Assembly (NCBI RefSeq): GCF_015169395.1
Contig: NZ_CP063458.1
Coordinates: forward strand, 4,092,001 to 4,156,000
Source: Humisphaera borealis
Lineage (GTDB): Bacteria; Planctomycetota; Phycisphaerae; Tepidisphaerales; Tepidisphaeraceae
Length of the DNA stretch: 64,000 nucleotides
Reading direction: 5' to 3'
The notes beneath the pieces are model-generated. The model did no database searches, was not told where the DNA came from, and saw only the letters and a program-made list of their open reading frames with translations. The position numbers and the translations under genes are program-made. Position 1 is the stretch's first letter. Every line of letters begins with the position of its first letter. This document shows, one piece after another, positions 1 to 64,000 of this stretch.

Positions 1-635
1 GGATCGGCAAGATTCTCACGCGCCTCGACGAGCTCGGGTTATCCGACAACACGCTGGTGGTGTTCACCAGCGACCACGGCGAGATGCTCGGCGATCACGG
101 GATGCACGGCAAATTTGTGTTTTACGAGGGATCTGTCCACGTTCCGCTGCTCCTGCGCCTGCCCGGCACCATCAAGCCGGGCACGGTCATCAAAGCACCT
201 GCTTCGCACATCGATCTCTTTCCGACGATTCTCGATTACTGCGGCAAAGCCGGACACGAATCTGAAGGCCGCAGTTTGCGTCCGCTCATTGAGGGTCGGG
301 AGGATGGAAACGGCCGCATCGCCGTCTCCGAATGGCCGGCCACGAGAGTGCCCGGCTTCATGGTATGCGATGGTCGGTGGAAGCTCCTTTACGGTCGCGA
401 GGCAAATGCGCCATCGCTCGATGCACTCTACGATTTGCAGACCGACCCGCAGGAGTTGAACAATCTAATCGGCAACAATCCCGACAGAGAAAAGCACCGC
501 GCGGAAGCAGAATGGATGAAAGCCTGGCTCGTCGATTGGCTCACACGCGTGAAGTCGCCACACCTGGATTCTGTCCGCCAGCGGCCCTTCCTCGCCGACA
601 GTCAGCCTATAAAGAATGCTCCGAAACAAAATTGA
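1..635 (+). CDS. Sulfatase, C-terminal part (cut by window start)
   Basis: The reading frame is open from base 3, so the N-terminal half, including the formylglycine CxPSR motif, lies outside the window. The visible ~210 residues contain the alkaline-phosphatase-fold signature TSDHGEMLGDHG, whose Asp-His pair normally binds the active-site metal in type I sulfatases, followed by the usual C-terminal subdomain with LYDLQTDPQELNNL. The family hydrolyses sulfate esters, typically on polysaccharides. A second sulfatase starts about 20 bp downstream on the same strand, so the two are probably co-transcribed. Family assignment is firm; the substrate cannot be told. Confidence 0.9.
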   Translation, partial: IGKILTRLDELGLSDNTLVVFTSDHGEMLGDHGMHGKFVFYEGSVHVPLLLRLPGTIKPGTVIKAPASHIDLFPTILDYCGKAGHESEGRSLRPLIEGREDGNGRIAVSEWPATRVPGFMVCDGRWKLLYGREANAPSLDALYDLQTDPQELNNLIGNNPDREKHRAEAEWMKAWLVDWLTRVKSPHLDSVRQRPFLADSQPIKNAPKQN

Positions 636-654
636 CGCCCATGGGATTACTGCC

Positions 655-2016
655 ATGAAACATGCCATCTTCGCACTCGTGTTGTCGCTGCTCGCTCCGC
701 TGACAGCACTACACGCGGCAACACCTGATACGAAGCCCAACATCGTCTTCATCCTGGCCGACGACCTGGGTCGCGGCGACCTGCACTGCTACGGACACCC
801 GTATGCTCGCACGCCAAACATCGATTCGCTCGCGCGCGATGGCACGCGATTCATGCAGTACCACGCCACCGGCTGCACTTGCTGCCCGTCGCGCACGGGG
901 CTGATGACCTCCAGGTTCCCGGCGACATATGCCACTTACCCCGCCAACGGCGGTTTTGCGAGCCACGTCACGATCACCGAGCTGCTGAAGAAGCAAGGCT
1001 ACGCCACTGGGCACTTTGGTAAATGGCATATCGGGCCGGTGGACAAGCCCGGAACGTATGGGATCGACGACATTATTTCGGGCGACGAGCAGGCAGGCGG
1101 AAAGAAAAAGCACGTCGACGAGCGCGGGCGCGACGCTCGCATCTATGACGATGCCATCAAGTTCGTAGAACAGCATAAGAATGGCCCGTTTTATATGAAT
1201 GTCTGGGGTCACATCCCCCACAATCCCGTAAGTCCCACCGACGCGCTGGTGAAACGATGGACGGGATTGAAAGTGAGCGAGAACGATTTCCCGTCGCAGA
1301 TGCAAGGCAAGTTTGACGACGTGCGGAAGGCGGGCGGCGACGTGGACGACGGGATGCGCCGATATCTGGCCGATATCGAATCCCTCGACGACGCCGTCGG
1401 CCGGCTGCTCAAGCGGATCGATGAACTGGGCCTGCGGGAGAACACCATCGTCGTCTTCAACAGCGACCAAGGCGCGGATATGACCAAAGCCGGCAACGGC
1501 GGATTGCGATTCAATCAGATGGGCTATAACGGCCCACAACGCGGCGGCAAGCACACGAACTGGCAAGGTGGACTTGATGTGCCCTGGATCGTGCGCTGGC
1601 CCAGCCACGTTCCGGCGGGCCGCACGGACGAGCAATCTGTCATCAGCGGCGCCGACTGGCTGCCGACGCTCTGCGCGATCACCGGCGTGAGAATCAACGC
1701 GGCCGACTTCGACGGCGAAGACGCATCGGCCGCGTGGCTCGGTAAAGGCCCGCATGTGCGCACCAAGCCGCTCTTCTGGAAGACCAGCTCGCCGGGTAGC
1801 GACTCGTTCATCCGCGAAGGCCAGTGGAAACTCCGGCGACCCACGCGAAGAAAAGACGGCGAACTCGAACTCTACGACATGGTCGCCGATCCTGCCGAAG
1901 TGAAGAACGTCGCCGCGCAGCGTCCCGAGATCGTGAAGCAGCTCTCGGCGAAGCTGGAAGCGTGGATCGCCACGTTGCCAAAGGAGTACATCAAGACAGA
2001 CGACAAGCAGGATTGA
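655..2016 (+). CDS. Exported type I sulfatase
   Basis: 453 residues from the ATG at 655. That start is preferred because it is followed directly by a signal peptide (MKHAIFALVLSLLAPLTALHAA); an upstream ATG at 616 would overlap the preceding gene and put 13 polar residues in front. The N-terminal metal-binding stretch NIVFILADD is followed by C-C-P-S-R (Cys76, Ser79, Arg80), the CxPSR motif whose cysteine is converted to formylglycine. Further motifs are GHFGKWHIG and a second metal site, FNSDQGAD, where the usual SDHG His is Gln. The protein should act outside the cytoplasm on sulfated glycans. It needs an FGE maturase; the SUMF1-like protein at 9701-10624 is probably not that enzyme. Confidence 0.93.
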   Translation: MKHAIFALVLSLLAPLTALHAATPDTKPNIVFILADDLGRGDLHCYGHPYARTPNIDSLARDGTRFMQYHATGCTCCPSRTGLMTSRFPATYATYPANGGFASHVTITELLKKQGYATGHFGKWHIGPVDKPGTYGIDDIISGDEQAGGKKKHVDERGRDARIYDDAIKFVEQHKNGPFYMNVWGHIPHNPVSPTDALVKRWTGLKVSENDFPSQMQGKFDDVRKAGGDVDDGMRRYLADIESLDDAVGRLLKRIDELGLRENTIVVFNSDQGADMTKAGNGGLRFNQMGYNGPQRGGKHTNWQGGLDVPWIVRWPSHVPAGRTDEQSVISGADWLPTLCAITGVRINAADFDGEDASAAWLGKGPHVRTKPLFWKTSSPGSDSFIREGQWKLRRPTRRKDGELELYDMVADPAEVKNVAAQRPEIVKQLSAKLEAWIATLPKEYIKTDDKQD

Positions 2017-2334
2017 GACGACGTAGTCGGCCGCTCGGGAGTGAGGGCAGGTGACGGGGTCATCGATTCAGCGTTATCAGCCATCTGTTGGAGGTATGTA
2101 CGCTGCTGGGGGATGTTTACCGTAGGAAATCTGCGACAGGCCGCTCTACTTCCGTCGGACTTCGTATCAAGCCCTAAGAACCCCGCTGCTTGCCCACCAC
2201 TTCGTAGACAATGACGCGAAGGAGCTGAATTGTTCGTCAACGGGCCATCAGGCGCTCTGCCATGGGTCGATACCAGCAATCACGGGGATTCTGCCAAGTG
2301 CCGAAGGGGTTGAGGCGTTTGACACAATGATGAA
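2017..2334. other. Intergenic stretch without recognised gene
   Basis: 318 bp between the sulfatase stop and the end of the MOSC remnant. Frames here are short or are shadows of the flanking reading frames. I see no hairpin with a T-tract, no tRNA and no convincing promoter. Confidence 0.5.
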
Positions 2335-2844
2335 TCACGACGATTTCTGTGGCGGTCTGCGGCCGGTTGACCCCGGCGGCACAATCCAGGCTGCGGGAAG
2401 CGGAGAGATGCCGACCTCGTCGCCAATTTCGATCATGCCGCCGCTGAGAATCTCCGCCCTTAAGCACGCGCAATTTGCGAAGGCCTCCTTGAACCCGGCC
2501 TTCGTGACCATGTTGCCGGGAATCGCGCACGGCACGCTATCCTCAAACCCCCGCATTTGAACCCCGCCAACCGTGAACCCTCTATCGACCAGGCCAAGTA
2601 GCTCTGCCGCACTCATGTTGTCGACCAGGAAATTGCGTCTGGTCTCAATCGGCAAAAACGGCACGCGAAGCTCCGAGTTGGCTTCATCGAGCGCACTACG
2701 GCTGATCAGCGTGACATGACGGATCGGTCGGTCTGCTTTGGTGTTTTCGCTCTTGAATCGCTTATCCGACGATCCAGTGCCTGGATGATCGGCCCTGCCG
2801 GACTGAGAAAGGGATTGCTTGAAAGAACTCCGCCAAAGTGAGCA
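2335..2844 (-). pseudogene. MOSC-domain protein remnant, start lost
   Basis: Minus-strand frame open from a stop at 2845-2847 down to 2335, with no ATG in the plausible part of the frame. The translation matches the C-terminal two thirds of small MOSC-domain proteins: RHVTLISRSALDEAN, then IETRRNFLV, then FTVGGVQMRG, a position where the family Cys-Glu-Pro-Cys appears as SVPC, and finally LRAEILSGGMIEIGDEV. The N-terminal strands found in intact homologues are missing, and the next gene's stop lies only about 30 bp upstream. MOSC domains bind sulfur carriers or molybdopterin-type cofactors. The sequence looks recently decayed, because about 150 codons remain readable. The family assignment is from memory of motifs, not a search. 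Confidence 0.6.
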
Positions 2845-2873
2845 TTACCTATAGCGTGCCGACTCTGAATGCT

Positions 2874-4301
2874 TCAGTGTTTCCCATCGACAGGCACACC
2901 AGCCGGCGGGTGCGGCATCGGACTGACCGTCAGCGTGCACACAAGACCTGCCACAAACGTCAACGCCGCTCCGATCCCAAGACCGATCTGAGGCGCTGCT
3001 TCGGCGGAGGATAGGGTGAAGAGTAGCGTTGTGATAACGGCGCCAGCGGTTTGACCAAATAGCCTGGCGGTGCCCTGCATACCTCCCGCGGCGCCGCTCC
3101 GCTCGGTTGGTGCCGAAAGGAACATGTTGCGGTTGTTGGCGACATTAAAGAGGCTGAAACCGAGGCCACAAAGCATGGTGAATGGCACGAGCAGCAGCGG
3201 GTCGTTCTTCAACGGCCAGAGTGCGGCGGCTCCGAGCCCGGTCGCGATAAGCATGCCGCCCACGGCACTCAGCCAGGCTGTCGACACGCGGTCCGCGAGA
3301 CGGCCTGCGAACGGGGCGGCGACAGCCACGGTCAAAGGCCAGGCCGTCATGTAAAGCCCGGCCTTCAGCGTGTCCTGTCCAAGCCCGTGCTGGAGGTAGA
3401 ACGGTAGCGCGACCATGCCGGCGGTCTGACCAGCAAAACAACACGCGGAGGCGATCGCCGAATAACGGAATGAATCGGCGCGGAGCAAGTCGAGCGGGAT
3501 CAGTGGTGCCTTCTTCGGCATTTCCCGTCGAACCAGCGCCACCATCTCGAGGGCTGCCGCGGCGAGCATGACGGCAGCAAGGACCGGCCTGGTCGGGAGC
3601 AGTTCCGCGCCAATGACCAATGCCGCGAAGGCTCCGGCATTCAACGCCACACTGAATAGATCCAGCCGACGTGCCGTTCCGCCGACATCTGGTAGCGCGC
3701 GGGTGGCGAGTAGCACCAACAGACCCAGGGGGAGGTTGACGGCGAAGAGCCAGGGCCAGGTTGCGGCTGACAGCACCGCCGCGCCGATCGCCGGACCTGC
3801 GGCAGACGACAACGCGATAGCAACGGCGTTCCAGCCGATAGCAGTGCCGAGCCGCCGATCTGGAACCACGACGCGCAGCAGCGCGACGCCGAGGGCCATG
3901 ACTGCAGCACCTCCGAGCCCCTGGAGGAGGCGGGCCGCGACGAGCCAAGACAGGGACGGTGACAACGCGCACAACACGGACGCTGCTGTGAACAGTGCAA
4001 CACCCGCCGTGAAGACCCGGCGATAACCCACGCTTTCCCCGAGCGCGGCGCAGGGCAGCAAGGCCATCAATAAGGCGGTCTGATAGGCAGTGATAACCCA
4101 GACCGACATGGCGGGCGTCACGCTGAGCGATCGCGCGATCGTTGGCAGGGCGACGTTTGCAATGGCCGCGTCCAGCACCACGAGCACCATGGCAGCAAGC
4201 ACGGAGGCGATCGCGACCATATGCCTTGGCTCGCCCAGCCCCAGCGACTGCATTTCCATGCGGTCGTCGACTCGCGCGGGCGATGATGATCCGTGGGGCA
4301 T
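2874..4301 (-). CDS. MFS multidrug-type exporter (DHA2-like)
   Basis: 475 residues from ATG 4301, which sits just after the stop of the cupin gene (4303-4305) and 7 nt behind a clear GGGGAGG Shine-Dalgarno (4309-4315). An ATG at 4340 is in frame but would overlap the cupin gene and lacks this site. The protein is almost wholly hydrophobic, with the DHA2 N-terminus DAAIANVALPTIARSL, motif A in loop 2-3 (GESVGYRR) and motif C (GPAIGA), typical of drug/proton antiporters of the inner membrane. It is translated directly behind the cupin gene, so the two form an operon divergent from a LysR gene, a usual arrangement for an inducible exporter. The substrate is unknown. Confidence 0.9.
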   Translation of the reverse strand: MPHGSSSPARVDDRMEMQSLGLGEPRHMVAIASVLAAMVLVVLDAAIANVALPTIARSLSVTPAMSVWVITAYQTALLMALLPCAALGESVGYRRVFTAGVALFTAASVLCALSPSLSWLVAARLLQGLGGAAVMALGVALLRVVVPDRRLGTAIGWNAVAIALSSAAGPAIGAAVLSAATWPWLFAVNLPLGLLVLLATRALPDVGGTARRLDLFSVALNAGAFAALVIGAELLPTRPVLAAVMLAAAALEMVALVRREMPKKAPLIPLDLLRADSFRYSAIASACCFAGQTAGMVALPFYLQHGLGQDTLKAGLYMTAWPLTVAVAAPFAGRLADRVSTAWLSAVGGMLIATGLGAAALWPLKNDPLLLVPFTMLCGLGFSLFNVANNRNMFLSAPTERSGAAGGMQGTARLFGQTAGAVITTLLFTLSSAEAAPQIGLGIGAALTFVAGLVCTLTVSPMPHPPAGVPVDGKH

Positions 4302-4302
4302 T

Positions 4303-4848
4303 TTAGAGCCTCCCCAAGGTCCAGACGCCGTCCCGCTCAATGTACCTCGTCACTCTGTGTTCTTCTTTGTCCTCCTTCTTCAAGTCCCGCTCTGTAAAGC
4401 GGAACAACAGTGCGGGTCCGGAAATGCACCGTGTGTCATGAATATCCCCCGGCAGATACACCTGGACCTGTCCGGGGCGTACCAGCGTTGAATCCCTCTT
4501 CACGAGTTTCACGCTACCGTCCGGGGCCTCGATCCGCGCATAGGTTCTCATCTCGATTTCGCCTTGCTGGATCGCATAGATAACCCACCCTCTGCCGTGG
4601 TCATGGGGTGGTCTATAGAGCCCCTCATGTTCGGTGTGCGCCAACAGCACGAAACCATGTGTCGGATCCCGGTAAACTTCGTTGTAAGTCGGAGCTTCGC
4701 GGTGCAGTGCCGCCAACCATTCCTCCGTGGATGGCGCTTTGACGAGTTCCTCCAAGTGCTGACGACAACCTGCGATCACTTCGGAGGTAAGCGGACCCCA
4801 AATCTGTCCAACCTCTTCAATAAACTTGTCCAGCGAGTTCTTAGCCAT
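4303..4848 (-). CDS. Cupin-fold protein (possibly dioxygenase-like)
   Basis: 181 residues from ATG 4848, chosen because an AAAGGAAA ribosome site lies just upstream; a TTG at 4863 is possible. The N-terminal ~75 residues are probably helical, then a small beta barrel carries PPHDHGRGWVIYAIQQGEIE and a second His in LPGDIHDTR. This spacing fits the two cupin metal motifs (HxH...E, then H). Cupins of this type resemble thiol dioxygenases and small isomerases, but no specific enzyme can be named. It precedes an MFS exporter in the same operon and is divergent from a LysR gene, suggesting both respond to the same compound. Confidence 0.75.
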   Translation of the reverse strand: MAKNSLDKFIEEVGQIWGPLTSEVIAGCRQHLEELVKAPSTEEWLAALHREAPTYNEVYRDPTHGFVLLAHTEHEGLYRPPHDHGRGWVIYAIQQGEIEMRTYARIEAPDGSVKLVKRDSTLVRPGQVQVYLPGDIHDTRCISGPALLFRFTERDLKKEDKEEHRVTRYIERDGVWTLGRL

Positions 4849-4924
4849 GTTGTTTCCTTTCAATTCGGAGCGGATGGACCCGGTTCAATCGTTAAGGCGA
4901 AGGATAGGTGCCTTTCACGCATGG

Positions 4925-4974
4925 CGGAATACGCACTGATTGCATGTTATCATTGCGTTTGACGCCATATTCCG
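4925..4974. promoter_or_regulatory. Candidate LysR operator between divergent genes
   Basis: The ~140 bp between the cupin gene start and the LysR start contains an exact inverted repeat, CGGAATA (4925-4931) and TATTCCG (4968-4974), with a 36-bp spacer. It lies just upstream of the LysR start codon and is well placed for autoregulation and control of the divergent operon. LysR proteins usually bind interrupted dyads in this setting; that this is the site is inference. Confidence 0.45.
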
Positions 4975-4987
4975 ATACGGTCAATTC

Positions 4988-5884
4988 ATGTCGCGACCCG
5001 ATTTCAATTTGCTCGTCACCCTTGACGTGTTGCTCGTGGAAAGCAACGTCACGCATGCTGCCCGACGGTTGCGTCTTAGCCCGTCGGCGATGAGCCGGGC
5101 GTTGGCGCGATTGCGAGAGACGACGGGCGATCCGCTGCTGGTCAGGGCTGGGCGTGGTCTCGTTCCCACACCCCGAGCGCTCGAACTCCGCGAGCGAGTC
5201 AGTCAGCTCGTGCAGGACGGTGAAGCGGTTTTACGGCCTGCCGAGAAGCTGAATCTCAAGCAGATAGTCCGAACATTTACGTTGCGGACCAGCGAAGGCT
5301 TTGTGGAGAACTTCGGACCGGATCTCATTGCTCGCGCCGGCGAGGAGGCTCCCGGCCTGCGGCTGCGCTTTGTGCAGAAGCCAAACAAAGACAGCGCACC
5401 GCTCCGGGACGGGACCGTCGATCTGGAAACAGGCGTTTTGGAAAAGACGACGGCACCGGAGCTGCGTGTCCAGGGATTGTTCCGGGACCGCTACATTGGC
5501 GTCGTGCGAAAGGGGCACCCACTGAGCAAGGGAAAGATCACGCCGTCCCGTTATGCGGCCGGCCGACACATCAGCGTCTCTCGGGAGGGTCTCGACAAGG
5601 GACCGATTGATGAAGCCCTGCAGCAATTCGATTTGGAACGGAAGATCGTCACGATCGTTGGTGGCTTTTCCACCGCACTGGGCCTGGCACGGGCCTCCGA
5701 CCTGATCGCCAGCGTGCCCGAACGCCACACCGGTAACTTACGCGCTGGGATGCATAGCTTCCCGCTTCCGGTCTCAATACCAGCGTTCACGGTTTCATTA
5801 CTTTGGCACCCGCGGCTGGATGCCGATCAAGCCCATCGCTGGTTGCGCGACCACATTCGAGACATCTGTGCAGTGATCCGCTGA
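4988..5884 (+). CDS. LysR-family transcriptional regulator
   Basis: 298 residues from ATG 4988, chosen because MSRPDFNLLVTLDVLL is the canonical LysR start; a frame extension to 4940 adds 16 atypical residues. The N-terminal winged HTH (residues ~5-62) reads SNVTHAARRLRLSPSAMSRALARLRE. The remainder is the periplasmic-binding-like effector domain (~90-290), close to the NodD/SyrM-like branch by its FVENFGPDLI and short-chain pattern. It is divergent from the cupin/MFS operon and is the likely regulator of it. The effector is unknown. Confidence 0.92.
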   Translation: MSRPDFNLLVTLDVLLVESNVTHAARRLRLSPSAMSRALARLRETTGDPLLVRAGRGLVPTPRALELRERVSQLVQDGEAVLRPAEKLNLKQIVRTFTLRTSEGFVENFGPDLIARAGEEAPGLRLRFVQKPNKDSAPLRDGTVDLETGVLEKTTAPELRVQGLFRDRYIGVVRKGHPLSKGKITPSRYAAGRHISVSREGLDKGPIDEALQQFDLERKIVTIVGGFSTALGLARASDLIASVPERHTGNLRAGMHSFPLPVSIPAFTVSLLWHPRLDADQAHRWLRDHIRDICAVIR

Positions 5885-5990
5885 AAAGGCATGCATCCAG
5901 CGGCTCGATCGAGGGAAGTGGCGAGGGTAGAGGGGCTGGGGGCGTATACCGGCCGTAAAATGGAGCGTAAGTCGCCTGGCATGTTCGCAC

Positions 5991-6500
5991 CTATACCCAT
6001 CGCCGGACACGGGACCTGTATTGCATGAACTGCGGTCCAAACTTTGCGGCCAAGGCTTGTTCCTCAGGCTTGATTTGAAACCGAGTCATGTAGGCAACAA
6101 ACGCCGGCAAGAGAAGTGCAGCAGCGACATTCGATAGTTGGATGGCCCAACCCGCAAGGGCCACGAGAAAGCCAAGATACATCGGATTGCGAGTAAAGCG
6201 GTAGATGCCACCAGACACCACGATCCCCGCAGCGCTCGGAGTTATGGGATTGACCGTTGTGCCCGCTCGCCGAAACGCGACAACGCCAACCAGCGCAACT
6301 GCGGCGCCGAGAACGACAAGGGCGATCGCATAGACAGAAGCGCCAGGTAACTTGAAGGTAGGTGTCGGCACCAAGCGGGCCACACCGAACATGGCACCGG
6401 CAAAGACGACCCAGACGAACAACGGTGGAACCCTGAGTTCAAGCCAGCGCATGGCAAGGATGCGATCTAAAGCCCTAAAGTTTCGCCGCGGGCGATTCAT
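5991..6500 (-). CDS. ICMT-like membrane methyltransferase
   Basis: 169 residues from ATG 6500, which overlaps the stop of the upstream gene in an ATGA (6497-6500), a sign of translational coupling; a longer frame to 6569 lies inside that gene. It has four or five membrane segments and the C-terminal signature of the isoprenylcysteine carboxyl methyltransferase / phospholipid methyltransferase group: GGIYRFTRNPMYLGF, then EE..LAAKFG..FMQYRSRVRRW. These bind S-adenosylmethionine at the membrane. The bacterial substrates are mostly unknown. It is the last gene of a three-gene operon with an NAD(P)-binding protein and a small membrane protein. Confidence 0.82.
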   Translation of the reverse strand: MNRPRRNFRALDRILAMRWLELRVPPLFVWVVFAGAMFGVARLVPTPTFKLPGASVYAIALVVLGAAVALVGVVAFRRAGTTVNPITPSAAGIVVSGGIYRFTRNPMYLGFLVALAGWAIQLSNVAAALLLPAFVAYMTRFQIKPEEQALAAKFGPQFMQYRSRVRRWV

Positions 6501-7204
6501 CTGCGACCTCTGGATACAAGCGGAGCTGCCCCAACAAAACGATTCGCGACGGATTCCTCGAGCATCCACCGGCCCATGTCTTCATAAGCGACCGGGAACC
6601 ATGAGTTTGATGCGCCCGGCCAGTCGCCGGAAGCGACTGGAGGTTCGGCACGGCCTCTGGAGTTGACTGCGGCGCGAACAAGCGTCCAGCGAAGCGATGT
6701 AAACACGCCCTTGCCGAGGGCATCGACGACGGCTTGTTGTTCAGCGGCCCCACGACCCATGTTGCCTGGCATCCACGAGAAGAAGCGCATCAGCCGGCTC
6801 GCCGGCATTCCTGGCAAGGAGGTGAGCAGTGTGTTGATCATGACGATGCGGTCGACTCCTGCGGCGATCATGGACTCCTTGACGGAAGCCATGTTCGCCG
6901 AGAGCAGCGCGGAGCGATCGTGGGTCGTTGCCGTTACTCCGAGGGCGGTGAGTACCGCATCTGTGGCGGCAAACGCCGCGGCGAGCGCCGTGAAATCCGC
7001 GAGAGACTCCACAACGACGACACGAGAGCCGGGTGGCACGTCGGTGATGCGCTCAGGACGCGAGCGGACGATGGCAGTGAAATCGATTCCCTCCAAACGA
7101 CACACGCGGAGAATACCTTGGCCGAGACCGCCCGCCGCCCCGAGGACTGCCACGTGACGAGGCAGCGAATGTTTAGGAGGAGACTGGTTAGGAGGAGACT
7201 GCAA
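6497..7204 (-). CDS. NAD(P)-binding atypical SDR (NmrA-like)
   Basis: 235 residues. The start is a TTG at 7204 supported by GGAGG located 7 nt upstream; it lies inside the 3' end of the preceding gene (17-bp overlap). The Rossmann motif GAAGGLGQG is near residues 23-31 and is followed by the pattern of extended atypical SDRs (DAVLTALGV, then the strand DRIVMINTLL). There is no YxxxK catalytic pair where a classical SDR would have one, so it may bind a nucleotide without classic dehydrogenase chemistry. It overlaps the following methyltransferase gene by 4 bp. The function beyond nucleotide binding is unknown. Confidence 0.78.
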   Translation of the reverse strand: MQSPPNQSPPKHSLPRHVAVLGAAGGLGQGILRVCRLEGIDFTAIVRSRPERITDVPPGSRVVVVESLADFTALAAAFAATDAVLTALGVTATTHDRSALLSANMASVKESMIAAGVDRIVMINTLLTSLPGMPASRLMRFFSWMPGNMGRGAAEQQAVVDALGKGVFTSLRWTLVRAAVNSRGRAEPPVASGDWPGASNSWFPVAYEDMGRWMLEESVANRFVGAAPLVSRGRR

Positions 7205-7598
7205 TCGATTTCCTCCGGATGAGAATCAGGACGGCTAAGTAGGCGGCAGCAACGACATCGTAGGAGAGACACCAACCAGGCCACCAACTAGGGACACCGG
7301 GATCCACAATCATTGCATGATGAAAGAAGTCAAAAACCCCGTGAAGTGCCAAGCCAGCGACCACGATCCAAGGAGCCTTCTTCCGGAACCCAAGCACAGC
7401 GATCGTCACAAACGCGAGTGCGGGAATGGACTCCACGACAAAGGTCTCGGTGGACCCGGTCATCGCCGCAAAGAGGAGGTATAACGCGCCAATGATAATC
7501 AACACGACCGGGTAGAAGCTGCGGTCTTTGTCGAAGCCCACCACGGTGGCGAACAATCCAATTCCAATCGCAGCGGCGAATCCAATGACGTATTCCAT
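7188..7598 (-). CDS. Small four-helix membrane protein, function unknown
   Basis: 136 residues from ATG 7598, with about four predicted membrane helices (residues ~3-20, 29-45, 56-70, 113-128) and a conserved-looking loop HGVFDFFHHAMIVDPGVPSW with three histidines, then WWPGWCLSYDV. I recognise the general pattern of small hypothetical proteins in environmental bacteria, not a named family with certainty. It is the first gene of the three-gene operon; its 3' end carries the ribosome site and start codon of the next gene. Confidence 0.7.
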   Translation of the reverse strand: MEYVIGFAAAIGIGLFATVVGFDKDRSFYPVVLIIIGALYLLFAAMTGSTETFVVESIPALAFVTIAVLGFRKKAPWIVVAGLALHGVFDFFHHAMIVDPGVPSWWPGWCLSYDVVAAAYLAVLILIRRKSIAVSS

Positions 7599-7827
7599 AT
7601 GGCTTCTTCAGAGGCCCGCGGACCGTTCTCGGGCGGCAAGGGTAAAGGATACCGCCGGCCCGCACACGAGGAAATCACGATGTAGCCCTGGCCGGGATGG
7701 TCGAGGGTGAGGTCCGCTTACGGTGGCGCCCATTATGGCAAGCTGGCAGGGGCAGCGATTTAATTCAGCCAGAGTGATTGCATCTGCTACAATTAGTGTA
7801 CAGGGGTCGTCCGACAAGAGAGTAGCA

Positions 7828-8373
7828 ATGGTGACGGAGACACCGCAGGCGGTCATCGGCGCAGCCGTGGCACGGCGTGGCGAGCGGAAGCTGGCCAGCC
7901 TGGAGGCGGTCGAGCGGAGGCGGTTATCGCGCCGGGCGAAGAAGCTGCTGCGCCGCATGCCCAGGTCCGAGGAGGAGACGGCGATCAAGAGCCGTATGGC
8001 GACGGTAGTGGCACGGATGGTCCGGCGGTACGTGCCCCACGATCGGCAGGGTGAGGCACTGCTGCACGAGTACGACTACTGGTCCCTGCGGCGGCTCGGG
8101 TGTGACGTCTAAAGCGACGAGCTGCGTTGGACCGGGCGGTGGCTCGATGCGGCCAGGACGGAGCGTGAGTACTGCGAGCCGGAGGGCGCCGACACCTGGA
8201 AGTGGTGGCGGTCGCTGCACTGGGAGACGCGTCTGGTGGTGTCGGGTGCCAGCGGCTACATCCTGCGAGGGCTCGCGCCGCAGCAGTCGTATGTCCTGCA
8301 CAATCCTGCGTTCGAGGTCGTCCAGCGTTCTACTGGCGCAGATTTTTTAGCAGCAGACGGCGACGCGGCTTAG
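7828..8373 (+). pseudogene. Mobile-element gene of unknown function, broken by an in-frame stop
   Basis: Starts at ATG 7828 behind a GAGAG site. The first 94 codons (TETPQAVIGAAVARRGE..., basic, then RYVPHDRQGEALLHEYDYWSLRRLGCDV) end at a TAA at 8110-8112, but the same frame continues without a stop for 86 more codons to TAG 8371-8373. The second half (ELRWTGRWLDAARTERE, then WKWWRSLHWETRLVVSG) has protein-like composition and Trp/Tyr content that random high-GC frames lack. The simplest reading is one ~180-residue gene with a nonsense mutation. I do not recognise the family. It opens the decayed element that ends at tRNA-Arg. Confidence 0.6.
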
Positions 8374-8408
8374 CGCGCTTCTAGGTGACACTTCTGGCAG
8401 TACGGTAG

Positions 8409-8657
8409 ATGGGCAGGCTTGATCGACGAGAGCAGCGGAGGAGGGTGATCGCAGCGGTGGGCCGCAGGGCGTACGACGCTGCCGTGCTGCGTGGGCAGAG
8501 GGGCCAGGGGCGATCCCTCCGTGCGATCGCGAAGCGGCTCGACGTTTCACACGAGACCGTGCGGGCTGACCTGCAGAAGGTGACCGCCTTTGCCCGGTCC
8601 ATACCCTATCCCCCACCCCTGCCCACTCACGACAAAATGTCTGGGTCCTTCCCCTAG
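8409..8657 (+). CDS. Small HTH DNA-binding protein of the element
   Basis: 82 residues, starting 36 bp after the broken gene. The basic N-terminus (RREQRRRVIAAVGRRAYDAAVLRG) is followed by a helix-turn-helix, LRAIAKRLDVSHETVRADLQK (residues ~37-57), of the kind found in sigma region 4-like and transposon/phage regulators. The C-terminal 20 residues are Pro-rich. Given the setting it probably regulates or serves the mobile element. Confidence 0.6.
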   Translation: MGRLDRREQRRRVIAAVGRRAYDAAVLRGQRGQGRSLRAIAKRLDVSHETVRADLQKVTAFARSIPYPPPLPTHDKMSGSFP

Positions 8658-8754
8658 GGGTCCCAGGCGCGAGGTTCGCGTCATCTCGCGCTGAACGCGA
8701 TATCGGGTTTCCAAAATCGACCTTTCCACCTTTCCACCTTTCCACAGGTTCAAA

Positions 8755-9085
8755 ATGCGATCCCTCTCCTCCGCCCGGCTCTCCGGGCTGCTTGCCGTGG
8801 TTGTTTCTCTGGCTCTGATCGTCGGGTGCGACAGCGGCTGCGCGACGTCCAAGCCCTTCGCCACGGGCGTCACCAAGGGCGTGCCGCTGATGGAGCATGA
8901 TCTCCGCCACTACGCCGGCATCGATCCCCTGCGCCTGGCCGACGTCGACGCCCTGATCGCCGCCACGCGCGACGAATCGAAGGTCGACGCCGTCGTCGTC
9001 GAACGCTCCTGGACCAGCGTGAAGTCCTGGTACCTGCCCGCGATCGACGCCAGCCCCACGCTCGACGCCGAGGCCAAGGCCGCGA
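8755..9085 (+). pseudogene. Lipoprotein gene remnant, 3' end replaced
   Basis: ATG 8755 begins a clear lipoprotein signal (hydrophobic LLAVVVSLALIVGC, lipobox Cys at residue ~25), then ~85 residues of ordinary protein (DLRHYAGIDPLRLADVDALIAA, then SWTSVKSWYLPAID). After codon ~110 the frame turns into Ser/Pro/Arg-rich nonsense (running to 9390), while a different frame becomes coding from about 9086. So this gene has lost its 3' end at a junction near 9080-9090, by deletion or recombination. Function unknown. Confidence 0.5.
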
Positions 9086-9647
9086 CCTGGCCAAGCTCGT
9101 CGGCCGCTCTCATGCCGCCGTCAACGGCTGGCTCAAACGCGACGACTGGCGATTCAGCTCCGGCCCCTGGAAGGCCTCCGATGTCATCCGGATACAGCAA
9201 TGGGCGGCGGCCGAGCTGGTCGAACGTCCCGCGAACGCCGAGCTCAGAGTCGAAGCCCGTGCCGACGCCAGGGCCGAAGCCGCGGCCGATTCCACCGGCC
9301 ACACCGGCCCGGCAGCGGTCACCGCCGAGCGCGGCCTGGAACGGGGGATGGAATCCCTCTCGATCAGCAAGAAGGCCGACGTCGCGTTGAAGATGAAGCG
9401 CCGCGAGGTGCTCGACTTCGGCCTGCAGGTCCAGCAGGGCAAGTTCCACTCCGTCGAGCAGTGCACCCGCGATCGCCTCGCCGCGATCCACGAAGTCAAA
9501 CAGGGCCTGCTCGACCTGGCCGACTCCTTCCCGGGCTCGACGGCAGACAAGACGATCCTGAGGGGCCGCATCTTCGAACTTCTGCGGCGATTCTCGACGG
9601 GAATGGGCGTTCAACCGCCGCCCGCCGATGTCCCTGCAAGCTATTAG
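9086..9647 (+). pseudogene. Terminase-small-subunit-like remnant, start lost
   Basis: From about 9086 a second frame is coding: DLAKLVGRSHAAVNGWLKRDDW, an HTH of the Nu1/terminase small subunit kind, then SSGPWKASDVIRIQQWAAAEL, an Ala/Glu-rich linker, and ADVALKMKRREVLDFGLQ, ending at TAG 9645-9647. No start codon precedes the HTH; the sequence upstream belongs to the lipoprotein frame. In phages this protein recognises DNA ends for packaging. Its last 27 codons recur at 10878-10958. The family call rests on HTH position and architecture only. Confidence 0.5.
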
Positions 9648-9700
9648 CCCACGGCCCATCGCAACGCCGAGCGAGGGTAAGAGGGATAAAGGGCAAAGGG

Positions 9701-10624
9701 TTATTCGAAGTCCAGCACGACACGGAACCCGACATTGTTGAGCCGAAGGACGGGCGAGTAGTCGAGGCGGAACGCCGCGCGGCAGCTCTGCGGATAGTCG
9801 AACCACGAGCCGCCACGCGCAACACGACTCTCGCCGTTCGCAGGGCCCTTTGGGTCCGTCACCGCTCCCCTCGGGTAGTCGCCGAACCAGTCATTACACC
9901 ACTCCCACACATTCCCGTGCATGTCCTGCAGGCCCCACGTGTTTGCAGTGTACTTCGAAACCGCCGATGTCTTGTCACTCCCGTCGTCGTTCGTCTTATC
10001 CTGCACGGGTATGTCGGAAGTATTCGATCGATCGCAGTAATTCCCGTGCTTGTGCAAATCCGCGTAGCGATCACCAAAGCTGAAACGCGTTGTCGTACCC
10101 GCACGGCAGGCATACTCCCACGCCGCCTCAGTCGGCAATCGATACTTCCTTCCAGTCTTCTGGCTCAGCTTCTGGCAAAACGCCACCGCGTCGTTCCAAC
10201 TCACCTGCTCCACCGGCAGGTCGTCTCCCTTGAAGGAGCTCGGGTTCTCGCCGCCCATCACCGCCTTCCACTGCCCCTGCGTCACCTCCGTCTGGCCCAT
10301 GTAAAATCCCTTGCTCAGAATCACCTCGTGTTGGACTTCGTCGTCACTGCGACCCTCTTCGCCCGCCGGGCTCCCCATCATCAACTTTCCCGCCGCTATC
10401 GGCATCAGCGTCAACTTCACGCCGCCACCCAGATCTTCCACCACCGGCTTGCCTGCCGCGGGCTTTGGCGGTGGGACCTGTCCGCCTAAAGATGCGGCGT
10501 CTCTGGGCTCCTTCGCCTGGTCGCGTTCCGGCGGCGCGGGCTTTGGCGGGTCCTTGGTCTCTTCGTTCTTGCAGCCGACCGTGATGAACATCGCCAGCAC
10601 GACAATCAGCATTGCAGATCGCAT
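9701..10624 (-). CDS. SUMF1/FGE-family lipoprotein
   Basis: 307 residues from ATG 10624, with a lipoprotein signal MRSAMLIVVLAMFITVGC and then a Pro/Lys linker. The formylglycine-generating-enzyme sulfatase domain fills ~75-305: GFYMGQTEVTQGQWKAVMG, VSWNDAVAFCQKLS, YRLPTEAAWEYACRAG, GLQDMHGNVWEWC, VARGGSW and NNVGFR. I do not see the paired active-site cysteines of true FGE in their expected place, so this is probably a binding or structural member, many of which occur per planctomycete genome. It is inserted, in opposite orientation, between two copies of the terminase-like 3' end and may be cargo. Confidence 0.88.
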   Translation of the reverse strand: MRSAMLIVVLAMFITVGCKNEETKDPPKPAPPERDQAKEPRDAASLGGQVPPPKPAAGKPVVEDLGGGVKLTLMPIAAGKLMMGSPAGEEGRSDDEVQHEVILSKGFYMGQTEVTQGQWKAVMGGENPSSFKGDDLPVEQVSWNDAVAFCQKLSQKTGRKYRLPTEAAWEYACRAGTTTRFSFGDRYADLHKHGNYCDRSNTSDIPVQDKTNDDGSDKTSAVSKYTANTWGLQDMHGNVWEWCNDWFGDYPRGAVTDPKGPANGESRVARGGSWFDYPQSCRAAFRLDYSPVLRLNNVGFRVVLDFE

Positions 10625-10877
10625 GGATGTCTTTCTGTAAGGCCCATATCCCGGACAAGAAAATGGTGGGCGCAGTCCGCTGCGGAAAATCTCGGTCAGA
10701 TGCCCCCTAATTTTCTCGTCGATCTGCCAGTGATTGTCCAGCCTCACGAAGCACGTTGCGTGTGCTGCACGAGGGGCAATGCCCCCTGACGCCAGGTCGC
10801 TTCGAATCAGATTTCTTATCAGTCGCGGATTGGCTTGTGTTCGTCTCGTCGGCCTGGAAGTTGCCGACCGGCTGGCT

Positions 10878-10958
10878 CGAATCTTCGAACTTCTCCGGTG
10901 GTTCTCGGCTGGCATGGGCGTGATGCCGCCGGTCGCCGATGCCCCCGCAAGCCACTAG
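10878..10958 (+). repeat. Second, diverged copy of the terminase-like 3' end
   Basis: These 81 bases align without gaps to 9567-9647; I count 64 identical positions. The encoded ends are RIFELLRWFSAGMGVMPPVADAPASH here and RIFELLRRFSTGMGVQPPPADVPASY there, both ending in TAG. The frame upstream of 10878 does not resemble the first copy, so only the 3' end is recognisable. The two copies flank the SUMF1-type gene. Confidence 0.7.
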
Positions 10959-10982
10959 CTCGCCGCCGCGGCCCAACCCGCA

Positions 10983-11261
10983 GTGCACCTGGACCGGCCG
11001 GCGTTTGCGGTCTGTGTCGTGACCGGCGTTGACGAGCCGACGCTGGACGAGCTGCGGCGCTGCGATGCCGACCACGCGGCCGAGGTGGTCGCGACCTATG
11101 GCGAGCGGGAACGCTATCTGCGGCTGCGATTCGCGCTGGTGGAGTTCCGCCTGGAGGACGTCCGCCGACAGAACCTGGGCGCGGTGCGCGAGTGGCTTAA
11201 GGAGCTGGACGGCGGCGACGTTTCGGGCGGAGTGACAGCGGACACGGGGCAGGACCAATGA
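10983..11261 (+). CDS. Small phage/element protein, unknown function
   Basis: 92 residues from GTG 10983, in frame with and 24 bp after the stop of the duplicated 3' end. It reads as a normal acidic helical protein: DEPTLDELRRCDADHAAEVVATYGERERYLRLRFALVEFRLEDVRRQN, then VREWLKELDGGD. Its stop overlaps the next frame in ATGA (11258-11261). I do not recognise the family; gene order suggests a phage-derived module. Confidence 0.5.
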   Translation: MHLDRPAFAVCVVTGVDEPTLDELRRCDADHAAEVVATYGERERYLRLRFALVEFRLEDVRRQNLGAVREWLKELDGGDVSGGVTADTGQDQ

Positions 11262-11617
11262 CTTCAAGCGCCCGCGACCGGGCAGAGGTGTTGCGATGGA
11301 TTGGACAGATTCGAGAGACGCGGGCCTCGCGACGGAAGTGGCCGAGCTGCGCGGCGGATGCATCGTTGCCGATCGCGGCGAGGTCGCGTTGGGTGACGAA
11401 GGCTCGCGTGCAGCGCCGCTGCGATCGGGCCCGCCGGGCTCGCGTCCGCCGTCGAAGGTGGCGCTGGCGGCAGGCGATCCTGGTGAGCCGGACAATCGGC
11501 GCGAGCGACGCCGCCGATTCTTCGGCGACGACGCCGGGGACTTCGCCTGGTCGAACTGGTCTTGAGGTCGTTGGTGGTGGTTGGACGCCAACGGGTCTTG
11601 CTGAAAGAAGGTGTGCG
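11258..11617 (+). other. Unresolved coding stretch between two small genes
   Basis: Two plus-strand frames are open here. The frame beginning with the coupled ATG at 11258 (SSARDRAEVLRWIGQIRETRA, then very Arg-rich) is open all the way into the HTH gene downstream. The frame from ATG 11296 ends at 11565. Neither has clear composition or a known motif, so a small decayed gene or an N-terminal extension of the next gene are both possible. Confidence 0.3.
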
Positions 11618-12025
11618 ATGCCGCTGATGACCATTGCAGACGTAAGGAATGAGCTGGCGCTAAAGAGCCGGCAACGCTGGGGAACGCTCTGGACCGTTCA
11701 CCAGGTCGCCACCTTCCTGAACTGCTCGGACGACAAGGCCCGCGCATGGCTCCGCGACAAGGGTGTCGCGCTGATCGACCTGGGCAAGGGCCGTTCCATG
11801 CTCCGCGTCGACCCTGCCGACGTGAGGAGGGCGATCGAGGCCTCGGCCGTCCCGCTCGAGGTGGCGGCCGAGCGGGCGCGGCCGATCAAGTACGTGCCCA
11901 AGTACATCCGCCCGGCCAGGCCGGGTTACCTCGGTGCGCCTGACAGGTCCGCCGCTGACACTACCACCGCTGGCGCTTCGGCGAAGACCGCCGGCGGGCC
12001 GACGAAGGCGTCGTCGAACAACTGA
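11618..12025 (+). CDS. Excisionase-like HTH protein
   Basis: 135 residues from ATG 11618, preceded by AGAAGGT. Residues ~18-60 (LWTVHQVATFLNCSDDKARAWLRDKGV, then GRSMLRVDPADVRRAI) fit the helix-turn-helix of MerR/excisionase type that directs integrase-mediated excision. The last ~35 residues (Ala/Thr-rich) are encoded in DNA that also codes the integrase C-terminus on the other strand (11926-12025), so the true end may have been altered. Its place next to the integrase supports an Xis-like role. Confidence 0.6.
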   Translation: MPLMTIADVRNELALKSRQRWGTLWTVHQVATFLNCSDDKARAWLRDKGVALIDLGKGRSMLRVDPADVRRAIEASAVPLEVAAERARPIKYVPKYIRPARPGYLGAPDRSAADTTTAGASAKTAGGPTKASSNN

Positions 12026-13335
12026 TCGACCTGCCCGGGCGGCACGCGCAGTAAAACCTCCGGCGACCAGAAGAAGAGCTTGCGATGAACGTAATCCGTC
12101 ACAGCCCGCAGCCGTTCGACCGGGATCGCCCGAACGTAACTGGGATCGTTCCCCGTGAGCGAGTGGCCCATGGTACGGCGGATCGCATCCTTGTCCGGGA
12201 CGTCGTTAGCATTGGTGCTGAACGTCCGGCGGAAGGCGTAGAACGCCCGGCCGGGCCGTTTCATCGGCCGCTCTCCGCCTTTGTCACCGCTGCCGTCGGC
12301 CACCTTCAGGCCGTCCTCGAGCAGCCGGTGCATCTTGCCGATCTCGTCGTTCGGCGCGACGCTGCCGATCGCACCCGGCGACGCCTCGACCTTGCCGATG
12401 AACACCTGGGCCCACAGGTTGCCCGATGGATGGATGAAGCACTGGTCCGCCATCGCCGGATTCTTGGGCTTGGGTCGGCGGGCGATCGCCAGCTTCAGCG
12501 CCGCCGCGGTGATCGGCCACAGCGTGAACTGACAGATCTCCTCCGTCTTGGTTCGAACCCAGTCGACGTAGAGGGAATCAAAGTCGATCGGCTTCTTCGG
12601 CAGCATCGCGATGTGCGTCTGGCCCATGCCGGCGTTGAGACCCAGAAGGATGAACGACAGCAACTCCCAGTTGCCCGCCTTGGCCGCCGCCCGCACCTGC
12701 GCCCGGCACTCGTGCGGTTGGTAGATCGGCAACCCGTTCTCGGCTTCGTTCTCCCGGCGCTCGCGGCGGATGTGCTTGGCCCTGGCCTTGGCCAACGCGT
12801 CATCCTCGTGCAGCGGCGACGGCAGCAGGGCGGGCTTGTGCCTGTACGCCCACTTCAGCATCGCCCGCGCGTGGGTGACGTTGCGACTGAAGGCGTGCAG
12901 CTTCATGCGAGCCATCAGGAACGAGCGGAAGCCCGACAGCGGCGGGATCTTTCCCGCCGGCGTCTGCTCGCCCGCCCACTGCACGAAGAACTCGGCGGCG
13001 CGGCGCATGTCGTCGAAGTGTCGGGCTCCAATTTCGCCGTACTTCACGCGGGCCGCCTGAGCTTCCACGAACCGGTCGGCGAGCTGCAGCACCTCGACCG
13101 TGCTGGCATCGACAACCGTTCCCGGTTGTCGTCCGGCCAGGATGTCCGGCACCTGCCGCAGGTACTCGGCGTGCGCCTCGGCCTGGTCGCAGCCGAAATA
13201 GTAGAACTTTTTGACCCCGTGAAGGCGCTTGGTCATGAACCACTGGCCGTTGCGGTGCCGCTTGAGGGAGGGGATTTGGATCGATCGAGCGTTGGATTTG
13301 CCGGCGGATTTACCGGTGATTCGTGCCGTAGCCAT
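11926..13335 (-). CDS. Tyrosine-type site-specific integrase
   Basis: 469 residues from ATG 13335, transcribed away from tRNA-Arg, whose end is ~140 bp upstream. The N-terminal basic region (SLKRHRNGQWFMTKR) resembles an arm-binding domain; a core-binding domain spans ~95-200; the catalytic domain spans ~205-430. In the last I see Arg369/Arg370 in FYAFRRTF, His391 in MGHS and Tyr400 in DPSYVRAI, matching the second Arg, the His and the nucleophile Tyr. The first catalytic Arg, expected in the motif read here as NAGMGQTH (234-241), is absent. Proteins with this altered box are, as I recall, common in planctomycetes, so it may still work. Inserts the element into the tRNA gene by inference. Confidence 0.85.
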   Translation of the reverse strand: MATARITGKSAGKSNARSIQIPSLKRHRNGQWFMTKRLHGVKKFYYFGCDQAEAHAEYLRQVPDILAGRQPGTVVDASTVEVLQLADRFVEAQAARVKYGEIGARHFDDMRRAAEFFVQWAGEQTPAGKIPPLSGFRSFLMARMKLHAFSRNVTHARAMLKWAYRHKPALLPSPLHEDDALAKARAKHIRRERRENEAENGLPIYQPHECRAQVRAAAKAGNWELLSFILLGLNAGMGQTHIAMLPKKPIDFDSLYVDWVRTKTEEICQFTLWPITAAALKLAIARRPKPKNPAMADQCFIHPSGNLWAQVFIGKVEASPGAIGSVAPNDEIGKMHRLLEDGLKVADGSGDKGGERPMKRPGRAFYAFRRTFSTNANDVPDKDAIRRTMGHSLTGNDPSYVRAIPVERLRAVTDYVHRKLFFWSPEVLLRVPPGQVDQLFDDAFVGPPAVFAEAPAVVVSAADLSGAPR

Positions 13336-13472
13336 GGACTCTCCAGCAGGGGCTTAGAGAGTGTACGGTATATGTCTGGTTGTCGGAATGGTTGTCGTTC
13401 CGAGTCGGTTTTACAGCGGTTGAACGCCGTCAAACTCTCGGAAAGTGGCGATTATTCACCACTTACGATAAA

Positions 13473-13546
<74 letters not shown>

Positions 13547-13616
13547 GATGTTGGGTGGTGGTCCCTCGCTTCGCGGGATTATCGTCGAAACCTGTCGGGA
13601 ATCCAGTGGGGGAATT

Positions 13617-14075
13617 TCAGAAGCCTTTGGTCGCGGTAGCTCCCATGGGGTGGCGCCACATCAGTTCGCGGCGGAAGAAGCCGAATTGCTCGTAGAGACC
13701 ATGGGCATCTTTGGTGCCGAGGACCAGTCGAACGCCGGGCTTGTTGAGGTCGGGGTGGTGGAGCATGGACGAGACGAGCAACTTGCCGATGCCCGCGCCG
13801 CGGTGGCTCGGGTCGATCATAACGTCGCAGAGCCAGCCGATGGTCAGTCGGTCTGTCACGACTCGACCGAAACCGACAGTCGCCGGGGGGCTGCCGGTAG
13901 CGACGCCGGTCATGTCGAGCACGAAGAACGGGATCGACGCCGGCGATCGGAACGTCTGCTCGATGACGTCGCGCGGGCGCTCCGCCGCCCAGTAGCTGGT
14001 CCGCAGAAGAGCCTCGATGGCGTCAAAGTCGGCCGCGGCCAGTTCGTTGGTCACCTTGTATCGGGGAACGCTCAT
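13617..14075 (-). CDS. GNAT-family N-acetyltransferase
   Basis: 152 residues from ATG 14075 with GGAG just upstream. It shows the acetyl-CoA-binding motif A, IDPSHRGAGIGKLLVSSML (Q/RxxGxG/A type, around residue 90), preceded by the usual beta strand (TIGWLCDVMID) and followed by LVLGTKDAHGLYEQFGF. These enzymes transfer acetyl groups to small molecules or proteins in the cytoplasm; the acceptor cannot be told. It lies 33 bp downstream of the LamG protein gene and outside the mobile element on the chromosomal side of tRNA-Arg. Confidence 0.88.
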   Translation of the reverse strand: MSVPRYKVTNELAAADFDAIEALLRTSYWAAERPRDVIEQTFRSPASIPFFVLDMTGVATGSPPATVGFGRVVTDRLTIGWLCDVMIDPSHRGAGIGKLLVSSMLHHPDLNKPGVRLVLGTKDAHGLYEQFGFFRRELMWRHPMGATATKGF

Positions 14076-14108
14076 GTGCTCCGCGGTTCGGATGCTTGTC
14101 GCGCCGTG

Positions 14109-17051
14109 CTACGGTCCCTCTGGTGCCAGCGCATGGATCGTATTGTAGACGTCGGTCTTGATCGTCTCGCCGTCCTTGCAGTCGATGTTGACCGAAATGC
14201 GCATCTGCATGACCGGCTTCAGGCCGTCGATGGTCAGGAAGACACTTCTGCCGTCGGGCAGAAGCTTCGCGGACTTCACGTCGACCGTGTCATAGCCCTG
14301 GGCGTCGGGGTTCTTCACCGACCAGTGCTTGCTGCCGTACTCCGCGCTCCAGCGGTAGTTCCACTGCAGGATCGAGTAGCTGCCGGCGTCGTTGGCGGTC
14401 TCGGGGTCCAGTGCGTCGGTGAACGTGAGCTTGATGCCGTTCTTGTGAACGGCGACGGCGGTCGGGGCGTGTAGCGGCTTACCCGTGTAGCGCACTCGCT
14501 GGAATGCGCCGTCTTTGGTGCCCGCCGTCTGCCAGCCACGTAAACCGCTGACGTACAGCTGGCCGTCCTGCGGGCGGAAACGGCCACGCATAATGCCAGT
14601 GCTGAACGCCAGCGGCAGCTTCCAGACTGCGGCCTGCGTGACCTCCGATCCGTCGGCGGCCTTCAGCGTTTGCGGCATGACCTGCAAGAGGGTCGCCGCG
14701 CCGTAGCTCGTGTGCAGCATGGTGCCCGCCGGCAAGCCCCATTGGTTGCCCTGCACCCAGACCTGACCGCCGGACGAGTTGTCGATGTTCTGCGGCATCC
14801 AGCAAATCGGCTTGCCGGGGTCGGTCGGTGGCGTGTCGGTCTTGCTCATCGGGGTGTAGCCGAGGAACTGCCGCGGCTGCGTGATCAGGTCGATCCGCGA
14901 CGCGGGCACCCAATCGCCTTGATTGTCGGCGAAGCTGACGACGCCAGCCGGCGACATGCCCAGCCCGTTGGCGTTGCGAACGCCGGTGGCGTGGACGCTG
15001 AGCGTTTTCCCGTCGGGCGACACCTTTAGCACCGTGCCGCCGTGTGGCGTGCGGTCGCCGCACTTGATGTAGTAGAAATTGCCGGCGGCATCGCGTTCCA
15101 GGCACGCGACGTACGCGTGGCCGTTGGTGGTGACGATGCCGTCGTTGTTGTAGTTCTCGTAGAAGTCGGCCTCGCCGTCGGCGTTGAAGTCGTGCAGCTT
15201 CGTGATCTGATCGCGGCCGAGAACGTAGACCTTGTCGTCGACGATCTTCAGGCCGAGGGGTTGAAAGAGCCCGGTCGCGAAGCGCCGCCACGAGAGCTTT
15301 TCGAGCTTGTCGTCGATGCCGGAGACGACCCAGACGTCGCCGGAGACCGAGCAGATCGCGGCGTCGCCGTTGGAGAAGAAGTCGTGCCCGCCGAAGCGGA
15401 GGAAAGAGTGCCAGGGGTTGTCGTCGGGGGCGGTGAGGGTGTCGACGGCCCAGGGGCCGTCGGATTTGCCGAGGGTGCCTTTGGTGATGAGGGGTTGGGG
15501 GTAGCGCGGGGGGCAGCCTTTCCGAAGCGTGTCCATAACAGGCTGGTAGGCCGACCGGTTCTGGTTCCGCTGCGTCTGAATCTTGTGCGCAGCCTTGAAC
15601 TGGGCCAGCTTCGATGTGTCGCCTGCCGCGAGCATGACTTCGATGACGACCGGTTTCGCATGCGGCTCAACCTTCAGAACGACGCGGCCGCCGATGCTTT
15701 GCAGTGAGCCTTCGCCGTAAGCGCTGGCGAAAGTGGATGGTCCGTCCGACTCGAGGATGACGATCCCGTCTTCTTTCCGGTCCTTGGCGTCGGGAACTGA
15801 ACACACGGTGGTGGCCATCGGTAGCGGTGACGGCGCGATCTCGTAAGTGCGGCGGAAGATCGCAAACTCCTGGTCGATCTGAACACCAGTTGCCTCTACG
15901 ACATCGACACCGTCGACCTGATAGGCAAACGCGACGTGTTCCCCCTGAAGAAACATGCCCTTGTACTTGCCGCGGGAAGGGGGAAGAGAGCCGGACTTTT
16001 GCGGGCGAGGATCCGACCAATCGTCGGCGTTCGCGCCAGTCGCCCAGCCGGGTGCGACGGGTGTCTGAAGAAGCGCCGTAGATCCCATGGTCGGCGGGCC
16101 AGACAAGCCTTCGCGGCCGGCGGGAATCTTGATGAAAGAACCGTCCCACGCGGCGCTCATGCGCAGTAGTTCGGTGTCGAACGTGATGAAGTGCTTGCGG
16201 TCTTTGCCGAGCTGGAGGCTGACTGCTTTGAACGTCGTGTTTGATTTGCTGGGGTTGGAGATCGTGCTGCTGAAGAACGGCCCGTAGTCCATGTCGGACC
16301 AGCGGGTCTTGTTGCCGACGGTGTTGTTGAAGCCGCCGTTGTCGACGACGCCTTCTTCGCGCTTCTTGAGACGGGCGATGTTGCCGATCGCCGAGTCGTC
16401 GCCGTAGCCGCCGGCTTTGGCGAGTGCCTTTTCGTCTTCGTCAAAATGCCACAGACCGACGGTATCAGCATCACGCTTGAACGGAGCGGCGGGCACCTTG
16501 GTTGCGTCGCGAAGCACCCGGCTGATGCGGACGTCGTCGATCGACGTATCGCCATGCGCCGCGACGCCGACCTCATAGCCGAACAGCAGCGGGCCGGTGT
16601 TGTAGTGGGGCGCGGTCATCTTGACCGGCGCCTCGGCCGCCAGCTTGCCGTCGACGAACAGCCGAACCGTCTTGCCGTCGAACTGATACACGAGGTAGTG
16701 CCACTGGTCGTCGGAGATATCGGTCTGCGAGATGACGGATTTCGGGTTGTATCCCGGCATGCCGACGGCGAATCGGCCGGTCTCCTGTTCGGTGTAAAGC
16801 TCCCAGTGCGTCTTGCTGTTGCGGGGTTCATTCGAGAGCAGAATGCTCGAGTCGCGGCCGTTGACGCGGGCCCAGAGTTCGACCGTCACCGGGTTGACGG
16901 CGTAGATCGGGTTGTGATCCGCGGAGGCAAACACCGGCCCGACTTTGAGTGCCCGGCCGAACTTCCCTTCCACCGATTGGCCGGCGGCAAAGGGGGACAA
17001 ACCGGCAAACACAGCAGCGATTAGCGCGGCGGCAAGAAGTCGTGCGGTCAT
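14109..17051 (-). CDS. Exported LamG / beta-propeller protein
   Basis: 980 residues from ATG 17051, which opens a signal peptide (MTARLLAAALIAAVFAGLSPFAAGQ) and lies 8 bp after the previous stop; a longer frame to 17309 lies inside that gene. Residues ~30-210 form a LamG/concanavalin-like domain (VNPVTVELWARVNG, then WHYLVYQFDGKTVRLFVDGKL). A middle part resembles the unnamed domain that accompanies planctomycete haem-binding dehydrogenase-like proteins. From ~570 repeated strands (RRFATGLFQPLGLKIVDDKV, then HATGVRNANGLGMSPAG) suggest a beta propeller. I see no CxxCH haem site in the typical C-terminal place. It probably binds or processes envelope glycans; no reaction can be assigned. Confidence 0.75.
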   Translation of the reverse strand: MTARLLAAALIAAVFAGLSPFAAGQSVEGKFGRALKVGPVFASADHNPIYAVNPVTVELWARVNGRDSSILLSNEPRNSKTHWELYTEQETGRFAVGMPGYNPKSVISQTDISDDQWHYLVYQFDGKTVRLFVDGKLAAEAPVKMTAPHYNTGPLLFGYEVGVAAHGDTSIDDVRISRVLRDATKVPAAPFKRDADTVGLWHFDEDEKALAKAGGYGDDSAIGNIARLKKREEGVVDNGGFNNTVGNKTRWSDMDYGPFFSSTISNPSKSNTTFKAVSLQLGKDRKHFITFDTELLRMSAAWDGSFIKIPAGREGLSGPPTMGSTALLQTPVAPGWATGANADDWSDPRPQKSGSLPPSRGKYKGMFLQGEHVAFAYQVDGVDVVEATGVQIDQEFAIFRRTYEIAPSPLPMATTVCSVPDAKDRKEDGIVILESDGPSTFASAYGEGSLQSIGGRVVLKVEPHAKPVVIEVMLAAGDTSKLAQFKAAHKIQTQRNQNRSAYQPVMDTLRKGCPPRYPQPLITKGTLGKSDGPWAVDTLTAPDDNPWHSFLRFGGHDFFSNGDAAICSVSGDVWVVSGIDDKLEKLSWRRFATGLFQPLGLKIVDDKVYVLGRDQITKLHDFNADGEADFYENYNNDGIVTTNGHAYVACLERDAAGNFYYIKCGDRTPHGGTVLKVSPDGKTLSVHATGVRNANGLGMSPAGVVSFADNQGDWVPASRIDLITQPRQFLGYTPMSKTDTPPTDPGKPICWMPQNIDNSSGGQVWVQGNQWGLPAGTMLHTSYGAATLLQVMPQTLKAADGSEVTQAAVWKLPLAFSTGIMRGRFRPQDGQLYVSGLRGWQTAGTKDGAFQRVRYTGKPLHAPTAVAVHKNGIKLTFTDALDPETANDAGSYSILQWNYRWSAEYGSKHWSVKNPDAQGYDTVDVKSAKLLPDGRSVFLTIDGLKPVMQMRISVNIDCKDGETIKTDVYNTIHALAPEGP

Positions 17052-17059
17052 GCAGAAGA

Positions 17060-18409
17060 TTATCGAGCGGCGGGTAAGGCGTTGCCAGCGCGGTCTTGTG
17101 CGCCACCCTGGTTTCGCGATCTGCTCCGGAATGCCATCGTGCCAATGTAGGCCAGCAGGATTCCCCATGCCGCCAGCCCCCAGATCGGCGAAGGCATGGG
17201 GTAGCGACCGCGGAACTGCGAGTTCGGCGGCCAGCTGTGGCCCGGCCATTGGGCCCAGTAGTTGCACAGGACAAATGCCCCGGCGACGAAGCCGTAGGCG
17301 TTGGCCCATCGGGGACGCGACGCGAACAAAAGCGGTGCGGCGACGACCGTGTATTGGACGCCGAATCCGGGCGCCAGGACCAGGAACAGCGCGAGCGTTA
17401 CGGCACCCAGGTCATACCGATTGGCCAGGTGTCGGCCGACCGGCACTCGCCCCAGGACCGCCCAGGCTCCCACCGCCAGCAGCAGCAGATGTCGGCCCTT
17501 GAGGAAAAAGAACGCGACGAGCGGGTTGTCGCCGAGGGTGGCGTTATCGATGTTCTGAGGCGGGCCGCCGGTGGCGAGCATCAGCAGATAGGTGATGCCC
17601 CAGTTGTCAGGGTTGCTCTTGTACTGGATCGCGTTGTTGACGAAATGCTCGCCGGCGACAACGAGCATCGGCACGAACGGCAGCACGCAGACGGCCAGTC
17701 CGCCGATGAACTTTCCGCCGTCGCGCCATCTGCGGCAGGAAAGCAGGAAGACGGGGATCAGCAGAACTGGTGTCAGCTTGACATTGATTGCCGCCCCCAG
17801 CGCCAGACCACCTTTGAAGTACGCCGACTTCTCTTCCATGTAGTACGCCGACAGCAGGCAGAAGAAGGCGTAGATGTTGTCGGTGTTGCAGTGGTAGCCA
17901 CCGACAAGGATGGCGCACAAGCACCAGGCATACCCGGCAGCGGTTGCCATCGCGGCCGGACGGCCGACGCGCTTGCTCATGATCCGGAACAGCAACCAGC
18001 AGACGCCGATGTCGGCGAGAATCGACGGGAGCTTAAAGAACGTGGGAAACAGCGGCGGCCGTGCCGTTTCGATCTCCCAGAGGCTCGATGGCGCGACGCA
18101 TCGATAGACGAACATGGCCCAGTAAACCGGCAGCGGGGGGTGATTGAGCTGCGTCTCCCATGACATGGTGTAGAACAGGCCCCATCGGTTGATGTAGTAC
18201 CCGAAGACGCACCAGGTGTCGGCGTCGTTCGTGCCCCAGGTGTAGACGGCGAGCCAGACGCGCGTCGCGATACCCAGGACCGCCAGTGCCAGCCAGAAGG
18301 CGGTCCATGATCGACTGAAGCGGCCTGGCGAAGCCTGGCCGGGTGGTGTGAGCAGCAATGGATCCGATTCGGTCGGCATGATCGTCGCGCGGGCTGGCAG
18401 CCGGGCCAT
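17060..18409 (-). CDS. Polytopic membrane glycosyltransferase (GT-C-like)
   Basis: 449 residues with about ten membrane segments. Early loop residues WGTNDADTWCVFGYYI and QLNHPPLPVYWAMFVYR fit the first periplasmic loop of GT-C enzymes (mannosyl/arabinosyl transferases acting on polyprenyl-phosphate sugars), whose catalytic acid lies in such a loop. The start at 18409 follows the YfhO-like stop by 9 bp and its stop precedes the next start by 8 bp, so the three genes form an operon. It probably adds a sugar to an envelope polymer or lipid; the donor is unknown. Confidence 0.72.
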   Translation of the reverse strand: MARLPARATIMPTESDPLLLTPPGQASPGRFSRSWTAFWLALAVLGIATRVWLAVYTWGTNDADTWCVFGYYINRWGLFYTMSWETQLNHPPLPVYWAMFVYRCVAPSSLWEIETARPPLFPTFFKLPSILADIGVCWLLFRIMSKRVGRPAAMATAAGYAWCLCAILVGGYHCNTDNIYAFFCLLSAYYMEEKSAYFKGGLALGAAINVKLTPVLLIPVFLLSCRRWRDGGKFIGGLAVCVLPFVPMLVVAGEHFVNNAIQYKSNPDNWGITYLLMLATGGPPQNIDNATLGDNPLVAFFFLKGRHLLLLAVGAWAVLGRVPVGRHLANRYDLGAVTLALFLVLAPGFGVQYTVVAAPLLFASRPRWANAYGFVAGAFVLCNYWAQWPGHSWPPNSQFRGRYPMPSPIWGLAAWGILLAYIGTMAFRSRSRNQGGAQDRAGNALPAAR

Positions 18410-18418
18410 GGCCGGCTC

Positions 18419-20998
18419 TCAGGTCAGTTCGTGAGTCGTGTTCCGCCAGAAGAATGCGAGCAACAGCATGGCGATTCCCGCCACCGCCGCCAGCGCCAGA
18501 CCCCAGAAGAAGCTGCCCGGCGCATAGCGGAGTTCGAGGGTTCCCTTGCCGGCCGGCGCGACCACGCCGATCAGTGCGTGGTCGATTCGGACGATCGGCA
18601 CGGAGTCGCCGTTCCAGGTCGCCTGCCAGCCGGCGTTCCAGCTTTCGGAAACGCGAATCAGCCCGCCGCGAGAGAGGCTGGCATCGATCACCATACGGCC
18701 CGGCTGTTCCCCGGAGATCGCCGCGAGGCCCTCGGCGGCGACGCAAGTCGGGTCGGGCGTCTCCACGAACGCGAGCGAGGCAGGGTCGTGCGCCGAGCTC
18801 GCGAGGCGACGCAAACGCTCGGCTTTGTCGGCGATCAATTCGATCTGTTTCGGGATGGTCACGCGGGGCAGCGCGCGGTCATTGACGATCAGCCAGTAGT
18901 CGTCGCCGACAAATGCCAACGGCAGTCCCGGCGGCGGCGGGCCTCGCCCGACGATGTAGCGGACCCCAAGAAGGTTCGCGACCGGCCCGGGGTTTGCCGC
19001 GTTGACCGACAGAATCCGCGTGACGGCATACGGAGGCGAGACATTCTGCTTCGCCGGATCCTGTGCCAGGCGGATCAGTTCGACGGTGGGAACGGGGTCG
19101 GCGGCGTCGTAGCCGCGGATGTCGGCGATCCGATGCGCCAGCGCCAGATTCGCTGGCAGGCAATCGACGCCACACAACCGGCCGGGCTCGGCCAGCACGC
19201 GGTCCATCCAGGCGAGCCTGGGGTAGTACAGCGACGGATCGGCCTGCACGTTGACGCCGGCAGCACTCGCAATCAGTTCGACCGCCGCCACGATCGTGAG
19301 CAGCGCCGGGATTGCGGCCGTCCGGCGTCTGGCGTTCGCGGACGCGGGCGTTGCACGGACGCTGAACAGGGCGAACACCACCGTAAGGGCGGCTGCGGCA
19401 CACCCGGCGACCAGCGCGCCGTTGCGATACATGAGGCCGTACCACGTGGCCAGTTCCTCGTCGGTTGCCAGTTGTAGGCTCGCCGATACCCAGCGATCGG
19501 GCCAGAGAACCACGAACGGGTTGGTTTCCATGCCCGTTGGCGTGATCGGATAGTTGACTTCCTGAACGATGCACCAGACGGAAAGAACCACGGCGACCAA
19601 TCCCGCAAGCGCCATCGCCGATCGGGCCCCCCATTGCCGTAGCGCCTGCGGCTGTGTCAGCAGGACGTTGACGCCGATCGACGCCATCATCACCACCGAA
19701 AAACCCGTGACGAACACAAGCCGGTTGTTGCGGAGCAGCGACACCGGCGGAATCCTGAAGAGCCATTCCACGACGGGAACGCCCGCAGCCGGTACGGCCG
19801 CCAGGAACGCCAGCGCGGACCAGAAGATCATCCAGCGCCGGCGGGAGCGGTCGGCCCAGCCGATCGGCATCAGGACCAGCGCGACGAACAGCCCGGCATA
19901 TCCGACCGCGGCACCTTCGATACGGCTTCCTTCGACGCCGATGTAGACCGTACTGCGGTGCGTTGACCCGTAGATGTACGGAAGGACCATCTGGGTGAAC
20001 GCGGAGAAACCCGCGGTACGGGTTTCGGCATCGCCGGCCTGGCGTTGGGCAATGCGCAGGCTGGAGCGGAGGTAATCGATGGTCGGCAGCGTCTGCGGCA
20101 GGGACAGCAGCAAGCCGATGGTGATGCCGGCGATCGCTGCGGCCACGGGGGCGAGTGCCGACCGGGAGAGCAGGTTGCGAGCACCCACCGCCATGCCCAG
20201 GCGGAAGAAGAAGTACGCCCCACTTGCCAGCAGGACATGGCCGGCGAACGCGGCATGACCGCAGAGCAGGGCGCACGCCGTTGCAATCGCCAGCCCCGCG
20301 GCTGATCGCCCCGACGGCCGTACCACGCATCGGTCGGCCGCCCATATCACCCAGGGCAGAAAGGAGATGACGGCCGCGCCGGGGTAACCGGCCGTGATGA
20401 CCATCGCGCTGCTGAGCGGAAAGAACGCGCCACCGGCAACGGCGGCGATCCATCCCAACCCCATCGCCCGGCGAAGCAGGAGGTAGACGCCAACCCCCGC
20501 GACCAGGCTTCTCAACAGCGAGCCCCACGCGATCGCCACCGGCGACGGCCAGGCGTAGTCGAGAATGCGGTACGGCGAAAACACCTGCGTGTGGTTCGCC
20601 GCCAGCAGGGGATGGCCGCAGTAGTTGTAGGGGTTCCAGAGCGGGATTCGCCCCGATCGCACCTCATCGACGACCAGTCGCCGATGCACTTCGGTCTGAA
20701 AAACCAGGTCCGACAGCGCTCCGTCCACGGGCACCGGCGGCGGCGTTCCGTCTGCCGGACGGGGGAGGTAGTTCGTCTTGTCCGCCAGGTGATCGAGCGG
20801 GAGCAGCAGTTTCTGGCCGACGAGGGAAGGGCCGATCAGGACGAACTGTGGGATCGCGATCGCCGCGAGCAATACAAGGATGCGGATCCACCGCCGCGGT
20901 TCCCGGGCAGCGTCCGCGGCCAACGTTGCGGCCGTTGCGGTCGTCGCGACGGGCTGCGCCGAGGCGTCTGGGCGGATGTCATTTCGGCGTGCGGCCAT
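18419..20998 (-). CDS. YfhO-like membrane protein
   Basis: 859 residues. The N-terminal two thirds hold ~12 membrane helices with the first-loop pattern WNPYNYCGHPLLAANHTQVFSPYR typical of YfhO and related GT-C-fold proteins; a C-terminal extracytoplasmic domain has the family signature SESWNAGWQATWNGDSVPIVRIDHALIGVVAPAGKGTLELRYAPGSF split over two strands. A final helix ends the protein. In Firmicutes YfhO glycosylates lipoteichoic acid; in planctomycetes the acceptor is unknown. It is 60 bp downstream of the repeat-module protein genes and 9 bp upstream of the GT-C-like gene. Confidence 0.85.
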   Translation of the reverse strand: MAARRNDIRPDASAQPVATTATAATLAADAAREPRRWIRILVLLAAIAIPQFVLIGPSLVGQKLLLPLDHLADKTNYLPRPADGTPPPVPVDGALSDLVFQTEVHRRLVVDEVRSGRIPLWNPYNYCGHPLLAANHTQVFSPYRILDYAWPSPVAIAWGSLLRSLVAGVGVYLLLRRAMGLGWIAAVAGGAFFPLSSAMVITAGYPGAAVISFLPWVIWAADRCVVRPSGRSAAGLAIATACALLCGHAAFAGHVLLASGAYFFFRLGMAVGARNLLSRSALAPVAAAIAGITIGLLLSLPQTLPTIDYLRSSLRIAQRQAGDAETRTAGFSAFTQMVLPYIYGSTHRSTVYIGVEGSRIEGAAVGYAGLFVALVLMPIGWADRSRRRWMIFWSALAFLAAVPAAGVPVVEWLFRIPPVSLLRNNRLVFVTGFSVVMMASIGVNVLLTQPQALRQWGARSAMALAGLVAVVLSVWCIVQEVNYPITPTGMETNPFVVLWPDRWVSASLQLATDEELATWYGLMYRNGALVAGCAAAALTVVFALFSVRATPASANARRRTAAIPALLTIVAAVELIASAAGVNVQADPSLYYPRLAWMDRVLAEPGRLCGVDCLPANLALAHRIADIRGYDAADPVPTVELIRLAQDPAKQNVSPPYAVTRILSVNAANPGPVANLLGVRYIVGRGPPPPGLPLAFVGDDYWLIVNDRALPRVTIPKQIELIADKAERLRRLASSAHDPASLAFVETPDPTCVAAEGLAAISGEQPGRMVIDASLSRGGLIRVSESWNAGWQATWNGDSVPIVRIDHALIGVVAPAGKGTLELRYAPGSFFWGLALAAVAGIAMLLLAFFWRNTTHELT

Positions 20999-21058
20999 TT
21001 CGGGTGCGGCGGGGGGTCACGTGCCCGGCATGACGACCCCGGGTGGCCTTTGGTACGA

Positions 21059-23116
21059 CTAGCGAAGGATCAGGTCGTCCTTGTTAAACAGATCGTCCTT
21101 GTTGAGTTCCAGGGGCCTGGGCTTAGCCGGGTTCGGCTTGTCGGTATCGATTGCCTTGAGAATCGTATCGATCTGCTTCTGCGTTTCCGGACCCTGGCCG
21201 TCGCGCATCTGACGGAGAACGATGCCCGCCGCCGGACCGATGGAACGAAGCTGATCCGCGGCGCGTTCCCGCTTCTTCCAGTCGGGGTCGCCGAGGACGG
21301 CGACGATCTGGCGGATCTGTTCGACGATCGGCGCCGGTGCCGCCGGCTGCGGATGTTCGTAGGCGGCGATCGCCGTCACCGGCGCGCCAAGCGCGCCGCC
21401 CCCGCCAAGGGAGAAAGCGATCCTGTCTTGCCTGGTCCGGCCCGAGAGCGTGGCCCCGCCCCAGAGCGTGATCGTCACCTCGCCCGGCTGCACCGGACCA
21501 TCCTGGGACTGTTCGACGGGGCGAATCGCGCGGATTTCCGAGCCGTTCACTTTCAGCAGATCGAAGCCGGTTTGGATGTCGATCACGCCTGACGCGGTTG
21601 CGGAGAAGATGTCGCCGTTGCGAAACGTCAGCGTCGGGGAATCGGGCGGGGGCTCGATGTCGCCGGGCAGCAGCTGAAGGCGTTCAATGCTGGAGAGCGA
21701 CACTTTCACCATGGGCGGCGATGCGCCGTTACCGGCCGCCCCTTTGAATCGCACCTCGAGAGAGTCGCCGGGGATCAGTCCGGAAAACCTCGAGCCGTCG
21801 CGGAGGACGACTTTGTGGAAGACCTGTTCTTCTCCGGTGAAGAGGACGGCGGCGACCGTGGCGGGCGGGAGTTTCAGGTTGCCATATAGCGTGCCGACGT
21901 CGATGGCGGCGGCGGGCATTTCGACGAGCAGCCGCTGGCCGTCGCGAAGAAACAGCATGGGCTTGTCGACCTTGAACTCTTCGGGCTCGCCGGGCCGCTT
22001 GCGGCAGCCGACCTTCGCGATTTGCGAGAGCGGCACGGCGATGTTCTGCCCGCTGCTGAGCTGCAATTTCAGTGTGTCGCCGGCAAGCCGCCCGCCGACG
22101 ACTTCGCCGTCGGCCGTCACAAACAATTGCGTCGGGTAGTGGGTGCCAGCATTGACCATTCCAATGACCTGATCGGCCGGCAACTCGACGTGTCCGTGAC
22201 TGGCGGTGAGTTTAAAGACGGCGTCGGTCAGCCTGCCGCGGTACTGATCGCCGCTGCGCAGTTCGATGATGTCGGCCAGTTCGCTGCGGGGCAGCTCGAT
22301 GTTGGAAAGGACGGCGTCGCCCTTCCGAAAGTTGACGACGATGCGGCGGATGTCCTTCGGCAGGCCGGCAAGCAGGTCCTTGTCACGGCTGGTCCGCATG
22401 AAGTCGATCGCCTGGTCGTTCGTGGGCCGCATCGCCTGAAAGTGGACGACGGCGGCGGCCTGCCTGGGGAGAACCTCGACGTCATAGACCAGGTCGCACT
22501 GATCGGTGTTCGGCTGCGACGTGTAGTTGCACTGTACCTTCCCGCCGACGCCGCCACCCAGCATCGCGACGGCACGCCGGCCGTCGAAGATGCTGATGCC
22601 CAGCGGCGTGTTCTTCTTCGGATCATTGAAAGGCGTCGCGGTCTGGACACCGCCGCCCATATCGAAATTCAGTCGGAGCCGGACCCGGGCGATCTGCGTG
22701 GTGGGGTTTTCGATGACTTCGGTGTAGCGGCACCAGCCGGCCAGGGCGTTGACGGCGACCCGTCGGCTGACACGCACATCGCCGATCTGCTGTGGCGCGA
22801 ACGAGAGTTCGTTGGCCGCCGGATCGAACGCGGCGGTCTGCTGGGCGTTGAAGCTGTTGTCGTTGACCGCCAGGCGAGATGCGCCGTCGTAGAGGTCGTT
22901 CCCGCCGTCGCCGATCGTCCCGTCCTGCTGCACGTCCCAGGTGACGCCGAAGTTGTCCCGCATCACATGGGGGAGGGGCACCATTCCGGCGGCACCTTGT
23001 CCCGGCATTGGCCCGACGGCCTTGCGTGCCGACGCCGAAAGAGACAGACCGCCAACGAATGCGAAAGTCGCCAGCCACGTCAGCCGGGTGATGCTTGGGC
23101 TCACAGTTGTCCTCAC
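21059..23116 (-). CDS. Exported repeat-module protein, paralogue A
   Basis: 685 residues with a signal peptide (WLATFAFVGGLSLSASA). Residues ~45-250 are a beta-rich domain that also begins the next gene's product. Residues ~285-590 contain about six ~40-residue modules of the form x-G-D-x-hydrophobic-x-G, two strands, then a hydrophobic-Ile close (for example SGDQYRGRL...ELPADQVIGMV, and ADGEVVGGRL...VPLSQIAKVG), resembling small Sm/SH3-like barrels. The C-terminal ~80 residues look like a HEAT-type helical pair (DPDWKKRERAADQLRSIG). Clearly paralogous to its neighbour 36 bp upstream (e.g. both have VVELR/IIELR-x-GDQ). Function unknown. Confidence 0.72.
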   Translation of the reverse strand: MRTTVSPSITRLTWLATFAFVGGLSLSASARKAVGPMPGQGAAGMVPLPHVMRDNFGVTWDVQQDGTIGDGGNDLYDGASRLAVNDNSFNAQQTAAFDPAANELSFAPQQIGDVRVSRRVAVNALAGWCRYTEVIENPTTQIARVRLRLNFDMGGGVQTATPFNDPKKNTPLGISIFDGRRAVAMLGGGVGGKVQCNYTSQPNTDQCDLVYDVEVLPRQAAAVVHFQAMRPTNDQAIDFMRTSRDKDLLAGLPKDIRRIVVNFRKGDAVLSNIELPRSELADIIELRSGDQYRGRLTDAVFKLTASHGHVELPADQVIGMVNAGTHYPTQLFVTADGEVVGGRLAGDTLKLQLSSGQNIAVPLSQIAKVGCRKRPGEPEEFKVDKPMLFLRDGQRLLVEMPAAAIDVGTLYGNLKLPPATVAAVLFTGEEQVFHKVVLRDGSRFSGLIPGDSLEVRFKGAAGNGASPPMVKVSLSSIERLQLLPGDIEPPPDSPTLTFRNGDIFSATASGVIDIQTGFDLLKVNGSEIRAIRPVEQSQDGPVQPGEVTITLWGGATLSGRTRQDRIAFSLGGGGALGAPVTAIAAYEHPQPAAPAPIVEQIRQIVAVLGDPDWKKRERAADQLRSIGPAAGIVLRQMRDGQGPETQKQIDTILKAIDTDKPNPAKPRPLELNKDDLFNKDDLILR

Positions 23117-23152
23117 GTCAGCGAAGAGAAGAAGGTTCGCGCGGTCGGCTGG

Positions 23153-25204
23153 TCAGTTCCTGTCAATGATAACGTTATTCTCGATAATCCGGTTTTCGAT
23201 GAACTGTCCTCCCCGGAGAACACCCTCATGCGGGACGCCAGCGGGGGCTGCGGTGCCCGCGGCAGACTTGCCGGCGGGCTTTTCCTTCTGCTTTTCGAGC
23301 TCTTTCAGAATCGTATCGATCCGTTGCTGGGCCTCAGCCGGCTGACCATCGCGCAGGCGTTTGAGCGCGCTGATGGCGACCGGCCCGACCTGGATCAGGC
23401 CCTGCTGGGCGCGATCCCGGGCTTTCCAGTCTTCGGCTGACAGGTCCTTGATCAGCGTGGTGATCTTCGTCTCCATCTCCTTGCTCGGCGTCGGCTGCGG
23501 CTGCGTGTACTCCTGGAGCAGCGCCAGCGGGATCTTCATCTTCACCCCACCCGACAACGACACGGCCAGCTCCAGTTCCTGAAGCTGACCGGACACGCTG
23601 GAGCCGTCGAACAGGACCACCTGCACGTCGAGGCCACCTGCCTGCGGGCGTTTCAGTTCGCGAATCTCCGAGGCATTGATGGTCAGCGTGTCGAACGCGG
23701 TATCGACCTTCAGTGTCCCCGTCACCGATCCCACCAGCATGTCGTCGTTCGCGAGCTGGATTGTGGGGCTGACGTCATCAACCTCGGTGATCTTGGGCGT
23801 CAGTTGCAGGCGGGCGATCGAGCTGGCGGGGAACTTGACGACCTGCTCCGGGCCGCCGGCGTCGAGTGTCATCTCCAGCGACTCGGCCGACAGCAGGCCG
23901 GAGAACTTGCTCCCGTCGGTGAGCAGGATCTGGTGCATCGTTGTTTCATCGCTCTGCAGGACGATCGCGCCGACCTGTTCGGGCTTAAGCGTCAGCGGGC
24001 CGTAGCGGGTGGCGACCTCGAAACCTGTCTTGGGCATCTTCACGCCAACCCGCTCGCCGGACCGCATCAGGACGATCGGCTTTTCAAACACCCATTCATC
24101 AGGTTCGCCGGCGCGCTTGCGGTACCCCATGCGGTGCACCTGGCTCAGTGGAATCTTGGTGACCTGGCCGCTGGAAAGCTGCAATGACAAGGCGTCCTGT
24201 TTGAGGTTGCCGCCGAAGATCTGGCCGTCGGTCGTGACAACGAGTTGCCGCGGGCGAAACGCACCGACGTTGAGCAGCGCGATCACGCGATCGACCGGCA
24301 GTGTGACAGCGCCGTAGAAGGTGTCGAGATTGAAGCTCTCTTCCTTGAGCGTTCCCTTGAGCTGGTCACCGCCGCGAAGTTCGACCACGTCGAGGATGTC
24401 GCCACGGAGAATCTCAAGGTCGCCGACATAGCTCGCGCCGCCGGTGAAGTTGACGATCAGCTTGCGAATGTTGACGGGGATCTTCTTGAACAGGTCCGAT
24501 TCCTTGAGCTTCAGCAGGTACTGTGCACCGGCATCCTGGGTGGCGGTGCAGCCGTGCAGGTGCATCAGTGCGATTTCCTTGCCGGCTCCGACGGTAGTGT
24601 TGAAGTTGGCATTCACCACGCTGTTGCCGGGCTGGTAGTTGATGACCATCGGCGTCTTGGCGTTCTTGCCGGAGAACATCTCCATGACCGCGCCATTGCC
24701 GCTGGTCTGGGCGACCCAGGCGAACATCTGGTCTTTCTTTTTGGGATCGGGGAGCGACTGCGACGTGTTGACGCCGTAATTCAGGCTCGTCTGGATCATC
24801 GCATTCAGCGTCTGCTCCTGGTTGCTGGTGTTCTTGATGATGTCGATGTAGCGGACGGTGTTGTTTTCCTTGTCGAACATGATCCGCCGGGTGACGCTGA
24901 AGTTGGGCGAGGTCATGTTTTCAAGAAGCAATTCCCCGGTCTTCTCGTCGAGCCGGGCCATCCGGTCGCGCGACTGGGGCTGATTGCCGTTGAGGGTCAG
25001 CATGGCACCCTGCGAGTACAGCGGCTGATTCCCGGATTGTTGCAGGTAGCCGAACTGATAGACACGCCACTGATTCCCCATGTTGTCGGGAACGCTGTAG
25101 GGCAGTGGGACGTTCCCGCCGGCCGCCTTGGGTTGGGCGATGGCGGCAGCGCAAAGCGCAAGACTGAGCATTCCGGCGAGTACGGCTGGGATGGTTGGCT
25201 TCAT
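23153..25204 (-). CDS. Exported repeat-module protein, paralogue B
   Basis: 683 residues, signal peptide MKPTIPAVLAGMLSLALCAAAIAQ. Same layout as paralogue A: an N-terminal domain beginning VPLPYSVPDNMGNQW, an IRKLIVNFTGG strand just before the first module, six modules (from RGGDQLKGTL to FDGSSVSGQL) and a C-terminal HEAT-like tail (AEDWKARDRAQQGLIQVGP) ending in a Lys/Ala-rich stretch. A and B keep the same module order, so the pair arose by whole-gene duplication. Upstream of it lies a sugar-phosphate isomerase gene. The modules may bind a polymer; nothing catalytic is visible. Confidence 0.72.
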   Translation of the reverse strand: MKPTIPAVLAGMLSLALCAAAIAQPKAAGGNVPLPYSVPDNMGNQWRVYQFGYLQQSGNQPLYSQGAMLTLNGNQPQSRDRMARLDEKTGELLLENMTSPNFSVTRRIMFDKENNTVRYIDIIKNTSNQEQTLNAMIQTSLNYGVNTSQSLPDPKKKDQMFAWVAQTSGNGAVMEMFSGKNAKTPMVINYQPGNSVVNANFNTTVGAGKEIALMHLHGCTATQDAGAQYLLKLKESDLFKKIPVNIRKLIVNFTGGASYVGDLEILRGDILDVVELRGGDQLKGTLKEESFNLDTFYGAVTLPVDRVIALLNVGAFRPRQLVVTTDGQIFGGNLKQDALSLQLSSGQVTKIPLSQVHRMGYRKRAGEPDEWVFEKPIVLMRSGERVGVKMPKTGFEVATRYGPLTLKPEQVGAIVLQSDETTMHQILLTDGSKFSGLLSAESLEMTLDAGGPEQVVKFPASSIARLQLTPKITEVDDVSPTIQLANDDMLVGSVTGTLKVDTAFDTLTINASEIRELKRPQAGGLDVQVVLFDGSSVSGQLQELELAVSLSGGVKMKIPLALLQEYTQPQPTPSKEMETKITTLIKDLSAEDWKARDRAQQGLIQVGPVAISALKRLRDGQPAEAQQRIDTILKELEKQKEKPAGKSAAGTAAPAGVPHEGVLRGGQFIENRIIENNVIIDRN

Positions 25205-25328
25205 AATGGTATTCCTTCGCTCCGCCCCCTTGGATGCGCCGGGGCCTCAGATGTTTCGCGGCGTTTCAACTGTCTTCATTTCCGGGCCTTAAGCGTCCAG
25301 TTCCCGGATCCACCTGCCGCCGGCAGAC

Positions 25329-26318
25329 CTACGTTCCTTCGACGTCCATCATCTTGAGCAGAATCAGGTCCTGGATGTCGATGAGCCCGATCGGCTGATC
25401 GAGGTCATCGACGACCGGCAGTTCGTCGATTCGGTAAGGCCGCATGATCGCGATCGCCTCGCTGGCCAGCCGGTCGCCGCCGATGCGCTTGGGCTTGCGG
25501 GTCATTACGTCGCGGATCGGCTTTCGCAGGGCCGAGCCGTCGTCGTCGGTAATGAGCCGCCGAAGGTCGCCGTCGGAGAAAATCCCGCTGACCCGGCCTT
25601 GTTCGTCCACCAGGATGACCGCGCCGCTGCGTCGTTTGATCGCGCTGACCTCGTGCAGCACCTGCCCGACCGTCAGCCGGTCCGATGCCACCGGCAGGTT
25701 TTCGCCCTTGCGAAAGCTCATTGCCTCGCGAACCCTGATGAGTTTCCGGCCGAGTTGTCCCGCCGGGTGGTACAGGGCAAAGTCGTCGGCGGTAAAGTGT
25801 CGCGATTTCATCACGGTCAGGCAAAGCGCGTCGCCGAGGGCGAGCATTGCCGTGGTTGATGCGCTGGGAGCCAGGCCCAGCGGGCAGGCCTCTTCGATTC
25901 GCCCGAGTTCCACTGTCACATCCGCGAAGCGGCCGAGGCTGCTGCTCGCGCTGCCGGTAATCGCGATCACCGCGATCCCGAGCTTCTTGAGAACGCTCAG
26001 CACGCGCACAATCTCATCGCTCTCGCCGGAGTAGGAGAAGACGACCACCAGGTCCCCCTGGCGGACCGATCCGAGATCGCCGTGCACCGCCTCGGCGGGG
26101 TTTAGAAAGTGGCTGGGGGTACCGGTGCTGGAGAAGGACGCGGACAGCTTGCGGGCGACGTGCCCCGCCTTGCCGATGCCGCTGGTGAGGACCGATGCGT
26201 TGCACGCCAGGATCAAGTCGACAGCCCGGTCGAACCGGTCGTCGAGGCGGATTTTTCCAATCGCTTCGGCTTCTGCGTCCAGAACCTGCTGGGCGAACTG
26301 GCGATAGTCATTGCCCAT
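25329..26318 (-). CDS. kdsD: Arabinose-5-phosphate isomerase (KdsD/KpsF type)
   Basis: 329 residues from ATG 26318, preferred over ATG 26333 because GAGGA stands 5 nt upstream. SIS domain (~35-170) with the phosphosugar-binding stretches LTSGIGKAGHVARKLSASFSSTGTPS and FSYSGESDEIVRVL, then two CBS domains (~205-325; RSGAVILVDEQGRVSGIFSDGDLRR and DELPVVDDLDQPIGLIDIQDL). The family converts ribulose-5-phosphate to arabinose-5-phosphate for Kdo synthesis, so the organism probably makes Kdo-containing LPS or capsule. It is the first gene of a leftward run of closely spaced genes down to 14109. KpsF/GutQ paralogues cannot be distinguished by sequence alone. Confidence 0.88.
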   Translation of the reverse strand: MGNDYRQFAQQVLDAEAEAIGKIRLDDRFDRAVDLILACNASVLTSGIGKAGHVARKLSASFSSTGTPSHFLNPAEAVHGDLGSVRQGDLVVVFSYSGESDEIVRVLSVLKKLGIAVIAITGSASSSLGRFADVTVELGRIEEACPLGLAPSASTTAMLALGDALCLTVMKSRHFTADDFALYHPAGQLGRKLIRVREAMSFRKGENLPVASDRLTVGQVLHEVSAIKRRSGAVILVDEQGRVSGIFSDGDLRRLITDDDGSALRKPIRDVMTRKPKRIGGDRLASEAIAIMRPYRIDELPVVDDLDQPIGLIDIQDLILLKMMDVEGT

Positions 26319-26604
26319 GCTGGTCCTCGACATCCGGACGACGCCAAAATTGACGGCGTTTAAGGCAAGCCCCTTAGCGGGGATGATAAGAGTTCACAGA
26401 AAGAAACGGAAGCCGACGCCAACGCCGACACGACCGGTCCTTCCGTCATTCGGGCCCGGCCGGGTCGTAGCCTAATGGAATGGCGTAAATAGTCTTGCGT
26501 CAAGTTCGTTATTGGATCGCGGAGATGTACGTGTCAAACTTGTGTCCGGGTGCCTTTGGCCGCGAACGTGCGGCCGTGACGATTTGATCCTGTTGGAGGA
26601 AGCA

Positions 26605-28284
26605 ATGGCCCGCCTGCCAGAAACATCCGGATCGCCGACACGCCGAGCTTTGATCCTTGCGTTGCCGGTGCTCGCGGTACCGCGTTACTGGGCGATGGGG
26701 GATGCTTCTGCGCCCGCGACGGCTCCGCTGTCCAAGAACGAACAGAAGATCAAGGACCTGGGGGCCTATTACGCCAAGTTGTACGGAGAGCCGCTTAATT
26801 CGACCGAGCGGCTTCCCCGAGAAATCGCGATCATCTCCCTGAGCCGTATCGATCACCCTGAGACCACGCGCAAGCTGCTGGAGGCGTTCAAGGTTCGGGA
26901 CCGTGATCCGGTGATCTGGTACCTCGCGTGGGAGGCCTTACACGCACGCCACAACTCACTCTCGGCCGAAGAGCGGCGGGGCTGGCTGACCGGCGGGCTT
27001 CAGGCCGCCGTCGCTGGTGGGTTTCCGGGTGTCACTGTCACGCCACTCCTGAACGCCCTGGCCGAACTCCACCCGACGGCGTTCGAGGATCTGCCGCATA
27101 AGGCCGCCTTTCGAGTGATCCAGGAGAACGGGCTGGACGATCCGCAAGAGAAGAAAGCGCTGGTCGCACTTCGGCACCTCGTAAAGATCTGGAAGGAACC
27201 CTCATTGGTTCGCGTCCTGATCGCCCAGATGAACCGGCCGGTACTGGCCGAGCGGGTCGACTTTGTTCTCCGCGGGTTGCCCAACCCGCCGCCCGAAGGC
27301 GACCCACGCAAGCTGGCCGCTCCCTGGGGTGCCTGGTTCGCGTCGGCCGGTCTGAAGGCAGCCGACCAGTCCGCCCTGCCGAAATACGCCGGCGAAGCAA
27401 CCGTCTTCCCCAAGCCTCCGAAGATTACCGACCCCGACGACAAGCGGTGGTATGCCGAGTTGGAGATCGGAAAGCTGACGGTCAGCGATTTCGACTTGGT
27501 CTGGGCGATCGATTCGACCGGTTCAATGAACGACGAGAACCAGATGATCGCCGCCCAGACGGGGCACGTGATTCGAATCTGCTCGCTGGTGAGCCGTCGA
27601 ACCCGTTGTGGGACCGTCTACGCCCGGCACGAGATCGAAAAAGGACACCTGCAGAAGTGCTGCGAGGCGGCGGCGGCCAATCCTAACTTTTATCAGGTGA
27701 AGGCCTATCCGCTGACGGCAGACATCAAGGAGCTGTCGCAGACCATGGCTGCCGAGCGCATCCCCAAGCCCGATCCGCAGGGCGAGGGAAATGTGCATCC
27801 GGGCACGCCCGTGCTGGGCGCGCTGCAGGGCGCGGTTCAGAAGATGAAGTGGAGTAAGGACAAGAACGCGCGTCGGGTCATCGTGATGGTCGGCGACAGC
27901 AAGTTGACGCCGGGCACCGAAAAGGCGACCGAGCTGTTTGCCGCCGAGTGCAAAAAACAGGGGTACTTCGTCCATGCGCTTGCCGAAGGGCAGGCGATCA
28001 CCGAATGGGCGGAGGTCTTTAAAGCCGCTGGCGGCAAACTTATGTCATTTGGCAGGGGTGGTGCCGTTGCACGCCCTCGTCCGGGTAATCCCCGGGTCGC
28101 CCCTGGTACTGCCGGCGAGTCGTCGCCGCGGACGGTGTTCGACCAGATCGCAGCCAAAATCATCCGCGGCCTGGTCACGCCGGCCTACCACGACCGGGTC
28201 GACCCGCTCATTGCGTACCTGGCAGACTATGCCCGGGCGATGGCCGCGGCCGAGAAGCGGATCGCCGAACTGGCCAAATCGTGA
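26605..28284 (+). CDS. Exported VWA-domain protein
   Basis: 559 residues from ATG 26605 with GGAGGA 4 nt upstream; the frame extends back to 26512 without a site. The N-terminus has a Tat-like pattern (SPTRRALILALPVLAVPRYW) of a signal sequence. Residues ~50-290 are helical, HEAT-like. A von Willebrand factor A domain starts at ~295 with a complete MIDAS motif D303-S-T-G-S, followed by the Thr/Asp positions in NVHPGTPVLGAL and RRVIVMVGDSKLTPGTE. VWA domains bind protein partners through a divalent cation. It is divergent from kdsD and ~350 bp upstream of the exosortase gene, so a surface role is plausible. Confidence 0.82.
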   Translation: MARLPETSGSPTRRALILALPVLAVPRYWAMGDASAPATAPLSKNEQKIKDLGAYYAKLYGEPLNSTERLPREIAIISLSRIDHPETTRKLLEAFKVRDRDPVIWYLAWEALHARHNSLSAEERRGWLTGGLQAAVAGGFPGVTVTPLLNALAELHPTAFEDLPHKAAFRVIQENGLDDPQEKKALVALRHLVKIWKEPSLVRVLIAQMNRPVLAERVDFVLRGLPNPPPEGDPRKLAAPWGAWFASAGLKAADQSALPKYAGEATVFPKPPKITDPDDKRWYAELEIGKLTVSDFDLVWAIDSTGSMNDENQMIAAQTGHVIRICSLVSRRTRCGTVYARHEIEKGHLQKCCEAAAANPNFYQVKAYPLTADIKELSQTMAAERIPKPDPQGEGNVHPGTPVLGALQGAVQKMKWSKDKNARRVIVMVGDSKLTPGTEKATELFAAECKKQGYFVHALAEGQAITEWAEVFKAAGGKLMSFGRGGAVARPRPGNPRVAPGTAGESSPRTVFDQIAAKIIRGLVTPAYHDRVDPLIAYLADYARAMAAAEKRIAELAKS

Positions 28285-28643
28285 CGCCGCGGGACTTGAG
28301 AAGAGGGCCGCAGCATGATCCGCCGAAGCCTCATAAGTGCATTCAAGGAATTGACTTCCGTCGGTTGGCATGCCTCCGCATTTGTGAGCCTTTCTTGAGG
28401 CCGTATCCAATCCGCACACAATCCCATTCGATAGGCGGTATACTCCACCGTCAGGTGGGTTTGGTGGACAACCGATACACTGGTTTTCCACCATTGTGCG
28501 AGTGATCGCGAACACTTACCGATTTCAGGACCGGCCGACTGCCGCTTTGTCGTTGGTGTAACGGCCAACGGTCTGGTGTTTTCCTCGGCGGACCGTGTCG
28601 TGACACGCTCCGCTTCCGATGCTCTGATGGCGTGAGGATTTGG
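28285..28643. other. Intergenic region upstream of the exosortase operon
   Basis: ~360 bp without a convincing gene. It holds an imperfect dyad at 28463-28492 and a TATACT hexamer at 28439-28444 with no good -35 at standard distance. It should contain the promoter of the exosortase operon. A near sigma-54 match at about 28359 has GG-GC spacing of 9 rather than 10 and is not accepted. Confidence 0.4.
28463..28492. promoter_or_regulatory. Candidate operator dyad before exosortase gene
   Basis: GGTGGACAACC (28463-28473) and GGTTTTCCACC (28482-28492) are inverted with one mismatch and an 8-bp centre. The dyad sits 150 bp upstream of the exosortase start. A regulator-binding site is likely; which protein binds it is not known. 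Confidence 0.4.
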
Positions 28644-30752
28644 TTGAGCACCTTCACTACTCCAACGTCCGGCACAGGTCCCGCCTCTTCGACGGGTGCC
28701 AACTCTTCTGGGGCTGCTTCGGCGGCTCTGCCTCTGGGCTACTCGCAGTCTCATGGCGAGCCGCAGTGGCTCGGACTGCCGGTCTCCGCGTGGTTCAAGA
28801 TCGGCGTGATCAGCCTGCTGATGCTCGCCCTCTACTGGGCGAACTTCGCACGGCTTTGGCTCAAGACCAATCCTTTCACCGGCCAGGGCAACTGGGAACA
28901 CGCGATCGTCATTCCCCTGATCGGTATCTACTACCTGTATGTGTGGCGCGACCAGCTCCTGGGCCATGTAAGGCCGGAAGCCGATGCAAATCGATGGAGT
29001 CTTCCCGGCATCTGGGCGCTGCTCATGGGCGTTCCGCTGATGCTGGCCCTGGCGGCCCACCCGATCCTGCTCGCCGGCGGGGGCGGCGGCGTGAGCCCGG
29101 CGGAAGTGCTCGGCGGGTTTGCCGACGGTGGCGTTGCGAAGCTCATCCCCGTCGTCGCCGGCCTGGTCGTCCTGTCATCGGCAGCCGCGGGACTTGTTTA
29201 CCTCAAACGCCAGGAACTGAAGTACCCGGCCATGCAGGCCTGGCTCGATAACGTCTGGCACGGGCTTGGTGCTTGGTTGACGGCGATGGGCCTGCTGTGG
29301 GGCGTCTTCTTCTTCGTGGTCGTCCTGGTGCCCGCCAGTCTCGGATCGGTCACCAAGGTCGTCAGTTTCGTCATTGCGACCATCGGTCTGGCCGGCCTGG
29401 CTCACATCGCGTACTGGGGCAAGAGCAAGCTCTGGCGCGAGCGGTACGACGCCATCCTTTCCCGCTCGAGCGGATGGTTCGGCGGGTTCGTGATGATCTG
29501 GGGCATCCTGTTCAGCTTCTGGGGGATCTGGCCGGGGCAGAATGACTTCTTCAAAGACATCGGGATGGTCGTTGCGCTGTTCGGCGTGGTGACTTTGCTG
29601 GCCGGCTGGCGGGTTATGAAGGTGGCCTGGTTCCCGGTGGTGTTCCTCTTCTGTGCGATTCCCTGGCCCGACCAGGTCTACAGCTGGGTCGCAATGCCCC
29701 TCCAGAACTTCGCGGCCAAGATCGGTGTTTTTGCCCTGACACTCACCGGCGTGGATGCCGACAAGTTCGGCACCAAGATCCTCTTTGCAGGAAAAGACGG
29801 AAAGCCCGAGATGCTGAACGTCGCCGAGGCGTGTGCCGGCCTCAAGAGCCTGATGACCTTCATCTCTGTTGGTGCCGCTGTCGCGTTCCTTTCGACGCGG
29901 ATGCTTTGGCAGAAACTTCTGATTGTCGCGTCGGCCGTTCCGATCGCGATCCTGTGCAACGCCGGCCGTGTCGCCGGCCAGGGGCTCCTGCATCGGTACG
30001 TCAGCCCGGAGTGGTCGCAGAACTTTGCCCATGCCTTTGCCGGCCTGGTCATGCTGATTCCCGGGTTCTTCATGATCCTGGCGATCTGCTGGGTGATGGA
30101 TCACCTGTTCATCGAAGAAATCGAAGACGACGCCGTATTGAGGCGTGCGCGTAAATCCGCGGCATCTGCGGCGGCTTCCGGTGCGAGCGTGTTCTCGAAA
30201 GATGCGATCGGTGTTATCGAAGAGATTCGTGACCCGGCAGCGCCCGTCGCCGCCAAGGTCGAAGTCGCTGAGGCCGCCCACGCTGCCGGTTTGGCGACGG
30301 CGGCACCGACCGAAGCCGCCAAGCCGCGTCCCGCCGCCGCGCCTAAAGTCATTACGATTCCGAAGAGGCCCGCGCAGGGCGTGAACCAGTCTGCCGCAAC
30401 GGGTGCCAAGCCTGCGGCCGCCCCGGCGGCACGACCGGCGGCGTCGGTACCGACGACGGCAAACGCACCGGCCGATGCGACAAAGTCGGTCCCCGCCGCC
30501 GCACGCCCCGGTGTCGCGCCCGGTGGCCCTGCGGGCGCCGCCCGACCACAGGCTTCGGTCGTACCGCCGGCGGCCGGGCAGGTCTCGCCCAAGCCGACCA
30601 ACCGGGCAGCCACGACTTCATCCGCCGCAAGACCTGCGCCGGCAAAGCCTGCCCCGGCTAAACCGGTGGTACCGGCCAAACCCGCGGCCGCGCCCACTAA
30701 CGCCGCTGCTTCAGAACCGTCTGCATCGGCTCGTCCGGAGGACCGTCTATGA
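28644..30752 (+). CDS. Exosortase with long Ala/Pro C-terminal tail
   Basis: 702 residues from TTG 28644, chosen because GAGGA stands 5 nt upstream; a GTG at 28632 is in frame but poorly placed. About ten membrane helices fill residues ~45-500. The exosortase/archaeosortase triad is present: Cys397 in EACAGLKSL, Arg442 in CNAGRV and His463 in FAHAFAG. These membrane transpeptidases recognise a C-terminal tripartite sorting signal and anchor exported proteins, usually with an EPS locus. The ~190-residue tail after the last helix is low-complexity Ala/Pro (PAPAKPAPAKPVVPAKPAAA) and is unusual. The stop overlaps the next start (ATGA). The exosortase subtype cannot be fixed by eye. Confidence 0.9.
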   Translation: MSTFTTPTSGTGPASSTGANSSGAASAALPLGYSQSHGEPQWLGLPVSAWFKIGVISLLMLALYWANFARLWLKTNPFTGQGNWEHAIVIPLIGIYYLYVWRDQLLGHVRPEADANRWSLPGIWALLMGVPLMLALAAHPILLAGGGGGVSPAEVLGGFADGGVAKLIPVVAGLVVLSSAAAGLVYLKRQELKYPAMQAWLDNVWHGLGAWLTAMGLLWGVFFFVVVLVPASLGSVTKVVSFVIATIGLAGLAHIAYWGKSKLWRERYDAILSRSSGWFGGFVMIWGILFSFWGIWPGQNDFFKDIGMVVALFGVVTLLAGWRVMKVAWFPVVFLFCAIPWPDQVYSWVAMPLQNFAAKIGVFALTLTGVDADKFGTKILFAGKDGKPEMLNVAEACAGLKSLMTFISVGAAVAFLSTRMLWQKLLIVASAVPIAILCNAGRVAGQGLLHRYVSPEWSQNFAHAFAGLVMLIPGFFMILAICWVMDHLFIEEIEDDAVLRRARKSAASAAASGASVFSKDAIGVIEEIRDPAAPVAAKVEVAEAAHAAGLATAAPTEAAKPRPAAAPKVITIPKRPAQGVNQSAATGAKPAAAPAARPAASVPTTANAPADATKSVPAAARPGVAPGGPAGAARPQASVVPPAAGQVSPKPTNRAATTSSAARPAPAKPAPAKPVVPAKPAAAPTNAAASEPSASARPEDRL

Positions 30753-31696
30753 GTGATCCCGTGCAAGGCAATCAAGGCGACCTGCCGGCAAAGCCGTCGG
30801 CTGCCGCCGCATCATCGGTGCGGAAGGTGCTTCGCGAGCCGCGTTTCCTGGTCGCCGCGGTCGTGCTGCTGGTCTGCGCCGCCGGTTTCAACGCCGCGGC
30901 ACGCTCCCTGCAGCTGCACTTTCGCAAGCAGCCGGTTCCGTTGGCGGTGAAGTCGCTGGATGACAAGAATGAAGGCGTCTCGAGCGTGCTCGGCGGGCGT
31001 TGGATTCAGGTTACCGACGACCAGCCGTTGACTGCCGACGTCGAGCATGCGCTGGGCACCAAGCAGTATGTCATGCGGACCTATGCCGACTTCGTCGCCG
31101 CCAGGCGGACGGAGAACGAGCTCAAGGCACGGAATCCCGAAAAGATGGCGTCGATGCTGGCGGAACTTCAGAGTCGTCAGCCCGAGGCGATCATTCGCGT
31201 GGGAATTACGTACTACACGGGCCTGGTCGATACGGTGCCCCACATACCCGACCGCTGCATGGTCGCCGACGGCTACCAGCCGACCGACTATCGCGTGCTC
31301 GACGTGCCGAACGAGTATGCCGACGGAAAGCTCCGCGGCTTGAAGTTCCGCTTCATCACGTTCGAGGACATCACCGGCCGCGGCCGTATCACCCGCAACG
31401 TGGGCTACTTCTTCCACGTGAACGGGAGCTTCGAAGAGAACCCGCTGCGGGTACGGGCGACGCTCCAGAACCTGTTCGAAACGTACAGCTATTTCGCCAA
31501 GGTCGAGCTGATGACCGAACAGCCAGGGCATGGCGCAAGTGCCACCGGCGGCCGGGATCGGGCTGCCAAGGCGATGCAGGAGTTCTTGTTGGTGCTGCTA
31601 CCGGACCTGGAGCGCTGCCTCCCGGACTGGGAGAAGGTTTCCGGGAAGTCGGCGCAGCCGCCCGCAACGGCGCCCGCGGCCGTCGACCGTCAATGA
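30749..31696 (+). CDS. Exosortase-associated EpsI-like protein
   Basis: 315 residues, start ATG 30749 overlapping the exosortase stop by 4 bp, so translation is coupled. One N-terminal membrane helix (RFLVAAVVLLVCAAGFNAAA) anchors an extracytoplasmic domain containing the EpsI-type pattern IRVGITYYTGLVDTVPHIPDRCMVADGY split over two strands (YYxG, then PHxPxxC). EpsI proteins accompany or fuse to exosortases and are often required for EPS; their chemistry is unknown. The pair thus forms a split exosortase/EpsI module, followed 88 bp later by the large TPR protein gene. Confidence 0.87.
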   Translation: MSDPVQGNQGDLPAKPSAAAASSVRKVLREPRFLVAAVVLLVCAAGFNAAARSLQLHFRKQPVPLAVKSLDDKNEGVSSVLGGRWIQVTDDQPLTADVEHALGTKQYVMRTYADFVAARRTENELKARNPEKMASMLAELQSRQPEAIIRVGITYYTGLVDTVPHIPDRCMVADGYQPTDYRVLDVPNEYADGKLRGLKFRFITFEDITGRGRITRNVGYFFHVNGSFEENPLRVRATLQNLFETYSYFAKVELMTEQPGHGASATGGRDRAAKAMQEFLLVLLPDLERCLPDWEKVSGKSAQPPATAPAAVDRQ

Positions 31697-31784
31697 CGGC
31701 CTGCCACCGAGGCTGTCCGTGACATGTGTTTCTTCAGACGTTTGATGTTGGTTAATCAGTAGAAAGATCGGAGCCGCTGAGCTT

Positions 31785-34700
31785 ATGGCTCGTCGCAAAC
31801 TCAATACGAAGGTCCTGGGCGTCCTGTTTGGTGTGCTGGTTGTCGGTGCCATCGGTGCCTTCGCGGCCAACAGGTTCCTCAAGCCGAGCAAAGACCCGCG
31901 TGTTCTCGAGGCCGACGGCGACAAGGCTTTCGCCGCCGGGGAGTATGAGCAGGCGCGTCTTGCGTTTGGCGGTGCCGCCGCAATCGAACGCAGCAATCCC
32001 GGACTGAAGGTCAAGTACGGCGACACGCTCATCAAGCTCACCCGCGAAGATCCGGTCAACCTTGGTCTGGCACTGCAATCGTGGGAAGCGGCACTGGGCG
32101 TCGACCCCAGCTATAAGCCGGCGCTGGAACGGCTCCTGACCTCGCGATGGGAACAGGTGGATCTGGGCGGCGGGCCGGAAGTCTTTGCCGACATCCGCCG
32201 ACGTGCCGACCAGCTCGCCAAGGCCGACCCTTCACACCCCAAGGCCAAGATCTGGCAGCACGTCGCCACGGTCCGCCAGGCGTTGTTGTCGCAGGCCGTT
32301 CCGCGCGACGAGATCGTGGCCAGCGCCGAGGCGCTGCAGGCGCTGGCGACCAGCAATCCGACCGACTCCGAGGCACCTTTCTACCTCGCCCAGCTCAAGA
32401 TCAAAGACGCGATCGAACGAAGCAGTGTGAAGGCACAGCGCGAGGCGGACCTGTCGTGCGACGATGCGATCAAGATCATCAGCGACGCGTTGAAGGGGCA
32501 GGAAAAGAACGCGCAGATGCAGTTCCGCGCGTCGACCGTCTTCAGGCAGTTGGCGCGTATCGACCGTCGCGCAGTTGAGCGCAAGCATGCGGAACGCGCC
32601 GGCGCCTGCATTCTTGCGGCGCAGCAGAACATCAAGAGCGGCGAACCCAACGTCGACGACATCACCCTGCTCGCCGCCGAGCAACTGTCCCGTGACGGCA
32701 AGGCCGACGAGTCGAGGCAGCTTTGCCGGGAGTATTTCGAGAAGAACCCCGACAACCAGCGGGCCCGCCTGGCCTGGGCCCGGTGGCTTTCGTCAAAGAA
32801 AGAGGAGCGCGACGCCGCGATTCAGATTCTCGCGCGGGAAGTGCCCCTTCCGAAGGACGCGGTGGGTGTCGGCGTGTTCCTGCACCGCGAGCAGCAGGCG
32901 TTGACGCTGTACGAACTGATCCGCCTGCGAATGGCCGACGCGATCACCGAGACTGACGACGAAAAGCAGAAGACCAAGCTGGCACTGGCCGACACCGACA
33001 TGGAACGCCTCCGTCGGATCGCCAGCCCGCGGGCACCGAAGGTGCTTGCCATCGAGGGACAGCTGCTGTTGATCAAGGGGCAGCAGGTGGAAGCGGTCAA
33101 GGTGATGGAGGAGGCGTACTCCGGCATGACCGCCGGCGCCAAGGATTGGGAGACGGTGTTCCGTCTCGCCCAGGCGTATGAAGGCGTCCGCCAGCCCGGT
33201 CGGGCCAGGAAACTTTGCGAGGAACTGGTCGCGCTCGGCGGCGACAGCAATTACGTTTTGCCCGCCCGCGCATTGCTTGCCGACCTGCTGATTCGGGAGA
33301 AGCGGCTCGATTCCGCGCTCGAGCAGATCAAGCAGATCGAGACAAAGTCCAAAGACTACCCCGGCTTGTCGCAGCTCCAGACCGCCTACCTGCTTGCTTC
33401 GGGCAAGGGTGCCGAAGTGGTGAAGAAGCTGCCGGAGAGCACCAACGCCGAACGCTGGACCAAGATCCGGTTCGCCGCGTCGCTGAACGATCAGAACGAG
33501 CAACTTCGCCTGCTAGCGGCGATCGTTGCCAACGAGCCGTCCGACGTCAATGCAGTCCGCTCGCTGGCTTCGATGTACAGGTCGATGAAGTTGAACGATC
33601 GTTGCTACCAGACGGTCCAGGCCGGGCTGAAGGCGAACCCTGACGAGCCGAGCCTGCTGCTGTTTAAGGCCGAGCTCGACGGTACCGATCCGAAGGAACT
33701 GCGCGAACTCGCCCGACAAACGATCGAAAAGACCGTCAAGGATCCTTTCGACAAGGCGATGCGGCTTTACGAGCTCGAGAAAATGGGTGGCTCGGCGGAA
33801 CTCGCCGCCGGTCACCTGAAGCAGGCCCTGGCAGTCAGGCCGCAGGATCTACGCGCGCTCGACCTGGTGTTCAGGGAGGCACTGGAGCGGCGGCAATTCG
33901 CCGACGCCAAGGTGTACATCGAAGCGCTGGTCAAACTGAACGCCGACCAGGTCGGCGGCCGGCTGTACCGGCACCGTCTTGCTGCCGCCGAGCAGGACTA
34001 TGTCGAGGCCGAGCGGATTGGCCTGGACCTGGTTACGCGTTACGCCGAGTTCGCGCAGAGCTGGCTCGCGCTGGGCCAGGCACAGGAGGCGCTTGGCAAG
34101 TGGAACGAGGCGATCCGCTCGTACAACGAAGTGCTCGCCCGCCAGCCGATGCATTACGAAGCGACACGTGCACTCGTCGATACGCTCTACAATGCCGGCC
34201 GTACCGAAGACGCCAAGGCCAGGCTCCGGGAGATGCGTGTCAACTATCCGAACGACACGACGGTACGGGAGCTTTTCCTGAACCATCTGGCGAACTTCGG
34301 TGAACCCCAGTCGGCGATCGCCGACCGCGAGGACCAGCTCAAGAAGAACGACAACGACCCCTGGGCATACCTGGCGCTGGCCGCCACCTACTTCAAGAAT
34401 GCCCAGCGGCTGTCGCTGGAGAACAAGCTGGACGAGTCCCGCAAGGAGATCGACAAGGCGTTTGAAAAGCTGTCGCAGGGCCAGAAGCGCTTCCCCGAGG
34501 ACGTCCGCTTCTACTCCCAGGTCGCCGAGATTCGTCAGTACAACGGGCAGCTCGAGCAGGCCGAGCAGGTCCTGAAAGATTTCACCCGTCGGGAGAACAT
34601 GAAGCAGGCACCGGCGCGTATCCGCCCGGAACCCTGGCTCGCGCTGGCCGATTTCTACGTTCGTACGAACAAGCTCAACGAAGCGATTGCGGCGTTGAAC

Positions 34701-36479
34701 GAGGCGCTGGTCCGCGCCGACAACAGCCTGGAAATACGGCTGCGGCTTGTGTCCACGCAGATGCAGGCGCGGAAGTTTGCCGATGCCGAAGGCACGCTTG
34801 ATGCGGTCCGAAACAACCCCGATCCGCGGGTCGCCCGCCAGCGGCTCGAACTTCTGATCGCCCAGCAGAAGCTGGCCGAGGCCGAGACGTCGATCAGGCA
34901 GGTGATCAAGCTTCGGGACGGCGTGGATTTGCGGAACCTGCTGGCCAGCATTCTGATCGACACCGGCCGGGAAGCCGAAGCGATCGTCGAACTGAACCGC
35001 GCCCTGGCGATGGACGCCAAGAGCGAGGCGTCGCGCTACCTGCGTGCGATGGCGATGGCCAAGAAGCGTCCGCCGGACACCGACGGGGCGATCAATGAAC
35101 TGGTGGAACTGAAACGGACCATGCCGAGTTCGATGCAGGCGCGGCTCCTTCTGGCCGAGCTCTATGACAGGACCGGCCGACGGGGCAACGCGATCCAGGA
35201 CCTTCAGGACGGGCTGAAGATCTCGCCGGGAAATCGCGAGGTGCGACTTTCGCTGATTCGGCTGTATCGCGCCGAACGGCCGGCAAAGTTCAAGGAAGCC
35301 TACGAACTGATCGCCGGTGCTGGGAACGACCCGGTGATGAAGACCGATCCCACCTGGCCGCGCGAAGCCGCCGTGCTTTTTGCACAGCAGCGGATGTTCC
35401 AGCAAGCCGTGGTATCGATGACCCGCGCGGTGCAGCTGTCGCCGGGCAATGTCGAGTACCGGCGCGAGCTGATCGACATGCTGCTACAGTTCAACGACCT
35501 GGCCGGCGCGCAGATTCAGACTGAGAAGCTGCTGCAGGAAGGGAGCGACTTCTGGTGGCTCCGCTTCCAGCGTGGCGTGGCAATCGGTCGGCAGATCGAC
35601 CGCAAGATGCTCGCCGACGCAAAGACGAACCCGACGGTTGCGGCGAAGGTGAACGAGCTCAAGTCGCAGTCGCTGACGGAGTTCGACCGGGCGCTCAAGA
35701 TGTCCGAAGCCGAGGGTGACGTCGAACGGCAGATCAGCATTCTGCGCACGCTGGGCGAAACGGTGGGCAACGACCAGGCGCTCTTGCGGGTGGATCCGAA
35801 GACGACGGACGATCCGACCAACCGATGGAAGCTACTGCAGATCGGGCTCAAACGAGCGAACGGTGATCTCGCCGGTGCCATCGCGCAGGCCGAACGCCTG
35901 TTGGCCGACCCGTCGAACAGGGTGACAGCTCCGGATCGCCGCGGCCCGCTGCTGCGTGCATTGGCCGACACGTACCAGAATCCGGGCAACCCGGATTACG
36001 TCAAAGCCCGGCGGTACTACGAGGAACTGCTGACGCTCGTACCCGACGACAGTGCCTCGCTGAACAATGTCGCTTACTTGCTGGCTGAAAGTATCGCGCC
36101 GCCGGAGCCGCAGTCGGCCAAGCTCTACAGCGAGCGAGCGTACGAGGCGACCCGGATCACCAATACCCCGAACGTGCTCATCATGGACACGCACGGCTGG
36201 GTGCTCGTGTTGTGCGGCGGCCCGGACGGCGAAAAAGGTCGCCGGATCCTACAGAAGATCGTTGAAGAGAACCCCCTGTTCATCGAAGCACGCTACCACT
36301 TGGGTGAGGCGCTCTTGCGCGTACAACCTATTGCACCCTCGCAAGCCGAGAAGGAGTTCACCGAATGTCTCCGACTAATGAATGAGGAAGAGAAAATCGG
36401 CGGCAAGATCGACGAGAAGCTCCGTGGACGCATTCAAACCGGTTTGGCGTCGGCACGAGAGAAGGTACGTGGCGGATGA
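31785..36479 (+). CDS. Giant TPR protein (PEP-CTERM/EPS-type)
   Basis: 1564 residues. A short basic N-terminus and a single membrane helix (VLGVLFGVLVVGAIGAFAANRF) are followed by tetratricopeptide-like repeats over almost the whole length, e.g. ADGDKAFAAGEYEQARLAFGGAA near 45-65, SWLALGQAQEALGKWNEAIRSYNEVL and the last ones near 1470. The architecture matches the TPR proteins (PrsT-like) that lie beside exosortase in EPS loci, where they are thought to scaffold assembly or export. Two TPR-rich blocks are separated by charged linkers. It follows the exosortase/EpsI pair and precedes the Wzz/BY-kinase. No catalytic domain is visible. Confidence 0.85.
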   Translation: MARRKLNTKVLGVLFGVLVVGAIGAFAANRFLKPSKDPRVLEADGDKAFAAGEYEQARLAFGGAAAIERSNPGLKVKYGDTLIKLTREDPVNLGLALQSWEAALGVDPSYKPALERLLTSRWEQVDLGGGPEVFADIRRRADQLAKADPSHPKAKIWQHVATVRQALLSQAVPRDEIVASAEALQALATSNPTDSEAPFYLAQLKIKDAIERSSVKAQREADLSCDDAIKIISDALKGQEKNAQMQFRASTVFRQLARIDRRAVERKHAERAGACILAAQQNIKSGEPNVDDITLLAAEQLSRDGKADESRQLCREYFEKNPDNQRARLAWARWLSSKKEERDAAIQILAREVPLPKDAVGVGVFLHREQQALTLYELIRLRMADAITETDDEKQKTKLALADTDMERLRRIASPRAPKVLAIEGQLLLIKGQQVEAVKVMEEAYSGMTAGAKDWETVFRLAQAYEGVRQPGRARKLCEELVALGGDSNYVLPARALLADLLIREKRLDSALEQIKQIETKSKDYPGLSQLQTAYLLASGKGAEVVKKLPESTNAERWTKIRFAASLNDQNEQLRLLAAIVANEPSDVNAVRSLASMYRSMKLNDRCYQTVQAGLKANPDEPSLLLFKAELDGTDPKELRELARQTIEKTVKDPFDKAMRLYELEKMGGSAELAAGHLKQALAVRPQDLRALDLVFREALERRQFADAKVYIEALVKLNADQVGGRLYRHRLAAAEQDYVEAERIGLDLVTRYAEFAQSWLALGQAQEALGKWNEAIRSYNEVLARQPMHYEATRALVDTLYNAGRTEDAKARLREMRVNYPNDTTVRELFLNHLANFGEPQSAIADREDQLKKNDNDPWAYLALAATYFKNAQRLSLENKLDESRKEIDKAFEKLSQGQKRFPEDVRFYSQVAEIRQYNGQLEQAEQVLKDFTRRENMKQAPARIRPEPWLALADFYVRTNKLNEAIAALNEALVRADNSLEIRLRLVSTQMQARKFADAEGTLDAVRNNPDPRVARQRLELLIAQQKLAEAETSIRQVIKLRDGVDLRNLLASILIDTGREAEAIVELNRALAMDAKSEASRYLRAMAMAKKRPPDTDGAINELVELKRTMPSSMQARLLLAELYDRTGRRGNAIQDLQDGLKISPGNREVRLSLIRLYRAERPAKFKEAYELIAGAGNDPVMKTDPTWPREAAVLFAQQRMFQQAVVSMTRAVQLSPGNVEYRRELIDMLLQFNDLAGAQIQTEKLLQEGSDFWWLRFQRGVAIGRQIDRKMLADAKTNPTVAAKVNELKSQSLTEFDRALKMSEAEGDVERQISILRTLGETVGNDQALLRVDPKTTDDPTNRWKLLQIGLKRANGDLAGAIAQAERLLADPSNRVTAPDRRGPLLRALADTYQNPGNPDYVKARRYYEELLTLVPDDSASLNNVAYLLAESIAPPEPQSAKLYSERAYEATRITNTPNVLIMDTHGWVLVLCGGPDGEKGRRILQKIVEENPLFIEARYHLGEALLRVQPIAPSQAEKEFTECLRLMNEEEKIGGKIDEKLRGRIQTGLASAREKVRGG

Positions 36480-36826
36480 GTGCCGACGGCCCCATAACCA
36501 TGAATTCCCCAAATCAAAGCCATTGATCTTTCACTTGGATTCAGGCTGGCACGACCTGATAATTCAGATCGGGCATTTTTTGACGCGGGCTTCATACTGA
36601 TGTGGTATCTTCCCTCCGATTCTTCTCCGGGGCGGGATACTTTGTTCAGTAGACGGGCCACCCCTCATGCGTGCTGCCGCCGCCGGTGGGTTTTGTGCCC
36701 GATAGAGGGAAATAGGATGAGCTGCCGTCTGAACGTGCTCCGGGAAGAACAGACGCTGTAAGCCTGACTGCATCTGCTGGCGACATCCGGTGATGAGTCG
36801 ACGATGAATCAGGAGTCGAACGCCTT
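36480..36826. other. Intergenic region between TPR and kinase genes
   Basis: 347 bp. It begins with a probable terminator (36555-36581); the remaining ~245 bp show no gene and no clear promoter hexamers. The GGAG before the kinase start is 11 nt from its ATG, so the site is weak. A short reading frame around 36719 (ATGAGCTGCCG...) ends early and has no support. Confidence 0.45.
36555..36581 (+). terminator. Probable intrinsic terminator after TPR gene
   Basis: CCTGAT (36555-36560) can pair with ATCGGG (36568-36573), six pairs with one G-U, followed by CATTTTTT (T-run 36576-36581). The stem is short, so this is a moderate call. Confidence 0.45.
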
Positions 36827-39070
36827 ATGACGACGCTACCCCAGACCACTCCCGTTCGTGTTCCCCGCTCGGTCTCCGGCTCCCCGCTTGCAGGCCCTTC
36901 CGGGGCGATGATGGCCGGTGGTGCAGGAATGCTTCCACCGCCCGGTGGACTCACCGGTGGCGACGTCATGCGCGTCATCCGCCAGAACCTCTGGCTCATC
37001 ATCCTTGCCGTCATTGCCGGCGGCATCTGCGGTTACCTGGTCAATAACTACTACCTCGTCAAGTATCACTCGCGCTACAAGACCTCGGGGCTGATGATGG
37101 TCCGTAGTCTCAGCGAACTCCCCGAGCCCGGCTCCCGCCGAACCACGCCGGGTATCGAAGAAACGCAGATGCTGCAGGCCACTCACGCCGGCACCATCAT
37201 GCACGAAGGTCTGTTCCTCCAGGCGATGAGCGAGCCGGGCGGAAAGATTCGTGAAACCGCATGGTTTGCCTCGTTCCAGAACGAGGCCGACCCGATGGCG
37301 GAAATGAAGAAGGATCTTCGCGCCAACCTGCGCGTCACGCCGAGCAAGTCGTCCCGCCTGATTGAAATCGAGATGACCACGTCCGACCCCAAGGACGCCA
37401 AGAAGATCATCGAAGAGCTCGGCGACCTTCACATCCGCAACTACGCCGACCGCCACCGCAAGGACGAAAACGAAGCCGTCGGCCTGATGACCAAGGAAAA
37501 GCGGTTCCTGCAGTTGGAACTCGACGAAGAAGTCAACAAGCAGCTCGGCGAACTCGAATCGTCGCTCGGTAGCGATACGGTCGAAGTGTCGGCCAACTAC
37601 AACGGTAAGCGGATGATGCTGGATCGCATGCTCCAGGAGCGGAGCCAGATCAACAGCCAGCTCGCCGGGCTGAATGCCCAGCTCAACGGTATGGAGACGG
37701 ACGTCCGCGACGGACGTACGCCGTCGGAAGTGCAAACCCTCCTGAGCCGCGACGGCCGGTACCTGAGTGCTAAGCAGCGTCTGGATGACATGGATGTCGA
37801 GATCGACCAGCTCGCGATCAAGCTCGGCGAAGGTCACGACTTGGTGGTGTCTTACAAGAAGCGTCGCGAAGGCTATCGCCAGAAGCTCGATGAGATTCGT
37901 GAAGAGCTCAAGGCCGACTACACCGAAACCTACCGTTCGCAGCTTCGCAACCAGGTCAACGCCTACAACGCCAACGGCAACGTGATTGACCAGGAAATCG
38001 ACAAGCTGTCGCGATCCCTCGGCGACCTGAATAACAAGATGCAGCGATACCGCGTGCTGCTGGAAAAGGAACGCCGCCTGCGCGACAAGATCAACGCGAT
38101 GGAAGCCGAGATTCGAATGATCTCGCAGTTCCGCGTGGCAACGAACTGGGCTCAGGTCGAGTGGAGCAGCAAGCCGCAGAACCCCGACTTCCCGTCGTTC
38201 CCCAAGCTGCCCATCACCATGGCGGTTGCGATGATGTTGTCGCTGGCGCTCAGCGTGGGCATCGCGTTTCTGCGGGAACTCACCGACACCACCGTCCGCT
38301 CGCCGCGTGACGTGGCCAAGGTCGGTCAGCTTACGCTGCTGGGTCTCATCCCCCACGAGCAGGACGATCCGCAGGCCCAGGGCGCTCGGCTGCCGCTGTC
38401 GATCCTCGATGCACCGAACTCGCACATTGCCGAACAGTTCCGTCAGATTCGCACCCGTCTGCAGTACGCCCACTCGCTGGATACGACGCGCAGTCTGCTC
38501 ATCACCAGCCCGAGCCCGGAAGACGGCAAGAGCACAGTGGCGTGCAATATTGCCGCTTCGCTCGCTCTCAACGGCCGTCGCATCCTGCTGGTCGATGCCA
38601 ACTTCCGCCGGCCCCAGCTCAACACGTTGTTCAATGTGCCCAACGAGCAGGGCTTCGGCGACGCGTTGTCTGACCTGGACAAGATGCCCGAATGTGTTCG
38701 GCCGACCGAAGTTCCCAACCTCAGCCTGATGGTCGCTGGTACCCGTCCGGTCAACCCGACGGAGCTTCTGGAAAGCCAGTTCTTCATCGATTTCATCGAA
38801 CGGGCCCTTGAGGAGTTCGATCACGTGATCTTCGACAGCGGCCCGCTGCTGATGGTGTCGGAGTCGGTCGCGATGGCCCCGCGTGTCGATGGCGTCATCA
38901 CCGTCGTCCGCGCCCGTGGCAACAGCCGTGGCTTGCTCCAGCGGCTCCGCGACGAACTCCGCAAAGTCAAGGCCGACCACCTCGGCGTCGTCCTCAACGC
39001 CGTTCGTTCGCAGGGTGGCGGTTACTACGGCCGCAACATCAAGAGCTACTACGCCTACCAGAACGCGTAA
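36827..39070 (+). CDS. Wzz / BY-kinase polysaccharide co-polymerase
   Basis: 747 residues. A Wzz domain starts with the helix NLWLIILAVIAGGICGYLV (~61-80); a long coiled coil follows (~190-430), then a second helix (~462-480). The cytoplasmic CpsD-type kinase domain has Walker A with K568 in EDGKSTVACN, Walker A' in ILLVDANFRRPQL and Walker B in VIFDSGPLL, and a tyrosine cluster at the C-terminus (YYGRNIKSYYAY) for autophosphorylation. These proteins set chain length and control export of surface polysaccharide. It ends the exosortase/EPS cluster and is followed by a strong terminator. Confidence 0.93.
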   Translation: MTTLPQTTPVRVPRSVSGSPLAGPSGAMMAGGAGMLPPPGGLTGGDVMRVIRQNLWLIILAVIAGGICGYLVNNYYLVKYHSRYKTSGLMMVRSLSELPEPGSRRTTPGIEETQMLQATHAGTIMHEGLFLQAMSEPGGKIRETAWFASFQNEADPMAEMKKDLRANLRVTPSKSSRLIEIEMTTSDPKDAKKIIEELGDLHIRNYADRHRKDENEAVGLMTKEKRFLQLELDEEVNKQLGELESSLGSDTVEVSANYNGKRMMLDRMLQERSQINSQLAGLNAQLNGMETDVRDGRTPSEVQTLLSRDGRYLSAKQRLDDMDVEIDQLAIKLGEGHDLVVSYKKRREGYRQKLDEIREELKADYTETYRSQLRNQVNAYNANGNVIDQEIDKLSRSLGDLNNKMQRYRVLLEKERRLRDKINAMEAEIRMISQFRVATNWAQVEWSSKPQNPDFPSFPKLPITMAVAMMLSLALSVGIAFLRELTDTTVRSPRDVAKVGQLTLLGLIPHEQDDPQAQGARLPLSILDAPNSHIAEQFRQIRTRLQYAHSLDTTRSLLITSPSPEDGKSTVACNIAASLALNGRRILLVDANFRRPQLNTLFNVPNEQGFGDALSDLDKMPECVRPTEVPNLSLMVAGTRPVNPTELLESQFFIDFIERALEEFDHVIFDSGPLLMVSESVAMAPRVDGVITVVRARGNSRGLLQRLRDELRKVKADHLGVVLNAVRSQGGGYYGRNIKSYYAYQNA

Positions 39071-39100
39071 GCGACTGGGCGTCGAGACAAAGGCATCAAG

Positions 39101-39131
39101 CGGACCCCGTCGGATCACCCGACGGGGTCCG
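39101..39131 (+). terminator. Strong hairpin terminator after BY-kinase
   Basis: A perfect 13-bp stem, CGGACCCCGTCGG with its complement, around the loop ATCAC, followed by TGTCTTTCCC. The T-content is modest but stem strength and position 30 bp after the stop are convincing. Confidence 0.75.
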
Positions 39132-39199
39132 TGTCTTTCCCGTAACGACCTGCAGTCCGGGTTGCATCCGCCGCTGATCCCGACGAAAAGGTGCCGCAG

Positions 39200-40840
39200 A
39201 TGAATTCCATGCCCCACGACCCCGCACGTCGCGATCGCTTAGGCGTTCTCATCGCGTGGGCCGCGATCGCGATCAGCACGGGCGCCATTGTCGTCGCTGT
39301 GTTTCGCGCGGATGCAGACCGAACCCGTCTGGCGCACGAAGCCAATGTCGGACTGCACGATGGGGTGGACAATCCCCAGTTTGACCTGCAGGCCAAGTAC
39401 GCCGTCGGCACCAAGCGCATCGCACAGTTGGGCGGGGCACCAACTCCGATCGGCCTGTCGGCGGAACTGCGTAAGCAATCGACGTCGCGAAACGATCGGC
39501 TCAGACTGGTGCCGGTGATTGCCGAACTGGAAGGCAAGCCCGCTGCGATCGCCGAACTGGGTCGCCTGTCGGGCGGCGCTGCGGCCCCGGCAACTGCTTC
39601 AGCGAGTATGCCTGGCGGGCCGATTGCGCCGTCGACGGTCCCATCCGCACCGCCCGATCATCTGTCGCCGAAGCGATCTGTTGCCGCCCGGGTGCTTTAC
39701 CAGATCTATACCGAAGGTGCCGCAGCGGTCTCGCCGTCCGATCGGCAGCTTCTGACCGACCGGCTGGGATGGTCGGGACGGCTGGCGCTGGCGTTCGGGC
39801 TGCCGGACGATCAGCCTGATCGAAAGACCGTCATCGACCAGGCCGTCCTGTTCGCCGGTACCTTCCTCGGGGTGGTCTTGGCAGCGCTGGGTGGCACACT
39901 GGCCGGGCTGGTGCTGCTGGTGTTGGCTGTCGTGATGGTGACGCGGGGCAAGATGGCACTGCGGTATTCGCAGCAAACGCCTGCGGCCGTTGCACGGCTT
40001 GAGCCCGGCGAACTCCCCGCGCCATGGACAGCCTATCAAGGCTCCTGGTTGCCGGCGAGCCTTGGTCAACCTCGTGCGATGCCAGGTTCGCCTGCCGCCC
40101 CGATTGACGTCGGCATGTTGCCGGCCCGTTCGCATCTCGAGAGTCGTCCTTGCCTCGGTCCGCTTCGGTCCGCTAACGGCCGGACCGGACCATTTCTCGA
40201 GGCGTTCGCGATCTACCTCGCGGGGCAGGTCGTGCTTTCGCGCGTACTCCACGCACTGGTCGATGATTACTCGATTGCCTGGAACTTCGTCGCGATCGTG
40301 CCCGTCGTCCTCGCGTTATTCTGGCCGATTTTCAGGGGCGTACACGGAAGCGCGTTTCGTCGAGGCTTCGGCTGGAGCGCGCCGCAAGGCGTCTGGCGGG
40401 AGGTGGGAAGCGGGATCGTCGGCTACTTGGCCGGCCTTCCGGTGTTTGCCGTCGGCTGCGCGATCACCATCGTGCTCGTCAAAACGTTCGACGCGTCGCC
40501 GACGCACCCGATCGCCGGCGAAGCCGGTGGTGCCTGGCAGAACCTGATGCTGATTGTTCTCGCCAGTGTCTGGGCGCCGGTCGTCGAAGAGACCTTCTTC
40601 CGCGGCGCCCTCGTCCATCACCTCCGCACGCGTTTTGGCTGGATTGTCTCGGCCCTGCTGTCGTCGCTGATCTTCGCTGCGATCCATCCACAGGGGTGGA
40701 CGCTGATCCCCGGGCTGATGTCGCTCGCGATCGTGTTCTGCGCCATTCGCGAGTGGCGGGGCAGCACCTATGGCGGGATGGTGGCTCACGCGCTGCACAA
40801 TGGGACGCTGGTGTCGCTGATGATCCTCGCGGCCGGATGA
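39200..40840 (+). CDS. CPBP-family intramembrane glutamic protease
   Basis: 546 residues from ATG 39200, with AGG 6 nt before it. The first ~185 residues are a helix, then a soluble region of no known family; a Pro/Ala-rich loop follows. The C-terminal ~240 residues are the CPBP (ABI/Rce1-like) domain: VEETFFRG (the EExxxR motif), FAAIHPQG (second catalytic His) and HALHNG. Such enzymes process CAAX-like or peptide substrates in the membrane or act in bacteriocin immunity. Function in this context is unknown; it is encoded between two terminators and so probably alone. Confidence 0.85.
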   Translation: MNSMPHDPARRDRLGVLIAWAAIAISTGAIVVAVFRADADRTRLAHEANVGLHDGVDNPQFDLQAKYAVGTKRIAQLGGAPTPIGLSAELRKQSTSRNDRLRLVPVIAELEGKPAAIAELGRLSGGAAAPATASASMPGGPIAPSTVPSAPPDHLSPKRSVAARVLYQIYTEGAAAVSPSDRQLLTDRLGWSGRLALAFGLPDDQPDRKTVIDQAVLFAGTFLGVVLAALGGTLAGLVLLVLAVVMVTRGKMALRYSQQTPAAVARLEPGELPAPWTAYQGSWLPASLGQPRAMPGSPAAPIDVGMLPARSHLESRPCLGPLRSANGRTGPFLEAFAIYLAGQVVLSRVLHALVDDYSIAWNFVAIVPVVLALFWPIFRGVHGSAFRRGFGWSAPQGVWREVGSGIVGYLAGLPVFAVGCAITIVLVKTFDASPTHPIAGEAGGAWQNLMLIVLASVWAPVVEETFFRGALVHHLRTRFGWIVSALLSSLIFAAIHPQGWTLIPGLMSLAIVFCAIREWRGSTYGGMVAHALHNGTLVSLMILAAG

Positions 40841-40850
40841 AGGACGAAGA

Positions 40851-40915
40851 GTGCACCTCCTGTGCGACTGCTCATCGACGACGCCGCACGGTCACCGGTC
40901 GCTCCGCAGGTGCAC
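40851..40915. repeat. Palindromic repeat element, copy 1 (diverged)
   Basis: Two 26-bp arms, 40851-40876 and 40890-40915, in inverted orientation with a 13-bp centre. Each arm is a diverged version of the arm found at 57020-57045 and 57084-57109; the GTGCACCT end is shared. Lies 10 bp after the CPBP stop, outside any gene. Confidence 0.7.
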
Positions 40916-40940
40916 CCTTCAACGAACTTCCCAACAAAAC

Positions 40941-40973
40941 GACCGCCCGTGGCGACTATCGCCACGGGCGGTC
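40941..40973. terminator. Bidirectional hairpin terminator
   Basis: A perfect 15-bp stem (40941-40955 with 40959-40973, GACCGCCCGTGGCGA arm) and a 3-nt loop. On the minus strand it is followed by GTTTTGTT, making it a good terminator for the esterase gene; on the plus strand TCTCTCTGA follows. It sits between the convergent CPBP and esterase genes. Confidence 0.75.
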
Positions 40974-41012
40974 TCTCTCTGAATCTAAGAATCAAACTTC
41001 CCGACAACGCGC

Positions 41013-42596
41013 TTACTTCTTCGGCTGCGTCACGCCGGGCCAGTTGTCCGTGCGGAACGGGTTGGCGGGAAGGTCGGCTGCGTTATAGAGGTTCGTCAGC
41101 GGGTTGATGCTCCACGCATACCGCACCGCGACCGGCTTTTTCACCTCGGGGCTCGAGACGACGACGGTGTCGCCTTCGACTTTCGCATCGGCCCAGACCC
41201 ACTTCTTGTCCTCGCCGCAGATCGCAAAGCCAAGCACCTTGTCGCCCTTGGCCTTCAAACCCTGGGCGTTCTTGAACTTGATCACGGCCTTTTCGCCGTC
41301 AATCTTCATCGAGTCGTATTCGGGGCCGGCGTATACGACGTCCTTGCCGTAGTACTTGCCGAGGGCGACAAGCGCCAATCGCTTGCCGACGTCCTGCTTG
41401 TTCTTGGGGTGAATGTCGTTGGGGTTGTCGGCGTCGGCCAGATCGATCGCCAGCGCCTGACCGTTGTTGGGCAGCGCCGCGGTCATTGTCTGGGCTTCTC
41501 GAAGTTCCGCCCAGCTGTCGTCGCCGGGAACCTTCGCCGGCTGCTGGAAGTTGGCCAGCTGCACGATCAGGAACTTAAAGTCCTGGTTGCCCCAGGCGTC
41601 ACGCCAGCTCTGGATCATCAGCGGTAGCAGCGTTCGGTAGGCGTAGGCACGGCCGGCATTGCTCTCGCCCTGATACCAGATGGCGCCCTTGCTGGCGTAC
41701 GGGAGCAGCGGCGAGATCATTCCGTTGTAGAGCGTCGCGGGGCTGTGCGGGCTGGTGGCCGGGTCCTGTGGCGGCCTGGGTTGCTGGGGGACCGGCTTCT
41801 TGGCTGCCTTGGCTTCGTCAGCCTTGGCCTTCCAGTCGGCCATCAGCTTGTCCTTGTTCTTGTCCCAGGCTTCCTTCTGCTTCTGGTAGTTCTGTGCCTG
41901 TTGATCCCAGCTGGACGGGATACCGGCCAATTCCGGCGACTTCTGGAAATAGCTGATCTCGGTCCATGCTTCTGCCGGCGTGCCGCCCCAGCTCGAGTGG
42001 AGCAGGCCCACGGGAACGTTCAATTTCTGATTGAGCTCGCGACCGAAGTAGTACCCCACCGCGGTGAAGGGTCCGATCGTCTGCGGCGTGCAGGCGGTCC
42101 AGGCGGCCTTGGTGTCGGTCTGCTTTTCCTTGGGCGACGTGGTGTTGGGAACGTCGAACAGCCGGATCGTCGGGTGATTCGCGGCGGCGATTTCCTTCTG
42201 TGCGTCCTTCGCGCTGCTGACGGTCCATTCCATGTTCGACTGTCCCGAGCAAACCCAGACCTCGCCGACGAGAATGTCCTTCAGCGTGATGCTGTTCTTC
42301 CCGGAGACGGTCATCTCGGCAGGCTTGGCACTGGCCGTCAGCGGCGCGAGTTTGACCGACCACTTGCCGCCGGCGGCCTCGGTGGTGACGGTCTGGTCGC
42401 CGAACTTCACCGTGACCTTTTCGCCGTCGTCGGCCCAGCCCCAGACCGGCACCGGCTGTCCCTGCTGCAGAACCATCGAATTGCCAATAACCGCGGGAAG
42501 CTTCACATCGGCGTTGGCCTGACCGGCAAACAAGAACGCCGCCGGAAGCGCGGCCGCCATCAGGGCGGTTCGCAGACGAAGACTCATGGGTTTCAT
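41013..42596 (-). CDS. Exported sialate O-acetylesterase (SASA family)
   Basis: 527 residues from ATG 42596 with GAGGAG upstream; signal peptide ALMAAALPAAFLFAGQANA. The SGNH-type sialic-acid acetylesterase domain shows the catalytic Ser120 in CSGQSNM, the conserved block WYQGESNA and the Asp-His of NDIHPKNK. A Lys-rich insertion (YQKQKEAWDKNKDKLMADWK, ~235-285) is longer than usual. It removes O-acetyl groups from glycans outside the cytoplasm. In planctomycetes such enzymes lie with sulfatases and glycan-using genes; the acetylated substrate need not be sialic acid. Confidence 0.9.
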   Translation of the reverse strand: MKPMSLRLRTALMAAALPAAFLFAGQANADVKLPAVIGNSMVLQQGQPVPVWGWADDGEKVTVKFGDQTVTTEAAGGKWSVKLAPLTASAKPAEMTVSGKNSITLKDILVGEVWVCSGQSNMEWTVSSAKDAQKEIAAANHPTIRLFDVPNTTSPKEKQTDTKAAWTACTPQTIGPFTAVGYYFGRELNQKLNVPVGLLHSSWGGTPAEAWTEISYFQKSPELAGIPSSWDQQAQNYQKQKEAWDKNKDKLMADWKAKADEAKAAKKPVPQQPRPPQDPATSPHSPATLYNGMISPLLPYASKGAIWYQGESNAGRAYAYRTLLPLMIQSWRDAWGNQDFKFLIVQLANFQQPAKVPGDDSWAELREAQTMTAALPNNGQALAIDLADADNPNDIHPKNKQDVGKRLALVALGKYYGKDVVYAGPEYDSMKIDGEKAVIKFKNAQGLKAKGDKVLGFAICGEDKKWVWADAKVEGDTVVVSSPEVKKPVAVRYAWSINPLTNLYNAADLPANPFRTDNWPGVTQPKK

Positions 42597-42821
42597 AGAT
42601 CGTTCTCCTCGCGATGAATCGCGTGCGTGAAAAGAAGGGGATCGCGGGCGCGACGGGAATCCTCCGCCTCCGCGACGGCTCGAATGATCGATTCCCTGCG
42701 CCTGCCAATCAATACCGACGAAGTGGCGATCGGTTGGAAGTGGGAGCAGGAACCGTGAGCCGGGAGTCGGTGTCGGTTTCGACCTTGTCTCCTCCAGCTC
42801 CCAACTCCCGCCTGCTCCACC

Positions 42822-44369
42822 TCACATGTGCCGCAGCTTGTTCACCCCGTTCAGCGCCGCGACCTTGTACGCCTCGGCGAGCGTCGGAAAGTTAAACACG
42901 CTGTTGACGAAGTACTCGACGGTGCCGCCCAGTGCCATGACGGCCTGGCCGATATGGATCAGTTCCGTCGCGCCGCTGCCGATGGCATGAACGCCGAGAA
43001 TGTGCCCGGTTTGCTGGTGGATCAGCATCTTGAGCATGCCGGTCTCGTCGCCCAGCAGCTGGCCGCGGGCCAACTCCTTGTACTGGGCGATGCCGGCTTC
43101 GTAAGGAATTCCTTCGGCGGTGAGCTGGTCCTCGGTCTTGCCGACCATGCTGATCTCGGGGATTGCGTAGATTCCGTAGGGGAACAGTTCCGGAATGCTC
43201 ATGGTCGGAATTCCGAACGCATGGCAGACCGCCAGCCGACCTTGTTCCATCGCCGTTGAGGCCAGTGCGGGAAACCCGATGACGTCGCCGACGGCATAGA
43301 TGTGTCCCTTGGCGGTCTGGTAGTTGCCGTTGACCTTGAGCCGCTCGCGGTCGTCGTATTCGAGGCCGGCCTTTTCGAGCTTCAACGCCGACGTGGTACC
43401 CTGCCGGCCGACGGCGTAGAGCAGGGTTTCTGCCCGAAGCGTCTTGCCGCTTTCGAGCGTCGCCTGCACGAGCGGACCGTTGGGCACGAAGTCGCCGAAC
43501 ATATCCAGCGTGTGCCCGTTGCCGTTCTCCGCGTCGGGGTGGAGCGTGGCCGGGCGATCGGCCTCGGAGGTCGTTGCGAAGCTGGTGGCGGCAGCGGCGG
43601 CGAGCAGGGCGGGAGAAGTCGTCGCGCGGGGGGCCGGCGTCAGCCGTTCGATCTTTGCGACCTTCTCTCCCATCCGCAGCGTGATACCCACCCGGCGCAT
43701 CTGGTACTGGAACGACTCGGTGATTTCGTTGTCGAGGAAGCCCAGGACTTGCCGCCGACCTTCCACGAGCGTCACCTTGACGCCCAGCGCCGCGAGCATG
43801 CAGGCGTACTCAACGCCGATCACACCGCCGCCGACGACGATCATGGTCTTGGGAAGGCGTTCCAGCTTCAGCAGTTCGTCGGAGGTGAAGACGGTCTTGT
43901 TGTCGAACGGGACCGAGGCCGGCCGGGCCGGTCGGGTGCCGGTCGCGATGACGATTTTTTCGGCGCTGACCGCTTCGAAATCGTCGGGACGATCGACATA
44001 CAGAATGTTCTCGTTGTCGAATCGAGCCGCGCCCCACAGCAGTTCGACATTGTTCCGCTCGAAGTGCTCTCGGATAATCGCCAGCTCGTGGTGGATCACC
44101 TGCTGGCTGACGTAGATCAGGTCGGCGACGGTGATGTTCCGCTTCACCCGGGACATCTCGCCGAACAGTCCGCGGCGTCCCACCCCGGTCAGATGCAGCA
44201 CTGCTTCGCGCAGCGCCTTGGAGGGGACGGTGCCGGTGTTGATCGCGGCACCGCCGAGCACATTCTCCTTCTCGATGATGCAGACACGCTTGCCGAGCTT
44301 GGCCGCCTGGATGGCCGCCTTCTGGCCGGCGGGACCGGTACCGATAACCGCGACGTCGAAATGTCTCAT
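42822..44369 (-). CDS. sthA: Si-specific NAD(P)+ transhydrogenase homologue
   Basis: 515 residues from ATG 44369, GGAG upstream. Pyridine nucleotide-disulfide oxidoreductase fold: FAD motif VIGTGPAGQKAAI (8-20), NAD motif VVGGGVIGVEYA (~178-189) and the C-terminal dimerisation domain. At the site of the redox CxxxxC of lipoamide dehydrogenases the sequence is GGAAINTGTVPSKAL (39-53), with no cysteine, as expected for soluble transhydrogenases that move hydride between NADPH and NAD+ without a disulfide. A ~50-residue insertion (about 245-298, Ala/Thr-rich) is not found in E. coli SthA. Gene symbol is by family only. Confidence 0.85.
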   Translation of the reverse strand: MRHFDVAVIGTGPAGQKAAIQAAKLGKRVCIIEKENVLGGAAINTGTVPSKALREAVLHLTGVGRRGLFGEMSRVKRNITVADLIYVSQQVIHHELAIIREHFERNNVELLWGAARFDNENILYVDRPDDFEAVSAEKIVIATGTRPARPASVPFDNKTVFTSDELLKLERLPKTMIVVGGGVIGVEYACMLAALGVKVTLVEGRRQVLGFLDNEITESFQYQMRRVGITLRMGEKVAKIERLTPAPRATTSPALLAAAAATSFATTSEADRPATLHPDAENGNGHTLDMFGDFVPNGPLVQATLESGKTLRAETLLYAVGRQGTTSALKLEKAGLEYDDRERLKVNGNYQTAKGHIYAVGDVIGFPALASTAMEQGRLAVCHAFGIPTMSIPELFPYGIYAIPEISMVGKTEDQLTAEGIPYEAGIAQYKELARGQLLGDETGMLKMLIHQQTGHILGVHAIGSGATELIHIGQAVMALGGTVEYFVNSVFNFPTLAEAYKVAALNGVNKLRHM

Positions 44370-44599
44370 CGAAAGGCACTCCAGGAAAAGTGGTCCGCCG
44401 CCCGTGGACGTCGGACTGTCATCTGAGAACCTAACCCCGACCGACTATTGTGCGAGTGGCGCGGGGCGGGGAGGAAGTTGTTTAGTGAAAACTTAGAAAT
44501 CCCGGCGGTTGGTGCTCTGATAGTAGCCGTACCGACCGTCGGTACAAGACGAAAACCAGTGCGAACGCCGGCATTTGAACGGAGGGGATTTTCAGGGCC

Positions 44600-45682
44600 T
44601 CAGGAACGCCAGAACCGGCGCAGCTGCCCGAAGTAGAAACCCGCCGCGGCTGACAGCCTCCGCCGGGTCCGCTCCGCGGCGTCCCTGCGACCAATGATCC
44701 GATAGCCGGCAAGCATCGTCGCCAGGAACGCAAGCCGCAGCGGGGTGTCGAGGGTGATCAGGACCTTGTAGAACGGTGCGGCCAGTCGGCTCCGGTGGTG
44801 CTTTCTCAGGTAGCGGGCGTAACCACATTCGTATGCGGCGTACGTGAATCCGTAGTTCGCCTGGGAGGTGATTCGCCCGAAGTGAATCAGGGAACGCTCC
44901 GGCAGGTAGCGGATCGGCCCCACCCGACCCAGTCGAAGGCAAAGATCCACATCTTCGACCCCAAACTCATACCCTTCATCCCAGCCGCCAATCTCATGGA
45001 AAACGTCGCTCCTGACGAGCAGGGCGGCAGCCGCGAGTTGCGGCATGTCGGCCCCGATCTCGGGGTCGAAGGCGCCATAGCGATACCTGCGGTATTGCCC
45101 GGCGAAGACCCGCAACCAGTTGGAGAAGACGAACACCCTCTGGTGCAGAATCACCCGCAGTGTCGGCAGACGCCGGCCGGTGTGCTGGGGTTGCCCATCG
45201 GACCCGATGAGCTTCGGGCCTGCCGCGACATAGTTCGGATGCTCGTCTAGAAACCGCGCCAGCATGGAAATCGCGCCCGGCGATGCCAGCGTGTCGTTGT
45301 TCAGGAAGAGCAGATATCGACCGGTCGCAACGGCGGCACACTGGTTGTTGGCTCGCGCAAAGCCGGTGTTCCGGTCGTTGCGAATGATCCGCACGCCGGG
45401 AAGCGCGTCTTCTGCGCCGGCAAGTGATTGGTCGCTCGATGCGTTATCAACGACGATGGTCTGCATCGCCAGCTCCGGGTCGCTGGTCCGCAGCGACGCC
45501 AGCAGGTTGCGCAGCATGTCCCCGCCGTTCCAGTTCACAATGCAGATAGAGACGTCGGTAGGTGCCAAGAGATGATCCGGGGCCGGCGCGGCGGACGTGC
45601 CGTCGCGATCGCGATTGTTGTGCGTGTCAAAGTTGGTCGTACTGGTAGTGCTCCATCCATCGGGTGGCGCGCACCTGATCAT
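44600..45682 (-). CDS. GT2-family glycosyltransferase
   Basis: 360 residues from the only ATG in frame (45682), which would overlap the sulfotransferase gene by 56 bp; a TTG near LAPTDVSIC is an alternative start. GT-A fold: VSICIVNWNGGDMLRNLL, then VVDNASSD, then the DXD-type metal motif as LFLNNDT, and acceptor part with GGWDEGYEFGVEDVDLCLR. Rhamnosyltransferase-like members of this group add sugars to surface polysaccharide. It follows a sulfotransferase gene on the same strand and opposes a GT4 gene, forming a small glycan-modification cluster. Confidence 0.85.
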   Translation of the reverse strand: MIRCAPPDGWSTTSTTNFDTHNNRDRDGTSAAPAPDHLLAPTDVSICIVNWNGGDMLRNLLASLRTSDPELAMQTIVVDNASSDQSLAGAEDALPGVRIIRNDRNTGFARANNQCAAVATGRYLLFLNNDTLASPGAISMLARFLDEHPNYVAAGPKLIGSDGQPQHTGRRLPTLRVILHQRVFVFSNWLRVFAGQYRRYRYGAFDPEIGADMPQLAAAALLVRSDVFHEIGGWDEGYEFGVEDVDLCLRLGRVGPIRYLPERSLIHFGRITSQANYGFTYAAYECGYARYLRKHHRSRLAAPFYKVLITLDTPLRLAFLATMLAGYRIIGRRDAAERTRRRLSAAAGFYFGQLRRFWRS

Positions 45683-46544
45683 AAAACGACAGGAGATCGG
45701 AGTCGCTCTTAAATGCCGCGCCGCGCGACGCGTTGACCGCGGCGACCGCGGCAGCGATCCGATCGGATGCCGGGTTCACACCGCAAAACACCGCGAGCTT
45801 CGTCAGGGCGTCTGCAGGTTCGGCCAGGAATTGCTCGTAACGGACGATGAGCCTTTCGTTGGGGACGGCGGCCAGTTGCCGCTCGGCCTCGGCGACGTAC
45901 TCCTCCCAAAGTCCGAAGCCGCCGGCGAGCGACAGGCACCGCGCCGAGCCCTTAAATCCTGCCCGCTCCAGCATCGAATGCTTGTTCAGCTGCCCCTGCT
46001 TGCCGTCGTATTCGTCGATCCGCCGGGCGAGCTCGCGAACCTCGCGGACTCGCAAACTCGCGGCGACATCGATGCCGTTGCGGACAATGTAGAGCAGTTT
46101 TGCGTTCGGAAAGATCGACAACCACACCGGCAGGGTAAAGACCGTTCTCGGGTCCTTCCATCCCCAGGAGCCTTCGATCCTGGCCAGCGACCGCTGCTTA
46201 AAGTATCGCTTGCCGCCGAGATACCCCTTGAAATGCCCAGACTGCAGGTCTGTCGAGATGCACCGCACCGTAAGGTCCAGTGCCCGGGCGTCCTCGAGAA
46301 AGCCCTTCGCCGGCGAAGGGTTATCCCACGACGCCCCGATTCGCTTCATCAGGCGGTCGTTGACCTCAAGAAAATAGGTCGATTCGTGATCTTCCTGAAG
46401 TTCGTGCCCCTGGAACAGTCCCAGTTCGTCGAGCAATCGTGCGATCAGCGAAGTACCCGAGCGGTGCATCCCCAGAAGGATGATCGGTGGGGTCGCAACG
46501 GGAATGATCGACTCGCTCGTCATGGGCGGGGCAGAAGGTAACAT
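45627..46544 (-). CDS. Sulfotransferase family protein
   Basis: 305 residues from ATG 46544, or 298 from ATG 46523; neither has a clear ribosome site, and the longer frame to 46946 runs into the divergent GT4 gene. The 5'-phosphosulfate-binding loop is LLGMHRSGTSLIARLL (~23-38), and the 3'-phosphate site fits KLLYIVRNGIDVAASL. These enzymes transfer sulfate from PAPS to glycans. Together with the tandem sulfatases at the start of the window it suggests the organism both makes and degrades sulfated polysaccharide. Confidence 0.85.
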   Translation of the reverse strand: MLPSAPPMTSESIIPVATPPIILLGMHRSGTSLIARLLDELGLFQGHELQEDHESTYFLEVNDRLMKRIGASWDNPSPAKGFLEDARALDLTVRCISTDLQSGHFKGYLGGKRYFKQRSLARIEGSWGWKDPRTVFTLPVWLSIFPNAKLLYIVRNGIDVAASLRVREVRELARRIDEYDGKQGQLNKHSMLERAGFKGSARCLSLAGGFGLWEEYVAEAERQLAAVPNERLIVRYEQFLAEPADALTKLAVFCGVNPASDRIAAAVAAVNASRGAAFKSDSDLLSFYDQVRATRWMEHYQYDQL

Positions 46545-46595
46545 GCCCACCGGCGATGTAAACGCGGCCCGCCCGGCTCGCATGCGTCCCGCACC

Positions 46596-47570
46596 ATGAA
46601 GCGAGTTCTCATCCTGGCCAACAATCTCCGGCAGGCCTCCTACCGTGTTCGCGTCGAGGCGCTGCTGCCGTTGCTGCGTGATCGCGGATTTCAGATTACG
46701 GTCGGGCTTCGCAAAACCAATCCGATCACGACCTGGCGACTGCTGGCATCGGCGGGGGCGTATGACACCGTCGTGCTGCAGCGAAAAATGCTCGAAGGCT
46801 GGGAAGCACGCGTCCTTCGCAAGGCCGCCAAGCGCGTGATCTACGATATCGACGACGCCCTGATGTACTTCAATCGCCCGGTGAGCTGGCACAGCAAGCT
46901 GCGAACGCGGCTGCGCTTCCGCGCCACCGTGCGGGCGGTCGACCACGTGGTGGCCGGGAACGAATACCTCGCCGACATCTTCCGCCGGGAAGGCCTGGCG
47001 GCGACCGTCCTGCCGACCGTCGTCGATCCGTCACGATATGCCGTCAAGCAGCACGCCGAGACGACCACCCCGCGACTGGTCTGGATCGGATCCCGCTCAA
47101 CATTGCAGTACGTCCGCGGGCAGTTGCCGGCGTTGCAGGCGGCGGCGGAGAGAACGGCGGGCCTGCGGCTTCTGACGATCGCCGACCAGACGCTCGCCGA
47201 CGCCCCCCTTCCCATCGATCACGAGCCTTGGTCGGCCGAGACCGAAGCGGCGGCGCTAGTTCGCGGGGATATCGGTATTGCGCCCACGCCGACCGACCCC
47301 TGGACCCTGGGGAAATGCGGATTCAAGATCGTCCAGTACATGGCCGCCGGTTTGCCCGTCGTGGCTTCGCCGGTCGGCGCCAACGCGGAGTTGGTTCGCG
47401 AAGGCGTGACCGGTTTTCTGCCAACAAGTGCCGCCGAGTGGGCCGACGCCATACGACGCCTGGCAACCGACGTCGATCTGCGCCGACAGATGGGCGAGGC
47501 AGGGCGACGGCGCGTGGAGGAACAGTTCTGCCTGGAGAAGGTCGCCGACATCTGGGCGACCCTGCTCTAA
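46596..47570 (+). CDS. GT4-family glycosyltransferase
   Basis: 324 residues. GT-B fold; N-terminal half with VLILANNLRQASYRVR and YDIDDALMYF; C-terminal half with PRLVWIGSRSTLQYV, then the nucleotide-sugar site GKCGFKIVQYMAAGLPVVASPVGANAELV (E/K-rich EX7E region modified to K..K). It is divergent from the sulfotransferase gene with about 50 bp between start codons. Likely adds a hexose in surface polysaccharide synthesis; the sugar is unknown. Confidence 0.88.
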   Translation: MKRVLILANNLRQASYRVRVEALLPLLRDRGFQITVGLRKTNPITTWRLLASAGAYDTVVLQRKMLEGWEARVLRKAAKRVIYDIDDALMYFNRPVSWHSKLRTRLRFRATVRAVDHVVAGNEYLADIFRREGLAATVLPTVVDPSRYAVKQHAETTTPRLVWIGSRSTLQYVRGQLPALQAAAERTAGLRLLTIADQTLADAPLPIDHEPWSAETEAAALVRGDIGIAPTPTDPWTLGKCGFKIVQYMAAGLPVVASPVGANAELVREGVTGFLPTSAAEWADAIRRLATDVDLRRQMGEAGRRRVEEQFCLEKVADIWATLL

Positions 47571-47607
47571 CGCACGTGTCGATCTCGCACCGGATCACGG
47601 CACCCGA

Positions 47608-48609
47608 TCACGGCACCGGCTGACCTTGAACCGGCTGACCTTGAACAGGGGCGACGGGTGCCGGCGGACCGACGATCGCGTCGTTCAATTCGACCTTGGT
47701 TTGTTCCCGCAGATCACGCACCAGTTGGTTCGTCCGCTGTGGTCCGAGCTGCTGACGCAGAACGCCGGCCAGCTTTTCAAACGTATCGAACCGCCCGGTG
47801 ACCTGGATCAGGTGCCAGCCGAACGGACTCTGCACCGGGGCGCTGACTTCATTTTCCTTCAGCGAGAAAGCCGTCTGCTCGAACGCGGCAACCATCTTGC
47901 CACGGGTAAAGCTGCCCAGGTCGCCCCCGTCAACCGCAGATCCCGTGTCGTCGGACTCGGCCTCCGCGATCTTGGCAAAGTCTTCACCGGCCTTGATGCG
48001 GGCGGCAAGCGCATCGATCTTTGCCTTGGACTCCGCAGCTGTCAGCTCCTTCTGCCCCGGGCGAAGTGGCACGGCCGACCCCGGGATGCGGATCAAGATG
48101 TGCCTGGCAGAGACGCGTTCGAGCTGCTGGCGGTGCTCGTCGAAGTGCTTGCGCAGGTACGCATCGTCCATCGTCTCCTGCACGTTGAGCACCATCGCGT
48201 TGGCCAGCACCTGGTCGCGCATCACGGCCAACTGCTTCTGAACCTCGGGCTTCTGATCCAGTTGCTTGTTGCGGGCTTCCTTCGCGAGAAGCTTCATGTT
48301 GGCCAGCGAATCGGCCCAGGCCCGGCGATAGGGGCCGCGCGCCATTTCCTGATCGCTGGGATTCAGATTCGAGATGAACAGCTCGAACTCTTCCAGAGTG
48401 ACTGTTTCGTTACCCAGCTTGATCACGACCGAGTCCGGCCTCGGCTGCGTGGCAGGAGCGGCCGGCGCGGTCTGCGCGGGCACCAGCGGCTGCACCGCCG
48501 GCGGCGTCTGTGCCGACAGAAACGTGCTTGCCAGCGGTAAGGCCAGCGCGGCACCGACAACGGCGGGGGCGATCACACGGACGGCTTGTTGCAGACGGCG
48601 GTTGGACAC
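47608..48609 (-). CDS. Exported parvulin-type peptidyl-prolyl isomerase (SurA-like)
   Basis: 333 residues with an N-terminal signal (VIAPAVVGAALALPLASTFLSAQ) and a Pro/Ala linker. A SurA-N-like helical part spans ~60-165 (LEEFELFISNLNPSD); the PpiC domain spans ~165-275 with SARHILIRIP, then GGDLGSFTRGKMVAAFEQTAF and PVQSPFGWHLIQV. It assists folding of exported proteins. The C-terminus PVQGQPVQGQPVP comes from two tandem 15-bp units near 47622-47651, a small minisatellite. It is convergent with the GT4 gene 38 bp away. Confidence 0.9.
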   Translation of the reverse strand: MSNRRLQQAVRVIAPAVVGAALALPLASTFLSAQTPPAVQPLVPAQTAPAAPATQPRPDSVVIKLGNETVTLEEFELFISNLNPSDQEMARGPYRRAWADSLANMKLLAKEARNKQLDQKPEVQKQLAVMRDQVLANAMVLNVQETMDDAYLRKHFDEHRQQLERVSARHILIRIPGSAVPLRPGQKELTAAESKAKIDALAARIKAGEDFAKIAEAESDDTGSAVDGGDLGSFTRGKMVAAFEQTAFSLKENEVSAPVQSPFGWHLIQVTGRFDTFEKLAGVLRQQLGPQRTNQLVRDLREQTKVELNDAIVGPPAPVAPVQGQPVQGQPVP

Positions 48610-48920
48610 GAAAGTCTCCTGCGGAGGTTGGGGAAGAAGTCGACAGCGAACTCTATGCCCGCGGGAGCTCGCCGTAAACGCCAGCCTTTTCCGGGAACAC
48701 GTACGGACGCTCTACGCGTCACGCCCGGCAAAGGCGACCTGAATTAGACGCCCCGGGGGCCCAAATGTTGGCAAATCCGACGGCTTTTGGGAGGTCGCTC
48801 GCCGGGCCGGAGGACGAATCGTATGTCAGTCGTGCCGCCGGCCTTCGTCCTGCCATCGTGATCCGGAAGTCCGGCGGTTAACGCATACCCATCAATAGAA
48901 CCGCACGAGGACTGATCCCT
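48610..48920. other. Divergent promoter region of foldase and RTX-type genes
   Basis: 311 bp between two divergently transcribed exported proteins. No gene and no certain promoter hexamers are visible. The last ~50 bp before the RTX start are moderately AT-richer (TTAACGCATACCCATCAATAG). Both promoters must lie here unless either gene starts farther upstream. Confidence 0.4.
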
Positions 48921-49781
48921 ATGTCGCAGCCCACGTTGTCCGCTACGGTCGAATCGCTCGAGTCCCGCCGACTGATGTCCGCCTCGCCGGTATTCGTCGC
49001 CGGCGGGACGTTGTTCGTCTTCGGGAGAGGCAATGCCGAGAACTCGGTGGTTGTCTCCCGATCCACAGACGACAAGATCGCGGTGTCGTTCGACGCCTCG
49101 GTCCCCGGCGTGAGCGCCGTCCGCTCGTTCAGCCAGCTGTTCGATGCGGCCGACGTGCAGAACGTCATCGTTCGCGGTGGCAGGCTCAACGACACGATCG
49201 AGGTCGGAAAGCTCGACGCGGGCTGGACCATTCCCGTCTTCGTTCAGGCCGGCGCGGGCAACGACACCGTCTGGACCGGTGCCGGCAACGACGTCATCTT
49301 CGGCGCTGACGGTGACGACGATATCGACGCCGGTGACGGCCTGAACCTCGTCAACGGCGGCAAGGGGCTGGACACCATCGTCACCGGCTCGGGCAACGAC
49401 CTCATCGCGGGTGGAAACGACCGGGACACGATTCATTCCGGTGCCGGCGACGACCTGGTCCGCGCCGGTGACGGCGACGACGACGTGACCCTGGGTGACG
49501 GCAACGACCGCGCCAGCGGTCAACTGGGCAACGACGTCATCCGCGGCGAAGGCGGTAACGACAATCTCTGGGGCGGCCGTGGCGATGACGTCATCTACGG
49601 CGGCGACGGCGACGATCTGCTCGGCGGCGTCTTCGACTACAACTCGCTCTACGGCCAGGCGGGGCAGGACACCTTCGTCATGGTCGACCCCGACGCCAAC
49701 TCACACGACTTCAACGACCTTGAAGACATCATGCGCCTGACGAAGAAGAAGTCTGACGGCGATGTCGTCGAGACGGTCTGA
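48921..49781 (+). CDS. RTX-type calcium-binding exported protein with LEPR-XLL-like start
   Basis: 286 residues. The N-terminus SATVESLESRRLMSAS resembles the LEPR-XLL motif that begins many planctomycete surface proteins. Residues ~105-265 consist of nonapeptide GGxGxDxxx repeats: GAGNDTVWTGAGNDVIFGAD, GDGDDDVTLGDGND, RGEGGNDNLWGGRGDDVIYGG, which form a calcium-filled parallel beta roll, usually folding outside the cell. No hydrolase domain is attached and no exosortase signal is seen at the end (KKKSDGDVVETV), so export route and role are unknown. Confidence 0.85.
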   Translation: MSQPTLSATVESLESRRLMSASPVFVAGGTLFVFGRGNAENSVVVSRSTDDKIAVSFDASVPGVSAVRSFSQLFDAADVQNVIVRGGRLNDTIEVGKLDAGWTIPVFVQAGAGNDTVWTGAGNDVIFGADGDDDIDAGDGLNLVNGGKGLDTIVTGSGNDLIAGGNDRDTIHSGAGDDLVRAGDGDDDVTLGDGNDRASGQLGNDVIRGEGGNDNLWGGRGDDVIYGGDGDDLLGGVFDYNSLYGQAGQDTFVMVDPDANSHDFNDLEDIMRLTKKKSDGDVVETV

Positions 49782-49816
49782 TGCTCGGTTACGAGATCAA
49801 ACAAAGCTGTTCAAGA

Positions 49817-49843
49817 CGTCCCGGGTGCAAAACACCCGGGACG
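49817..49843 (+). terminator. Hairpin terminator after RTX-type gene
   Basis: An 11-bp perfect stem (CGTCCCGGGTG, loop CAAAA, its complement) 35 bp after the stop. No T-run follows immediately; a TTTTTTTT stretch begins about 40 bp later. Position and stem strength support termination. Confidence 0.6.
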
Positions 49844-50213
49844 CCTGCATTTGCAGAGGCGCGAATCACGCGCAGAAGTCCATTTTTTTTGGATCGAGCT
49901 TCCCGCGACTCATACCCGCCGGCACCTTAAACACCCGTTCCCACATTTACCGAGAAACGAGCGAGACACCGATCGTCATGGTTTGTTGAAGGCGATTCAA
50001 ATTTTTCTGTTCCCTTTCCGAGACGGCCCGGAGATAATCCCTCGTAGCCACGCCCGGACGCTCGATCGATCTGCGGGGACGATCGCGGACGGGCACTCAT
50101 CCTCTTCCCCCGGCTGAGGTTTCCGGGAAGAGTTCCGGTCCCGCCCATGCCTTCCGCGGTGGCCTTATTCATCCATCCCTTATTCCGCCCGCGGTCGATC
50201 CATGCGCCTGTGT
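49844..50213 (+). other. Intergenic stretch before candidate leader peptide
   Basis: About 370 bp without supported gene. It holds a T8 run near 49883 and an AT-rich stretch (TTCAAATTTTTCTGTTCC near 49995) that may be part of a promoter for the following genes. Open frames on both strands here lack coding character. Confidence 0.4.
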
Positions 50214-50225
50214 AAAGGAGGTGCC

Positions 50226-50303
50226 ATGATTGCTGGATGGGTTGTCACGACGCCGCGACCAGTCGATCCCCCGCATCGAACCGGCCGCCAATTGCGACGC
50301 TGA
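50226..50303 (+). CDS. Candidate 25-residue leader peptide
   Basis: ATG 50226 is preceded by an unusually complete Shine-Dalgarno AAAGGAGGTG at 50214-50223, the best in the window, with only CC between. The frame encodes 25 residues (MIAGWVVTTPRPVDPPHRTG, then RQLRR) and a TGA. The next gene starts 111 bp later. A peptide with such a strong site before a membrane-protein gene is a typical setting for translational attenuation or coupling, but a real product is not proven. Confidence 0.4.
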   Translation: MIAGWVVTTPRPVDPPHRTGRQLRR

Positions 50304-50414
50304 CGACGAACCCTGCCTCGCAGGCGCGATCGTATCCCATGATTTGGCATCACTCTCGCGCGGCATGCGAGTCTCCAGGCGTCGCCGATCGGCGTCTGCC
50401 GACAAGGAGATTTC

Positions 50415-51842
50415 ATGAGCTACAACGACTATGCACCCCAGGACGCCAGGCCACCGCAGCTCCCCGATGACACCGCACGCCCGGATCTGACGCCGGTCGA
50501 ACGATCCCCGGAAGACACCGTGCTCGGCATGGACTCCGCAAAGATCGTCGATACGGTTCCGCCCGACCAGCCGCCGCCGTACAGCATCCGTCCCCGTTTC
50601 CGCACGCTGCTGCTGACGTTTCTCGTCCACCACAATCCGTTCTACCTCATCAGTGCCCTGTGCATGATCGCCGGGTGCTATGTGCTTAACATCGGGCTTG
50701 AGCTGCGCACCGGTGAGGTCCATCGCATCCTGGTGCTGATCGGTACGCTGACTGTTTATGAACTGCTGCTGGTCGCGTTGGGTCTGTTCCTGATACGGGG
50801 GCGCGGCATCCTGCGCGACGGCCGGACATTGCTGTTGCTGCAGATCGTGTTCCTGGTCGACCTGACCTTTCTGAACGCCGAAACCGTGACCGTTGACCTG
50901 CGCATGGGGCTGGTCGTCAACGGCGTGTTGCTTTTGCTGGCGCTGCTGAAGGTCGGCGCGGTGATGAAATGGCTGACGCCGGTGTTCCCCTGGCGGTCGT
51001 TCCTGATGGCAGGCCTGATGCTGACAGCGCTGTTCGCGCTGCCCTGCGTGCTGAAAATGGTCGAGTTCGACGGCAGGGTCGCCGGGCGCGATCTTCACGC
51101 CATCTGGTGGTGTGTCGGTCTGTTGCCGGTCGCGTGCGAGATGATTCGCCACACATTGAGGCGGGATGGAGAAACAATTGCTGCGGCGGCGGGCGGCACC
51201 TCGCCCGCACCACGGCTCCAACCGATGCGGCCGAGGCTTTCGAACGTCTACATCAGCATGGGTTTCGCATCGGTGATTGCTCACCTGGGCATGATGCATT
51301 GGGTCTATCAGGGACGCTTCTACGCGGCCGACCTCACGCCGGTGCTGCTGGGCCTTGCCGTGGCGGCGGCTTACGGATCGCCGACGCGGGTGGTCCCCGC
51401 CGGCGATCTGCGATTCGCGAGGCAGTGGCTTCCGATCGCGGCGATCCTCTGCGCACTGGCCGGGCCGCGCCCGTTACACCTGGCGATCGGACTCGACGGT
51501 CGCTTCGAACCGACGTCACTGCATCTGGCGATCGCCGGCGCGATGGCGGTCTACTTCTACGCTTACTTCTGGAAGTGGGTGCGGGTGGTCGGCGTCGTCT
51601 CGGCGGCGACGGCGCTGCTCCTGCTGTTCGGCCCGACGATTCGGCAGATCCAGGCGGCGTGCGTCGCGACGTGGGAACAATGCCTGGCGATCGGCTGGCA
51701 GATCATGCCCAAGACGTTGCTTCAGTGGGGCGTGACTGCGGTCGGTGCGGCATTCGCGTTCCTCGGTATCGGTGCGCTGCTAAGCCTTTCACAGCCCAGG
51801 CAGTCTCCGCCACAACTTCCGCCGGAATCCAATGGCGCGTGA
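50415..51842 (+). CDS. Polytopic membrane protein, unknown function
   Basis: 475 residues; ATG 50415 follows a GGAG (CAAGGAG) 6 nt upstream. The N-terminal ~60 residues are Pro/Asp-rich and cytoplasmic-like; about ten membrane helices follow (e.g. FYLISALCMIAGCYVLNIG, LLLLQIVFLVDLTFL, LIGTLTVYELLLVALGLFL), with a loop carrying GGTSPAPRLQPMRP. I do not recognise a family; no catalytic motif is apparent. Preceded by the candidate leader peptide. Confidence 0.65.
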   Translation: MSYNDYAPQDARPPQLPDDTARPDLTPVERSPEDTVLGMDSAKIVDTVPPDQPPPYSIRPRFRTLLLTFLVHHNPFYLISALCMIAGCYVLNIGLELRTGEVHRILVLIGTLTVYELLLVALGLFLIRGRGILRDGRTLLLLQIVFLVDLTFLNAETVTVDLRMGLVVNGVLLLLALLKVGAVMKWLTPVFPWRSFLMAGLMLTALFALPCVLKMVEFDGRVAGRDLHAIWWCVGLLPVACEMIRHTLRRDGETIAAAAGGTSPAPRLQPMRPRLSNVYISMGFASVIAHLGMMHWVYQGRFYAADLTPVLLGLAVAAAYGSPTRVVPAGDLRFARQWLPIAAILCALAGPRPLHLAIGLDGRFEPTSLHLAIAGAMAVYFYAYFWKWVRVVGVVSAATALLLLFGPTIRQIQAACVATWEQCLAIGWQIMPKTLLQWGVTAVGAAFAFLGIGALLSLSQPRQSPPQLPPESNGA

Positions 51843-52164
51843 TGTGAGCCGAGGTCGTGGGTTCAGACGTGCGGAAGCGCCGACATCGGGCGGAAGGCGA
51901 TAATTCCGTCCAGAATTTTCGCCAGCAGCGCTCGGGCGACAGGCTCTTTCCACAGCTTATCCACAAAGCGATGTCAACATCCCCAGTTTGAAATTCCGCG
52001 CATTTTCCCGACGAATTAGCACTCTACGATCCGAAGTTACCCCGTTGAACCTACGTGTAGGGCGTGTCAAGGTGTCGCACTCAAAATGTAGTTGCATTGT
52101 CAAAGCTAATGATGTAAAAATATCGCGGCTCCAAACACCGGCTGCGCCGGAGAAAGGACTCGCA
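51843..52164 (+). promoter_or_regulatory. Promoter region of histone-like peptide gene
   Basis: 322 bp with, in its last half, locally AT-rich DNA unlike the surroundings. A possible promoter is TTGCAT (52092-52097), a 17-bp spacer and TAAAAA (52115-52120). Both hexamers are imperfect. The first half holds only the 3' end of the previous gene's flank. Confidence 0.35.
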
Positions 52165-52242
52165 ATGGCTACCAAGAAGGCGCCCGCTAAGAAGGCCCCC
52201 GCAAAGAAGGCCCCGGCCAAGAAGACCACCAAGAAGAAGTAA
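52165..52242 (+). CDS. Histone-H1-like 25-residue Lys/Ala/Pro peptide
   Basis: ATG 52165 has AGAAAGGA at the right distance. The product MATKKAPAKKAPAKKAPAKK plus TTKKK is three KKAPA repeats with 12 lysines, the same composition as the tails of bacterial histone-H1-like and AlgP-type DNA-binding proteins. On its own it may compact DNA or RNA. It is too short for most gene finders. Its GC-rich, repeat-encoded codons (AAG, GCC, CCC) are strongly biased. A hairpin (52249-52267) and a terminator (52334) follow. Confidence 0.7.
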   Translation: MATKKAPAKKAPAKKAPAKKTTKKK

Positions 52243-52333
52243 CTCGATCGCGGGCCAATTGCCCGCGGCGAGTCGCGAGGCTTCGAGCCTCGAAACTCTT
52301 GGCTGTGTCGCTTGTTCAGGCGATGCCAATCCA

Positions 52334-52355
52334 AAGCCGGCCCGAGGGCCGGCTT
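52334..52355 (+). terminator. Intrinsic terminator
   Basis: AAGCCGGCC (52334-52342), loop CGAG, GGCCGGCTT (52347-52355), followed by CTTTCGTTTC. It probably ends transcription of the histone-like peptide gene. Confidence 0.7.
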
Positions 52356-52462
52356 CTTTCGTTTCTGGTAACCGAGGATTCCCGCCTACTTCCCCACCGT
52401 TCCCGGCCTATCGTTGAACGGCGAGAACTTCCGAACGATCGTTCCGGCGCGAGGTCATTGGC

Positions 52463-52831
52463 GTGATCGACGAGAAAGCACCCATACCGAAGGTCTTCAT
52501 CCCCCCGGCCGGAACCCAGGCCTGCCTGATCATCAACGGCACCGATGTCGGACGGATCGTCGTCAAGGGATGGGAATCGTCCTGGGCTTTCGGCACGTTC
52601 ACCCCACTCGCGGCATTTTCGGAGTACGCTCCGCTCTTCGGCGTCTGGTCGTTGCTCATGCATGACGACGAACACGCGCCGCTCCACGAAACGGCCTCGG
52701 CCGCGCTGGCCGAAGCCGAACGCAAAATGGACGCCCTCCACGCGGAAGTTCATTTCCCGGACCGCGACCTGCGCGTTCCCGTCGGGCAGTTGAACATCGA
52801 CGGGGAACTGATCGAATGGAAGATGCTTTGA
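52463..52831 (+). CDS. Hypothetical protein, 122 residues
   Basis: Start GTG 52463 with GAGGT 7-8 nt upstream. Protein of ordinary composition with alternating strands (KVFIPPAGTQACLIINGTDVGRIVVKGWE, WAFGTFTPLAAFSEYAPLFG) then a helix (AALAEAERKMDALHAEVHF) and a final strand pair (LNIDGELIEWKML). No family recognised. Its stop is 22 bp before the GT4 gene start, so the two are probably co-transcribed. Confidence 0.65.
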   Translation: MIDEKAPIPKVFIPPAGTQACLIINGTDVGRIVVKGWESSWAFGTFTPLAAFSEYAPLFGVWSLLMHDDEHAPLHETASAALAEAERKMDALHAEVHFPDRDLRVPVGQLNIDGELIEWKML

Positions 52832-52853
52832 GTGAGCGACGGAGCCGAGCGAG

Positions 52854-54032
52854 ATGAGCGAACGAAAAGTGACGGTGGTCTGGCTGATGAACTCCATGCC
52901 GCCGTACCGGTCGAGCGTCTGCCTGCGGGCACGCCGTGAACTGAAGCTCGACCTGGTCTCGGCCGTCACCCACGACCCTTGCGAAGGCAATCGCTGGCCC
53001 CGGGTGCCCCAGGAAGTCCTGCCGCAGGTCTTTTTTGCCCCCCATCAAATGCCCGGCCCCGTCTCCAGGGGCGAACTCGCCGGCGATGTCTTCAAGGCAA
53101 TGAAAGTTCTCCGCTGGATCTGGCGCGTTCGCCCGGCGGCGATGATCGTGTACGGCTACAACGACTTCACCCGCATGCTCGCCGTCGCATGGTGCCGCAT
53201 CTCCGGTACTCCGGTGTTCGTGGCAGGCGACAGCAACATTCACGGCGAAAGCCGCCGTCCGCTGATCCGGGCGCTGAAGTCCGCCTACCTGTCGCCGCTG
53301 CTGCGCCTGACAAACGGCGCGATGCCGCACGGGTCGCTCGGGTCGGCCTATTTTCGCAAGTATGGGGTTCCCCGATCGCGGATCTATCGGCTTCCTCTCG
53401 AGCCCGACTACGCGTCCATTGCCGCGGTGTCGGCCGACCGCATCCACTCGATCGCGACGCGACTCGGATTCGCCCCAGATCGCCGTCGCATCGTCTACAG
53501 TGGCCGGCTGGTTGAGGTCAAACGAGTCGACCTGCTGATCCAGGCCTTCAATCGAATTGCCGTCCAACGCCCCGACTGGGACCTGATCGTCCTCGGCTCC
53601 GGCCCGCTGGAAAGCCAGCTGCGCGATGCGGTGGCGGCTGATCTTGTCGCGCGGGTGCAGTTCGTCCCGGCGTTTCGCGATCCGCAGGATGTATTTGCCG
53701 TCTACCGCTCGTGCGACGTGCTGGTGCTGCCGAGCGATTACGAACCCTGGGCGATTGTCATCAACGAAGCCGCCGCCAGCGGACTTGCCATGGTTTGCAG
53801 CGATGTCGTGGGGGCGGCGGCCGACCTACTGCGGGACGGCGTCAACGGCCGATCGTTCCGCCGGGGAAGCCTCGACGGTCTGACTGCCGCACTGCTCGAC
53901 GTGACCGAACCTGCGAACCTGAGTCTTTACAAGGCGGCCTCGCCGCAGGTGGTTGCGGATTGGCGGCGCGATGCCGACCCGGTGCAGGGCATCGCCCGCG
54001 CGCTGCGCGATAACGGGATCACTGTCGGCTGA
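52854..54032 (+). CDS. GT4-family glycosyltransferase
   Basis: 392 residues. GT-B fold with N-terminal VTVVWLMNSMPPYRSSV and AMIVYGYNDFTR, C-terminal DRRRIVYSGRLVEVKRVDLLIQAF, then the nucleotide-sugar region LVLPSDYEPWAIVINEAAASGLAMV (EX7E as E...NEAAA). Converges with DUF58, whose stop is 14 bp away. Probably another surface-polysaccharide transferase. Confidence 0.88.
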   Translation: MSERKVTVVWLMNSMPPYRSSVCLRARRELKLDLVSAVTHDPCEGNRWPRVPQEVLPQVFFAPHQMPGPVSRGELAGDVFKAMKVLRWIWRVRPAAMIVYGYNDFTRMLAVAWCRISGTPVFVAGDSNIHGESRRPLIRALKSAYLSPLLRLTNGAMPHGSLGSAYFRKYGVPRSRIYRLPLEPDYASIAAVSADRIHSIATRLGFAPDRRRIVYSGRLVEVKRVDLLIQAFNRIAVQRPDWDLIVLGSGPLESQLRDAVAADLVARVQFVPAFRDPQDVFAVYRSCDVLVLPSDYEPWAIVINEAAASGLAMVCSDVVGAAADLLRDGVNGRSFRRGSLDGLTAALLDVTEPANLSLYKAASPQVVADWRRDADPVQGIARALRDNGITVG

Positions 54033-54046
54033 GGTTACGCCCGCGA

Positions 54047-54970
54047 TCACACCGCCCGGCGTCGCAGCAGCGTCGTCACGCTTTCAATCAGCGACCGTTC
54101 GGTAACGAACGAATAGAACTCGGCCCCCATCGCACGGCAGGTCTGCTCCAGGTCGGCCCGGTGCCTGCGGAAGTTGTCGAGATACACCTTCCGCACGATC
54201 GCCGGCTCGCAGAGCCGTGATTTCTCCCCCTCCATCCCGCGAAAACGCGACCATCGCTTGAACGGAAAATGCACCTCATCCTGGTGCAATACCTGGATCA
54301 CAATCGCCTCATGGCGGTCGTGCTGAAGGCGCGACAACCCTTTGCGAATCTCGACGACCGGGGAGAAGCAATCGGAGACCGCGATGACCAGTGCGCGCCG
54401 GTCGAGCCGGTCGGCGGCTTCGGTCAACGCCGGGCCGAGGTTCGACGGACCGCGCGGGGTAGACCGCTCCAGGATATCGATCAGGTGCGACAACTGCTTG
54501 ATCCCCGCCTTCGGTGCCAGCCAGTGGTCGATCTTCGACGAGAAGCTGGCGATCCCCACGCTCTCGGTCTGCCCCAGCATCAGGTACGCCAGCGACGCCA
54601 GCAGTCGGGACGCGTAATCGAACTTGCCGGTGGTCGAGCCGTCTTCACGCGGTTTGAGCGGGCCGTCGCCCTTGCCGGCGTACGACATCGACCCGCTGGC
54701 GTCGAGCATCAGCAGGCAGCGGAGATTGGTCTCTTCGTCGTATTCCTTGATGTAAGGCCGATCGGTCCGCCCCAACACGCGCCAATCGAGCCGCCGAAGT
54801 TCGTCGCCGGGCGAATAGAACCGATGCTGCCGGAACTCGACGCTGGCCCCCTTCACCGGGCTGCGGTGCAGGCCGCTGATGGTGCCTTCGACGACGCTGC
54901 GCGCCGAAAGCTGAAGGTGGTTCAGCTTCTCGATGAGGGCGGGGTCGAGAAATCGGCTGACGAAGTTCAT
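54047..54970 (-). CDS. DUF58-domain protein
   Basis: 307 residues. Typical DUF58: RSVVEGTISGLHRSPVKGASVEFRQHRFYSPGDELRRLDWRVLGRTDRPYIKEYDEE split over the conserved block, followed by a VWA-like part, LLMLDASGSMSYAGKG. Such proteins often act with MoxR ATPases and VWA proteins in cell-envelope assembly. Its start overlaps the stop of the kinase-like gene upstream by 4 bp (ATGA), so they are translationally coupled; no MoxR gene is in the window next to it. Confidence 0.9.
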   Translation of the reverse strand: MNFVSRFLDPALIEKLNHLQLSARSVVEGTISGLHRSPVKGASVEFRQHRFYSPGDELRRLDWRVLGRTDRPYIKEYDEETNLRCLLMLDASGSMSYAGKGDGPLKPREDGSTTGKFDYASRLLASLAYLMLGQTESVGIASFSSKIDHWLAPKAGIKQLSHLIDILERSTPRGPSNLGPALTEAADRLDRRALVIAVSDCFSPVVEIRKGLSRLQHDRHEAIVIQVLHQDEVHFPFKRWSRFRGMEGEKSRLCEPAIVRKVYLDNFRRHRADLEQTCRAMGAEFYSFVTERSLIESVTTLLRRRAV

Positions 54971-55977
54971 GAGTCGCAGGCCACGGAATAGAAGCCAGGG
55001 GACAACGATGACTGCTTTGCGCCGGGGGCCGTGTCCGGAAGCCGCTCCTCGATCCAGGACTTGCCTGATTTTATCCAGTCGGGAACGGGGTCGTTGGGAA
55101 ACTTGACGATCCGCCAGCCGGCGTACGCCGCCGCGATGCCAAACGTCATGACGACCAATGCCCAGAAGAGCGACCGCCGTCGCGGCGTGTGCTCGGGCTC
55201 GACCAATGCGGCGGGGGAGACGCCGACACGCTCCCGCGATTCGATGATTCCCGATAGCCGGGTCGCCAGGATCCGCAGTACGGCCTCGCTCCCGGGTGCC
55301 ACGCCGTCCTCTGGCGAAAGCATCGCTTCGATGCCGGCGACGATCGTCCCGAGTGGCGTCTTTTCTTCCTTGCGATCGTGCAGGATCGCCTGCAGCGTGT
55401 TGACCACGCCCCAGAGGTCATCCGCGGGATCGGTGTAAAGAAGCGGGCTGACGTGTGTCAGCCGGACGTTGCCGTGGGCATCGACGACGACATTCGATCC
55501 ACGGATCGCACCGTGCACGATGCCCTGGCGATGCAGCGATTCGACCATCAGCACCAGCTCACGAGCGGCCAGGGCCAGCTTCCGCTGGGTGCAGCCGGCG
55601 TCGGCGGCGTAGTCGGTCAGGGTCTTGCCCTGCACGTATTCCCAAATGAGCCAGGCCTCGTTCGGCGCGGCGTTTTCCGGCTCGCGTTCGACGCCATAAA
55701 GGTTCGCCACGCCCGCCAATGCCAGTTCGCGGACACGTCCGAGGCGTTCCTTGATGCTGGGGTGAAGTCCCTGCTTGATGATGCAGTCGCGGTCGAGGGG
55801 TTTGAGCACGATGCCGCGCCCGCCGGGCCCGATCGCGAGGTAGCTCGGGCCCAGAAAATCGGTGTCGCCGGCGAGGGACGACTTCAGCGTCGAATCGACG
55901 GGATAACCGCAGATCTCGGCCCGCAATTTCTCCGATGACACGCCGTTGGTCGAGATGGAGTCGGTCGCGGCGGACAT
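54967..55977 (-). CDS. Membrane-anchored pseudokinase
   Basis: 336 residues from ATG 55977. Protein-kinase-like N-terminal lobe (strand with K59 in GIVLKPLDRD) and C-lobe; however the catalytic loop reads H155-G-A-I-R-G-S-N where active kinases have HRDLKxxN, and the DFG is THV (174-176), so both the catalytic base and the metal-binding Asp are missing. A single membrane helix (~270-288) follows and a short external tail ends the protein. It probably senses or scaffolds rather than phosphorylates. Coupled to DUF58 downstream. Confidence 0.82.
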   Translation of the reverse strand: MSAATDSISTNGVSSEKLRAEICGYPVDSTLKSSLAGDTDFLGPSYLAIGPGGRGIVLKPLDRDCIIKQGLHPSIKERLGRVRELALAGVANLYGVEREPENAAPNEAWLIWEYVQGKTLTDYAADAGCTQRKLALAARELVLMVESLHRQGIVHGAIRGSNVVVDAHGNVRLTHVSPLLYTDPADDLWGVVNTLQAILHDRKEEKTPLGTIVAGIEAMLSPEDGVAPGSEAVLRILATRLSGIIESRERVGVSPAALVEPEHTPRRRSLFWALVVMTFGIAAAYAGWRIVKFPNDPVPDWIKSGKSWIEERLPDTAPGAKQSSLSPGFYSVACDS

Positions 55978-56096
55978 CAATACCCAAAGGGTATCCGACG
56001 AAGGGAGCGATAGGAACAGAATCGCAAACCGAGGCTATGTTCGACCTTCAATCTTCGATGTTCGTCCCTTGTCTGCTATGATCCCCGCCGACACGG

Positions 56097-56960
56097 ATGT
56101 CTCTCGACCTCTGCATTCTCGCCAGCGGCAGTGCGGGCAATTGCTCGGTGGTTCGGTCCGCGCGCGGCACCCTGCTGATCGACGCCGGCCTCTCACCACG
56201 GGCGACGGAGCGGCGGCTGGCGGCCATCGGTGTTCGCCTCGACCGCATCGCCGGCGTCTGCCTCACCCACCTCGACAGCGACCACCTGTCCGCCAGCTTC
56301 CTCGCCTGGCTGTGCCGCAACGGTGTCCCGATCTTCTGCCATCACGACAAGGTCGATGCGCTGGGCGCCATCGCCGGCCGGCGGACCATCGTGCTGCGTA
56401 ACGTGCAACACTTCGGCGAAGACGGCTTCGAGCCGTTGGACGGACTCAACGTGGAGGCGATTCCCGTCCATCATGACGCGGAGGGATCGCACGCGTTCGT
56501 CCTGGAGGCCACCGAGTCGCGGTCTTCGGCCGTCCGTATCGGTTTCGCGACCGACCTCGGCCGGGTTCCGCACCTGCTCATCGACCGCTTTTGCGACAAC
56601 GGCGGACTCGACATCCTGGCGATCGAAAGCAACTACTGCCCGCAGATGCAGGCCAGCAGCAGCCGGCCGGAGTTTCTCAAAAGGCGGATCACCGGCGGCC
56701 ACGGCCATCTGTCGAACCAGCAGGCGTTTGACGCGGTGAAGCGAATCCTGGATCGGCAACTAGCTCAGGGGAATGGCCTGCCCGGCAGCGTCGCATTGCT
56801 GCACCGCAGCCAGGAGTGTAACTGTCCGACGAAGGTGCGCGAGATGTTCTCGCGCGACGTGCGGATCGCCAAACGGCTTGTTTTGGCCGAGCAGACGGAG
56901 TCGACGGGGTGGCTGGCGCGGCGGGTAGCCAGAATCGAGCAGATGCTGCTCTGGGGTTAG
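56097..56960 (+). CDS. MBL-fold hydrolase (WalJ/YycJ-like)
   Basis: 287 residues. The start resembles the family: LCILASGSAGNCSVVRSARGTLLIDAGLS. The metal motif is T-H-L-D-S-D-H (~56-62), where the usual HxHxDH has Asp for the second His; later metal ligands fit HHDAEGSHAF, FATDLG and AIESNYCP, then HLSNQQA. The family includes nucleases/cell-wall-linked hydrolases. The changed ligand may alter metal choice. Monocistronic by position; no obvious partner. Confidence 0.85.
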   Translation: MSLDLCILASGSAGNCSVVRSARGTLLIDAGLSPRATERRLAAIGVRLDRIAGVCLTHLDSDHLSASFLAWLCRNGVPIFCHHDKVDALGAIAGRRTIVLRNVQHFGEDGFEPLDGLNVEAIPVHHDAEGSHAFVLEATESRSSAVRIGFATDLGRVPHLLIDRFCDNGGLDILAIESNYCPQMQASSSRPEFLKRRITGGHGHLSNQQAFDAVKRILDRQLAQGNGLPGSVALLHRSQECNCPTKVREMFSRDVRIAKRLVLAEQTESTGWLARRVARIEQMLLWG

Positions 56961-56967
56961 GCGGGAG

Positions 56968-56987
56968 CGCGGGCACGCTCGCCCGCG
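56968..56987 (+). terminator. Possible terminator after MBL gene
   Basis: CGCGGGC with GCCCGCG, 7 pairs, loop of 6, directly after the MBL stop. No T-run follows. Confidence 0.35.
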
Positions 56988-57019
56988 GGGGCCGAAAGCC
57001 TCGTGATAGAACGTCCCCC

Positions 57020-57109
57020 GATTAGCGGTCGCACCGCAGGTGCACGCCTTTTCGGAGTAATTGACTGCTCGGGACGAAAAAAAGTGCACCTGCGGTGCGA
57101 CCGCTAATC
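57020..57109. repeat. Palindromic repeat element, copy 2 (perfect 26-bp arms)
   Basis: The 26-bp arm at 57020-57045 is exactly inverted at 57084-57109, with 38 bp between. Its sequence is a version of the arms at 40851-40915. The arm order is the reverse of copy 1: here GTGCAC ends face the centre, there they face outward. A small mobile or processed element (REP/MITE-like) is likely. Confidence 0.75.
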
Positions 57110-57140
57110 AGGGAACGCTTTCCCGCCGACATGCCCCCGC

Positions 57141-57156
57141 GTCCGCCAAGGCGGAC
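57141..57156 (-). terminator. Hairpin at the end of the TlpA gene
   Basis: GTCCGCC (57141-57147), AA, GGCGGAC (57150-57156), immediately after the minus-strand stop of the thioredoxin gene (57158-57160). No strong T-run; modest support. Confidence 0.4.
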
Positions 57157-57157
57157 C

Positions 57158-58585
57158 CTACTTGAGTGCTTCCTCGATCGCCGTCTTGATCTGCTCGTGC
57201 GTGCCCGAGCCGACCGTCACCTTGACGATCTTGCCGTCCTTGTCGATCACCACGGTTTGCGGAATGCCGCTGACGCCGAAGCTCTTGGCGACCTTGCCTT
57301 CGACATCGAGCAGCACCGGCATGCCCAGCTTCGTCTTTTCGACGAACGGCTTGATGACGGTGTCCTTTTCCCGCAGGTTGACGGCGAACGCTTTAAGTCC
57401 CTTGTCGCCGAACTCCTTGTAGATCGCGTCGAGATGCGGCATCGACGCGCGGCACGGCCCGCACCAAGTCGCCCAGAAGTCGAGCATCACGACCTGCCCC
57501 TTCAGGTCGGACAGCTTCACTTCCTTGCCCTCGAGGTCTTTCAGCTTGAAGTCCGGCGCCGGCTTACCGACCAGCGCGCTGGCGGCACCATCTTCCGGGC
57601 CGTCGTCGGCCGCGCCGCCGCCGGCTTCGGCCAGGGCTGTCACGTCACGGGCGCCAACGGGCGGCGTCCAGTTGAAATCGACATCCTTCACGCTCGCATT
57701 GGCCTGCGATAGCGCGTAGTCGATCGTCACTTCCACCTTCTTGACGTCCTGCTGTTTCTTCTCGATCGCATACCCCTTGCGATCCCAGACGGTCCGGCGG
57801 ATCAGGTGCGACTTGCTGTCGAACGCGATCGTCAGCTCCGACTCCTTGCCGAATGACAGCTTGAGCGCCGGATAAGCAACGTCGTCAATCTTGACGTCAT
57901 CCACCTTGGCCAGCTTATCGACGCCGTCCATCAGTTCCTCGGCGGCATCGGGGACGATAGCCAGCAGCAGCGACGGGTTGAGTTGCGACATCAGGCCCAC
58001 GAGCTGCTTCGGCAGCTCGCCGGATTTGACGCGGTCTTTCGGAGCGTCCGCGAGGTAGAAATAGTTGTACCGCGACTCGAACGCGTAGAGCTTCTTTCCG
58101 GTGCCGCCGAAGAACTGCGATTCGGCCTTGCCGCCCGTCAGGTGTTCGCGGGTCTGATGGCGGAACTTCAGCGGCGACTGGAAGCTCGCCTCGAACTCGC
58201 TGCTGTTCTTGTTCTTCTCGCCGTTCATGTCGATGTCGGCGGAAATCGTGCCGGCCAGCTTCAGCGATTCGACGCCCTTGTACGCAGCGCGGACGGCGTC
58301 GAGCAGTTCGCGGGCGTCCTTCGACACGTCCAGCTTCGCCTTGGCCGGCTGTGTCGCCGGCTTGGTCGCGGGGGTCTTAGGCTTCAGCAGTTCCGGGCCG
58401 TCCGCCTTCGTCACCTTCACCCTGGCGGTGTCATCCCTGGCCGGCTTCTGGTCGCCCGGCTTCTGGTCAGCCGGCTTCTGATCAGCTGGGGCGGCGGCAA
58501 CCACGCCGGTCGCCAGAAGGGCGACGGCAACCGATGTCCGAACGGCGCAGAATCGACGATGCCAGCGAGTAGGGGCGTGTGCCAT
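57158..58585 (-). CDS. Exported TlpA-type thioredoxin with N-terminal LolA-like domain
   Basis: 475 residues from ATG 58585, GGAG upstream; signal-like helix AVALLATGVVAAAPA. A repetitive segment (ADQKPADQKPGDQKPARDD) and an Ala/Lys linker follow. Residues ~80-310 form a LolA/DUF2092-like beta domain (YKGVESLKLAGTISADIDMNG). The C-terminal ~140 residues are a TlpA/ResA thioredoxin domain with WCGPC around residue 370 and the cis-Pro in GVSGIPQTVV. It should reduce disulfides or act in redox maturation outside the cytoplasm. The LolA-like part may bind lipid. Confidence 0.88.
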   Translation of the reverse strand: MAHAPTRWHRRFCAVRTSVAVALLATGVVAAAPADQKPADQKPGDQKPARDDTARVKVTKADGPELLKPKTPATKPATQPAKAKLDVSKDARELLDAVRAAYKGVESLKLAGTISADIDMNGEKNKNSSEFEASFQSPLKFRHQTREHLTGGKAESQFFGGTGKKLYAFESRYNYFYLADAPKDRVKSGELPKQLVGLMSQLNPSLLLAIVPDAAEELMDGVDKLAKVDDVKIDDVAYPALKLSFGKESELTIAFDSKSHLIRRTVWDRKGYAIEKKQQDVKKVEVTIDYALSQANASVKDVDFNWTPPVGARDVTALAEAGGGAADDGPEDGAASALVGKPAPDFKLKDLEGKEVKLSDLKGQVVMLDFWATWCGPCRASMPHLDAIYKEFGDKGLKAFAVNLREKDTVIKPFVEKTKLGMPVLLDVEGKVAKSFGVSGIPQTVVIDKDGKIVKVTVGSGTHEQIKTAIEEALK

Positions 58586-58767
58586 GAGATGCTCCGGGGC
58601 AAAGCGTGTGGACGTCAGCGTGCGGTGCTGACCGGCCTAAGACTATACCCACAAGTGGCCCGGAAGTCGGGACAAAATGCGGACGGGCAGGGCGGTGGAG
58701 GAGGCGGAAGGGGACGAGATACCGCATCCCGACTCGAAATCCGACCTTGCAGACCGCCGCGGGTGGC

Positions 58768-60228
58768 TCACGGGAGTCCGGGGAGGGTCGCCGGCCTGGT
58801 TGCCGCCTGCATCGTGACTTCGGGCAGAACACCGATCGCCCGGGTGAGATCCAGCAGGAAAACCGCCCGGTCGAACCGGACGCCGGTCAATTGCAGTTCC
58901 GAGTTCAGGACCTGATCCTGGGCCACGAGGACGTCGAGGTTGATCGCAAGCTGGTTCGCGAACGCGGCACGGGCCTGGTCGAGCGCCTCCTTGGCCGCCT
59001 GTACCTGCTGCTCGAACTCGGCGGTTTTGCGATCGGCGGCATCGAGGTTCTCGAACGCCGTGCGGACGTCGTTCAGCACCTGCCGGCGGACGAAGCTTTC
59101 ATTCAGCATCGCCTGCCGCAGGCGCGACCATGCCGATCGCACATCCGCCTCGATCACGCCGGCCGAAAAGATCGGCACGTTGGCAAGCAGCACGGCATTC
59201 CATTTACTCGCATCGGCATAAAACTCGCGATAGAGGAACCCGGCGACGTTTAACGAAACGCTCGGATAATACTGGGCAAACGCAGCATCGACCTGGGCGC
59301 GGGCCGAGACCACTGCGGCCCTGGCGGCAGCAAAGTCTTCCCGCCGATCGAGCGCCATCTGCTCGTAATCGGTCAGGGTGTGCTTCGGATCCGAGACTGC
59401 ATCGGTCACCGACTGCTCGGACAGCTTCCCGTTGATCGTGTCGACGCCGACCAGGAGCGCGAGGGTGTGGCGGCCGTTGCGAACATCGCTCTGGGCCTGC
59501 AGCAAGGTTGCCCGGGTGCCGTTCACCTGTGCCTGCGTCTGGGCGACGGCCAGCTTGGTCGCCAGTTGGTTTGCGAACTGGTCCTTGACGTCTTTGAGCC
59601 GGGCTTCCTGCAACGAGACCGAATTGCGCAGCACCTCGACCGCTCGCTCGCTGCGAAGGACCTGCAGATAAACCTGTGCGACGTTCAGCAGGATCGTCGA
59701 CTGCGCGTCGAGCAGCAGAAGTCGCTGCCGTTCGATGTTGGCGTCGGCGGATTGCAGATTGGCAATGTCGCCGCCGCCGCGGAAAAGGTTCATGCTGCCG
59801 ACAATGGGGGCTTCGGTGCGGTAGCTGATCTTGCCACTGTCCTGATAGGACCCGCCGCTGGCAGTCGTGTTCGAACCAGTACTGCCCGAGGGGGCGCCGT
59901 CGCGGGCTCTCTGTTCGATGGTGAACGACGGCTGAAAGCTGACGGTGGGCAAAAAGTTGGCAACGGCGCGGTTCTTGGCGATCAGGGACTGCAGATAGTC
60001 TTCGCCGCGCAGACCGAGCTGCTCGTTGTGCTGGTTGGCAAGTGTCATCGCCCGAACCAGCGTGAGCGATTCCCCCTCAACGTACGGTTGGGTGGCGGCC
60101 ACCCGGCCGTCCAGCACCCGGCGGTACAGGTCAACTTCCGCCTTCTGATCGACGGCGCAGCCGGCGATGAACAACCAGGTACACAGCAGCAGAGTCGAGA
60201 AGATGAAACGGCGATGAGGTCTAGGCAT
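58768..60228 (-). CDS. TolC-family outer membrane efflux protein
   Basis: 486 residues from ATG 60228, which begins directly with a lipoprotein-like signal (RRFIFSTLLLCTWLFIAGC). A GTG at 60267 overlaps the adaptor stop by 4 bp and would give 499 residues; both remain possible. Two TolC repeats with long helices are visible (QSLIAKNRAVANFLPTVSFQP, LQEARLKDVKDQFANQLATK, then QVQAAKEALDQARAAFANQLA). Third gene of the efflux operon pump-adaptor-channel. Confidence 0.9.
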   Translation of the reverse strand: MPRPHRRFIFSTLLLCTWLFIAGCAVDQKAEVDLYRRVLDGRVAATQPYVEGESLTLVRAMTLANQHNEQLGLRGEDYLQSLIAKNRAVANFLPTVSFQPSFTIEQRARDGAPSGSTGSNTTASGGSYQDSGKISYRTEAPIVGSMNLFRGGGDIANLQSADANIERQRLLLLDAQSTILLNVAQVYLQVLRSERAVEVLRNSVSLQEARLKDVKDQFANQLATKLAVAQTQAQVNGTRATLLQAQSDVRNGRHTLALLVGVDTINGKLSEQSVTDAVSDPKHTLTDYEQMALDRREDFAAARAAVVSARAQVDAAFAQYYPSVSLNVAGFLYREFYADASKWNAVLLANVPIFSAGVIEADVRSAWSRLRQAMLNESFVRRQVLNDVRTAFENLDAADRKTAEFEQQVQAAKEALDQARAAFANQLAINLDVLVAQDQVLNSELQLTGVRFDRAVFLLDLTRAIGVLPEVTMQAATRPATLPGLP

Positions 60229-60263
60229 GATGCGTTCCGAGAGTCGTTCGTTGGCCCGAAGAT

Positions 60264-61676
60264 TCACTGCGCCGAAGCGCTGGGCCGCGTCGCCGGCACC
60301 GGCGGAGGGGCCTCGGCGACAGGGGGCTTGGCGGCACCGCCGCCGGCGATCTGCACCTCGACCCCATCGACGATCCGGTCGCCGGGATTGGTCACCACGC
60401 GTTCGCCGGCCTTCACACCCTCGGCCACTTCGGCTTCCACGCCGAAATCCCGACCCAGCGTCACCTTGCGCAGCTGCACCCTGTTCTGGCCATCGACCAC
60501 CGCCACCCGCAGGCCGTCGGCGCCGTAAACGAGCGCACTGGTCGGTATCACCATCGGCTGCCCCTCACGGGCAAGCTTGAACCTGACGTCGCCGAACATG
60601 CCGGGCAACAGCTTTCCGCCGGCGTTGGACATGTGCAGCTCGACCCGCAGCGTCCGCGTCTGGGCATCCAGCGACTCGGCGGTTCGGGCAATCTTCCCCT
60701 TCACGCGGATGGGCGGGCCGCCTTGCGTGCGGACGGTCAGCTCGGCTTCCTCTTCCCGATTGAGGCTGGTGACGTAGCTCTGCGGCACATTCGCGAAAAC
60801 CCGTAGCGTGTCGGTCTGCTGCACCTGGAACAACTCCCGGCCGGCGCCGGTGTCGGACTCTGACACGCGCGTGCCGACGTCAAAATTGCGCGACGTGATC
60901 ACGCCGTCGAAAGGAGCGTAGATCGTCTGAAACGACTGCAGTTGCGTGTACCGCTTGACCGATGCCTCGGCGGCCAGCACGTTGGCGTTCGCCGCCTTGA
61001 GGTTGCTGTTGGCGATATTGAAAGCCGATCGGCGCTCGTCGAGCTGCTGCTGCGTCACGCCGCCGGTCTTGGCCAGGCCCTGGTAGCGCTCGTAGGTCGC
61101 CTGGTTGAAGTTGAACTCGTTGGTCGCCCGGCCGACGACAACCTTTGCCTGTTCCAGCGTCGCCTTGGCTTGTTCGAGCTCGGCGTCGACCTCGGGTGCG
61201 GTGATGCGCGCAAGGGGCTGGCCCGGCTTTGCCGGCTGATCGTCCTTCGCCGGCTGCGGCCCACGGACGCGGTCGCCGATATCGACCAGCAGTTCGGTGA
61301 CGTAGCCGTTGGTGCGCGGGTAGAGCGCCGTCGACTGCATGGCTCGGACGTCCCCGGGCAGCAAAAGAATCGGGTCTTTCGATAGCGCCCGCGGCACCGT
61401 GACGTTGACGATCGGCTTGGCCGACGCCAGCTCGTTGGCGTCTTCGCCGGCCTGCGCCATCTTCTTTTTGTGGGGGACGAACCCGATCACAAAAAGCGTG
61501 GCGAACAGGGCAACGATCAACACGACTGTAATCACGATGGCGCTGCGCGAGACCGGCGGCAGCTCGATCGCCGCTTCCGGCTCGGCGTGGCCTCGGGCTT
61601 GATCCGGCGGCGAGCCGTCGACGGGCGGCTGCCCGTTCTGTTGCTCGCGAAGAGGGGACTTCTGTTCAGCTCGCAT
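60264..61676 (-). CDS. RND efflux periplasmic adaptor (AcrA/MexA-like)
   Basis: 470 residues. One N-terminal helix (IVITVVLIVALFATLFVIGFV) after a polar ~45-residue leader; a lipoyl/hairpin part (~115-250) with EQAKATLEQAKVVVGRATNEF; beta barrel ~255-340 (TIYAPFDGVITSRNFDVGTRV); membrane-proximal domain to ~450. Connects pump and channel. Starts inside the pump gene by 11 bp and stops over the TolC GTG, so the three are coupled. Substrate unknown. Confidence 0.92.
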   Translation of the reverse strand: MRAEQKSPLREQQNGQPPVDGSPPDQARGHAEPEAAIELPPVSRSAIVITVVLIVALFATLFVIGFVPHKKKMAQAGEDANELASAKPIVNVTVPRALSKDPILLLPGDVRAMQSTALYPRTNGYVTELLVDIGDRVRGPQPAKDDQPAKPGQPLARITAPEVDAELEQAKATLEQAKVVVGRATNEFNFNQATYERYQGLAKTGGVTQQQLDERRSAFNIANSNLKAANANVLAAEASVKRYTQLQSFQTIYAPFDGVITSRNFDVGTRVSESDTGAGRELFQVQQTDTLRVFANVPQSYVTSLNREEEAELTVRTQGGPPIRVKGKIARTAESLDAQTRTLRVELHMSNAGGKLLPGMFGDVRFKLAREGQPMVIPTSALVYGADGLRVAVVDGQNRVQLRKVTLGRDFGVEAEVAEGVKAGERVVTNPGDRIVDGVEVQIAGGGAAKPPVAEAPPPVPATRPSASAQ

Positions 61677-64000
61677 GAGCCACCTGGGGTTGGAGTGCGG
61701 ATTCGGAGTCGTGCGGTTTTGCGTAGGGGTCCTGCGGGTCGCGCAGCTCAGGCTCCACGTGGACCTTTGGCGACCGGCGTTTGAGCGCGCTGTAGACGAC
61801 CGGCACGAAGAAGAGCGTGGTCACGGTTGCCAGCAGAAGTCCGCCGATGACCGCTCGGCCCAGCGGCGCGTTCTGCTCGCCGCCTTCCCCGTGCCCGACC
61901 GCCATCGGCAGCATGCCGATGATCATCGCGGCGGCGGTCATCAATACCGGCCGCAGGCGGGTCATGCCGGCCGACAGGGCGGCTTCGCGTGCGGTGATGC
62001 CTTCGCGTTCCTTGCGCAGGTCGTTGGCGAAGGTCACCATCAGGATCGAGTTCGCCGTCGCCACGCCGACCGCCATGATCGCCCCCATCAGGGCCGGCAC
62101 GGAAATGGTGGTGCCGGTGGCAAACAGCATCCAGAGAATGCCCGCCGCCGCCCCCGGCAGCGCCATCAGAATGATCAGCGGGTCGAGCCAGCTCTGGAAG
62201 TTCACGACCATCAGCAGGTAGACCAGAGCGACGGCAAAGATCAGGCCGATCGCGAGCCCCTGGAACGAACTGCTCATGCTCTCGACCTGTCCACGAAGGG
62301 TAATCTTCGATCCCTTCGGTAGCTTCGATTCGTACTTCGCGGTGATCTCGCGCACGTGCTTCGCGGCACTGCCCAGGTCGGTACCGAAGACGTTCATCTG
62401 CACGTCCGACGTCCGCAGAATGTTCTGGTGGTTGATGTTGCTTGCCGTCGTCGACCGTTCCAGCGAATCCAGAATGTTGCCCAGCAATTGCGGCTCGGCC
62501 GCCGTGCCTTGGCCGTCGCCCGGCGGCTGGATGGGCATGTTCTCCAGGGCATTGATCGAATCGATGCGGTACTGCGGCGTCTGCACGATCACGTTGTAGG
62601 TGATGCCCGTCGCCGGGTTCATCCAGTAGTTCGGTGCCGCCTGCAGCGTGCCGCTCAAACTGATCAGCAGATCCTGCGCCACGTCGCGTTGCGTCAGGCC
62701 GACCTGCGCCGCTCGCGTGCGATCGACGTTCACCCTAAAGTCCGGGGCGCTGGTCACCTGTGCGATGCGCAGGTCGGTAATCCCCGGCTTGCCGCGCAGA
62801 TCGTTCATGATCTGCTTGGCGATCTCGCGATTCTGCTTGTCGTTCCGCAGCGGGCCGGCGATCTCAACATTGATCGGGCTCGACAGCCCGAAGTTAAGCA
62901 CCTGCGTCACGATGTCCGGCGGCTGGAAGTAGAAGACCAGCTCGGGAAACTGGCGCGGCAATTCCTTGCGAAGCAGCCGGATGTAATCTTCGGTCGGCTG
63001 GTGACCTTCTTTCAGCGAGATCAGGAACTCCCCTTCGGCCGGGCTGTTAAGTGTTCCGTCCGACAGCGCCAGGTTGATGCCGCTGTTGGGGATGCCCATG
63101 TTGTCGATGACTTCGCCCAGATCTTTGGCCGGGATGAGCTTGCGAATCGCAGCGGTCACGCGGGCGAACTGAACCTCGGTCTGTTCGATGCGCGTCCCGG
63201 CCGGTGTGCGAACGTGCAGCCGCAACTGGCCGGCGTCCACCGTGGGGAAGAAGTCCTGGCCGACGATCGGGAACAACAGAACGCAGGAGAACAGAACGAT
63301 CGCCGCGAAAAACGCCGTCGACCCCAGCTTGTGGTCCAGCGTCCAGTTCAGCAGCGAGCCGTAGCGCCGGCGCATCCGCTCGAACTGGCGGTTGAACGCG
63401 AAATGCACGCGCCAGATCAGCATGTACCGGCTGATGAAGACCAGCAGCGCGATCGACAGGCCGATCGCAATTACCCACAGCGCCGCCCGCAGCGGGCTCT
63501 CGGCGATCCAGCCGGCGATCCCCTGCCAGGCGTCGGCAAGCCAGGGCAGCGAGCCGCTGACGGCCATCGACCGAAGGGCAAACATCAGGACGACCACCGC
63601 GGCGACGCCGACCATCAGGCCGATCCTGGCGGCCGGCTTGCGGAGCCATCCGCGGAATCGTTCCCAGCCTGTCGCGTCGTGTTCGCCGGTCGTGTGGTGT
63701 CGCTTGTGCTCGAGCGCGCCCGCGGCGTGCGGATCGTCGGGGTCCAGCTCGCCGCCGTACATCTCGACTTCGCTCGCGAGCAGATAGTGAACCATCGTCG
63801 GCACGAGCGTTCGGCTCAGCAGGTAGCTGGTCATCATCGCGATGACGACCGCCAGCGCCAGCGGAGTGAACAGGAATCGCGCCGCGCCGCTGATGAATGC
63901 CACCGGGACAAACACGATACAAATACACAGCGTCGCGACGAACGCCGGCACGGCGATCTGCTGGGCGCCGTCGAGAATCGCGCGGACCAGGCGTTTGCGC
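61666..64000 (-). CDS. RND efflux pump, N-terminal part outside the window
   Basis: The frame is open to base 64000, so the N-terminal ~third is missing. Visible are the middle helices (CICIVFVPVAFISGAARFLFTPLALAVVIAMMTSYLLSRTLVPTMV) with the HAE/CzcA-like PF motif environment, the second porter part (VDAGQLRLHVRTPAGTRIEQTE) and the last helix bundle (GLIFAVALVYLLMVVNFQSW, VGVATANSILMV). A stretch of ~125 residues encoded about 63396-63777, with two extra hydrophobic segments (LMVGVAAVVVLMFALRSMAV and AALWVIAIGLSIALLVFISR), separates parts that are adjacent in AcrB. Pump exports drugs or lipids using the proton gradient. Confidence 0.9.
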   Translation of the reverse strand, partial: RKRLVRAILDGAQQIAVPAFVATLCICIVFVPVAFISGAARFLFTPLALAVVIAMMTSYLLSRTLVPTMVHYLLASEVEMYGGELDPDDPHAAGALEHKRHHTTGEHDATGWERFRGWLRKPAARIGLMVGVAAVVVLMFALRSMAVSGSLPWLADAWQGIAGWIAESPLRAALWVIAIGLSIALLVFISRYMLIWRVHFAFNRQFERMRRRYGSLLNWTLDHKLGSTAFFAAIVLFSCVLLFPIVGQDFFPTVDAGQLRLHVRTPAGTRIEQTEVQFARVTAAIRKLIPAKDLGEVIDNMGIPNSGINLALSDGTLNSPAEGEFLISLKEGHQPTEDYIRLLRKELPRQFPELVFYFQPPDIVTQVLNFGLSSPINVEIAGPLRNDKQNREIAKQIMNDLRGKPGITDLRIAQVTSAPDFRVNVDRTRAAQVGLTQRDVAQDLLISLSGTLQAAPNYWMNPATGITYNVIVQTPQYRIDSINALENMPIQPPGDGQGTAAEPQLLGNILDSLERSTTASNINHQNILRTSDVQMNVFGTDLGSAAKHVREITAKYESKLPKGSKITLRGQVESMSSSFQGLAIGLIFAVALVYLLMVVNFQSWLDPLIILMALPGAAAGILWMLFATGTTISVPALMGAIMAVGVATANSILMVTFANDLRKEREGITAREAALSAGMTRLRPVLMTAAAMIIGMLPMAVGHGEGGEQNAPLGRAVIGGLLLATVTTLFFVPVVYSALKRRSPKVHVEPELRDPQDPYAKPHDSESALQPQVAHAS

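Follow-up and report, generated by a model that had tools for sequence, protein, structure and literature searches.

Classical Bat operons encode MoxR, DUF58 and BatA together with TPR and SH3 proteins, and the VWA domain of BatA faces the periplasm (PMC5700661). The MoxR ATPases have chaperone-like roles in the maturation of protein complexes (PMC3893208). A second described system is ImpE/TagJ, a cytoplasmic T6SS accessory that has a single barrel unit behind an N-terminal TPR region. The C-terminal domain of one representative, HsiE1, folds into a β-barrel of 12 strands, in whose groove the N-terminal peptide of TssB1 (HsiB1) is bound (PMC4239648). Enzymes of families GH65 and GH94 begin with a β-supersandwich domain, which is followed by an (α/α)6 catalytic domain. 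Each of these shares some feature with a pair of exported proteins encoded by the planctomycete Humisphaera borealis, as do the NPCBM/NEW2 proteins of planctomycetes described below.

The window is the whole stretch of 64,000 nt that was analyzed, and it comes from a host genome of 7.19 Mb assembled as one contig. The two ORFs are co-directional on the minus strand and separated by 36 bp. P0002 (23153–25204; 683 aa, ATG start) is transcribed first and P0001 (21059–23116; 685 aa, GTG start) second. They share 34% identity over 625 aligned residues (E 4e-126) and have the same architecture, in which a predicted signal peptide is followed by a supersandwich domain, three double barrels (each an A and a B module) and a HEAT-like tail; in P0002 this layout is supported by homologues and by a full-length AlphaFold2 model with a mean pLDDT of 89.6. 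The initial annotation had described tandem exported paralogues, and this description stands. By inspection, P0002 has a predicted signal peptide at about residues 1–23 (25136–25204), with a hydrophobic N-terminus, cleavage after AIA and a modeled helix at residues 5–22, and P0001 has one at about residues 1–30 (23027–23116). Of the 68 family members, 58 are positive in a simple signal-peptide test, and predicted membrane spans are few.

The N-terminal domain common to the two proteins, which had been proposed from the sequence, is real and occupies residues 28–246 of P0002 (24467–25123). It is followed in P0002 by modules A1 (residues 267–315; 24260–24406), B1 (316–362; 24119–24259), A2 (372–418; 23951–24091), B2 (419–469; 23798–23950), A3 (476–521; 23642–23779) and B3 (522–569; 23498–23641), all delimited by segment profiles and models. 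The corresponding modules of P0001 are A1 (residues 277–325; 22142–22288), B1 (326–372; 22001–22141), A2 (382–428; 21833–21973), B2 (429–483; 21668–21832), A3 (490–535; 21512–21649) and B3 (536–589; 21350–21511). The HEAT-like tail, also anticipated in the initial annotation, covers residues 573–641 of P0002 (23282–23488) and, by alignment to P0002, residues 598–657 of P0001 (21146–21325). HEAT_2 is detected in 17 of the 68 members, a PDB profile search returned alphaRep chains, and the P0002 model has four helices at 575–641.

To compare the modules with one another, six segment profiles corresponding to the P0002 modules were cut from an alignment of the 68 homologues and matched pairwise. 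All 15 pairs match (E 6e-13 to 1.5e-7), whereas comparisons of the module profiles with the N-terminal domain or the HEAT tail give E values of at least 0.03, so the repeat is not due to chance and the modules are homologous. Odd-numbered modules score 48–52 against each other and even-numbered ones 45–48, while mixed pairs score 30–40. Odd modules are therefore closest to odd and even to even, and an A-B unit of about 105 residues occurs three times in the array. Six barrel-like modules had originally been described, and six units of about 45 residues are indeed present, but they are not all equivalent and group into three A-B pairs. HMMs read the order ABABAB in 66 of the 68 proteins, a count that is circular because the HMMs were built from that same alignment. 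In a stricter test, with neither the lineage nor the position of the tested module represented in training, modules were assigned to their own type in 116 of 126 cases in the host's order and in 146 of 180 in a second family of Phycisphaerae. At the sequence level, A-B alternation is thus firm for the host's class (Phycisphaerae). For a deep lineage of the family the cross-validated type was right for 55 of 102 modules (54%), which is not above chance, and the claim of alternation there was dropped.

AlphaFold2 models were made of full-length P0002 and of its module array alone, the latter reaching a mean pLDDT of 92.3 and a pTM of 0.86. According to DSSP, each of the six modules has five strands in both models, with a short 3-10 turn ahead of the last strand, and the units first called barrel-like are accordingly predicted to be five-stranded SH3-like barrels. 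The models contain six discrete barrels in a rigid arrangement rather than one continuous fold. A six-bladed propeller, an idea that arises from six units of about 45 residues, was rejected, as every module closes as its own barrel with the 3-10 turn. Foldseek matches of the array to propellers (2z2o etc.) were discarded (TM 0.12, rmsd >20 Å), and Foldseek found no global structural match for the whole array.

Neither P0001 nor P0002 matched any Pfam or NCBIfam model above cut-off, and across the 68 members β-module models from these libraries gave isolated weak matches at most, so the initial view that the proteins belong to no named family holds for both libraries. Two candidates for the small barrels were rejected. 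SHD1 (PF03983) had no match in the host genome at E 0.1 or in the 68 members, its control matches being weak, and LSM/Sm matched one of the 68 members at E 0.0098, with PDB SmD1 at E 0.66. While no described domain matches the modules in sequence, the A-B pair is structurally similar to the C-terminal domain of ImpE/TagJ. The predicted A3-B3 double barrel superposes on this domain of HsiE1 (PDB 4uqx–4uqz) with Z 7.5 and 2.5–2.6 Å over 84–85 residues at 21% identity, the next entries having Z 3.2, and thus shares its fold. Profile-profile comparison of A-B with ImpE gives a probability of 2–14%, only slightly above column-shuffled decoys, and since homology is not demonstrable in this way, the likeness is taken as a mechanistic analogy only. 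The window pair also differs from ImpE/TagJ in its predicted export, its supersandwich domain and its three tandem units, and a Pfam scan detected no T6SS genes among its neighbors. The building-block folds are therefore known, while the repeat family, and the combination of a supersandwich domain, three A-B units and a HEAT tail, are undescribed in the libraries searched.

Our tentative reading, put forward at less than even confidence, is that the window pair forms a non-enzymatic scaffold of the cell envelope, which would bind glycan with one end and engage protein partners by way of its double barrels. The absence of a catalytic domain, the export signals and scarce membrane spans, the confident module models (pLDDT 92) and the N-terminal fold all favor this. 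By VIA-align, residues 28–246 of P0002 match N-terminal domains of glycoside phosphorylases and glucosidases (9ju0 with Z 17.0, the GH65/GH94 N-domains with Z 14–15), and over GH65/GH94 N-domains and aldose 1-epimerases the values span Z 13–17. A search of a viral structure library likewise returned glycoside hydrolase N-domains as its top confident matches, and Pfam has no match to the domain.

These same fold matches could instead indicate a secreted carbohydrate-active enzyme or lectin, in which an epimerase-like or glycan-binding supersandwich does the work, with the barrels and HEAT tail serving only as spacers or anchors. Residue conservation speaks for this alternative, as R106 and N252 are invariant, E91, R107, R118 and N125 are near-invariant and R267 is also conserved within the N-domain and linker; R106, R107, R118, N125, N252 and R267 could be part of an unrecognized active site. 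Relatives of the modules are, in addition, joined to NPCBM carbohydrate-binding domains. However, the catalytic domain of GH65/GH94 does not follow the N-domain, its place in P0002 being taken by the six barrels and short HEAT tail, and the N-domain residues conserved in at least 60% of members do not include a mutarotase-type catalytic histidine; both observations make an enzyme less likely. It is also the barrel array, not the N-domain, that is common to the module-bearing architectures. On balance we consider an enzyme or lectin unlikely.

Of 26 genomes of the host's order, 17 contain homologues (E 0.001), and several full genomes in the host's family have none. In another family of the host's class (f108), matches occur in 27 sampled genomes, with at least two matched stretches in 24, and the loci retrieved mostly show an adjacent, co-directional pair. 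Distant full-length relatives are present elsewhere in Planctomycetota, where many of the 100 matches in a phylum-wide sample cover the HEAT tail alone. A scan of a contig collection with one relative as query found five loci in Phycisphaerae MAGs, while the same scan with a window protein as query gave no matches. The layout is found widely across Planctomycetota, and in one Phycisphaerae family it mostly occurs as a pair; one pair per genome is the usual copy number. Module number does vary, with six in nearly all full-length members and fewer detected in other exported proteins. In the tree, each of three lineages has one clade of first copies and another of second copies. One ancient pair common to all was rejected, because a single clade of all second copies is excluded by the AU test (p 4e-7), and the duplications look separate in the three lineages; the same pattern could result from gene conversion or long branches.

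Tandem duplication, together with predicted export, few membrane spans and a rigid predicted array (pTM 0.86), would also suit a structural protein of the cell surface, in which the barrel stack would serve as a rigid rod or lattice element of the proteinaceous envelope of planctomycetes, without specific partners. Against this are the usual single pair per genome with no large amplification, the full genomes of the host's family that lack the pair, and the location of relatives in MoxR operons. We regard this explanation as improbable.

Gene neighborhoods place relatives of this layout within MoxR/VWA envelope-stress operons. The initial annotation placed the pair in a run of Kdo-isomerase, YfhO and GT-C genes, but this neighborhood is not conserved. 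Only a genome of the same genus also has KpsF there, and none has YfhO or GT87, so these genes provide no evidence of a link to lipopolysaccharide or glycan synthesis. In the deep lineage, the pair lies directly upstream of a MoxR operon. A membrane/coiled-coil protein (c1) is conserved after the pair in 10 loci, MoxR was found in 7 of these 10, and farther on are a gene for a TPR/PQQ protein and, on contigs that extend so far, genes for DUF58, BatA and VWA/GATase proteins. By comparison, no MoxR gene was seen in about 36 retrieved loci of the host's family and the second Phycisphaerae family (flanks up to about 8 kb, many on short contigs), and in the window the pair is not beside MoxR, DUF58 or BatA. 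The presence of MoxR, VWA and a PQQ propeller protein in the deep-lineage operon, and a weak bpMoxR match (E 7e-10), recall the MoxR-VWA-β-propeller conflict systems (PMC7159879), but a defensive role is very improbable given the far better AAA_3 score (1.6e-57), the DUF58 and BatA genes that mark a Bat-type operon, the predicted signal peptides, and the lack of a PADLOC match for the window pair.

A module-profile search also detected a third module protein in the host genome (G000:C1:200377; E 2.3e-4), which combines a signal peptide and an NPCBM domain with modules of the same type. Its module region, represented by an alignment of 17 relatives, matches A3-B3 with E 2.8e-13 and 98% probability. 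The gene is the last in a seven-gene operon with the order MoxR, DUF58, BatA, GATase-like, DUF4175, toroid and module/NPCBM, which is kept in all six of the relatives covered in full, the conclusion of conserved order resting on the six genes other than the toroid gene. Because these genomes contain many MoxR genes, it is this conserved order, and not proximity, that argues for a link. These NPCBM/NEW2 proteins (L163/L174) differ from the window pair in having fewer modules, a C-terminal NPCBM domain, neither supersandwich nor HEAT tail, and a place in a MoxR operon. Modules of this type are also joined to PPC and formylglycine-generating-enzyme-like (FGE-sulfatase) domains in exported planctomycete proteins.

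In the envelope scaffold that we favor, the supersandwich domain would probably bind an envelope or extracellular glycan, and the three rigidly stacked A-B double barrels would probably offer docking grooves for proteins or peptides, a role suggested by the likeness to the peptide-binding groove of HsiE1. The short HEAT tail may add another protein-binding surface, and the two paralogues probably act together, perhaps as a heteromer. Proteins built from this kind of module seem to act on the periplasmic side as partners of MoxR-DUF58-BatA/VWA envelope systems. Their role would resemble that of the SH3/TPR (BatE-like) proteins of classical Bat operons, since in the related loci, too, exported SH3-like barrels are encoded alongside MoxR, DUF58 and BatA. 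The Bat partners carry one SH3 domain with TPR, whereas the module proteins have multi-barrel arrays with glycan-type domains that may act as a tether. The deep-lineage loci and the operon order kept in 6/6 relatives support a scaffold of this kind; a role of the window pair in a MoxR system would be an extension from these relatives, as the pair itself lies outside such an operon. Weighing against the scaffold are the MoxR-free loci of the host's family and second family, the abundance of MoxR genes, the low ImpE profile probability (at most 14%) and the conserved charged residues.

A broader proposal, possible though doubtful, is that tandem SH3-like double barrels are a phylum-wide and so far undescribed exported adaptor. 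Tethered to glycan in the periplasm, it would be the client or the docking arm of MoxR-DUF58-BatA chaperones, and the supersandwich pair would be its largest, heterodimeric form. Through its sequence, the module family gives access to the periplasmic side of MoxR-VWA systems, which is poorly understood, in the Planctomycetota, a phylum with unusual cell envelopes.

The tandem paralogues adjoin an EPS/PEP-CTERM-like gene cluster, in which genes for an EpsH-type exosortase and then a DUF3485 protein (weak match, E 6e-4), at 28632-31696, are followed by that for a TPR protein of 1564 aa (31785-36479). Elsewhere in the window, a DUF58 gene and a protein-kinase-like gene overlap (54047-55980), and tblastn found no match to MoxR within the window.

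On contig G000:C1 of the same genome, a seven-gene operon (about 186554-201162; 3555-18163 of locus L174) codes for MoxR, DUF58, BatA, GATase/VWA-like, DUF4175, alpha/alpha-toroid (squalene-cyclase-like) and module+NPCBM proteins, and relatives keep this gene order. A MoxR operon lies downstream of a very divergent relative of first-copy type (L140, 10310-12412, minus strand; profile E 6e-33), for which Pfam and NCBIfam gave no match.

A planctomycete protein (L172) with a TPR-like N-terminus matches the ImpE family (E 4e-13), more weakly than the other ImpE matches. Module arrays are present in further exported proteins of loci L019, L021 and L022, the latter two with PPC domain matches and that of L021 with a HEAT tail; an exported protein of L026 (658-2361, minus strand) has its array fused with a formylglycine-generating-enzyme-like (FGE-sulfatase) domain.
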